DNA of 36,143 bases from Lentisphaerae bacterium GWF2_44_16 (GTDB lineage: Bacteria > Verrucomicrobiota > Lentisphaeria > Victivallales > GWF2-45-14). The stretch spans positions 1 through 36,143 of the forward strand of contig MHBF01000027.1 in the NCBI GenBank assembly GCA_001803225.1, read 5' to 3'. This document shows, piece after piece, positions 1-36,143 of this stretch. The position numbers and the translations under genes were made by a program. Numbering within the stretch: position 1 is the first letter of the stretch; each line of letters starts with the position of its first letter. Under the pieces are notes generated by a model, which worked only from the letters and a program-made list of their open reading frames with translations, did not search any database and was not told the origin of the DNA.

Positions 1-181
1 GCAAATATCCATTTCGTCTCTTTATTAAGCTGTGTTTCTTTGTTGGTCACCAACAGAAATTCGGCGTATATTCCTCATATCAATACCTTAGCATAGGGAA
101 AACTCCCTGACCATCTAACGGTTTGTTGTCTCACACATTGGATGTTACTGTAACCATTACGATCTGAATAAGCTCGAACGT

Positions 182-1606
182 ATGAAAAAAATGATTGCAA
201 CCGCCTTACCGATCTTCTCGTTAAAAAGCAAAGCACTCTTGTGCAAAGAAAATGGAACGTTTACCGATGGTCTAGTTTTTCTTGATTGGTTAAAAGCGAC
301 GGGTCAATCCGGATGGCAGATACTGCCGCTGAGTCAAACGCATCTGGTTCCAGGATCAAAAAAACAGCATGTCCCCTCTCCCTATCGTGGGTATGGAGTG
401 GGTCTGGATCCAAAATTTTTGTCCATGGACGAACGTGAGTATGATGTTTTAGAAACAGAGAAAAAAACCTTTATCAAAAAAAATAAAGCATGGTTGGATG
501 ACTATGCTTTTTTTTGTGCTCTGCGCGATCACTTTGGCACGGATGACTGGACTTCATGGCCACCGCAGATCAGACGACGAGACCTCAAAGCCATGAAGCA
601 ATGGCATGAAAAACTATCCGAGACGTACAACGATCATGTGATCGAACAATTTCGTCTACATAAAAGCTACTTTGAAATGAAAAAGAAAGCTGGAGAACTG
701 GACATTTCGATCATTGGTGATATGCCCTACTATCTTCCTCTCCAAAGCCCGCTTGTCTGGGTGAACCAGAGACTATTCACTATAAGTACCAGTGGACATA
801 TGCGAACGGTTTCTGGAATACCAGATAGTCCTAAAGCCCATTTTGGTCGACAAATGTGGGGGCATCCTTTGTATAATTGGTCACAACGTTCGCAATGGCC
901 AGGAATCATCAAACTCTGGAAAATGCGTCTCCATTATTTAAATCAGCTCTATAATCTGTTGCGATTGGACCATGCGACAGGCTTTTACTATTATGGCGCA
1001 ATGAATCTTATCGATCCGACAAAGGATCGTATCAAAAATGGACCTGGCTATTATGCCGTGTCTCGTATCATTAAATACGCCAAAAAAATTGGTTTGGAAT
1101 TATTTGCAGAAGATGCCAGTGATCGCTTCAAAGAACTAATCCAAGAACTAAGAAAAACCTTAAGGAAACAGAAGGTTCCAGGTATAAAAATAATCCGCTT
1201 TGCCTACAACGAACAACGAAGATCATTTCAAAAGGAGTATGCAAACATAAAATCCTATCGTGTAAACACGTGTGCCTATACGACAACCCATGATACCCAG
1301 ACACTGATCGGTTATCTTAAATTACTTACGACAGTTCAAAGAAAAGCTCTTTGTAAAAAAATAAAGATTAAATACTCGATAAGCGAAAAAATATTGGCAG
1401 AACGCTTGCGCGATGCAGTATTACGTTCCCCCGCCCGAATAGTAATCATCCCTATTCAAGATTGGTTACTCACCCAAGAGCGAATAAACATTCCTGGCAC
1501 AGAAAAAATGAAGGGGGACAAGAATTGGAAATTCCATCTTTCTATTCCGATTGAAAAATTACCTATCAATAGTATAAAGAAACATGTCATCGCAAGTACA
1601 AAATGA
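182..1606 (+). CDS. malQ: 4-alpha-glucanotransferase (amylomaltase, GH77)
   Basis: The 474-residue product is recognisable as a GH77 amylomaltase, which transfers alpha-1,4-glucan segments between maltodextrins in the cytoplasm. Visible motifs in family order are GDMPYYL near residue 180, GHPLYNW near 227, LRLDHATGF with the presumed nucleophile Asp263, FAEDAS with the presumed acid/base Glu310, and TTHDTQT near 370, the counterpart of the usual THDN motif. The length is close to compact bacterial MalQ (about 500 residues). It is flanked by a GC-rich orphan gene and has no glycogen or maltodextrin partner in view. The ATG follows an AT-rich upstream region without a clear Shine-Dalgarno sequence. 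The family assignment is firm; substrate preference cannot be read from sequence. Confidence 0.9.
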   Translation: MKKMIATALPIFSLKSKALLCKENGTFTDGLVFLDWLKATGQSGWQILPLSQTHLVPGSKKQHVPSPYRGYGVGLDPKFLSMDEREYDVLETEKKTFIKKNKAWLDDYAFFCALRDHFGTDDWTSWPPQIRRRDLKAMKQWHEKLSETYNDHVIEQFRLHKSYFEMKKKAGELDISIIGDMPYYLPLQSPLVWVNQRLFTISTSGHMRTVSGIPDSPKAHFGRQMWGHPLYNWSQRSQWPGIIKLWKMRLHYLNQLYNLLRLDHATGFYYYGAMNLIDPTKDRIKNGPGYYAVSRIIKYAKKIGLELFAEDASDRFKELIQELRKTLRKQKVPGIKIIRFAYNEQRRSFQKEYANIKSYRVNTCAYTTTHDTQTLIGYLKLLTTVQRKALCKKIKIKYSISEKILAERLRDAVLRSPARIVIIPIQDWLLTQERINIPGTEKMKGDKNWKFHLSIPIEKLPINSIKKHVIASTK

Positions 1607-1674
1607 AACTATTCCTTATCTCTCCAAATCAAGAAAGTCGTAAAACTTCTACTTCAAATCGTTGTCAACCTAGA

Positions 1675-1703
1675 TTGACAAAAATAATTTTTTTTGATAT
1701 TTA
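1675..1703 (+). promoter_or_regulatory. Sigma70-type promoter of the GC-rich orphan gene
   Basis: TTGACA (1675-1680), a 17-nt spacer and TATTTA (1698-1703). Transcription would begin near 1710, leaving a leader of about 87 nt before the ATG at 1797. The leader contains two short hairpins (CCAGTT/AACTGG and ATCCCTT/AAGGGAT) and three copies of GGTAAGC. Confidence 0.6.
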
Positions 1704-1796
1704 CTATCCAGTTCTTAAAATAACTGGTAAGCCACATCCCTTAAGATCTAAAAGAAAAGGGATAAGGTAAGCCAAAACAAAAGAAAGGGTAAGCTG

Positions 1797-2630
1797 ATGG
1801 CCAGCCTTTACAAGATGGACAAGGGAACCGAGATTGAGCTCTTCCGCATGTTGAATGCGGCCGGACTCACGGCGGAAGACGCCAAAAAGCTCAGCACCCA
1901 GCCGAAGGTCGTGAAAGCGATGCTCGCCAAGATGCGCGAGGACGATGCCTTCCGCCTCATCCATGGCCGGTTCACCCCACTCGCGGACAAAGTCGCGATG
2001 GTCAAATCCTGGCCGGGTATCAATCCGGATGATGTGGATGCTGCGGTTGCGCTCGTCCGCGAGAACGGCACCATCGCAGGCTTCGAGGTCGAGAGCCCAA
2101 ACAACCCACTGCTGGACCTCGTCATCGTGGTCTACCGCGAGAGCATCCCGGCCACACTGCTCTACGGCCGCGATCGCTTCATGGAGACCTTCGAAGGTCA
2201 CTACGCTGAGTGGGCTGAAGCCTACGCCAGCGGAGTCGATGATGAGCGCGTGGAGCTCATTCCGGGCGCCCGCAAATTCCGGCCAAACACCATTCAGGTG
2301 CAGGCTGTGGACTTCGGTGCCAACTGGGATCCTCAGCGCGGCAACGTACTGAGCGAAGTCCAGAAAACTCAGGGCGGGAAGCTCGCGGACTTTGCGGGAC
2401 TCTTCAACGCCTCACAGAGCCCGAAGTGGGTCGAGCAGATGGATGAGGTCAACGTGCCCGAGACCATCCTTGCCGCCCTGCTGCTGAGCGTGCCACACTG
2501 CGGCGTGCGGTCGTACTCGCCCGACATCTGGCGGCACAGCGGTGGCGAGGCGGAGCTCGGCGGTTACCACATCGGCAGCCGGTTCCACGTGCTTTCCATG
2601 GCCGTCGTCCGGGAGTTCCATTGGCGCTAG
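1797..2630 (+). CDS. GC-rich orphan protein of unknown function
   Basis: The 277-residue protein is not recognised. The first 60 residues look helical, possibly a helix-turn-helix-like segment (LTAEDAKKLS). The middle is mixed alpha/beta. The C-terminus runs through IWRHSGGEAELGGYHIGSRF to an aromatic end. No signal peptide or membrane segment is visible. The gene is far richer in GC than malQ and the Fic gene on either side, suggesting a separate origin or strong codon selection. It has its own promoter, an AAAGGG ribosome-binding site 7 nt before the ATG and its own terminator. Its trailer shares two nearly identical blocks with that of the DGR variable protein at 19471. A distant relation to that protein is possible, but no variable-repeat sequence is present here. 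Confidence 0.7.
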   Translation: MASLYKMDKGTEIELFRMLNAAGLTAEDAKKLSTQPKVVKAMLAKMREDDAFRLIHGRFTPLADKVAMVKSWPGINPDDVDAAVALVRENGTIAGFEVESPNNPLLDLVIVVYRESIPATLLYGRDRFMETFEGHYAEWAEAYASGVDDERVELIPGARKFRPNTIQVQAVDFGANWDPQRGNVLSEVQKTQGGKLADFAGLFNASQSPKWVEQMDEVNVPETILAALLLSVPHCGVRSYSPDIWRHSGGEAELGGYHIGSRFHVLSMAVVREFHWR

Positions 2631-2758
2631 GAACTTGAACGCTCGGCGCTCGCAGGAATTTGGTACGTCGTTCGCGAACGTACCTTAACTCTTCGTCTGA
2701 GAAGCGAACTTGCTGCATCCGGTTTCGACTTATAAGGGTCGTATCTCCGGGTGCGGCT
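2630..2758 (+). repeat. Dispersed trailer element, copy 1
   Basis: Immediately after the stop codon, block 2630-2652 matches 20277-20299 at 21 of 23 bases, and block 2734-2758 is identical to 20372-20396 over 25 bases. Between the blocks the two copies differ, but each contains a short hairpin (here a near-palindrome around GGTACG...CGTACC). Both copies follow a GC-rich gene with its own promoter. Confidence 0.7.
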
Positions 2759-2766
2759 ATTTTTTT
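2714..2766 (+). terminator. Intrinsic terminator of the GC-rich orphan gene
   Basis: An outer stem GCATCCGG (2714-2721) / CCGGGTGC (2747-2754, one G-U pair) encloses a smaller CGAC/GTCG stem and is followed by a T-run from 2760. The same architecture recurs at 20346-20405. Confidence 0.65.
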
Positions 2767-2896
2767 AAAAATTTTTTTTGTTTCCCAATATGTGGAATAC
2801 AAATAAAAAGGATTTTGGGTATCTGTTTTCGATTATGCCGCATCGGTCGTTCTGACCTCCTAGACGCAGGAACATTCCAATACGAAATAATCCTGG

Positions 2897-2945
2897 CGGA
2901 ACGAAAGCGACTCGAACCGTATGGGTCGTTCCGTATGCCTTTTTG
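2897..2945 (+). terminator. Hairpin with T-run in the 2.77-3.03 kb intergenic region
   Basis: CGGAACGA (2897-2904) pairs perfectly with TCGTTCCG (2926-2933) and is followed shortly by TTTTT. It lacks an obvious gene of its own and may be a second terminator or a relic of a lost gene. The GGGTCG-T/C-TCCG word in it also occurs in the repeats at 6333 and 14340. Nothing else gene-like was found between 2767 and the promoter at 2986. Confidence 0.4.
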
Positions 2946-2985
2946 CTAATTTTGGCAAAGGGATTTGAATGTTATTGATTTGTGG

Positions 2986-3014
2986 TTGCCAGAGGAAAGT
3001 GAATCATATATAAT
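2986..3014 (+). promoter_or_regulatory. Promoter of the fic-TOTE operon
   Basis: TTGCCA (2986-2991), a 17-nt spacer and a perfect TATAAT (3009-3014). Transcription would start around 3020, only about 10 nt before the Fic ATG at 3031. No Shine-Dalgarno is visible, so the message is nearly leaderless. Confidence 0.7.
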
Positions 3015-3030
3015 CTCATATAGTTAAATT

Positions 3031-4092
3031 ATGAGATTTATGGACAACCGAGAAAAACGAATAGCTCACGTTTCACAAAAAGTCTGGTCGTTGATCAATA
3101 ACATTGATCTTCTAAAAGATCAGTGGATTGGTGGAGCAAAGCTCAATCCCCAAGCGCTTGGACGCCTCAAGCGTTCTGTTTTGGTCACATCCTCCGGAGC
3201 ATCTACCCGTATTGAAGGTGCCGAGTTGTCGGATGAAGATGTGGAAAAACTGATGCGAGGAATTTCTGTGCAGAAATTCAAGGATCGGGATAAACAAGAA
3301 GTGCAGGGATACTTTGAATTGCTTTCTACGGTTTTCGATGTCTGGAAACAGATTCCGTTCAACGAGAGCATGATCAAGCACTCACATAAGGAACTTCTCA
3401 AATACGTCGATAAAGATGAACGGCATCGAGGCGAATACAAAAAGACGGAAAACAACGTTGAGATGTTCGACGAGTCGGGTAAGTCACTCGGGGTTGTGTT
3501 CAAAACGACCCCCGCCTACCTCACACCTAAACAGATGCAGGAACTCGTCGAATGGACGGCATGGGCGTTGGATGAGAGCGATTACCATCCACTGCTTATC
3601 GTTGGAAACTTCTTGGTTGAGTTTCTCGCTATCCACCCATTCCAGGACGGCAACGGTCGTCTTTCGCGCATCTTCACAAACCTTCTTCTGCTCAAGGCCG
3701 GATACGCTTATGTGCCATACGTCTCCCACGAAAAACTCGTTGAGGACAACAAGACCGACTACTATCTCGCCCTTCGACGAAGCCAGAAAACTCTCAACGC
3801 AACAAAGCCGGATATCGAAGCGTGGCTTGAGTTCTTCTTAACTGTTTGTCTCGAACAGGCAGGGCAAGCGATCGACTTGTTATCACATGAGAACATCGAA
3901 AAAATTCTCTCACCAAAACAACTTGCTGTGTGGAGATATCTTGAAACCATCGACGAGGCGACTGCGGGTGATATCGCAAAGAAAACTGGTGTGGCGCGCC
4001 CCACCGTCTCGCAAGCAATCGATGTGTTGTTACGACTAAAAAAGATTGAGCGTATTGGCCAAGGTCGAACAACGAGGTATCGCAAGGCCTAA
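3031..4092 (+). CDS. Fic-family protein with C-terminal winged helix
   Basis: The 353-residue product carries the Fic core motif HPFQDGNGRLSR at 202-213, whose His and Asp/Glu residues support transfer of a nucleotide moiety (usually AMP) to target hydroxyls. An N-terminal STRIEG at 58-63 matches the autoinhibitory (S/T)xxxE(G/N) helix, placing this among self-inhibited Fic proteins. The last 70 residues (LSPKQLAVWRYL to the end) look like a winged helix-turn-helix, so it may also bind DNA. The ATG at 3031 follows a strong promoter; an in-frame ATG at 3040 is an alternative. The stop lies 5 nt before the next start, indicating one operon with the TOTE gene. Its target, and whether it regulates or acts with its partner, cannot be told from sequence. 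Confidence 0.88.
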   Translation: MRFMDNREKRIAHVSQKVWSLINNIDLLKDQWIGGAKLNPQALGRLKRSVLVTSSGASTRIEGAELSDEDVEKLMRGISVQKFKDRDKQEVQGYFELLSTVFDVWKQIPFNESMIKHSHKELLKYVDKDERHRGEYKKTENNVEMFDESGKSLGVVFKTTPAYLTPKQMQELVEWTAWALDESDYHPLLIVGNFLVEFLAIHPFQDGNGRLSRIFTNLLLLKAGYAYVPYVSHEKLVEDNKTDYYLALRRSQKTLNATKPDIEAWLEFFLTVCLEQAGQAIDLLSHENIEKILSPKQLAVWRYLETIDEATAGDIAKKTGVARPTVSQAIDVLLRLKKIERIGQGRTTRYRKA

Positions 4093-4097
4093 GGGAT

Positions 4098-6251
4098 ATG
4101 ATCTCAGTCACTGAAGACCAGTTACACTTATACCTCTCACTGTTTCGCGGTCGAACAGATGTGTACGCGAGGCGATGGGAAAAGGAAGGTAAATCTGGTT
4201 ACTCGCCGGCGTATGATTTTGATTGGAATGAATTTCTTGCGCATAAACGTCGGGGTGGCACGATGACAACCTTCGAAAAGAAGACGGCGATTCCACTGAC
4301 CCCAGATGTCATCCGTAAGCAGCTTATTGGCCAGCACGTCGTTGGCATTTACCCCCTTCTTGAAGATAATACATCGTATTTCATCGCGGCTGATTTTGAT
4401 GGTGCGAATGCGTTTGTTGAGGCGAAGCAACTAATCGATGTTTGTACCGATTTGGATTTATCAGCGTATCTTGAGCGATCCCGATCAGGAAATGGTGCGC
4501 ATGTTTGGATCTTCTTTGAAGAGCCGTATCCGGCAGCTCGAAGTCGAATCATCCTGCTCGAATGCATCCGTCGCGCACTTGGTCTGTCTGCTTTCGACAA
4601 AGAAGTTTCGTTTGACCGTTTGTTTCCGAACCAAGATACGCAGAGCGGAAAGGGTTTTGGGAATCTCATTGCTCTGCCTCTACAAGAAACATCCGTTGCA
4701 CAGGACAATACCGTTTTTCTTGATCCTGAAAATTTAACGCCTTTTCCAAACCAATGGGATTTCCTTGCAAAGATCAAACGAATCTCGACTCGTAAACTCG
4801 ATGCAGTCTTTACCAGTCTCACTGAGCAATCAGCAGATGAATCACCGACGAATGCAAAGCGTCTCGTTCTGACACTTAGCACTGGCATCCGTATTCAGAA
4901 GAATATACTCGATAAAGCCACCATAAATTTCATCCGTGAAGAGTTGAATTTTCCGAACTTGGACTACTGGTTAAAAAAGCGGCTGGGAAAGAGTGTGTAT
5001 CAGACAGAAAAATTTTTTCGACTGATTGAGGAGGACGGAGAATACGTCGTTCTCCCACGAGGTTTCCTAACAAAACTGACCGATCATCTACGTTCGCGAG
5101 GTGTGCCGTTTCTGATTCGTGATGAACGTGCTGTGATGTCTGACGTCATCTTCGTGTCGACAATTGCATTACGATCTGAACAAACCGACGCGGTTGATCT
5201 TGCATTATCGGTTGACCAGGGAGTTATCATCGCGCCGCCAGGCAGCGGAAAGACTATTATAGGACTCGAGCTCATTGCTCGCCATGCTCAGCCCGCACTC
5301 ATTCTTACACATCGCAAACAGATCATGGATCAGTGGATTGAAAGGACGCAGACCTTTCTCGGAATTGCAAAAACGCATATCGGGAGGATCGATGGGGTGA
5401 AGAAGTCGATTGGTGACAAGGTGACAGTCGCAATGATGCAGAGCCTCGCTCGACGGAAGGATCCATCTGATCTCCGTGGAAAGTTTGGTTTGGTCATTGT
5501 CGACGAATGCCACCACATCCCCGCAAAGACCTTCCGCGAGGTGATTTCAGCTATCGATGCAAAGTACTGTTATGGACTCACGGCTACTCCAGAACGAAAG
5601 CACAAAGACGAGAAACTGATTTACTTATTTATCGGCGATATCATCACAGAATTACGAGAACAAACCCAGGAATCAGCAAAGGTATCAAAACGACAAAAAA
5701 TCGAACCTGACAGAAATGTGATTGTTCGCGAAACAGAGCTCGCTGTGCCGTTTTCGTTCACTACGGACAATTATCAAATTCTCGCCCGCATCATTTCTTT
5801 TGATCAGGCTCGGAATCAGTTAGTGCTCGATGACATCAAAAAAGCTGTGGCTGTTGGCCAAAAGATCCTTGTTCTTAGCGAACGAAAGGAACATCTTGAA
5901 ACACTGAACATGTATCTCAAGGGAAGTTGTGAAACAATTCTCGTAACCGGCGATGACTCTGCTGTTTCGCGGAAAAACAAATTTGCACAGATCACCTCTG
6001 GGCATTATCAAGTTATTCTGGCCACAGGACAGTTGGTGGGCGAAGGAATGGATGTTCCGGACATTCAAACCGTCATCCTTGCTTTCCCTCTCGCATTTGA
6101 AGGGAAGCTCACCCAGTACATTGGCCGTATTCGCGGAGCGCAAAAGACCGTTTACGATTACCATGACGCAAACACACCTTTTCTGGATCGTCAGTTCAAG
6201 AAGCGAAAGAAGTTTTATCAGAAGGCAGGATTTAGCATGATCGAAGGATAG
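4098..6251 (+). CDS. TOTE-type primase-helicase (AEP primase + SF2 helicase)
   Basis: The 717-residue protein joins an N-terminal archaeo-eukaryotic-type primase to a superfamily 2 helicase, the architecture described for TOTE conflict systems, which are thought to counter invading DNA. Primase residues include DFD at 99-101, the SGNGAH segment at 130-135 and FDRLFPNQ at 172-179. Helicase motifs follow: Walker A APPGSGKT at 379-386, DECHH at 469-473, LTATPE near 494-499, and QYIGRIRG near 672. No extra C-terminal nuclease is apparent, so it is a compact version. It starts 5 nt after the Fic stop, so translation is probably coupled. A strong hairpin terminator follows at 6263. The domain call is firm; the defence role is inferred from the family. 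Confidence 0.85.
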   Translation: MISVTEDQLHLYLSLFRGRTDVYARRWEKEGKSGYSPAYDFDWNEFLAHKRRGGTMTTFEKKTAIPLTPDVIRKQLIGQHVVGIYPLLEDNTSYFIAADFDGANAFVEAKQLIDVCTDLDLSAYLERSRSGNGAHVWIFFEEPYPAARSRIILLECIRRALGLSAFDKEVSFDRLFPNQDTQSGKGFGNLIALPLQETSVAQDNTVFLDPENLTPFPNQWDFLAKIKRISTRKLDAVFTSLTEQSADESPTNAKRLVLTLSTGIRIQKNILDKATINFIREELNFPNLDYWLKKRLGKSVYQTEKFFRLIEEDGEYVVLPRGFLTKLTDHLRSRGVPFLIRDERAVMSDVIFVSTIALRSEQTDAVDLALSVDQGVIIAPPGSGKTIIGLELIARHAQPALILTHRKQIMDQWIERTQTFLGIAKTHIGRIDGVKKSIGDKVTVAMMQSLARRKDPSDLRGKFGLVIVDECHHIPAKTFREVISAIDAKYCYGLTATPERKHKDEKLIYLFIGDIITELREQTQESAKVSKRQKIEPDRNVIVRETELAVPFSFTTDNYQILARIISFDQARNQLVLDDIKKAVAVGQKILVLSERKEHLETLNMYLKGSCETILVTGDDSAVSRKNKFAQITSGHYQVILATGQLVGEGMDVPDIQTVILAFPLAFEGKLTQYIGRIRGAQKTVYDYHDANTPFLDRQFKKRKKFYQKAGFSMIEG

Positions 6252-6262
6252 CTTGAGGTATC

Positions 6263-6294
6263 ACAAAAGCGACTCATTTCTGAGTCGCTTTTGT
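6263..6294. terminator. Intrinsic terminator after the TOTE gene
   Basis: A perfect 14-bp stem (6263-6276 with 6281-6294) with the tetraloop TTTC; the arms contain AAAAGCGACTCA / TGAGTCGCTTTT. The A- and T-runs in the arms make it potentially bidirectional. Confidence 0.8.
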
Positions 6295-6332
6295 TCAAAG
6301 GACAAGGCCCCATCGGTCGCCCTATAGCCATA

Positions 6333-6512
6333 GGTCTACGGGTCGCTCCGATAAGAAGTTGTCCTGGCGGGACGGAGGGGTTAGGTACCAAAGTTGTAGG
6401 GACGTTCAAAGGACTTTCGAGAGATTCCAACTTTGGCGATTTTGAGGCGGACGGGTCGGACTGAAATGAGACAAATGAGACACTTTTGGCGGTGTTTTAA
6501 GTTGTCTCATTT
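6333..6512. repeat. Structured intergenic repeat, copy A
   Basis: A 38-bp block (6333-6370) matches 14340-14377 at 37 of 38 bases. Further along both copies share GATTTTGAGGC, GGGTCGG and ACAAATGAGACAC. Copy A ends in an inverted repeat AAATGAGAC (6473-6481) / GTCTCATTT (6504-6512), and copy B has the corresponding but imperfect arms. It occupies most of the 530-nt gene-free stretch between the TOTE gene and the methyltransferases; the rest of that stretch shows no coding potential. Confidence 0.7.
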
Positions 6513-6761
6513 TGAGAGATCTCGGACTAGAAACCAACAAAGCAAACGATTGGCATTGAGCCGATCGTTTGCATGGTCGCTGCTCTTTAAGCAGAGGTAT
6601 TTTTGATCTCCATCAGAGTATAGGGAGAAATCATCGAGCATTTTAGGATTGAGATTGGTGATATTTTTTTCGATATTACTTGGATATCTTTCAGGATCGG
6701 TATCTTTCACTAACAAACTAAGCAATATTTGTAATTTATCCACATATCTACATTGCAAAGG

Positions 6762-6770
6762 TGATACAAT
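6762..6770 (+). promoter_or_regulatory. Extended -10 promoter of the methyltransferase pair
   Basis: TG-A-TACAAT at 6762-6770 is an extended -10 element without a good -35. A start near 6777 would leave only a few bases before the ATG at 6784, which favours that start over the upstream in-frame GTG/ATG-like codons beginning at 6649. Confidence 0.45.
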
Positions 6771-6783
6771 TACATTGCAAAAT

Positions 6784-8019
6784 ATGTCACATACAGAAAA
6801 ACAAATTTTAAAAGATTTTCCCACACTATCTGTTGGCCCACTTACCGATGATATTGAGAAGAAGTATAAGCTCTTAATACAGGAAAGTGGGATAAAATAC
6901 TTTGGTCCAGATGTAGAGGTGTGGACTTCTGAAGCTTCGAATAAAGCTCTCTCGTATTCATCCCATGGAATCTTTCGTTACTTTGGAAAATTTCCGCCTC
7001 CTATCGCTAGATATTTAATCGAAACTTTTACTCAAACAGGCGATTTGGTCATTGATCCAATGTGCGGAAGTGGTACAACCGGTTTGGAAGCACTTCTGTT
7101 GGGGCGTAGAGCAAAGTGTTTTGATGTAAGTCCACTTGCAACACTTGTATCTCGGGTAAAGATAACCCCAATTAATCGCAAAGAGGCTGAAAATGCTATT
7201 AAGCAGGTTCGTAAGTTCGTGGAGTTTCCGAAAAAAAATCAAAAGCCGGAACTGATTGGATTAAGAAACTCAAGTCATTGGTTTCTGGAAGAGACTATGG
7301 ATTCACTCGAGCTTATACGATTGGCTATTAAGCAAGTAAAGACACGATCGTCCGTCAGGGATTTTTTAAACGTCGCCTTCTTGGGAGTTGTTCGTAGAGT
7401 TTCAAGAGCAACGACACAACAAGGAAGATTATTTTTGGATGTTGAAACAGCTGAAAAAGACGCATCCCCCTTTTTCTTCAAAAAGGCTGGTGAAATTTTA
7501 GACTCAGTTACCTTGCTACCAAAAGGAGAAGTCAATGTTTTACAGAGGTCGATTCTTGGTACAAATACAGAGAGAGAAAAGACTCCCTTGGTGATTTGTC
7601 ATCCGCCGTATTTCAACTCCTATAAATACAGTGGGGTCAATTCACTCGAATTAGCATGGATGAACATCGACCACGCGAATATACGAAAAAATGAAATCAG
7701 GGAATCCTTCAAGGTGGGCAAGCCAGAAAAGGTTGAGGAGTACGTTGAAGACATGAGAGCCGGATTAGAAAATCTCTCGAACCTATTGCAGAAAAATGGA
7801 CATTTAGCATTGATGATTGGTGACACTGTAATTCGGGGGAAGTATATTCCGGTCACGAGAATGCTCTTAGCTCGATTGCAATCCACGTATAAAATAGAAA
7901 GAGCAGTCGTACGAATCCCCAAGTTTACTGAGGCTTCATGGGCAGCAAGTCAGCGACGTAAGGGTAAAGAAGTGGGAATAAATTTATGCGATCTAATAGT
8001 CGTTCTGAAAAAACAATAG
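6784..8019 (+). CDS. DNA methyltransferase (M1 of the R-M locus)
   Basis: With the ATG at 6784 the product has 411 residues. DPMCGSGTT at 91-99 is the AdoMet-binding motif, and HPPYFNSY at 273-280 is the catalytic PPY motif with His in place of the usual Asp/Asn. The AdoMet motif comes before the catalytic motif. The open frame extends back to 6649, but that extension overlaps the probable promoter and encodes an unlikely hydrophobic stretch. The 3' end overlaps the next methyltransferase by 34 nt, so the two are co-translated. Two methyltransferases opposite two nuclease-like genes suggest a restriction-modification system with an asymmetric site or two subunits. Target base and site cannot be read. 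Confidence 0.82.
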   Translation: MSHTEKQILKDFPTLSVGPLTDDIEKKYKLLIQESGIKYFGPDVEVWTSEASNKALSYSSHGIFRYFGKFPPPIARYLIETFTQTGDLVIDPMCGSGTTGLEALLLGRRAKCFDVSPLATLVSRVKITPINRKEAENAIKQVRKFVEFPKKNQKPELIGLRNSSHWFLEETMDSLELIRLAIKQVKTRSSVRDFLNVAFLGVVRRVSRATTQQGRLFLDVETAEKDASPFFFKKAGEILDSVTLLPKGEVNVLQRSILGTNTEREKTPLVICHPPYFNSYKYSGVNSLELAWMNIDHANIRKNEIRESFKVGKPEKVEEYVEDMRAGLENLSNLLQKNGHLALMIGDTVIRGKYIPVTRMLLARLQSTYKIERAVVRIPKFTEASWAASQRRKGKEVGINLCDLIVVLKKQ

Positions 8020-9896
8020 AGACAAGTTCTGTTGTTGCGGAGACTCATCCTCCAGAGTATTTGTTGCACAAATATTGGGCCAGGAAACCGCACAATGTCA
8101 TTCGTCACTATTTAAAATCGTATTTCAAACCCGGCGACCTTCTCGTGGATCCCTTTTGTGGTAGCGGAGTGTTTCTTGCTGAGGCAAAAAAACTGGGGAT
8201 TAATTCACGAGGTTACGATATCAACCCGATTGCTTTTCTAATATCTTCGGTCACAACTGACCCACCAAGTAAAGCGGACTTTGAACGAGCCGCTCGAAAA
8301 ATTTTAGAGCTTGCAAAATCAAAGTACGAAATCCTCTATCAGCTTTCAACCGGAGGAACGGTTAGATATGTAGTTCATCAAATGATTACTCGTTGCGGTA
8401 CATGTAACGTTGAGTATTCAAGTGGTGATACAAAAAAAGTAGGCAATCGTTCATATTGCCCTCGGTGTAACTTAAAACTCTCCTTCAATCAAGAAAGTTG
8501 CGTTGGAACTAAAATTGTTAAGATTTACGACAAGCAAAATAATGAAATTCTGGATGAGGAAGAATTAGCAATCCAGGAAAATGTCTCAAAAACGAATGGC
8601 TCAATTGAAGCTTTCAACATTCCTCTGGTTACCAATCGTAGAATTCTTGCATTTCCGGACATGAAGACGTCGGATTTATTTACTCCACGTGCTTTTACAG
8701 TGCTCTGTGATCTATTTCAACAAGCCCATAAGATTGAGGATACAAAAGTAAAGAATGCAATTTTACTACTTCTCACCTCCGCAACAGCGCAATGTTCAAG
8801 ACTAATTCCGTCAAGAAATAATTTAAAAACTGGAGGCCCTGCATGGACTGTCCCTGGATTTTGGATTGCCCCTGTTCATCTCGAAACGAACCCCCTCATT
8901 CATCTCGAGGCAAGATTCGGCAAATTCATTAAGGGTATTGGACGACTCTCTGAGGAATACAAAAACAGTGACGCAATTAGCATTGTTACAAACCAGTCGG
9001 CAACAAACGGTCTCGGTAACATAGAAGATGAAACTTTGAATGGAATATTTTTTGATCCACCATATGGGGACAATGTCCCTTATGTTGAATTTTCTTCCAT
9101 TTGGAATTCTTTTCTAAATAGGGACATTGAATATACTGATGAAATCGTCGTTTCAGACAGAAAAACCTTTAAGAGTTCCTGGGATAAGTATCAAACAGAT
9201 ATCGAGAAAGTGATCGGTTTGTTTTTTAGAAAACTAAAAGATGAGGGTAAAGTTATCATGACATTTAATAACCTCGACCCTCGCGCCTGGAAAATAGTTC
9301 TCGGTGCTTTTTCTAAATATTCCTTCCGGTGCAATGAAGCGAAGTATCAAATACCGGCGGTTGTTTCTGCAAAGGCGCAGATGGCCGCGAATACAAGTTA
9401 CATTGGAGACTACTATTGTGTATTTTCAAAAACACTCAAACCAGAAGATGGTCGCAAAGATTTAATCGCTATTACGGAACGTTTGAGGAATGCCCTTCAA
9501 GAAAGGTCTGGACGAGCACCGGTTAATCTGATTCAGAGAATAGCAATTCTGATGATTTTGAATGAGGGTTTCGATGTTGAATTGATTGGTCGGATTGAAG
9601 ATGCAATCAAGCCAATCGCAACACTGGATATTGATCATTTTCAACTCCGAGACATGTCCTCCGTGAAGAACATTAGAAATGGTTTGAAGAATGCAATAAT
9701 TAAAACGGCTCAGATGGAACTATCGGCTGGAAAGAAACCTCTTAAGGAAATTTACGAGAAAATATTACTTGCAACTGATGAAATTGGAGGTGTCCCACTG
9801 TCGGAAGTTAAAATTATTCTGCAAGAAATCGTTCACTTTGAAAAAGAATTCTGTTACTTGAAACGTATGGAAGCACAACAAACGATGTCCTTTTAA
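7986..9896 (+). CDS. DNA methyltransferase with internal zinc ribbon (M2)
   Basis: The 636-residue product has DPFCGSG at 55-61 (AdoMet binding), an internal zinc ribbon made of Cys137/Cys140 and Cys158/Cys161, and DPPYGDNVPY starting at 357 (catalytic). A methylase domain split by a zinc ribbon recalls the DUF1156-type large DNA methylases. The last 150 residues after the methylase core have no recognised motif and could bind DNA or the partner subunit. The gene overlaps M1 by 34 nt and ends 9 nt from the convergent nuclease gene, so the locus has the compact face-to-face layout common in R-M systems. Confidence 0.82.
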   Translation: MRSNSRSEKTIETSSVVAETHPPEYLLHKYWARKPHNVIRHYLKSYFKPGDLLVDPFCGSGVFLAEAKKLGINSRGYDINPIAFLISSVTTDPPSKADFERAARKILELAKSKYEILYQLSTGGTVRYVVHQMITRCGTCNVEYSSGDTKKVGNRSYCPRCNLKLSFNQESCVGTKIVKIYDKQNNEILDEEELAIQENVSKTNGSIEAFNIPLVTNRRILAFPDMKTSDLFTPRAFTVLCDLFQQAHKIEDTKVKNAILLLLTSATAQCSRLIPSRNNLKTGGPAWTVPGFWIAPVHLETNPLIHLEARFGKFIKGIGRLSEEYKNSDAISIVTNQSATNGLGNIEDETLNGIFFDPPYGDNVPYVEFSSIWNSFLNRDIEYTDEIVVSDRKTFKSSWDKYQTDIEKVIGLFFRKLKDEGKVIMTFNNLDPRAWKIVLGAFSKYSFRCNEAKYQIPAVVSAKAQMAANTSYIGDYYCVFSKTLKPEDGRKDLIAITERLRNALQERSGRAPVNLIQRIAILMILNEGFDVELIGRIEDAIKPIATLDIDHFQLRDMSSVKNIRNGLKNAIIKTAQMELSAGKKPLKEIYEKILLATDEIGGVPLSEVKIILQEIVHFEKEFCYLKRMEAQQTMSF

Positions 9897-9905
9897 GAGA
9901 CTGGA

Positions 9906-10478
9906 TTATATTTGATTTGGATCCACTAGGAGTTTGCCGTCGAAGATAAAGAGTGGTGCTAGATTTTCAGATTCGTCCGCAGTGACCACGATATTCAGAA
10001 GAGACTGTTTTATCGAACTGAAACTTTCGTAGCATTTCTTTGCGGTACTGTCCTCATCAAGAGCTCTGGCTGCGTCTTTGCACATCCACAGAAAACTCGG
10101 GATGATTCTATATTTGGCACGTTCTCCCCAATTTATGTGTGAGATAGCCAAAAAGACTTTGCTCATATCTTCGATAACCCTGACAGATTTCTCCATCTGA
10201 CTCTTGGTAACAAGCTTCTCCAAATAGTCCTTTGCCTCGACGATTACGATTATCCGGAGGTCATCATTAACCAAGACCAGATCTGGCCGTTCTTCTTCAC
10301 GTTGGAAACGATGAATTTCTACGTTGAGACCAGCTGTATCTTTTGCGACAATCTTTTTCCATGGTCCAGCAGTAGGATTTGTGAACGCAACCCACCACTT
10401 TAGTTCTGTATGCTGTCGAAAGTAGGTCTCAACTGACCACCGAGCAATTTCTTCGCTGATTTTATATTTTGGCGTCAT
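9906..10478 (-). CDS. PD-(D/E)XK-like nuclease subunit of the R-M locus
   Basis: The 190-residue protein has RPDLVLV at 64-70 followed by VIVEAKDYL at 79-87, the Asp ... Glu-x-Lys pattern of the PD-(D/E)XK nuclease fold. The rest is unrecognised. Its ATG overlaps the stop of the upstream restriction gene in an ATGA junction, so the two are translationally coupled on the minus strand. It may be a second restriction subunit or an accessory nuclease. It appears intact, unlike its partner. Confidence 0.65.
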   Translation of the reverse strand: MTPKYKISEEIARWSVETYFRQHTELKWWVAFTNPTAGPWKKIVAKDTAGLNVEIHRFQREEERPDLVLVNDDLRIIVIVEAKDYLEKLVTKSQMEKSVRVIEDMSKVFLAISHINWGERAKYRIIPSFLWMCKDAARALDEDSTAKKCYESFSSIKQSLLNIVVTADESENLAPLFIFDGKLLVDPNQI

Positions 10479-11941
10479 ACTATTTTTCCAGTTTTCATTT
10501 CAACAACTACTCCGCCATGGAAAACTGCGAAATCTAATAATTCACGCATGAGGGTAATTCCTTTATTGGTTCTAAAAGCACCAGTCTCATCAAGTAACTG
10601 AGCATGCACCTGATGCGGGTAATACGCGACTTTCATCCTAGTATCGACACCACGGATATCCTTTCCAAAAATATTTGCAAACGCAGATAGTTGCCCGGTG
10701 AATGGATCCCCAAAAATTCTTCCGGGTTTTAGACTGTTAGAAATGTAAACTAAAGCAGGAATCGTTTTGTTGAGATCAAACTTTTCTAGTCTCGGAAACG
10801 CAGCCGCAAGAGCGCGCGACACGTTCATCGCCGAATCAGCAAGATATAGAACATTTTTAGCTGTCGTCAGATGCAGTAATCCGGTACGACTCCTTGGAAA
10901 ATCCTTTATTGTCATTTTGAACGGATATTTTCCACCAGTAGTTCGTTCTAGAATTCTTTTTTGTTCAGAAATCCATTGTTTTACATCAGCCACCGACTGT
11001 GGTTTGGATCCAGCATTAGACGACAGATTATAGGCCACCTTATTTTTCACCATTTTTTCCAACTCAGTAACAAATGGGTCTTTTTTCAAAAAACCGCCAG
11101 GATGCATCTCAGCAAGAATTTTCTTGGGAAGTTCGATTGTCTGTCCCCAATGGAACAAGTCCGGGAGTTCCGCATGCTTGTCAGATTCAGAAACAAATTT
11201 TGCAACCAAATCTGGAACACTGTCATCTGACAGGAGAACACTATCAGGGAGATAGTCCACGACATTTTTCCACTGGCTTTCGACGAAACCAATCATATGT
11301 CTATATTGGCTTTCCAATACTGGATACATGGCTTCTTTGGGCAAAATGCCTATATGGACCTTGATCATTGTGGCAACAGCTAAAAAGAGTGCTGCGAGAC
11401 CTTCACCGAATGCGTAATCTTCAGGATGGGCTGAGTCAGAGTAATGAAGTACGACGCAGGGGGCCTGGTAAGCGCAGCTGAGTTTTATTCCAAGAATTGT
11501 AGGCTAGATCGAATCTCTTCTCGTACCACCATCGACATGAGTTCCAAACTCTCCAAGCAAATACCAGAACGGAATTTGTTTCCTCAAACTGCCGTACATT
11601 CTCTCGCATCGCTGTAGAGCCTGATTTCCGGTTGGAACAGCCGCAGTTTCTTCTACTGCTAAAAGAATAGAATCTTTTTCTGGATCAAAAGTGATCAAAT
11701 CCGGTTTCCCCCAATCAATCAATTCGGCTATTTGCTTCGGTAACGGATCCCAATTTTTATAGGAGCCGAAAACTTTTACTTCTAGCTCCAGCTCGTCGTT
11801 GAGTTTGAATCTAAATACGGGGATAAATCCTTTCTCGTATGAGATACTCTCAATCAAAAAATGTTTCCCCAGTTCTTCACACGCCCAGAATCCTTCGTGG
11901 AAGCTATCCGCCCAAAATTCAAGTTTGGTCACTCTTGTCAT
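10475..11941 (-). pseudogene. Restriction endonuclease-like gene interrupted by an in-frame TAG
   Basis: The reading frame runs from the ATG at 11941 for 145 codons, meets TAG at 11504-11506, then stays open for 342 more codons in the same frame to 10475. The 45 codons just after the TAG read PTILGIKLSCAYQ... and fit smoothly onto the preceding RRDSI. One base change (TGG to TAG, a tryptophan) would explain the break. The first part contains GKPDLITF at 78-85 and LAVEETAAVPTGNQ starting at 94, resembling a PD-(D/E)XK restriction enzyme with Thr in place of the usual Lys. A separate start at 11368 could express the C-terminal 297 residues alone. The stop may be a real loss of function, a sequencing error or a readthrough site. 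Confidence 0.75.
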
Positions 11942-12079
11942 AGACAACTTTATGACGAAATTCTAGCGCAAAATTATGAGTTTAACAATGATATCGTATT
12001 ATGGCGCACTGGACGCCCCGCGGGGGTTGCGTCATTGATGTGTTGTATGAAAAACACACAAGGAGGCGTGGCGACCCAG

Positions 12080-13399
12080 ATGGGGCTGACACGCACAAAA
12101 CACGAACAGGAGAAGCCAGTGGCTCCTGAGGGTATCAAGTACTGTCTTTACGCTCGCAAGAGTAGTGAGTCGGCTGAGCGGCAAGTTCTTTCTATTGATT
12201 CGCAGGCGAAGGAAATGCTTCAGATCGCGGTGCGGGATGGGCTGAATGTGGTGGAGATCAAACGAGAAAGCCATTCAGCAAAATCTACAGGTCAACGACC
12301 AACCTTCAATGAACTACTGAACGATATCCGCGATAAAAAATTTAATGGGATTCTGACATGGGCGCCTGATCGCTTGAGTCGTAATGCAGGTGATCTTGGC
12401 GCGATCGTTGACTTGATCGATCAAGGATTGCTCGCGGAGATTCGCACGCACGGACAAACATTCGGAAACAATCCGAATGAGAAATACTTACTCATGATTC
12501 TTGGCTCAACAGCTAAGCTCGAAAACGATCACCGAGGTGAAAATGTAAAGCGTGGGCTTCGTACGCGAGTAGAAATGGGTCACTGGCCGGGTATGGCACC
12601 TATTGGGTATTCGGATCAAAAACGGATGGACAAAAAATGTCAGAAATTACGTGATCCTGTTCGCGCTCCTATCGTGAAACAGATGTTTGAAAAAGTGGCG
12701 TACGAAAAATTCAGCGGTCGCAAACTTTACAACTGGTTGAAACACGATCTGAACTTTAAGACGCGTGGCAATAAAACGTTGACACTAAGCGGTATCTACC
12801 GCATCTTCGATAATCCTTTCTACTACGGACGGTTCGAATTCCCACGCAACAGTGGTAACTGGTACGAGGGTAAGCATAAACCGATCATCACAAAGGAGTT
12901 ATTCGACCAAGCACACGTCCAACTAAAACGCGACCAAATTGTGCGGGAGAACAAAGAGTTCGCCTTCACTAAACTGTTTACGTGTGGACTGTGTGGATCA
13001 GGCGTGTCGGCGGAGGAGAAATACAAACAACGGAAGGATGGTGGTCACACACGATACGTCTACTACGGATGTACCAGGGCGCGAGATCGTGATTGCAAAA
13101 ATGTCTATATTCGAGAGGATGAGTTGATTGTGGAACTTCTGAAAATCATTGATCAGATCGACATCAATGAAATGGGATTGAAGGTGAAGCTTGAAGAAGA
13201 GATAAAACGATTTAGTCGGTTCGAGCGGTTGTTCCGAGGTGGAACGTCTGTACCTGAGGGAACGACTGAGGAGATGGATGTGCGTGCGTACATGAAGTAT
13301 CTTCTGCGGGAAGGGAGCATGTCGGAGAAACGGGAGTTACTTGGAAATTTGAGAAGTAAACTGATTTACGGAAATAAGAAGATATGGATGACAAGTTAA
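12080..13399 (+). CDS. Serine site-specific recombinase
   Basis: With the ATG at 12080 the protein has 439 residues. YARKSS at 24-29 contains the catalytic serine. APDRLSRN at 95-102 is the resolvase-family arginine motif, and a recombinase DNA-binding region follows. A CGLC ... C ... C zinc ribbon lies near residue 302, and the C-terminal end is charged. This is the layout of large serine integrases/transposases, although at 439 residues it is on the short side. An AGGAGG at 12061-12066 precedes this ATG by 13 nt; ATGs at 12038 and 12047 are alternatives. It sits between the R-M locus and phage genes and is the probable integration enzyme for one or both. Confidence 0.85.
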   Translation: MGLTRTKHEQEKPVAPEGIKYCLYARKSSESAERQVLSIDSQAKEMLQIAVRDGLNVVEIKRESHSAKSTGQRPTFNELLNDIRDKKFNGILTWAPDRLSRNAGDLGAIVDLIDQGLLAEIRTHGQTFGNNPNEKYLLMILGSTAKLENDHRGENVKRGLRTRVEMGHWPGMAPIGYSDQKRMDKKCQKLRDPVRAPIVKQMFEKVAYEKFSGRKLYNWLKHDLNFKTRGNKTLTLSGIYRIFDNPFYYGRFEFPRNSGNWYEGKHKPIITKELFDQAHVQLKRDQIVRENKEFAFTKLFTCGLCGSGVSAEEKYKQRKDGGHTRYVYYGCTRARDRDCKNVYIREDELIVELLKIIDQIDINEMGLKVKLEEEIKRFSRFERLFRGGTSVPEGTTEEMDVRAYMKYLLREGSMSEKRELLGNLRSKLIYGNKKIWMTS

Positions 13400-13405
13400 G
13401 TCACT

Positions 13406-14179
13406 TCATTTTTTTGTTGATTGAGTTTTTGATTCCATAGTTTTTATAAATCTTTCGCTCGTCATCACTTCCTGCTTGAGCTGATCGTCCTTGATACGCA
13501 AAGCACGGATGCGTTCTATAAAATCAGAAGAAAATTTCATAGCTTCCGGGGTTGTTCTACTAACTCCGTAAAAAAGATCCATGAAACCTATGAGAACATC
13601 GCCGACCATCCATAGGTCATTTTTTATATGATACTCGTCTTCAATATCAAAAAATGGGGTTCCGAATGCATCATTTTTTAGATCTGGCACAAAATTTAAC
13701 ATTCCACTAACAAGATTGGAGTGGGAAATGGAGTCATTAATAATGTCTTTCATCCCCTGAATTGACCTTGATGCTTTGGGATGATTGGCTGTAAGCCATT
13801 GATAACGCTTATGGCTTAACTTTTTAGGTGTTTCTATGAAACGATGTTCATCAAACTCAGCGAAATGAGAAATATCTGGTTGCAAAATTGCGTACGCAGC
13901 ATTTACGCCAGCTTCAAGAACTTGTCTGACGTCCATGAGTGCCTGAGTTCGATGTAGCCTAAGTGTCGACAGTAACGCCAATAAAGAATGTTTCCTCATC
14001 TGGGAGAGAAAGATTGTGAACACAAAACGCGAAGCGTCGACGGAAAGAATAAAATCGTTTAACAGGGCGTGTGCTTCAAATGCAAATTGAAAATGTTCAC
14101 CAAAACGATCGGGTGCACTTCGAACCATGTCATGCTCGCTGTTAATAATATCGTCCAATGTATCTTGTTTTGGTTCCAT
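13406..14179 (-). CDS. Hypothetical protein
   Basis: With the ATG at 14179 the product has 257 residues, mostly predicted helix, with no signal peptide or obvious membrane segment. The stretch around RLHRTQALMDVRQVLEAGVNAAYAI recalls DUF5677-like helical proteins, but this is only a faint resemblance. The frame is open upstream to 14284, but that extension runs into a terminator hairpin. It is convergent with the recombinase and ends 6 nt from it. Function unknown; a cargo gene of the mobile segment is likely. Confidence 0.6.
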   Translation of the reverse strand: MEPKQDTLDDIINSEHDMVRSAPDRFGEHFQFAFEAHALLNDFILSVDASRFVFTIFLSQMRKHSLLALLSTLRLHRTQALMDVRQVLEAGVNAAYAILQPDISHFAEFDEHRFIETPKKLSHKRYQWLTANHPKASRSIQGMKDIINDSISHSNLVSGMLNFVPDLKNDAFGTPFFDIEDEYHIKNDLWMVGDVLIGFMDLFYGVSRTTPEAMKFSSDFIERIRALRIKDDQLKQEVMTSERFIKTMESKTQSTKK

Positions 14180-14271
14180 AAAGTTTTTATGAACAGATCT
14201 TATCAAGGCAGAACAATGGACGCTATACAGCGATTCAATTCCTAGATGGTTTGTACACTTTGTCGGGTACA

Positions 14272-14299
14272 ACAAAACCGCCATCTCTGGCGGTTTTGT
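14272..14299. terminator. Hairpin terminator between the hypothetical gene and repeat B
   Basis: A perfect 12-bp stem ACAAAACCGCCA (14272-14283) / TGGCGGTTTTGT (14288-14299) with loop TCTC. It lies upstream of a minus-strand gene and before a plus-strand one, so it may be left over from a gene disrupted by insertion, or insulate the two. Confidence 0.7.
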
Positions 14300-14339
14300 A
14301 ATGGGGACAGATCCCTATGGGTCGCCCCGTGTGGCTTGA

Positions 14340-14529
14340 GGCCTACGGGTCGCTCCGATAAGAAGTTGTCCTGGCGGTGTCTGTGGGTTCAGTACCACCA
14401 AACTAGGGGTATTATAAGGCCTTTTGAAGAATTTGGGCAAGGACGATTTTGAGGCATGTGGGTCGGGTTTTAGATTTGTGAATGTTACAAATGAGACACA
14501 AAAACAGCTTTCTGGTTTCTGTCTCAATT
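14340..14529. repeat. Structured intergenic repeat, copy B
   Basis: Partner of the repeat at 6333: 37 of 38 bases match in 14340-14377, then shared words at about 14450-14465 and 14485-14495, ending in GTCTCAATT. Together with the terminator it fills the gene-free stretch 14300-14610. A TACAAT box at 14553-14558 is a possible promoter for the next gene. Confidence 0.65.
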
Positions 14530-14610
14530 ACAACAAAAATGCTAAAAAGAGATACAATAAACTACCCTGCCACAAGCGGCTAAAAATTAGGCCTGGGGAA
14601 GATTTAAATT

Positions 14611-15222
14611 ATGAACAAGAAAGTTAAAAAACCAGAATTTCTCTTTCCATTCAAGAACAAAGAACACGAAGAAGAAAATAAGCATTATGTTGTTTCTAGA
14701 CTGAATACCATCTCTGATAGAAATTCAAAAATTGAACTAACCGAAACTGTTTTTAAAGGGGGATATCGAAAGCTTGAACTTAAAGAAACGATCTATTTTA
14801 AAAAAGGTGAAGATAAGAAACTAAGCGAGCGTCTCTATCTCAGGCCGTATGATCAAGTGCGACTCGAAAAATTTTTGGACTTTGTTCTTCATATACAAAA
14901 AGATGGCAACGCATTTCTTACGAGAAAAGATTCTTCAAAAGATCCCATTAAGTTTACTTCTAACCAACAAAAAATTATTAAACTATTTTACGAGCGTAAA
15001 GATGTTACTTTAAAAGACGCCATTGATATTCTTGGGACATATAAAACAACAGAATCATTAAGACAAACCATTCATAAAATGAATGGCAAGATCATTGGAA
15101 TGTTTAAACTCGCGAAAACAGATGAATTCATTAATGGCACGATCGACAAAAAGAGAAGTGGTTACTCCTTCAATCCAAATATCAGACTCGAATTCATCGA
15201 CGACAGAGTAATCAGTGATTAG
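14611..15222 (+). CDS. Hypothetical protein, possible helix-turn-helix
   Basis: The 203-residue lysine-rich protein is not recognised. The first 90 residues look like beta-rich charged sequence. Residues 115-165 (SNQQKIIKLFYERKDVTLKDAIDIL...) look like a winged-helix or HTH segment, so a regulator is possible. It is preceded by GGGGAAG about 10 nt before the ATG and followed by a terminator at 15242, so it is a single-gene unit. As the first gene of the phage-like block it could be an early regulator; this is inference. Confidence 0.6.
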   Translation: MNKKVKKPEFLFPFKNKEHEEENKHYVVSRLNTISDRNSKIELTETVFKGGYRKLELKETIYFKKGEDKKLSERLYLRPYDQVRLEKFLDFVLHIQKDGNAFLTRKDSSKDPIKFTSNQQKIIKLFYERKDVTLKDAIDILGTYKTTESLRQTIHKMNGKIIGMFKLAKTDEFINGTIDKKRSGYSFNPNIRLEFIDDRVISD

Positions 15223-15241
15223 ACGTAGTGGAAAAGTATTT

Positions 15242-15269
15242 AAAAAAGCTTTTATTTAAAGGCTTTTTT
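15242..15269 (+). terminator. Intrinsic terminator
   Basis: AAAAAAGC (15242-15249) pairs with GCTTTTTT (15262-15269), ending in a T-run; it directly follows the hypothetical gene at 14611. Confidence 0.7.
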
Positions 15270-15304
15270 GTTATGTAAAAACCAAAAAGTTACAGAGGAA
15301 GGAT

Positions 15305-16648
15305 ATGTGTTTTTCAACTAAACTGCTACCAGATATCAAGTATATCTCTTATTCATTAACGAAAATACGTATGGCAAAAAAGCTCATATGGCGCACGGAA
15401 CGACGAAAGGTAAAAGACCTGATCAGATACGAGAAAAATCCTCGTAAGCTATCAGATGTCCAACTTGAGGGATTAAAACGGAGCCTCAAAAAATTCAACG
15501 TCGCCGAGTTGCCTTGCATTAACACAGACGGAACTCTTGTCGCAGGAAATCAACGTGTGCTTGCACTCTCTCTTCTTGGGAGAGGAAATGAAGAAATCGA
15601 GGTACGTGTTCCAAATAGACCGCTCAGCGATGCGGAGTTTCGAGATTATCTTCTGACGTCAAATCGCAGTGGTGCAACTTGGGATTTTGAGAAACTCGCT
15701 GCGGATTTTGATTTGAGTGAACTCCTCAATGCAGGATTTGATTCATTAGACCTTGCCAATATCTTCGATAACAACCTGGAGATTGTTGATGATGCATTTG
15801 ACGAAGAAGATGAAATTGAGAAAGCGCAAGAGACCGATATTGCCCCTGGAGATTATTTCGCACTCGGTAGACACCGTCTGTTTTGCGGAGACGCAACAAA
15901 GCCGGAGAATGTACAACGACTCATGGATGGTGTGAAAGCCGACCTTGTAAACACTGATTTGCCGTTCAATATTGGTCTTTCCTATGACAAAGGCGTGGGC
16001 AATAAATGTGCCTATGGCGGCACTACAAACGACAGCAAGTCGGATGAAGATTACGAAACATTCGTCAAAACAGTCATGCAAAATAGCCTATCAGTCACAA
16101 AACCAGATGCGCATATCATGTTTTGGTGCGATGAGCGTTACGTCTGGTTGTTCCAAAAGGCTTATAGAGAACTCGGGATCGATTCCAAACGTTTATGTAT
16201 TTGGATAAAAAATAATCAATCCCCCACTCCAAACATTGCCTTCAATAAAGTAACAGAATTTTGCGTTTACGGAACGATAGGAAAACCGTGGCTCAATGAC
16301 AATATCACGAATCTAAACGAGATACAAAATAAGGAAGTCACGACGGGAAATCGACTCACAGAGGATATCCTCGATCTTCTCAATATCTGGCTAGTGAAGC
16401 GTCTGCCGGGATCCGAAAACGAACATCCGACGCAAAAAAATCCATCGCTCCACGAGAAAGCCTTACGACGTTGCACGCGCCCGGGCGATATCGTCCTTGA
16501 TTTAACCGCCGGGTCAGGAAGCATTCTTTCCGCATGCGAGCAGCTCAAGCGTACAGCCTATCTATGCGAGATGGAACCTGTATTTTGCCAGGTCATTATA
16601 AATCGTTTTAAAAAAATCTCCTATGAAAAAATCATCAAACTCAATTAA
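15305..16648 (+). CDS. ParB-like domain fused to a DNA methyltransferase
   Basis: The 447-residue product begins with a ParB/sulfiredoxin-like domain (DLIRYEKNPRKLS at 38-50; the GNQRVLA phosphate-binding box at 81-87). From about 180 it continues into a beta-class DNA methyltransferase. The catalytic motif reads DLPF at 218-221 where DPPY/F is expected, and the AdoMet loop is DLTAGSGS near 399-406. This fusion is common in phages and integrated elements, where it modifies the element's own DNA. AGAGGAAGG before 15305 supports that ATG; an ATG at 15371 (MAKKLIW) is an alternative. It overlaps the next methyltransferase by 26 nt. The Leu for Pro change may weaken catalysis. Confidence 0.85.
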   Translation: MCFSTKLLPDIKYISYSLTKIRMAKKLIWRTERRKVKDLIRYEKNPRKLSDVQLEGLKRSLKKFNVAELPCINTDGTLVAGNQRVLALSLLGRGNEEIEVRVPNRPLSDAEFRDYLLTSNRSGATWDFEKLAADFDLSELLNAGFDSLDLANIFDNNLEIVDDAFDEEDEIEKAQETDIAPGDYFALGRHRLFCGDATKPENVQRLMDGVKADLVNTDLPFNIGLSYDKGVGNKCAYGGTTNDSKSDEDYETFVKTVMQNSLSVTKPDAHIMFWCDERYVWLFQKAYRELGIDSKRLCIWIKNNQSPTPNIAFNKVTEFCVYGTIGKPWLNDNITNLNEIQNKEVTTGNRLTEDILDLLNIWLVKRLPGSENEHPTQKNPSLHEKALRRCTRPGDIVLDLTAGSGSILSACEQLKRTAYLCEMEPVFCQVIINRFKKISYEKIIKLN

Positions 16649-17381
16649 GCAGGGCGATGCGTTTACTCTCGGAAACCACCTATTGTTGTGTGAGGATTCC
16701 CGCAATAAAGAAATGGTCGCTGGGCTTATCGGAAAGCACAAAATCACAGCAGTGATCATTGACCCTCCTTACGGAGTAGCCGCGGCAGAAAGTAAAGAGG
16801 GGTTTCAGACGCTCGCAAAAAATAAAGCCATCATCAATGACCATCTTCAAACGGACAAGGAGTATCAACACTTTACTCTTGATTGGATTGAAGCGGTAAG
16901 GCCACATCTTAAACGAAAAAACAGCTTCTATATCTTCAACTCCGACAAAATGGTCTTTGCTCTGCGCGAAGGCATGATTGAGGCGGGTCTCAAATTTGGA
17001 CAACTCCTCATTTGGGTGAAAACGCACGCGGTGATCGGACGGATGGATTATGCGCCCCAGCACGAATTGATTGTGTACGGATGGTACGGAGTCCATGAAT
17101 TTCTCAAGCCAAAAGACAAGAGCGTTCTGGTGTGCCCTAAGCCGAATAAGAGCCCAATGCACCCATCTACCAAGCCACTTGATATTATCCGAAGACTTAT
17201 TTTAAACAGCACTCGTATTGGGGACGTTGTTTTTGACGGATTTCTCGGATCCGGAACAACTTTGCTTGCGTGCGAACAAACCAAACGGATCTGTATTGGC
17301 GTTGAACTGGATCCGGAATATTGCCAGACCATTATTGATCGGTTTGAAAAACTAACAGGCCTTGCAGCCGAAAAAATATGA
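16623..17381 (+). CDS. DNA methyltransferase, beta class
   Basis: The 252-residue protein has DPPYG at 47-51 (catalytic) and FLGSGTTLLACEQ near 207-219 (AdoMet binding). This is the beta-class order typical of N6-adenine or N4-cytosine methyltransferases. It lacks the ParB domain of its upstream neighbour but resembles that protein's C-terminal half, including the final CEQ ... RF region. The pair may have arisen by duplication, with this copy keeping the canonical active site. The start overlaps the preceding gene by 26 nt and the end overlaps the small terminase in an ATGA junction. Confidence 0.87.
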   Translation: MKKSSNSIKQGDAFTLGNHLLLCEDSRNKEMVAGLIGKHKITAVIIDPPYGVAAAESKEGFQTLAKNKAIINDHLQTDKEYQHFTLDWIEAVRPHLKRKNSFYIFNSDKMVFALREGMIEAGLKFGQLLIWVKTHAVIGRMDYAPQHELIVYGWYGVHEFLKPKDKSVLVCPKPNKSPMHPSTKPLDIIRRLILNSTRIGDVVFDGFLGSGTTLLACEQTKRICIGVELDPEYCQTIIDRFEKLTGLAAEKI

Positions 17382-17809
17382 GCAGGAAAGACACGATTAA
17401 AATTCGACAAAGCAAACTCAAGGAAGCGTTTCTTGGGCAACTCAAACGCACGCCAACGATTGAAACTTCGTGCCAAAAAGTCGGAATTTCCAGAGCGACG
17501 GTGTACCGATGGATCAAGGCAAGCAAGAAGTTTGAAAAAAAAGTTGATGAAGCACTTGAAGAAGGCAGAGCGTTCATGTCTGACATTGCCGAAACTCAGC
17601 TGTTCTCACTCATCGGCGACAAAGAAATTTCCGCCATTCGTTTGTATCTCTCAACGCACAATCCTCGCTACAGCAACAAACTTGAGCTTTCCGGTACAGT
17701 CACAACAAAAGATGAACCCTTAACCAAGGAACAGAAAAAATTGATACGAGAAGCGCTTAAACTTTCATCACTTCGCCATTATGGAAAAGAAAAAAACAAA
17801 GACAATTAA
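17378..17809 (+). CDS. terS: Phage terminase small subunit-like protein
   Basis: The 143-residue protein begins with a helix-turn-helix (TPTIETSCQKVGISRATVYRW at about 28-48) typical of small terminase subunits, which recognise the packaging site. The C-terminal half is helical and charged, as expected for oligomerisation and contact with the large subunit. It overlaps the preceding methyltransferase by 4 nt and the large terminase by 29 nt. Position directly before TerL is the strongest support. Confidence 0.75.
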   Translation: MSRKDTIKIRQSKLKEAFLGQLKRTPTIETSCQKVGISRATVYRWIKASKKFEKKVDEALEEGRAFMSDIAETQLFSLIGDKEISAIRLYLSTHNPRYSNKLELSGTVTTKDEPLTKEQKKLIREALKLSSLRHYGKEKNKDN

Positions 17810-19280
17810 GACGGGGAACTTATTCGAAAAAATTCTTTCCGATAAAGCTGTACGAAAAGGAGCTGTGTACAACAGATTGGAATTTTTCTTCCCGATTTAT
17901 TTTCATCGGTATATGGAATATGAGACAGCTCCATTTCATGAAGAAATTTTTCGTATCCTTGAGGACGAAACCATCAAACTCGCTGTCATTGTCGCTTTTC
18001 GAGGATCCGCAAAATCGACCATTATCACGACCGCCTATATCCTGTGGTCTATTCTTGGTGTGCAACAACGTAAGTTCATTGTGATCTGTGGTCAAACAGA
18101 ACAAAAATCACGACAATACTTGATGAACATAAAGAATGAACTATTGCACAATGATCTTTTGAAAAAAGATCTTGGACCCTTTACAGAAGAACGAAATAGT
18201 CTGGGTAATGCCACCGCGCTCATCATCAAAAAACTCAACGTAAAAATCATGATCAGTTCGGTTGAGCAGAGTATTCGTGGAATACGGCACGGTGAGTATC
18301 GTCCAGACCTTATTATTCTTGATGATATTGAAGATACGAATTCTGTGAAAACACGGGAAGGTCGTGAAAAGACATTTAACTGGCTCACAAGCGAGGTCGT
18401 GCCAGCAGGAAGCAAACGAACCAGAGTTATTGTTGTTGGCAATCTTCTGCATGAGGATTCGGTTCTCAAACGTCTGCAAAGGAAAATTGAGGATGGCGAG
18501 ATGAAAAAGATGAATGGTGTTTACCGCGAGTATCCCATTGTCGATGAAAAAAACAATCCATTGTGGCCTGGGAAGTATCCGACGCAAGAAAGCATTCAAG
18601 CAGAACAAGAGAGAACCATGAACGATATTGCGTGGTCTCGTGAATATTTGCTCAAGATCATTTCAACACTTGAGCAAGTCGTACATCCTGATTGGATACA
18701 GTTTTACCGCCAACCGCCTCAAGAAAATTTACGTAGTATTGCCATTGGTATCGACTTAGCAGTAAGTGAAAAAGAATCTGCTGACTGTACGGCCATGGTT
18801 GTTGGACATGTGTATGGACACGGCAAAAACATGAAAATCTATATCCAACCAAATCCAATCAATGAACGGATCACCTTCCCCGTACAAGTAGAGTACATAA
18901 AATTACTGGTGGTGGCGCAAAAACAAAAGCATTCGAGAGTAAAAATGTATATTGAGGAAGTAGGATACCAAAAAGTGATTGTCCAATTATTTGAAAGCTA
19001 TAAATATGACGTCGAAGGTGTATCTGTAGGAAGAAACGACAAAACCACTCGGTTGCGATTTACCACCTCTCTTTTAAAAGAGGGACGTATTTTGTTTCCA
19101 GAAAAAGGATGTGGAGAACTCATCGAACAGCTGATTGGTTTTGGCAAAGAAAAACACGATGATCTCGCAGATGCCTTTGCCATGCTTGTGTTAAAAGTCA
19201 TCGAGAACAATCCAAAAGGCGGTTCTGCAGGAACATTTAATGGACCACGATTTGATGCGATCAGAGGGAGACGAATGTAG
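17781..19280 (+). CDS. terL: Phage terminase large subunit
   Basis: The 499-residue protein has an ATPase domain with a variant Walker A FRGSAKST at 73-80 and Walker B LIILDD at 177-182. An RNase H-like nuclease domain follows, with Asp325 in IGIDLAVSE, an acidic pair near EEVGYQ (about 393) and HDDLADAFA at 459-467. These enzymes power DNA packaging into capsids and cut concatemers. Length and motif order are normal and the frame is intact. The usual next gene, portal, is absent: 18 nt after the stop a new promoter begins the DGR variable-protein unit. The gene is intact, but the structural module is missing from view. Confidence 0.88.
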   Translation: MEKKKTKTIKTGNLFEKILSDKAVRKGAVYNRLEFFFPIYFHRYMEYETAPFHEEIFRILEDETIKLAVIVAFRGSAKSTIITTAYILWSILGVQQRKFIVICGQTEQKSRQYLMNIKNELLHNDLLKKDLGPFTEERNSLGNATALIIKKLNVKIMISSVEQSIRGIRHGEYRPDLIILDDIEDTNSVKTREGREKTFNWLTSEVVPAGSKRTRVIVVGNLLHEDSVLKRLQRKIEDGEMKKMNGVYREYPIVDEKNNPLWPGKYPTQESIQAEQERTMNDIAWSREYLLKIISTLEQVVHPDWIQFYRQPPQENLRSIAIGIDLAVSEKESADCTAMVVGHVYGHGKNMKIYIQPNPINERITFPVQVEYIKLLVVAQKQKHSRVKMYIEEVGYQKVIVQLFESYKYDVEGVSVGRNDKTTRLRFTTSLLKEGRILFPEKGCGELIEQLIGFGKEKHDDLADAFAMLVLKVIENNPKGGSAGTFNGPRFDAIRGRRM

Positions 19281-19297
19281 AATACGTGGACCTTTGG

Positions 19298-19326
19298 TTG
19301 ACAAATAGCCTAATTTATGGTATATT
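19298..19326 (+). promoter_or_regulatory. Strong sigma70-type promoter of the variable-protein gene
   Basis: A perfect TTGACA (19298-19303), a 17-nt spacer and TATATT (19321-19326), close to consensus. The transcript would start near 19333 and carry a leader of about 140 nt. Confidence 0.8.
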
Positions 19327-19349
19327 TTCACCTTCCTTAAGCGAGTGAA

Positions 19350-19392
19350 GAATGGCGTTTTGAAGCTTGAATCAGGCTTTAGAACGCCATTC
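19350..19392 (+). promoter_or_regulatory. Hairpin in the variable-protein leader
   Basis: GAATGGCGTT (19350-19359) pairs perfectly with AACGCCATTC (19383-19392), with a small inner AAGC/GCTT stem. No T-run follows, so it is more likely an mRNA stabiliser or regulator than a terminator. Confidence 0.55.
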
Positions 19393-19470
19393 TCCACATA
19401 CAAAGGCAAGGTTCATGAGGTGCACGGTGCATTCTTGTGGGCTCGTCAGAGATGGCTGTGAGGTGTTCCG

Positions 19471-20271
19471 ATGAATCTCTATCTGAATCAGGCAGCCGAA
19501 CTGGTCGCTCGCTTCTTCCGCTTCGGGGGTTCGCTCCCGGCGGTTCTGAAGCTCCTCAGCGACGACGATCTGATGGCGTGGTGGGTCGAGTCGCTCAACG
19601 CGAAGCTCGACGCCAACCCGTTCGAGCAGACCGTGGAGGAGCAGATCGCTGCCCTCCGCGTTCAGAACGTCGCGGGCAACTGGGGCATCAGCGAGGACGT
19701 GTTCGAACGTCTCGCGCAGACCGCCCCCGCGTGGCCCAAGGGCAAGGATGCCTACCGCTCGCTCCGCATCCGCTTCGGCGAGGGAGATGACGGTGTGGCA
19801 CTCACCTTCGAGCGCCACGCGGCTGCCGTCAAGCGCGTCCACGCCAAGTTCTGGCGTTGGGATCTCCTGCTCTCCGCCAAGACCCCGTACAACGGAGAGG
19901 ATGTGGAGCGCCTGCGGCTCCTCAACGGCAACCAGAGCCACCACACGGTCGTCGAGTGGATCGTGATCGACGACCTCTCGGCCAACCGCAAGCGGACGGA
20001 CATCACGTTGGTGCGCGGCTCCAAGTCCCTCGCGGACGAAGGTCTCGTGCTGGGATGGCTGTTCCCCAAGCGTGTCGAGGCCATCGACTACGACAAGTGG
20101 TCGGCGTGGTACTGCGCCGGCTATGAGCTCAACGTCCCCGAGAACGACGAGGAGCCGTGGCAGCACGTGCCTTGCGTGTACCGCGACCTGCGCGATGGCG
20201 CCACGGACCTGGATGCCAACTGGCGGAGCAGCGACGACTCGGGCTATTCGGTGCCTCTCCTCAGGGAGTAG
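19471..20271 (+). CDS. DGR variable protein (target protein)
   Basis: The 266-residue GC-rich protein has a helical N-terminal part (1-70), an unrecognised middle, and a C-terminal domain whose last 45 residues are encoded by the variable repeat. The ending NWRSSDDSGYSVPLLRE resembles the C-type-lectin-fold ends of DGR targets, in which diversified residues lie on one exposed face. Relative to the template, ten codons changed: N232H, M236V, N237Y, N239D, N241R, T244A, N246D, N248D, N254S and N256D. GAGG lies 7 nt before the ATG. No signal peptide or membrane segment is seen, so how it reaches a ligand is unknown. The GC content contrasts sharply with the terminase gene 190 nt upstream. It has its own promoter and terminator. 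Confidence 0.85.
   Translation: MNLYLNQAAELVARFFRFGGSLPAVLKLLSDDDLMAWWVESLNAKLDANPFEQTVEEQIAALRVQNVAGNWGISEDVFERLAQTAPAWPKGKDAYRSLRIRFGEGDDGVALTFERHAAAVKRVHAKFWRWDLLLSAKTPYNGEDVERLRLLNGNQSHHTVVEWIVIDDLSANRKRTDITLVRGSKSLADEGLVLGWLFPKRVEAIDYDKWSAWYCAGYELNVPENDEEPWQHVPCVYRDLRDGATDLDANWRSSDDSGYSVPLLRE
20133..20269 (+). repeat. DGR variable repeat (VR)
   Basis: 137 bp aligned without gaps to the template repeat at 20688-20824. Mismatches at VR positions 20164, 20176, 20179, 20185, 20191, 20192, 20200, 20206, 20212, 20231 and 20236 all face an A in TR (8 A-to-G, 2 A-to-C, 1 A-to-T). The first 31 and last 33 bases are identical; the latter is the natural candidate for the initiation-of-mutagenic-homing sequence. 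Confidence 0.95.
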
Positions 20272-20276
20272 CACTC

Positions 20277-20396
20277 GGCACTTGAACGCTTGGCGCTCGG
20301 TGGGTCTTGGGACTTGTCCCTTGGCCCTCCGGCGCGAAGCGCCTCGCCGCATTCGGTTTTTCGACTCAACAAAGGGTCGTATCTCCGGGTGCGGCT
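20277..20396 (+). repeat. Dispersed trailer element, copy 2
   Basis: Carries the same two blocks as the element at 2630. Between them are two small hairpins: GGGAC/GTCCC (20309-20320) and GGCGC-GAA-GCGCC (20331-20343). The second, 62 nt past VR, could serve as the cruciform that promotes homing in some DGRs, but it is farther from VR than in the best-studied case. Confidence 0.65.
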
Positions 20397-20405
20397 CTTT
20401 TTTTC
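20346..20405 (+). terminator. Intrinsic terminator of the variable-protein gene
   Basis: GCCGCATTCGG (20346-20356) pairs with CCGGGTGCGGC (20385-20395, two G-U pairs) around an inner CGAC/GTCG stem, followed by a long T-run. Same architecture as 2714-2766. Confidence 0.75.
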
Positions 20406-20412
20406 TAAAATT

Positions 20413-20421
20413 TGCTATAAT
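20413..20421 (+). promoter_or_regulatory. Extended -10 promoter for the template-repeat RNA
   Basis: TG-C-TATAAT (20413-20421) lies directly after the terminator of the variable-protein gene, with no good -35. It would start an RNA near 20428 that reads through the template repeat. Confidence 0.55.
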
Positions 20422-20440
20422 CCATTTGGAAATTAGGCTC

Positions 20441-20542
20441 ATGAATCTGTATCTACGGATACCGGTCGCCGAAATCTCTTGCAATCCCGATATACCGTCA
20501 GAGTCCTGTTTTTTCAAAACAGGAGAGTACGGTGTGGATTGA
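20441..20542 (+). pseudogene. Possible remnant of a variable-protein 5' end
   Basis: A 33-codon frame starting MNLYL, with 14 of the first 15 bases matching the start of the variable-protein gene at 19471; beyond that similarity fades quickly. With TR downstream, it could mark a decayed duplicate of the target gene. The match is short and may be chance. Confidence 0.3.
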
Positions 20543-20687
20543 TAAGTACTCCGCATTTCATCTTGGAATCAGCCTTCGCATGGCTACGGCTGACAAGCCA
20601 ACCTGCAGAAGGATTGGGTTCCGCATAAAATTCAAAACATGGATGCGTCTGTGTTTGGTGACCTGGAAGGATGAGATGTAAATGAGG

Positions 20688-20824
20688 CGTCCCCGAGAAC
20701 GACGAGGAGCCGTGGCAGAACGTGCCTTGCATGAACCGCAACCTGAACGATGGCACCACGAACCTGAATGCCAACTGGCGGAGCAACGACAACTCGGGCT
20801 ATTCGGTGCCTCTCCTCAGGGAGT
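20688..20824 (+). repeat. DGR template repeat (TR)
   Basis: 137 bp, rich in AAC codons when read in the VR frame (NRNLNDGT, NLNANWRSNDNSG), the usual TR composition because AAC can mutate to many amino acids without becoming a stop. It contains about 34 adenines, 11 of which differ in VR; none of the roughly 103 other bases differs. It starts 418 bp after VR ends. Confidence 0.95.
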
Positions 20825-20837
20825 CCTTGTCAAAACA

Positions 20838-20862
20838 AAAGGAGCGTTTAAAGCGCTCCTTT
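20838..20862 (-). terminator. Terminator of the avd gene
   Basis: AAAGGAGCG (20838-20846) pairs with CGCTCCTTT (20854-20862). The avd stop codon (20848-20850) lies in the loop, and on the minus strand a TTTTGTTTT run follows. It lies only 13 nt from the end of TR and could also affect the template RNA. Confidence 0.7.
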
Positions 20863-21258
20863 ATGTTGTTCCAGATTTTTGATCCATCCCCCAAGCATTT
20901 TTCCCGCGTCGATCAGAAGGGATTCAAGTTTGAGATATTTTTCATTAGGTAAGCACTTGCTGTCTTTTGAAAGACGAATGAGAAGCTTAAGCAAATCGAT
21001 TTTCCCACTGACAGCAAAGAGTCGTGTCAATTTCTCTGCGTGATTTGACATGGAAGCCGCAGCAAGAAGCAGTTCCAGAGCCATAAGAAGATTTCGTGAG
21101 ATGGTTTCCCCGAGTGTGTAGCGTTGTACCTTTGGAAATTTCATGAGCATCTCACTCCACTGACAATAGGTATGATAGAGCGTATGCACGATCGGCAAAT
21201 CCCCAGGACCACCACCGAGCAGCTTTCCTTGTTCAATTTTGTTTTTGGTGTTGGTCAT
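20848..21258 (-). CDS. avd: Accessory variability determinant (Avd-like four-helix bundle)
   Basis: The 136-residue, almost entirely helical protein contains DLPIVHTLYHTY at about 20-31 and KFPKVQRYTLGETI at about 40-53, the recognisable pattern of bacterial Avd/four-helix-bundle proteins. Avd forms a positively charged pentamer that binds the reverse transcriptase and template RNA and is needed for mutagenic homing in studied DGRs. It is encoded on the strand opposite to TR and the reverse transcriptase, which is unusual. Its 5' end lies antisense to the region just before, or overlapping, the reverse transcriptase start. The ATG at 21258 has no clear Shine-Dalgarno. A terminator hairpin overlaps its stop codon. 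Confidence 0.82.
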   Translation of the reverse strand: MTNTKNKIEQGKLLGGGPGDLPIVHTLYHTYCQWSEMLMKFPKVQRYTLGETISRNLLMALELLLAAASMSNHAEKLTRLFAVSGKIDLLKLLIRLSKDSKCLPNEKYLKLESLLIDAGKMLGGWIKNLEQHKGAL

Positions 21259-22227
21259 ACGAAAATAAAAAGTGATTTATTTGAACAGATTGTTTCGATT
21301 GAAAATCTCTTTTTTGCCTGGGAGCGTTTTTGCAAGGGCAAAAGGAAAAGACAGGATGTGATGTTGTATGAGCGATATTTGGAAGATCATCTATTTTCTT
21401 TGCAGGAAGAACTTGTGTCCGGAACGTATGTTCACAGTCCATACGAACCATTCACAATTTACGACCCCAAACAAAGGTTGATTCATAAAGCCTGCGTAAA
21501 GGATCGAGTTGTTCATCAGGCAATTGTGAACATTATCGAACCTCTTTTTGAAAAACGGTTTATTCATGACAGTTATTCTTGTCGCGTCGGAAAAGGAACA
21601 CATGTGGCTGTTCGTCGTTTGCAGACATTTCTGAGGAGAGAAGGAAAAAATAACACAAAGACAGTTTACGCACTTAAATGCGATGTCAGAAAATTCTTTG
21701 CTTCCGTAAGTCACGAGGTTTTGTTGCATCAACTTTCCCAATCCATTGATTGCATAAAAACTATGGCTCTCATCAAAGGCATTATCCAAAGCTATTCGAC
21801 GTCGCACGGAACAGGAATCCCGCTTGGCAATCTCACAAGCCAGCTTTTTGCTAATGTGTATTTGCATGAGCTTGATTGGTACGTGAAACAGACACTTCGC
21901 ACCGCCCATTACCTTCGCTACTGCGATGATTTTGTTTTGTTGGTTCCTTCAATAGCCGAAGGCATGAGACTAGCAGATAATGTCGATCTCTTTTTACAAG
22001 AACGCTTGCGCATACAACTGCATCCGTACAAAGTCTGCGTTCGAACGGTAAAGCAGGGAGTCGATTTTCTCGGCTATCGCGTCTTGGAACACGCAGTGAT
22101 ATTACGAACAGGAACAAAGAAACGAGTCATAGAAAACATCAACGCAGAAAACGTGAGTTCCTATTTGGGTGTGTGCCAGCATGCAAACACCTACGATTTA
22201 CAGCGACAGCTAAAACATTTTGTCTAA
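21172..22227 (+). CDS. DGR reverse transcriptase
   Basis: Numbering from the ATG at 21172 (351 residues): catalytic Asp171 in ALKCDVRKFF, GIPLGNLTSQ at 215-224, the catalytic YCDD at 250-253 and GVDFLGYRV at 296-304. Compact length without maturase or other domains, and the GIPLGNLTSQLFANVYL signature, fit DGR-type and closely related group II-like enzymes. Recognisable similarity begins only at about 21274 (DLFEQIVSIENLF), so the true start is uncertain. Candidates are ATG 21172, ATG 21184 and TTG 21229, all antisense to avd. The stop codon overlaps that of the convergent nuclease gene. The enzyme would copy TR RNA with errors at adenines. Confidence 0.92.
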   Translation: MIERMHDRQIPRTTTEQLSLFNFVFGVGHTKIKSDLFEQIVSIENLFFAWERFCKGKRKRQDVMLYERYLEDHLFSLQEELVSGTYVHSPYEPFTIYDPKQRLIHKACVKDRVVHQAIVNIIEPLFEKRFIHDSYSCRVGKGTHVAVRRLQTFLRREGKNNTKTVYALKCDVRKFFASVSHEVLLHQLSQSIDCIKTMALIKGIIQSYSTSHGTGIPLGNLTSQLFANVYLHELDWYVKQTLRTAHYLRYCDDFVLLVPSIAEGMRLADNVDLFLQERLRIQLHPYKVCVRTVKQGVDFLGYRVLEHAVILRTGTKKRVIENINAENVSSYLGVCQHANTYDLQRQLKHFV

Positions 22228-23297
22228 TCCTTCTTTTGATCCAGCAACTGATCCAAGATATCCAGAATTTCTTTCGTACGCGGCAACCATTCCTCAGCCA
22301 TAACACTAGGTCGCAATTCTTTAAAATTTTCTGAAAATGAAAAGCCGATCGTTTCCAACTTTTCTTTGAACATCTGGGCAAGTTGTTCATTCACCTTCGC
22401 TGTCCATTCAAAATTGAATGAAAGCCGTTTATCTGTTGAAAGGGTGAACAACGACCGCTCGCAGATCGTTCCAAAAACAGGGCTGAACGATCCATACATG
22501 CCTGTTCCAAGACGAATTTCACTGGCGTGTTGTTTTGAAAAGGCATAGATCTGTTCAAACCCTTTGAATTCATCAGGAGAGAGTCTTTGTTTTGCATCCT
22601 GAAGCAGCAGTTCCTCCGTCCATTTTCTTCGGGTATCAGTTGATGAGGATACCGCAATATCCTTTTTTACTTCCGTACCAAATATTTTCGGAATAATGAT
22701 CTCATACGCATCATGTTTGTAGTATTCAAACTCAACCGCATAGACATCAAATTGGCTATTTTGATTCACGTACAAAATGAGATCCTTGAGCCTGTCGTCG
22801 AGCTTGTCCATAAGGACGACGAAATGAAAGACGCCGTTGTTGAGATTGTCACGAACTTTCTCGATGAGTGCGTCAACGTCTTCCGTTTCAAGTTCGAAAA
22901 ACTCACTAATCTTTTCCATTGTTCGGAGTTTGAACGCTTTCTGTGTGTGCTGATCTAAGATCTTCAGAAATTCATTGAAATCGTTCGAGTGTTTCCAGAG
23001 TGCCGCTCCGTAATCAAGTGATTGGGCAATGACCCTTCTCTTTTCTGTGTTTGTGTAGAGCTTCGTTTCAACAATATAGAGCTCCCCATACTTATCAATC
23101 CCAATAGCATCGATGGGACCACTGTTGGTAGGAAATTCACGTGCCAGAATGAGCAGACGGATGTCTTCCTTGATTTCATACAAAGGAATACTCTCTGGGT
23201 TTTCGTAGATGTATTGTTGCAGATAATCCTCTTTCTCAAAAGAAGATTTCTCGACTTTTACGGCTTTTCCGCCGTTGGATGAAATGATGATGGCCAT
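22224..23297 (-). CDS. PD-(D/E)XK nuclease-like protein
   Basis: With the ATG at 23297 the product has 357 residues. GPIDAIGIDKYGELYIVETKLY at about 60-81 carries the Asp ... Glu-x-Lys arrangement of PD-(D/E)XK nucleases, preceded by a YLQQYIYENPESIPLY helix as in many defence-associated nucleases. The second half is unrecognised. The frame is open back to 23354, but that segment covers a terminator hairpin and reads like leader sequence. The gene is convergent with the reverse transcriptase and transcribed alone. Its leader contains an intrinsic terminator 14 nt before the start codon, suggesting conditional expression. Confidence 0.7.
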   Translation of the reverse strand: MAIIISSNGGKAVKVEKSSFEKEDYLQQYIYENPESIPLYEIKEDIRLLILAREFPTNSGPIDAIGIDKYGELYIVETKLYTNTEKRRVIAQSLDYGAALWKHSNDFNEFLKILDQHTQKAFKLRTMEKISEFFELETEDVDALIEKVRDNLNNGVFHFVVLMDKLDDRLKDLILYVNQNSQFDVYAVEFEYYKHDAYEIIIPKIFGTEVKKDIAVSSSTDTRRKWTEELLLQDAKQRLSPDEFKGFEQIYAFSKQHASEIRLGTGMYGSFSPVFGTICERSLFTLSTDKRLSFNFEWTAKVNEQLAQMFKEKLETIGFSFSENFKELRPSVMAEEWLPRTKEILDILDQLLDQKKD

Positions 23298-23310
23298 AAC
23301 AATTTTGTGG

Positions 23311-23497
23311 TTAAAAACAAAAAGGACACCCCTGAGGTGTCTAGGCCCAAACAATAGACCCTAAGGTCGTACTGCTTGTTTTATCAGGAGTGCCCGTTAC
23401 GACGCACTACGACCTGATAGCCAAAAAATGGCTGAATTGGGATCTTTTGTTTGAACCTAGACGTTGAGAGTATAGCTTAGGATGCCCTTAAAGTGAA
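23311..23497 (-). promoter_or_regulatory. Structured leader with promoter and possible attenuator
   Basis: Reading the minus strand: TTCACT (23497-23492), a 17-nt spacer and TATACT (23474-23469) form a promoter. A 12-bp hairpin with a 4-nt bulge follows (arms 23419-23404 and 23393-23382), then a terminator stem GACACC/GGTGTC (23341-23325) with a T-run ending at 23311. AGGTCGTA (23415-23408), inside the first hairpin, can instead pair with TACGACCT (23371-23364), so two structures compete. The start codon is at 23297. The remaining intergenic stretch up to 23617 shows no gene. Confidence 0.45.
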
Positions 23498-23617
23498 GAG
23501 CGGTCTGCGGTCTGGTTACCAACTCCTCCTCACCCCTCCTTACTCTTGTGTTTATTGGGCTTTTCAAAGCTTTTTAGGACTAGACAACCCCAACCCATAT
23601 GGCATTACTTGTCCTGT

Positions 23618-24079
23618 ATGAATAACGAATTGGAACTCAAAATAGACCTCGAGGTGATCGATTTACCCGTTATGGCAGAGGGAGAATATGACGAAATCGC
23701 AAGAGTACTCGATGTGCCAATCGAGGCAGTTGTCAGGGTTACGCTCTTCCGTTGTAACGGCGGGTTTCTTGCAATGATCACGTCGGCAAATCGTCGGTTA
23801 AACTTTGCCGCGACTTTTTCTAAAACAAAGTTGCAGTGGTGTGCCGTGCCGAACGAAGAAGAGATGCGTGAGCTTGGGACGGTTGACGGAACGAATCCGT
23901 TTTTCCTTGCCACAAACCAGCGCGTGCAAATGATTATTGATGCAAAGTTACTTGAACAGAAAAACATCGTTGTTCTCCTTGGCGATCATCGCGCAATAAA
24001 AACAACCCTGAATCACTTCATGGTCGGAACGATGCCGAAAGTACAAGGCGGGATTTCACTTCCAAAGAAGTTTGACTAA
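23618..24079 (+). CDS. YbaK/EbsC-like aminoacyl-tRNA deacylase domain protein
   Basis: With the ATG at 23618 the product has 153 residues, the normal length for a freestanding YbaK/ProX-type domain. These proteins hydrolyse mischarged aminoacyl-tRNAs in trans. The pattern of RVTLFRCNGGFLAMI, ANRRLN, EEEMRELGTVDGTNPFF and MIIDAKLLEQKNIVV follows the family's core strands and glycine-rich turn. The usual GGVSPFG loop is replaced by GTNPFFLAT. Substrate specificity is unknown. It is the only plus-strand gene between the two minus-strand nuclease units and may be core chromosome rather than cargo. Confidence 0.65.
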   Translation: MNNELELKIDLEVIDLPVMAEGEYDEIARVLDVPIEAVVRVTLFRCNGGFLAMITSANRRLNFAATFSKTKLQWCAVPNEEEMRELGTVDGTNPFFLATNQRVQMIIDAKLLEQKNIVVLLGDHRAIKTTLNHFMVGTMPKVQGGISLPKKFD

Positions 24080-24105
24080 CTACCGATTGCACTGAGGACT
24101 CGATA

Positions 24106-25842
24106 TCAAAATGGTATATCCTCAAGCATAATTTCATCGTCTGGGGTGACGCTACTCATTCCATCTTTTAATATCGAGGGAAGCGGAGTGGAAAGACCAG
24201 ATATCTGGGTCACAAGGTCATTTACCCAAGCAGGAACCTGCACCTTTTTCGTTATATTTTCTTTAATTTCTATAAACAGCTGGATTCCTTTCTTGGCGGT
24301 TACAAATCCAAGATGATTCTCAAATTCTTTTTCAAATCCAAGATAACGATCGTGAACAGTTCCATCCGGCCAATTTGCTGAAGCCCCGAAAATGCCGAGT
24401 ATTGCCTTATTCTTATCTTTTGTTTTAGTTTCGTCTTTTGTGCCCACATGCTGTTTGTCACCATCAAAGATGACATAGCAAGGGATTCCAAACTCATTGT
24501 ATAGCCTAAAGAAACGATCTATCTCGCCTTTATTGCCACAACGAACAATGGAAATGCCTTCACGAATATGATCAAAACCGACTAAATCGAAAAAGTACGG
24601 CAAGGCAAGTATCTCTGACTGACCTTCCACTAAAATGATCTTCTTCGCAAAAAACGCTTCGTTTGCCTTTTGTGAGTCGCCAGTATTTTCATAGGCATTT
24701 TTAAAATGAAGTAAAACACTTTCCTCATCGGAAGTGATGCCTATTCGTATACCTAGATCATCCACAAAATCCTTAACGGTTGCAGTTTTGCAGTACGTCC
24801 CCTCATCCTTGTCCTTTCGTATAAGATGTATTTCGTCGAAATGATCTGTTCGAAGGAAGTTGGGTGAATGCGTTGTATAAAATATCTGCAATCCTTCATT
24901 AACCACCTCTCCAGACAGTGGATCGACTTCATCCTCCGTCATTTCTCGAAGCATGTTGTAAAAGTTTCTTTGTGCTTGTGGGTGTAAGAATAGTTCAGGT
25001 TCATCTAGAAATATCGGTGTCTTATTCGGCAGATGCAATGATGCGTATGCTTTTAATACCGCAATCGTGATCGATGCCTGAACGCCCATTCCAAGAGTTG
25101 ATGCTTGAAACTGCATGTCCATTTCCACCTCTTTTACCAAAAGTTGAAGAGTTCGATAAAAATTCCATGGATCATACATGGAAAGATCGATTGAGAATTC
25201 ATCGGGACTTTTATTTAACTGACGCGCACTTTCTGTTTGCAAGACTTTTAAAAACTTGTCCATGTGTCCATCCCTGCTTGAGGGCGATGTCCTGCCAACA
25301 GAAAACAGAATATCGTCCCGTATCCCCTCAAGGCGTTCTTTTAGTACATCTTTTTTAGATTTTAAAACGCCATTCACCTCCATCGTTTCTTTCAAAAAAG
25401 CTTCGTTCATCTGCTGTAGAATTCTTCCCAACAAAGACCATTTGTTAGATGGGAGATAGTCTTGGATTTCACGGTCTACTCCCAAATATGCTGAAGAATA
25501 CTTTTCACGATCTTCGCCCTTAATGTATCCTCCTGATAAATTTAAACCAGATTTTTGATTTCTATAGGAGTCCTGCCATGATTCTGCCAATTCCAAATAT
25601 TCGTTGTCGTCATAATCCAGTCTAATGCGAACTCTATTCTCAGGGTCGCCCTGCCAATGATCGAGATCAGTCATTGAATTAAACGATGGGTATGATGGAC
25701 CAAGTAACCAATTAATCGCGTTGAAAATGTTTGTTTTTCCAACGCTGTTTTCTCCGATAAAAACATTCAAACCTTTATTCGGAACGAGATCGAACTTCTT
25801 GATACTCCTATAATTTTCTATGGCAATCTTCTCAATTTTCAT
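24106..25842 (-). CDS. OLD-family ATP-dependent nuclease (AAA + TOPRIM)
   Basis: With the ATG at 25842 the protein has 578 residues. An ABC-type ATPase has GENSVGKT at 30-37 (Walker A) and FLDEPE at 278-283 (Walker B), followed by TTHSPNFL at 323-330. A TOPRIM domain has ILVEGQSE at 403-410 and IFDGDK at 458-463. OLD nucleases (phage P2 Old, GajA of Gabija) cut DNA and act in anti-phage defence. No UvrD-like GajB partner is adjacent. It starts 5 nt after the DUF2779 gene stops and is the last gene of the minus-strand island. Confidence 0.87.
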   Translation of the reverse strand: MKIEKIAIENYRSIKKFDLVPNKGLNVFIGENSVGKTNIFNAINWLLGPSYPSFNSMTDLDHWQGDPENRVRIRLDYDDNEYLELAESWQDSYRNQKSGLNLSGGYIKGEDREKYSSAYLGVDREIQDYLPSNKWSLLGRILQQMNEAFLKETMEVNGVLKSKKDVLKERLEGIRDDILFSVGRTSPSSRDGHMDKFLKVLQTESARQLNKSPDEFSIDLSMYDPWNFYRTLQLLVKEVEMDMQFQASTLGMGVQASITIAVLKAYASLHLPNKTPIFLDEPELFLHPQAQRNFYNMLREMTEDEVDPLSGEVVNEGLQIFYTTHSPNFLRTDHFDEIHLIRKDKDEGTYCKTATVKDFVDDLGIRIGITSDEESVLLHFKNAYENTGDSQKANEAFFAKKIILVEGQSEILALPYFFDLVGFDHIREGISIVRCGNKGEIDRFFRLYNEFGIPCYVIFDGDKQHVGTKDETKTKDKNKAILGIFGASANWPDGTVHDRYLGFEKEFENHLGFVTAKKGIQLFIEIKENITKKVQVPAWVNDLVTQISGLSTPLPSILKDGMSSVTPDDEIMLEDIPF

Positions 25843-25847
25843 ATCCA

Positions 25848-27320
25848 CTATGTCTTTTCGATAACAGCAAGAAACTTTCGATAGATCGCGATCATAGCGT
25901 AAGTATCGAGTCCGCAATACGCGAGCATGTCTTTTTTGAGTTGTTCTCTTGTTTCTGACGGGATCGTCGGATCAGTGAGCGTTGCCCAGCTTGCCGATGC
26001 TGTACAGCCCTCATGAATTGCAAGATCGTTATAGGAAAGCTCGGGGCACATGACCGGAAGCACCTTCTTGATAGATGCGCTGCCACCGAATCGTGAATCA
26101 ACGTAATAACCCTTTTTCACGATCATCATCAAATCGTACATGCGGTCATTAATACTCGCCATGAAGTCCGCAAACTCGGGTAGATGCTCACCGATCTCCG
26201 CATTGCGTGATGCCTCAAAGCGAGCGTTCCAAACGATAACGCTTCCTGTATCTCCAATGTGGTTCTTGAGCGATGTGGCAATTTCTTGAGCAGGATCGAT
26301 CATTTTCTCGGTAAGATATTCGTAATGCTCAGGTTCTGCATCGAGTTCGCGTACAACATGGACGGAGTATTGAAAAACCATTTGCTGGTACGGTCGGTAG
26401 CCATCAAAAATTGGCACGGCGGGAAAAAATGTTTCGTAGTCCAAGAAATAGAGCGGATACTGGAGACTATCAAGTTCGGATTTGATCGTTTCTTTATCAA
26501 CCAAAAGAGTCGGCTCTGCTTTTGTTCCCGGAAGTTTTATGTCCCCAAGTTCCGCCATGTTGTCATCAGGTACTTGCTCTGGCTTCAAAAATCCTCGTTC
26601 AAGAAACGCGGTGAGTTTTTCTTTGGAAAGTGAGGTAGCAATAGAGTAAATGTGATCATCTTTCAGCTCGGAAAAATAACATGCAAGAAATTCGCATTCG
26701 GCTGGATTACTACATGAGACAACATGAAGCATCCCAGGAACCTTGTTCCAATCCAGTACAGTAAGTGCTCGGGGAATTTCTTTCTTTGCCATCGGCATGG
26801 CGTTTGCGACTTCGTGCGTGATATCGACCTTCGTGAAAAGTTGCTGTGGGTCGATCTCGCCGTGTCGGACGTACTGATTATTGATGTGAACGAGGAATGT
26901 GCGGGAAACACGAATACCAGCTTCTTCGATGCAGATGCGTTGGAATGCAACGTCGATAATGTGATCTTCCTTCACGTCGGTGGAACTCTTCACTTCGTAG
27001 ATGTCCCATGTGCCATCATTGTTTTTCACGAGAATATCCGAGCGACAAGAAATTGTGCTCGTCATGAACGTCGGCTGAAGCAAGGCAGTTGCACCGCTCG
27101 CAATCGCCTTTTTTGTATTCACTGCCGCAGGCATACCGAAACCATCGACGTTCACTGCTCGCAGAAACAATTTTTGTGCCCAACGATCGACAACATTTCC
27201 CTCATCGAAAATTCGCTGAAGTGCGGGATCCGTTGGCGGAACCAAATCAGGGCGTTGCTTCACAAGCCATAGCTCGCAGGAGCATCGCAAGAATTGCATG
27301 AAGTTGGATTTCGAGAGCAT
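25848..27320 (-). CDS. DUF2779 protein: Cas4/RecB-like nuclease plus RNase H-like exonuclease
   Basis: With the ATG at 27320 the product has 490 residues. The N-terminal half starts LSKSNFMQFLRCSCELWL and has CRSDIL at 92-97 and YEVKSS at 108-113, matching a RecB/Cas4-like PD-(D/E)XK nuclease, although its cysteines do not form an obvious iron-sulfur cluster. The C-terminal half carries FLDYETF near 292-298 and GYRPYQQMVFQYS near 307, the hallmark of DUF2779, probably a DEDD-type exonuclease. An alternative start at 27365 would overlap the res gene. It lies 16 nt after res and 5 nt before the OLD gene. It is likely a DNA-processing partner in the island. Confidence 0.8.
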   Translation of the reverse strand: MLSKSNFMQFLRCSCELWLVKQRPDLVPPTDPALQRIFDEGNVVDRWAQKLFLRAVNVDGFGMPAAVNTKKAIASGATALLQPTFMTSTISCRSDILVKNNDGTWDIYEVKSSTDVKEDHIIDVAFQRICIEEAGIRVSRTFLVHINNQYVRHGEIDPQQLFTKVDITHEVANAMPMAKKEIPRALTVLDWNKVPGMLHVVSCSNPAECEFLACYFSELKDDHIYSIATSLSKEKLTAFLERGFLKPEQVPDDNMAELGDIKLPGTKAEPTLLVDKETIKSELDSLQYPLYFLDYETFFPAVPIFDGYRPYQQMVFQYSVHVVRELDAEPEHYEYLTEKMIDPAQEIATSLKNHIGDTGSVIVWNARFEASRNAEIGEHLPEFADFMASINDRMYDLMMIVKKGYYVDSRFGGSASIKKVLPVMCPELSYNDLAIHEGCTASASWATLTDPTIPSETREQLKKDMLAYCGLDTYAMIAIYRKFLAVIEKT

Positions 27321-27336
27321 AGGCGGCAGTACAACA

Positions 27337-29988
27337 CTATAATAAGTCTGCGAATGTTTTATCAAATGTTACGTCAGTATGTGCAATAAGAACGTACGCC
27401 CATTTCTTTCCGCGATTCTCTGCATTGAATTTCGAAGCCGTGGCACAAAACTTTTGACCAGCTTCCGCCTTCTCTTGTACGTCGATGCTTTCAACCTGAT
27501 TTTCAGCTTTAACCTCCACCACATAAATGGAATCCCCAGTTTCTACAACAAAGTCCGGAATGTATCGCTGTGAGTTGTGGTTCCAATAGATTGAGAATTG
27601 AGATTGTGCAGGACGCAGCCACCGCAAGACTTCTTTGTCCCTATCGATAATCGTTGCAAAATCTTTTTCTGCTTTCGAATCAAACTTATAAAGTGCATGG
27701 CAAGCCTTCGTAAATCCACCAAAAACCTTCGACGGAATTGATTGCGTCGGGGTAATGGTTTCGGTGTGGTGGTAGATCTTATCCTGAAGATACATTGAGA
27801 AGTTATGCGGTTCAATTTTTGAGAATGGGAATACCTTCGTCACCTCAAAGCCTGCTGTTTTGAGATAAAAATGTTGTCGAAGCTGAGCTTGAATGTAGTG
27901 TGCAATATCTGACTTATGATAGATGACGATATTCCTCAAGTCGTCCGTGGTTTTATCCATCCCTAACGCAGAAATAACCTGCATTGCGAGTTTGTGCAAT
28001 AAGTCAGCGTCGCGATCATAATCAATCTCTGGGAAATTGATGAGTTCGTTGATGATGATATTCTCAGGTGTATCTCGCAAGATGCCACCTTCGTTGGCTT
28101 GATGGATGCTTTCGCTTTCGTTTGTCCGCAATGTACGACGAACAATCTCTTCAGAAACAGGTTGGTAATTCAGGGTTTGAACATCGAGGTTAAAATCATG
28201 GAATCCGGCTTCAACAGGTGTGCCTTGTTGGATATGAATGCGCGGGATCGGGATGATTTTTTCAATCACATCATCAGCAACTTTTTCATAACTCTGCTTT
28301 GCCGCGGCAATAATTTGTTCCTTGAAAATATTTTGTTGTGGAGCCTCTTCAAGATGCGCGACAAGACGTTCAATAACGAGAGTTTGGATGGTTTCATTTT
28401 TGATGTCGCCAATATTTTTTACCGCATCGCCCATGGACTCCATGATCCCTGTTAAAGCCATCTTTGCCTCAAGCTCAAAACCAGCGGCTACTTTTTGTGG
28501 TGATTCTGTCATCGCGTCTACAGTCTTTTTCTCATTATCAAAATTTACTTCCATCAAAGATTTTGAAGAAATGACCGTTTGATCCGGTGGCAAAGCTAAT
28601 GGATCTATCTCGATGATATTTTCGAGGCGAATAATTGAATTGGGGTCATTTGCCGCATCGATGATTGCCTGGAAACGATCGTGAGCGATGATCGTTAACG
28701 TATCGATTTTCTTGACTCCCGTGCGTTTCCCGTATGGAAGACGAAGACCGCGACCGATGGTTTGCTCGGTAAGAATGAGTGAGTTGGAAGCTCGTAACGG
28801 AACGATAGTGTAGAGGTTCGTTACGTCCCAACCTTCCTTGAGCATGTTTACGTGGATGACGATTTCGATTTTATTATCAGGACTCTCAAGATCAAGGAGA
28901 CGTTGGATATTTTCTTCTTTTTCACTACCGCGTTGATTCGAGTGGATCTCCATGACCTTGCCAAGGTAACGACCAGCAAAAAAACAGTCAGACTCAATCA
29001 TGGAGTGGATCTCTTGAGCGTGATCTGTATCTTTTGCTACAACCAAAATAAAGGGTTTTACTTTTCGCTGTCCGGTATCTCGGGAATAGATATCCAGCGC
29101 AACCTTCGTATCTTCATGGATTCTAACCGCATCCTCAAGTTTGATGAGATCAAGTTCGTTTGGATTATTTCTATATTGATCTGGATCAAACTTTTTACGA
29201 GTTGCAACTGCGGGATCCTTAAGAAAACCGTCGCGGAGTCCGTGTGCGAGAGAATACTCATAAACAACGTTTTTAAACTTGTTGCCCCGCGTATCGATTG
29301 GGGTAGCGGTCAGTTCCAAACCAAGAACTGGCTTTAACTCGTTGATCGCCTTAAGTCCTGCATCCGCTCGATAGTGGTGGGATTCGTCCATCAGCAATAC
29401 GAGATCAGGAAGTTCCGAAAGATAGGTGAAATATGATTCACCGAGATATTCCGAAAGACGTTTGATCTTTGCTTCGTGCCCTCCACGAACTTCCGAATTG
29501 ATTTGTTGAATATTAAATACATTGATCTTGATGGATTCACCAAACAGAGAACTCATCCGTGCCTCGGTGTAGTTATCGCTCGTAATAATCTTTGGGGGAG
29601 TTTGTACGAACTCAGCAATTCCACGAAAAACATATTTCGGGCTTCGTAAGTTCGAAAAATCATCAACGAGTTTGTTATAAATCGTTGTACCTGGAGCCAA
29701 CACAAAAAAGTTCTTTATGCCTTTGACCAAGTAAAGATAGGTAACGAACGCGCCCATGAGCCGCGTTTTTCCAACACCAGTCGCAAGAGAAAATGTCACA
29801 GACGGAAAGTCGCGCTCAAAGTTACTGCACGTTGGATACTTTTCTTGAATAGCCTTCAGTCCAGCTACAATGTCCTCATCTTTTTTCAGTTCTAAAATAT
29901 CAGCAATCTCGGATAAGATAGCAAGGCTGTCGGCTTGCGGTTGGCGCAACGAAAGACGGTTCTTTATTGTTTGAGCAACGTGATTCAT
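27337..29988 (-). CDS. res: Type III restriction endonuclease-like Res subunit
   Basis: The 883-residue protein has helicase motifs ATGVGKT at 69-75, DESHHYR at 201-207, LTATPID at 226-232, and EQTIGRGLRLPYG in the second RecA domain. A C-terminal nuclease has PDFVV at 811-815 and EVK at 825-827. This is the standard layout of type III Res, which translocates on DNA and cuts after meeting an unmodified site in head-to-head orientation. The upstream Mod gene ends 2 nt before its ATG, so the two are one transcription unit. The frame is intact. Confidence 0.9.
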   Translation of the reverse strand: MNHVAQTIKNRLSLRQPQADSLAILSEIADILELKKDEDIVAGLKAIQEKYPTCSNFERDFPSVTFSLATGVGKTRLMGAFVTYLYLVKGIKNFFVLAPGTTIYNKLVDDFSNLRSPKYVFRGIAEFVQTPPKIITSDNYTEARMSSLFGESIKINVFNIQQINSEVRGGHEAKIKRLSEYLGESYFTYLSELPDLVLLMDESHHYRADAGLKAINELKPVLGLELTATPIDTRGNKFKNVVYEYSLAHGLRDGFLKDPAVATRKKFDPDQYRNNPNELDLIKLEDAVRIHEDTKVALDIYSRDTGQRKVKPFILVVAKDTDHAQEIHSMIESDCFFAGRYLGKVMEIHSNQRGSEKEENIQRLLDLESPDNKIEIVIHVNMLKEGWDVTNLYTIVPLRASNSLILTEQTIGRGLRLPYGKRTGVKKIDTLTIIAHDRFQAIIDAANDPNSIIRLENIIEIDPLALPPDQTVISSKSLMEVNFDNEKKTVDAMTESPQKVAAGFELEAKMALTGIMESMGDAVKNIGDIKNETIQTLVIERLVAHLEEAPQQNIFKEQIIAAAKQSYEKVADDVIEKIIPIPRIHIQQGTPVEAGFHDFNLDVQTLNYQPVSEEIVRRTLRTNESESIHQANEGGILRDTPENIIINELINFPEIDYDRDADLLHKLAMQVISALGMDKTTDDLRNIVIYHKSDIAHYIQAQLRQHFYLKTAGFEVTKVFPFSKIEPHNFSMYLQDKIYHHTETITPTQSIPSKVFGGFTKACHALYKFDSKAEKDFATIIDRDKEVLRWLRPAQSQFSIYWNHNSQRYIPDFVVETGDSIYVVEVKAENQVESIDVQEKAEAGQKFCATASKFNAENRGKKWAYVLIAHTDVTFDKTFADLL

Positions 29989-29990
29989 AT

Positions 29991-31583
29991 TTATTCTTCA
30001 GCGATATCTTGGTCATCTGTGATTTCTTCCGTTGCCTTGATGATGTTAAGGTCGTAATTTTCTTTTGCGAACTCACATCGACCTAAAATCATCTGTGGAA
30101 TTTTTTTCAAAGTGATGTTGGAATATTTCTTTTCGCATTCGGGAGCAAAAGACTTTGTGCAAATTAGCAGACTTTCTCCGTTCAGCATCTCGCCGTGAAT
30201 CGTATCCAGTTGTTCAACGGTCATAAAAACCGTTGTCACAAAAATGAAGTCCGTCTCCGTAGATCCTCCATGTTTCCAATAGACATCTTCACTTGGTAAA
30301 AATCTAAATCCCTCATGCTTACACATCGCCGCCGCAAGCATATTAGCATTGTACTGCTCATCAATAATCCAGCGATCGTAGCGGTCTTTTTTGAGCAGAC
30401 TCGAGGCAAGATTGTAAAATTTGAAACCGCCTCCACCTTTCCAGTCAAGAGATCGCGACAAAGCCAAGCCATCGTTACCGTCAATAACCTTTTTCAATCG
30501 CGGCAAGCAGTGGGTATTGGCATGATTTCCAAATTCAATGCCGATATGTTTTCGACCCATTTTATGAGCAACTGCAGATGTTGTTCCAGAGCCAAGAAAG
30601 GAATCAAGAACCCATTCGCCCGGAACTGAAGCGATCTCAAGAATTCTTTTCAATAACCGTTCAGGTTTCGGCGTGGAAAACGGATCATCTGAAAATAATT
30701 TTTTAATCTCCTGTTTGGCCTCTTGATTGTCACCAACTTCCTCACGGAACCAGAGAGTTATTGGTACTAAACCCTGCTGAACCTCAGATAAAAATCGCTT
30801 ATAACGCGGAACATTATTGCCAGATTCTCCAAAATAAATTCGATTATCCTCTATGAGCTGTGCAAATCGATCTTTGGAGAATCTCCAACTTGTTCCGGGT
30901 GGTGGCATCAAAACACGTCCCGATGGAGTGGTTACTGGATAAATATCTTTTGGGTTTGGTGTTTTTGCATGACATGGCCCCGATGCCCAAATGCCCCTTG
31001 GATCATTATCGATATTCGTATAATTACTAGAATCCTCGTCTGTTCTTGGCAACAAATTCCTTTCCCATTCAATCTTATTGTTTGCGTAGCAAAGAACAAA
31101 ATCGTGATTATCAGAAAGCCAACGAGCGTCATTACTTCTAGTATGTTTCTTTTCCCAAATTACAGTTGCTACAAAATTACTGCGCCCAAAAATTTCATCA
31201 CATAACACCTTGAGATAATGGCACTCGTTATCATCAATAGAAATCCAAATAGTACCTTGTTTTGTATCCAGCAAATTTTTTAGAATTTGTAATCTTGGTC
31301 GCATCAAGCTTAACCAAATTGAGTGTTCAAGATTATCGTCATAATGCTCAAATGCACTACCGGTGTTGTACGGCGGGTCGATGTAAATACACTTAATCTT
31401 TCCAGCAAAATCTTGTTCAAGTGCTCTGAGCGCAAGAAGGTTATCACCATGGATGAGCATATTTTCTGATTTTGCATCACCATAGGATTTGGCGGAATCT
31501 TCAATCAGAATACGTGGCTCGAGGTGTAATTCCTCGTCCTTGCCGATCCAGGTTAGTTCAAGTTTTTGTTTTGGATTATTCAT
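29991..31583 (-). CDS. mod: Type III-like DNA methyltransferase (Mod)
   Basis: The 530-residue protein has DPPYNTGSAFEHYDD starting at 69 (catalytic), SIWLSLMRPRL after it, and FLGSGTTSAVA at 329-339 (AdoMet binding), the beta-class order found in type III Mod subunits. The DPPY-to-FLGSGTT distance leaves room for the target-recognition domain (about 140-300). The final 150 residues have no recognised motif. Mod both methylates and provides sequence recognition for Res. Its start overlaps the stop of the small membrane-protein gene by 4 nt (ATGA). Confidence 0.9.
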   Translation of the reverse strand: MNNPKQKLELTWIGKDEELHLEPRILIEDSAKSYGDAKSENMLIHGDNLLALRALEQDFAGKIKCIYIDPPYNTGSAFEHYDDNLEHSIWLSLMRPRLQILKNLLDTKQGTIWISIDDNECHYLKVLCDEIFGRSNFVATVIWEKKHTRSNDARWLSDNHDFVLCYANNKIEWERNLLPRTDEDSSNYTNIDNDPRGIWASGPCHAKTPNPKDIYPVTTPSGRVLMPPPGTSWRFSKDRFAQLIEDNRIYFGESGNNVPRYKRFLSEVQQGLVPITLWFREEVGDNQEAKQEIKKLFSDDPFSTPKPERLLKRILEIASVPGEWVLDSFLGSGTTSAVAHKMGRKHIGIEFGNHANTHCLPRLKKVIDGNDGLALSRSLDWKGGGGFKFYNLASSLLKKDRYDRWIIDEQYNANMLAAAMCKHEGFRFLPSEDVYWKHGGSTETDFIFVTTVFMTVEQLDTIHGEMLNGESLLICTKSFAPECEKKYSNITLKKIPQMILGRCEFAKENYDLNIIKATEEITDDQDIAEE

Positions 31584-32218
31584 AGGAGGATCATTTTAGG
31601 AGCGCTGTTCCCGTCCCAGTCAATTTGTAGACTTACCTCATCTACTTGACCGCTTTCTTGATACAGCTTAATCAGAATATTCGATTTACCCACGCACACG
31701 TAGGATAGATTTTCTACGTCTTTTCCTGCGCCAATGGCAAATTGTGCCAATGCGTCACCACTGCGGGATTCAGAGAAATAGAACAGAACATCCAAATATA
31801 CGGTCTGGTTTGGGTAAATGTCCCTTGCTGTTCCTTTGTTTGGCTGGCTATGAGTCCAAATAAGCGGAACAGGAAAGAAATCCTTCCTTTCCTGTTCATC
31901 AAATACAATCTTTTCTAAAGAAGCCTCAATGGATTTAGCAATAAACTTACCCTCATTTTTAATGACCAATCTTCCAACATGATGATTCATTTGGTCATCG
32001 TCGTATGCTTCATTTGCCTGATCAACGATACTAACATTCAAAACTCTTATCTTGCTGTTCTTTGGTCTGTTATTCAACCAATTCACAATCCACGGCGTTG
32101 CCAAAGCAATGGCAACCGCAAAAAGTGTGATCGTTGATAGCCAACTATCCGGAATCAAATACCAAGAAGTTTGGACTTGATGAGGGGAGATATTATAAGC
32201 GTGGAAGAAATTTCGCAT
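31580..32218 (-). CDS. Small membrane-anchored protein in the defence operon
   Basis: With the ATG at 32218 the product has 212 residues, with one clear membrane segment at about 26-48 (WLSTITLFAVAIALATPWIVNWL region). A soluble, beta-rich domain follows (about 55-210). GGAAGG lies 10 nt upstream of this ATG; a GTG at 32236 would overlap the helicase gene. It sits between the SNF2 helicase and mod with no gap on either side, so it is part of the same unit. The function is unknown; a membrane sensor or effector anchored near the inner face is one possibility. Confidence 0.7.
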   Translation of the reverse strand: MRNFFHAYNISPHQVQTSWYLIPDSWLSTITLFAVAIALATPWIVNWLNNRPKNSKIRVLNVSIVDQANEAYDDDQMNHHVGRLVIKNEGKFIAKSIEASLEKIVFDEQERKDFFPVPLIWTHSQPNKGTARDIYPNQTVYLDVLFYFSESRSGDALAQFAIGAGKDVENLSYVCVGKSNILIKLYQESGQVDEVSLQIDWDGNSAPKMILL

Positions 32219-32220
32219 AA

Positions 32221-35166
32221 TTAAACGACCTTCCACCGAATAGTAAAAAGTTGCTCACTGGACGCTTTCTGTTTCAGTTGAGCTTCAACCCTATCAATTA
32301 AGCTCTCTTTACGTTGTTCAACCTGATCATGGGCTTCAAACTGTTGTTTTCTCTTTTCGTTACGTTCGGCCTCCATTGCTTTAACTTCTTTTTGAGCCTT
32401 GAGCTTGTCGGCAAGATCAATCATCTTTTTGGCATTGGTTTTTGCCGTCTTGATGTCGATTTCAAGTTTACGAAGATCAAGATCCAACGCTTTCTTTACG
32501 TCGTCAGCCCACTTATCAAGCTTGTCTACTTCGTCATCAAAAAACGCACCGTTTCTATCTGTAATTTTAGCTGCAACCGATGACATCGCTTGATTATCAA
32601 GCTCATTGAGCTTGTCACGATCTGCTGGATGGATAACCGCCGATGCGACGACTCGTGCCGAAAGCGCAAAAAACTTCTCAGCGATTTCTTGATCAATTAT
32701 TTCTCCGGCGTCATCAATAGCGGAAAGTACGAGAATATCTTCAGTTTCAAAAGCCTCTACCGTATGATTTGAAACCTTGAGAACACCACTTTTTCCAACG
32801 AATGGCTGGATCACTGAAATAATGGTTGGGTTATTCGTATAGTCGAAGACAATCTCCACATCTTCAAGCTCCAAGCCGCGCACCTGCGTAAGGATCTGTT
32901 GCGCCAAGGAATGCCCTGGACGATAGATATGAGCATCCTCAACGTTCTTGCCTATCTTGTACGGACCCGGGTCAATCACTGCACTTGGAAAGGGATTATT
33001 CTTCAAGGAGAAAGAATACTCGTGTTCGGAGAATTCGGCATTATCACCAAGGTAATATTTCGTCACGTCCCAAAGCCACCGTTCATAGGTGTCCAGATAT
33101 GCCTGACTTTCCCGTTGGTTGATTTTCAACTTTTTATGAACGTCATCATCGAAATTTTCGAGCAAAGTGCGTCGAGTATCGGAAAGGTTGCTCTGGATAC
33201 TCTCGTCCATTTCTTTCTGAAGATCATCAAACGCGGTATTGATTTCCTCGGTCGTTCGACAAGTTTGATAAATTCCAGCAATTCGTTTTTCAAAGTCGAC
33301 GCCTGATTCAATCGTTCCCAATACTTCGTCGCTTGCGCCGAATACACCCTTGAACAGGTTGAACTTTTGATCGAGAAGCTCGTAGACGCGTTGATCCGCG
33401 GCATTCTTTAAGTTCACGAAGTTGATCACCACCACATCATGCTTCTGCCCATATCGATGACAGCGCCCGATGCGCTGTTCGATTCTTTGCGGATTCCAAG
33501 GAAGATCGTAGTTGATGACGAGAGAACAGAACTGAAGGTTGATACCTTCGGCACCAGCTTCTGTTGAAATCATGATCTCTGCTTCGTCTTTAAAGTACTC
33601 GATAAGCGCGGCACGGGTATCAGCCGTTTTTGATCCAGTAATCTTATCTGTATCTTTGTACCTATTGAGCCAGTCCGAATAAATCTGCTTTGACTTCGGA
33701 TCGTTATTTGATCCGTTAAAGAGCACAATCTTACCTTCATAGCCACCACTCGCGAGCAGGTTCTCCGCCAAGTATTTTTGAGTAATGGTCGATTCTGTAA
33801 AAATAATCGCCTTCTTTTTAGCACCCAATTCGGCTGTCATTTCGAACCCCTTATCAAGAGCGGTGATGAGAGCTTCACCCTTAGAATTGGTAAATATCTT
33901 CTTTGCCAAATCTCGAAACCTTGCAAGGTCAGTCATTTCCGCTTGCATTCTAGGAATATCCTCGGCGGTGAGAATCCTTTTTGCGTTAATAGCATTTTCA
34001 CTTTCGTCCTCCTCACTATCAACCCATTCATCGGAAATCGCCTCGAATGCTTCAAAGTCTTGAACAATTGTTGTGACATCGCCATCTTGATTGTCTGTGT
34101 TTGTCTTTGTTTCCTCAATGAGCATCTCAAGCTTGTAAACCAAGCCGTTCAACGTGCTGGCGATCGCAAATGATGATGAAGCTAATAGCTTACGGAGAAT
34201 CAGAGTCATCAACTTTCGTTGAGCTGCTGGCAATGCATAGAGCCTTTCACGTTGAAGATATTCGGACATCCCATCATAAAGATCAACCTCTTGATCTGTC
34301 GGTATATAGGACTGTGTGAGTGGCTTTCGCTCGGTATAGTTGATATATTCAAGTACCTGCCGGCGAAGCGTTCTGATGCAAACGCTCTTTAATCGATCCT
34401 TCAACTCCAAAAACATCTCTTGTTTAGGTTCAACGAGTCCTAGTTCACTTTCAAAAATATCTTGATCGCGAGAGACGCGAGCATAGTTGGACTTAAAACT
34501 TTTAACATCGCCAAAAACATGATCATCAATAATACTCACGAGACCATAAAGCTCAAGTAACGAATTCTGAAGTGGGGTGGCAGTGAGCAGTATCTTCGGT
34601 ACCTCAGCAAGAGATTCTTTAATCTCTCTAGCGATCTTGTTGCTTGTTTTATACACGTTCCTCAATCGGTGCGCTTCGTCAATGACACACAAGTCCCATT
34701 TCGTTTGTTTTATGTAGGCTGATTTTGATCGTGCAAAATGATAGGAGCAAATAATGCTAACATCATCCTGGTCAAACGGATTAAGATTGCCCCCTTTGAT
34801 TGTTTCATTAAACGACTTCGCCTCTAGAATGACCGACGGGAGGAAGAACTTTTCTTGCAATTCCGAATTCCACTGCTTCCGAAGGCTCGACGGCACAATG
34901 AGGAGTATTTTTCTTTTGCGCTCCGCCCATTTCTGAGAAAGCACCAATCCAGCCTCGATAGTTTTTCCGAGTCCCACTTCGTCCGCAAGAATAGCTCCTT
35001 TTGATAACGGAGATCGAAAAGCAAAAAGTGCAGCTTCAACCTGATGAGGGTTCAAGTCAACCTGGGCATTCGACAGTGTAGAAGAAAGCTTTTCTAAACT
35101 ATCGGATGCACATCGCTTTGTCAGCGAATAGGCAAAAAATTTGGCTTGATATGGGGTCAGATTCAC
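32221..35166 (-). CDS. SNF2-family helicase
   Basis: The 981-residue protein (GTG start) has DEVGLGKT at 62-69, DEAH at 163-166, LTATPLQN at 194-201 and a second RecA domain with RIEQRIGRCHRYGQ near residue 580. This is the RapA/SNF2 group that remodels or translocates along double-stranded DNA, seen in DISARM DrmD and many defence loci. The last 130 residues are a charged coiled coil (KTNAKKMIDLADKLKAQ region). The stop is 2 nt before the start of the membrane-protein gene. No DrmA, DrmB or DrmC is nearby, so this is not a standard DISARM locus. Confidence 0.88.
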   Translation of the reverse strand: MNLTPYQAKFFAYSLTKRCASDSLEKLSSTLSNAQVDLNPHQVEAALFAFRSPLSKGAILADEVGLGKTIEAGLVLSQKWAERKRKILLIVPSSLRKQWNSELQEKFFLPSVILEAKSFNETIKGGNLNPFDQDDVSIICSYHFARSKSAYIKQTKWDLCVIDEAHRLRNVYKTSNKIAREIKESLAEVPKILLTATPLQNSLLELYGLVSIIDDHVFGDVKSFKSNYARVSRDQDIFESELGLVEPKQEMFLELKDRLKSVCIRTLRRQVLEYINYTERKPLTQSYIPTDQEVDLYDGMSEYLQRERLYALPAAQRKLMTLILRKLLASSSFAIASTLNGLVYKLEMLIEETKTNTDNQDGDVTTIVQDFEAFEAISDEWVDSEEDESENAINAKRILTAEDIPRMQAEMTDLARFRDLAKKIFTNSKGEALITALDKGFEMTAELGAKKKAIIFTESTITQKYLAENLLASGGYEGKIVLFNGSNNDPKSKQIYSDWLNRYKDTDKITGSKTADTRAALIEYFKDEAEIMISTEAGAEGINLQFCSLVINYDLPWNPQRIEQRIGRCHRYGQKHDVVVINFVNLKNAADQRVYELLDQKFNLFKGVFGASDEVLGTIESGVDFEKRIAGIYQTCRTTEEINTAFDDLQKEMDESIQSNLSDTRRTLLENFDDDVHKKLKINQRESQAYLDTYERWLWDVTKYYLGDNAEFSEHEYSFSLKNNPFPSAVIDPGPYKIGKNVEDAHIYRPGHSLAQQILTQVRGLELEDVEIVFDYTNNPTIISVIQPFVGKSGVLKVSNHTVEAFETEDILVLSAIDDAGEIIDQEIAEKFFALSARVVASAVIHPADRDKLNELDNQAMSSVAAKITDRNGAFFDDEVDKLDKWADDVKKALDLDLRKLEIDIKTAKTNAKKMIDLADKLKAQKEVKAMEAERNEKRKQQFEAHDQVEQRKESLIDRVEAQLKQKASSEQLFTIRWKVV

Positions 35167-35289
35167 AAAATAAACATCATTTTTACGCTATATAACCATA
35201 AAATCATACCAAATTAAGCCACTTTTAGGTAGCTGAAGGGTAATTCGTCAAAAAATCACCCATACGAATGAAAAAACAATCTAAATCTT

Positions 35290-36143
35290 CTAAATAATCT
35301 CCTCTTTTTGGAAGCGCACGAGTACTTGTTTCAACAGTGAAATCACATAGTCAACGTCACCTGACTCAGTAACATTTACATCTGTGAGATATTGATTGTA
35401 GTGCTCAAAAGATTTATTACGAATTTTTGCCTTGCCCTCTGGATCATTGAGATCTTCTGGACGCGTACGTGTAAAAGTAATATTGAGTCGTCCAGCAGTC
35501 GGTTCGATAGAAATCACATTTCTCAAGCCTATTTTGTAGGCGACATATCGTTTCGTAGCCTTCTCTTGAAAACGATTATCCGTCTCAAAAATTCGTCGAC
35601 GTAATTCCTGTGACAGATCGTTGATGTCGTCCTTGGCACGCCCGAAGACTTCTTCGGCGGATATCGTTTCTACTTCCTTGCTTACAGTTGAAACCACTTC
35701 GTCTCGCGAGACGGTTTTGATGGATTCCGCGGACTGTAAGGCTTTAATTTGATTGAATGAAATCAAGTCGTCACTGTATTTCTTCGCTTCCCAAAGTTCA
35801 ATCGGCAAATCTTTAAAATTAATCGCTTGCAATTGATGCGCGGTGAAGCTTTGGGCAATAAACAATACGCGACTCTGCGACCAGTCGATATCGTCGCGAT
35901 GCAGATGCTTGCCGATCCTTTCGCTGTATTCCAAGATGAAATCCGCCTTGTTATTTAACATCAATGATAGATAAGCGAAACCTTGGTCGATCACACTAAA
36001 GCTTCGATCTCGCTTGTACTCAATAATCACGAAGGAACCGGTTTCCATGTCGTATGCCAATGTATCAATGCGTAGATTATTCAAGGCAAATTCCGTTGAA
36101 ACAAACTGCAATCCAAAAACTGTTTCGAGGTTTGTCTCGGTGA
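35290..36143 (-). CDS. PD-(D/E)XK nuclease with DUF5655-like tail (5' end outside the window)
   Basis: The frame is open through the right edge, so the first residues are missing; the visible 283 codons begin with ETNLETVFGLQFVSTEF. RIDTLAYD ... FVIIEYKR gives the Asp ... Glu-x-Lys pattern of a PD-(D/E)XK nuclease near the N-terminus. The C-terminal 120 residues (RRRIFETDNRFQEKATKRYVAY onward) match the DUF5655 style of small conserved domain found with such nucleases. It is separated from the SNF2 gene by 123 nt of AT-rich sequence with one weak hairpin (GGGT-type arms at about 35238-35264). It may be the first gene of the island or an independent unit. Confidence 0.75.
   Translation of the reverse strand, partial: TETNLETVFGLQFVSTEFALNNLRIDTLAYDMETGSFVIIEYKRDRSFSVIDQGFAYLSLMLNNKADFILEYSERIGKHLHRDDIDWSQSRVLFIAQSFTAHQLQAINFKDLPIELWEAKKYSDDLISFNQIKALQSAESIKTVSRDEVVSTVSKEVETISAEEVFGRAKDDINDLSQELRRRIFETDNRFQEKATKRYVAYKIGLRNVISIEPTAGRLNITFTRTRPEDLNDPEGKAKIRNKSFEHYNQYLTDVNVTESGDVDYVISLLKQVLVRFQKEEII

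Follow-up and report, generated by a model that had tools for sequence, protein, structure and literature searches.

A complete diversity-generating retroelement next to terminase genes, probably cargo of a satellite-like integrative element in a Patescibacterium

Main finding

The window analysed here (the whole stretch of 36,143 nucleotides) contains a structurally complete diversity-generating retroelement (DGR) of a Patescibacteria-type clade, with adenine-specific differences between template repeat (TR) and variable repeat (VR). From gene content and homology, we judge it somewhat more probable than an even chance (about 0.57) that this DGR is carried as cargo by a satellite-like, capsid-less, terminase-bearing integrative element in a Patescibacterium, probably an Uhrbacteria-like one. 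The first-pass annotation had asked whether the DGR belonged to a phage, as in BPP-1, or to the host; the adjacency to a phage terminase stood, and neither option was retained as the best reading, because this family of the terminase large subunit (TerL) is found in integrative elements that have no recognisable head genes and whose various cargoes include DGRs.

Structure of the DGR cassette

The following features were assigned in the cassette (loci and contigs compared are given by their handles):

19298..19326, + strand: promoter of the variable-protein gene, TTGACA-17 nt-TATATT (read from the sequence)
19350..19392, + strand: 5' leader hairpin (GAATGGCGTT...AACGCCATTC), an inverted repeat, aligned in contig C116
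19471..20271, + strand: variable protein (DGR target), 266 aa
20133..20269, + strand: VR, ending at the target stop codon; 3' end identical to TR (IMH-like)
20286..20343, + strand: post-VR hairpin element with CTTG-motif array
20302-20327, + strand: core of the post-VR hairpin, with tandem UU/UU internal loop
20346..20405, + strand: terminator-like hairpin and T run after the target gene (as read)
20413..20421, + strand: extended -10 (TGCTATAAT), where the TR RNA presumably starts (as read; conserved in L076)
20424..20687, + strand: presumed leader of the TR RNA, with strong conservation in L076 over much of its length
20688..20824, + strand: TR
20837..20862, unstranded: inverted repeat where the TR RNA and Avd converge, probably a terminator in both directions, conserved in L076 (as read)
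20848..21258, - strand: Avd (bAvd family; Pfam bAvd, E 3.4e-14, above the cut-off)
21124..22227, + strand: frame of the DGR reverse transcriptase (RT), domain from about 21256

The earlier assignment of a complete DGR to 19298-22227 was borne out, coordinates included: target, VR, TR, Avd and RT were all present, and the YCDD of the RT was intact, as was LGNLTSQ. The motif xGxxxSQ is a hallmark of DGR RTs. The 18-nt gap from the TerL stop codon to the start of the cassette was also confirmed, 19298 being the first base of the promoter -35.

TR and VR are ungapped 137-nt copies with 126 identities. Each of the 11 mismatches falls on an adenine of the TR (8 A to G, 2 A to C, 1 A to T), and together they alter 10 amino acids; since the TR has 34 A in 137 nt, the chance of 11/11 at A is 0.248^11 (about 2e-7). 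This pair was detected without a filter on A mismatches. In L076, a near relative (RT 89%), the VR differs from its own TR only at A (9/32). The clade scan detected a TR/VR pair in 74/83 loci, and then in 26/30 further loci; note that both scans kept a pair only if three or more mismatches fell at TR A and outnumbered those elsewhere threefold, so that the A-bias of the clade pairs is partly built in.

The RT matched RVT_1 (E 1.4e-19) and phrog_1423 (E 2.6e-106). The in-frame start nearest to its domain is TTG 21229, the other candidates being TTG 21124, ATG 21172 and ATG 21184, all of which fall within Avd read antisense. The RT phylogeny proposed earlier as a check was run (40 rows) and placed the RT among viral DGR RTs, in a cluster with 12 other viral RTs (TR/VR detected for 8 of these) and one RT of a relative of the bin, apart from the group II-like RTs (support for the split, 97/98; some branches are long). 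Avd, which also matched phrog_3206 'Avd protein of DGR' (E 2.6e-16), is on the minus strand, divergent from the RT and convergent with the TR, an orientation absent from the first-pass annotation. Avd was opposite in strand to the RT in 84/84 loci of the Patescibacteria-type clade where Avd was detected, and no statement of such an inverted Avd was met in the part of the DGR literature searched.

The target gene has a GC content of 65%, versus 40-44% for TerL, RT and Avd. The variable protein had no match in Pfam or PHROG and no evident export signal. Its AlphaFold2 model had a mean pLDDT of 71, falling under 50 within the VR region (residues 223-250); a C-type lectin fold was not confirmed, with no PDB match at E 0.001 and the VR region poorly modelled.

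Promoters, hairpins and a putative post-VR signal

The TTGACA of the target promoter was also aligned ahead of the homologous target on C116. A CTTG-motif array 3' of the VR, folding into hairpins with tandem U-U loops, was found clade-wide; the motif was defined on 74 loci and the element was confirmed on a separate set of 21 held-out loci (independent test), versus an average of 0.9 CTTG motifs after the VR in 10 control DGRs of other viral contigs. The hairpin was present in one of seven orphan targets (L172) and absent in five, the remaining one (L166) running off the locus; thus, some target paralogs lack it. Covariation among six near relatives was modest (22 pairs, 4 changed on both sides, term -0.61), so that the case for the hairpin leans on the clade motif array and the held-out loci. 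No match was obtained in Rfam, and the exact 30-base pattern of the 3' UTR was absent from the viral contigs searched.

In the mechanism that we propose, a promoter of its own at about 20413-20421 would drive the TR RNA, which would end at the hairpin common to Avd. RT and Avd would make from it a cDNA with errors where the TR has adenines, and this cDNA would take the place of the VR at the target gene's 3' end, with the hairpin 3' of the VR acting as a putative target-site signal like the BPP-1 hairpin/cruciform.

Origin of the contig

Placement of the window in the main genome of its bin was rejected on composition and gene matches. The tetranucleotide correlation of its contig (C27) with C116 was 0.93, as against 0.70-0.83 for nine further contigs of the bin, and matches to the target family and the 3' UTR within the bin were confined to C27 and C116. 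The RecQ of C116 was 56-64% identical to that of five of the seven Patescibacteria genomes (one full-length match at 56%; four over the N-terminal ~400 residues at 58-64%), the other two giving no match and 26%, respectively, versus 46% or less for five genomes related to the bin; in G048, the bin of L076, RecQ was found in pieces at 49 and 59%. The contig is probably mis-binned and would come from a tiny, Uhrbacteria-like groundwater bacterium.

Terminase-bearing element family

The genes around the cassette were assigned as follows:

11861..13399, + strand: large serine recombinase
14611..15222, + strand: uncharacterised protein adjoining MT1 (65%, common to element L213)
15305..16648, + strand: ParB-like/DNA methyltransferase (MT1)
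16623..17381, + strand: N6/N4 DNA methyltransferase (MT2)
17378..17809, + strand: terminase small subunit (TerS)
17781..19280, + strand: TerL (phrog_38, E 1.1e-74)
22224..23354, - strand: uncharacterised protein, PADLOC candidate PDC-S11-like, 68% identical in element L022
24106..25917, - strand: OLD/GajA-like ATPase-TOPRIM nuclease (cargo)
27337..31583, - strand: type III restriction (Res) and modification (Mod) genes (cargo)
32221..35166, - strand: SNF2 helicase (cargo)

The motor and nuclease residues of TerL are conserved, and the scanned proteins of the window included none recognisable as portal, capsid or tail (the ORFs at 182, 9906, 11504, 31580 and 35290 lay outside the scan). The 3' end of the recombinase gene faces the DGR element, and the gene may thus close a preceding tandem element; the recombinase at 11861 may belong to this neighbour, with that of the DGR element itself lying outside the window. 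The element probably extends on its right side past position 36143.

TerL genes of this family were found in 37/379 genomes of the phylum (at E 1e-30), in a recurrent block of ParB-methyltransferase (MTase), an optional second MTase, TerS, TerL and serine recombinase. Among 78 mapped TerL loci, 57 had the serine recombinase, 10 had a portal gene and none had both; the portal and head genes of the related phage group (phrog_2662 and phrog_10) were found in 0/57 recombinase-bearing loci, with a portal HMM that is blind to unrelated portals, having given none in L021 and L024, where PHROGs gave portal-like matches. The PHROG test of 128 unlabelled proteins from 24 loci gave one tail-protein match (phrog_7043) among the 25 of 108 families displayed. 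The recombinase was the next ORF of at least 80 aa after 19/86 TerL genes, which leaves no space for head genes between those two. TerL is under purifying selection: dN/dS was 0.072, 0.013, 0.021, 0.137 and 0.049 in the five of nine close pairs whose dS could be measured (rough values, with dS of 0.9-2.5), and pN/pS was 0.11-0.22 in the remaining four.

By homology, an integrase and a packaging function are present in these elements and structural genes were not recognised, as in satellites, the assignment of the recombinase in the window being uncertain; capsid and portal genes of their own beside the terminases, as in capsid-forming PICIs, were not found. Such an element would be mobilised by site-specific recombination and depend on a helper phage for capsids, into which its own terminase would pack the DNA; the host would be repaid by the cargo (restriction systems, OLD-like nucleases, DGRs). 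The cargo observed included restriction-modification genes, OLD-like nucleases and, more than once, DGRs. For 8/57 recombinase genes (7 loci), a tRNA gene lay no more than 600 nt from the 3' end, with about 1 expected from density, and at the seven loci no att repeat of at least 12 nt was found except a tRNA-internal repeat in L323. No element contig was proved circular (in L256 the prefix match was poor, at 58%), and neither a helper phage nor excision, an att site or packaged DNA was observed for the element. In a bolder form of the satellite reading, the DGR-varied protein would be a variable adaptor or sensor for helper phages.

The MTase-MTase-TerS-TerL block might alternatively be a restriction-like defence module in a mobile defence island, in which the terminase ATPase-nuclease would cut foreign DNA and the ParB-MTase and MTase would protect self. 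MTases alongside TerL in 54/57 loci, restriction genes around it in 23/57, the purifying selection on TerL and the tandem TerL genes at six loci would all fit such a module. However, TerS, which is expected for packaging, is kept in 52/57 loci, and LexA/CI-like (8/57) and ImmA-like (2/57) genes occur as in temperate elements; we regard this alternative as unlikely. Very improbable, in our estimate, is a remnant prophage, whose integrase, MTases and terminase were left after loss of head and tail and whose DGR would formerly have diversified a tail protein: TerS and TerL both belong to true phage families, TerL relatives precede portal genes in phage contigs, and L021 and L024, which are phage contigs, also have DGRs of this clade, but the portal-less block has a conserved order in 57 loci, TerL dN/dS is 0.01-0.14 where measurable, and a target lacking Pfam and PHROG matches also argues against it.

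Link between the DGR and the element

An RT of the clade was within 20 kb of 4/37 TerL genes in the genomes searched for both (0.79 expected, P about 0.009). This unselected recount, with an enrichment of about 5-fold, replaced a first count (3/20 genome windows, about 15-fold), which was dropped because its windows had been chosen after the RT list was seen. These numbers, and L095, where a DGR target also directly follows TerL, speak against an ordinary chromosomal Patescibacteria DGR having landed by chance beside an unrelated mobile element. That view, which we hold to be rather doubtful, has in its favour that TerL of this family was present in only 8 of the 83 clade loci and absent from 75, within the sequence examined (up to 10 kb on each side, often less; more in the window itself), and that L076, the nearest relative, has another downstream neighbour. 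The DGR clade is thus not dependent on the element.

Implications

Extending the satellite reading, there may be widespread Patescibacteria satellites with their own TerS and TerL, one or two MTases, exchangeable cargo and no head genes, which would use helper capsids; we propose this tentatively, at rather less than an even chance. If true, hypermutation would be traded between cells as satellite cargo, the terminase element being a concrete vehicle for DGR transfer in Patescibacteria. The data point to a satellite-like strategy with a complete terminase and head genes that are not recognisable, a strategy not met in the part of the literature that our survey covered. The clade-wide post-VR hairpin and inverted Avd render target recognition in this DGR clade testable.

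Comparison with known systems

PICIs rely on the terminase of the helper, in some cases with a TerS or an adaptor of their own, whereas cf-PICIs encode the two terminase subunits as well as capsid and portal (PMC10690885). The window element would resemble both in its integrase, few or no structural genes and helper dependence, whereas it has both terminase subunits and no recognisable head genes. It is comparable with PLE of Vibrio cholerae in two features, the large serine recombinase and an anti-phage role (PMC6002521). A Saccharibacteria phage described as complete with no identifiable capsid protein (PMC6509639) is similar, by description only, in being Patescibacteria-associated with a terminase and no capsid identified; thus, capsids in the group can go unrecognised.

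As in the BPP-1 DGR (Mtd/Avd/Brt), the window has a target with a 3' VR, a TR, Avd, an RT, A-specific substitutions and a hairpin after the VR. The BPP-1 hairpin, just 3' of the VR, has an 8-bp stem and a 4-nt loop (Guo 2011, PMC3240598); the post-VR hairpin of the window, perhaps its counterpart by analogy, is longer, with tandem U-U loops and a CTTG array. Also unlike BPP-1, the target matches no family and no phage structural genes were recognised nearby. Avd in the window differs from that of BPP-1 in being opposite in strand to the RT.

Roux et al. (2021) reported Patescibacteria as enriched in DGRs, and a Patescibacteria/CPR clade 2 with targets lacking recognisable transmembrane or other domains (PMC8144416). 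The DGR of the window shares with clade 2 the host group and a target in which no such domain is recognisable; it would be placed in clade 2 on the basis of its host, and its clade extends beyond that description to phage contigs and terminase-bearing elements.

Anatomy of the DGR

The window carries a diversity-generating retroelement (DGR) whose anatomy and adenine specificity are plain, and its coordinates and parts in the first-pass annotation were correct on re-examination. At the stated start, 19298, lies the -35 box of a promoter with 17-nt spacing, and the stop of the large-terminase gene (TerL) lies 18 nt before it. The assignment of a DGR-type reverse transcriptase (RT) with an intact YCDD also stood: the protein, which has LGNLTSQ as well, matched RVT_1 and phrog_1423, and in the tree it fell with the RTs of other viral DGRs, in one group with 18 RTs of its type (99/97; some branches are long). 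The Avd-like gene, likewise borne out, matched bAvd (above the Pfam cut-off) and phrog_3206 and lies on the minus strand. The other features are as follows.

19471-20271, target open reading frame (ORF)
20133-20269, variable repeat (VR), 137-nt match with the TR
20286-20343, hairpin after the VR, with a U-U loop in 20302-20327
20688-20824, template repeat (TR), 137-nt match with the VR
20837-20862, inverted repeat on which the TR RNA and Avd converge

The TR and VR differed at 11 of 137 nt, all 11 at TR adenines (chance about 2e-7, with 34 A among 137 bases), and 10 residues were changed between the two readings. The best PDB sequence match of the RT was 8ub7 ("Reverse transcriptase"; E 6e-50; next match, 5e-23). 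We infer that the DGR retrohomes. The TR RNA and Avd are convergent, and Avd and the RT are divergent. Note that the in-frame RT starts before the RT domain (ATG, GTG or TTG), namely TTG 21124, ATG 21172, ATG 21184 and TTG 21229 (the closest to the domain), all fall within the antisense of Avd; thus the two may form a head-to-head overlap (21124-21258).

Relatives and Avd orientation

At E 1e-30, RTs of the window type were found in 89 out of 286 Patescibacteria genomes. A TR/VR pair was present in 74 of 83 relative loci, with 0-3 mismatches off TR adenines. A further 30 loci from genomes of the phylum, 25 of them new, gave pairs in 26, where 449 mismatches fell on A and 10 on other bases. Both scans accepted only pairs with three or more mismatches at A, outnumbering the others 3:1, and the A-bias is therefore partly built in.

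Of 116 loci, 85 have Avd on the strand opposite to the RT and 24 have it on the RT strand; in the other 7 no Avd was found. The same-strand cases all come from one set of viral contigs (L025-L053). Among 86 loci, some of them near copies (the window, L020-L024 and L076-L155), an Avd was found in 84 and was opposite in every one; the two remaining loci begin less than 80 nt from the RT. Additional viral contigs split likewise: Avd was opposite in L346-L351 and L422, and shared the RT strand in L352-L360, L362 and L384, of which the RTs are more distant (38-43%). Thus, the inverted Avd marks the DGR clade of the window.

Element after the VR

CTTG-type motifs in the 80 nt after the VR averaged 3.32 (74 loci; 7 with none) vs 0.48 at random positions and 0.99 in a dinucleotide-Markov control, and at least five were present in 19/74 flanks vs 0/2960 random positions. 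RNA folding of 73 flanks gave tandem U-U internal loops at 25 loci, 26 in all, vs 9.0 ± 2.7 (maximum 15; 100 shuffles) after shuffling of the non-motif letters. The mean z of the folding energy was -3.5, to which terminators contributed part. In 21 held-out loci, the motif mean was 3.33 vs 0.54, at least three motifs were present in 15/21 vs 2.0% of random positions, and 12 U-U loops were found vs 3.25 ± 1.8 (maximum 10). Ten DGRs from other viral contigs had 0.9 motifs on average. Guo et al. 2011 (PMC3240598) showed that BPP-1 requires a hairpin/cruciform directly after the VR, and found similar structures to be common; we therefore take the element to be a clade-specific form of this kind of signal, which may act as DNA or as RNA.

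Target genes

The target protein matched no Pfam or PHROG family, no signal peptide was evident by eye, and confidence in the structure model was too low in the VR for fold assignment. Besides the DGR-linked target and its TR, extra paralogs were found in 4 of 8 genomes searched. In the same assembly, window ORF 1797-2630 and a target on contig C116 retain the 3' region with the VR changed. The former, probably a retired DGR target, is GC-rich, shares the structured 3' UTR of the DGR target and ends in VVREFHWR (targets end in VPxLRE). The C116 gene (L009 180-1028), which we think is also retired, encodes a second target with 51% identity across residues 42-265. It shares the leader and 3' UTR, but its VR has diverged from the TR, outside adenines too.

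A sequence from the viral collection (L028 1-2797) has a 125-nt terminal direct repeat inside the RT. Closed into a circle (2672 bp), it would hold little more than the RT, an ORF resembling a target, a TR-like frame and an inverted Avd; it is a DGR minicircle, a tandem duplication or an artefact of assembly. No second small circle turned up when its RT was used as a query.

Host

The whole bin is 5.16 Mb. In tetranucleotide composition the window contig resembled C116 (r 0.93) more closely than nine other contigs (0.70-0.83), and RecQ of C116 is consistent with a Patescibacteria host. Among the best 80 of 430 RT loci in the genome collection, titles gave 61 Patescibacteria, 17 only "bacterium", 1 Planctomycetota (L111) and 1 Ignavibacteriae (L076); the last, a 3.9-kb contig, held the nearest RT (89%), followed by Parcubacteria, Uhrbacteria and Patescibacteria. 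We read the bins of the window and of L076 as both contaminated. L076 (JACQVI010000137.1), a DGR contig of an Ignavibacteriae bin, is of Patescibacteria by RT and target, and it was probably mis-binned in the public genome.

Terminase block and carrier

With tblastn, the TerL, TerS, methyltransferase (MTase) and recombinase of the window were found near the RT in several relatives. Viral contigs were scanned for TerL (the best 80 of 378 were used), as were the phylum's genomes, of which 37 of 379 were positive and 20 stretches were taken. Together with earlier loci this gave 78 mapped TerL loci, in which MTase, (MTase), TerS, TerL and serine recombinase recur in this order. The recombinase was present in 57/78 loci (MTase in 54 and TerS in 52 of these; restriction genes of labelled kinds in 23), and it was the next ORF after 19 of 86 TerL genes. 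A portal cluster (phrog_2662) was present in 10/78, five of them with a head protein (phrog_10). Recombinase and portal never occurred together (0/78; Fisher 2.8e-7, the loci not being independent). Neither was present in 11 loci, of which six end less than 1 kb from TerL; one of the eleven, L256, is continued by L422, which has recombinase, RT and Avd.

Tandem TerL pairs were seen inside the element block of L219, L220, L222, L228, L250 and L325. L113 and L351 show the same succession of MTases, DGR and serine recombinase with no TerL match; in L113, unmatched ORFs of 124 and 501 aa occupy the TerS and TerL places. On the left of the window (3031-11368) lies a second defence-rich block with Fic, PrimPol-helicase, two type II MTases and a nicking-endonuclease-like protein.

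RTs of the window type were present in 13 of the 57 recombinase loci, 8 of which (including the window) were not chosen by TerL. Viral loci picked by TerL alone had an RT in L225, L231, L239 (33% identical only; a putative DGR RT) and the contig of L256 (via L422). Among the RT matches listed for genomes searched for both genes, an RT lay no more than 20 kb from 4 of 37 TerL genes (G278, G072, G315, G301); the expected number, uncorrected for contig ends, was 0.79 (P about 0.009). The clade occurs in chromosomes, in terminase-bearing elements and also in phages, because phage-type genes are present in L024 (terminase phrog_2, weak portal match), L021 (head-tail adaptor, weak portal match) and L079 (phage-type exonuclease, ribonucleotide reductase).

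Since the portal HMM misses unrelated portals (L021, L024), a broader PHROG scan was performed on 128 unlabelled proteins encoded no more than 7 kb from TerL at 24 loci. The 25 families shown of 108 matched included no head or packaging family and one tail-protein match (single hit, phrog_7043), and a set of 30 proteins, in part the same as the 128, gave no structural family. A head family matched by single proteins is possible among the other families, as are capsids too divergent for recognition. The motor and nuclease residues of TerL, G75, S76, K78, S79, T80, D181, D182, D325, D460 and D461, were invariant in seven sequences. The dN/dS of 0.013-0.137, in the 5 of 9 pairs where dS was measurable, argues against decay of this TerL class. 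The clade features, the recurrence of the terminase block and the selection on it are established.

Of 57 recombinase genes, 8 (at 7 loci) have a tRNA near by, and L241 and L330 cease to be homologous near the recombinase 3' end; both observations suggest insertion at this end. The window recombinase (11861-13399) is directed into the DGR element; thus it may close a preceding element, and, judging from L095, L213 and L231, the DGR element's own recombinase would lie beyond the contig end. We infer that the element is mobile, uses a helper and is packaged. The window DGR is a further member of a known DGR type, and its carrier, with a terminase and without recognisable head genes, looks like a new variant of satellites.
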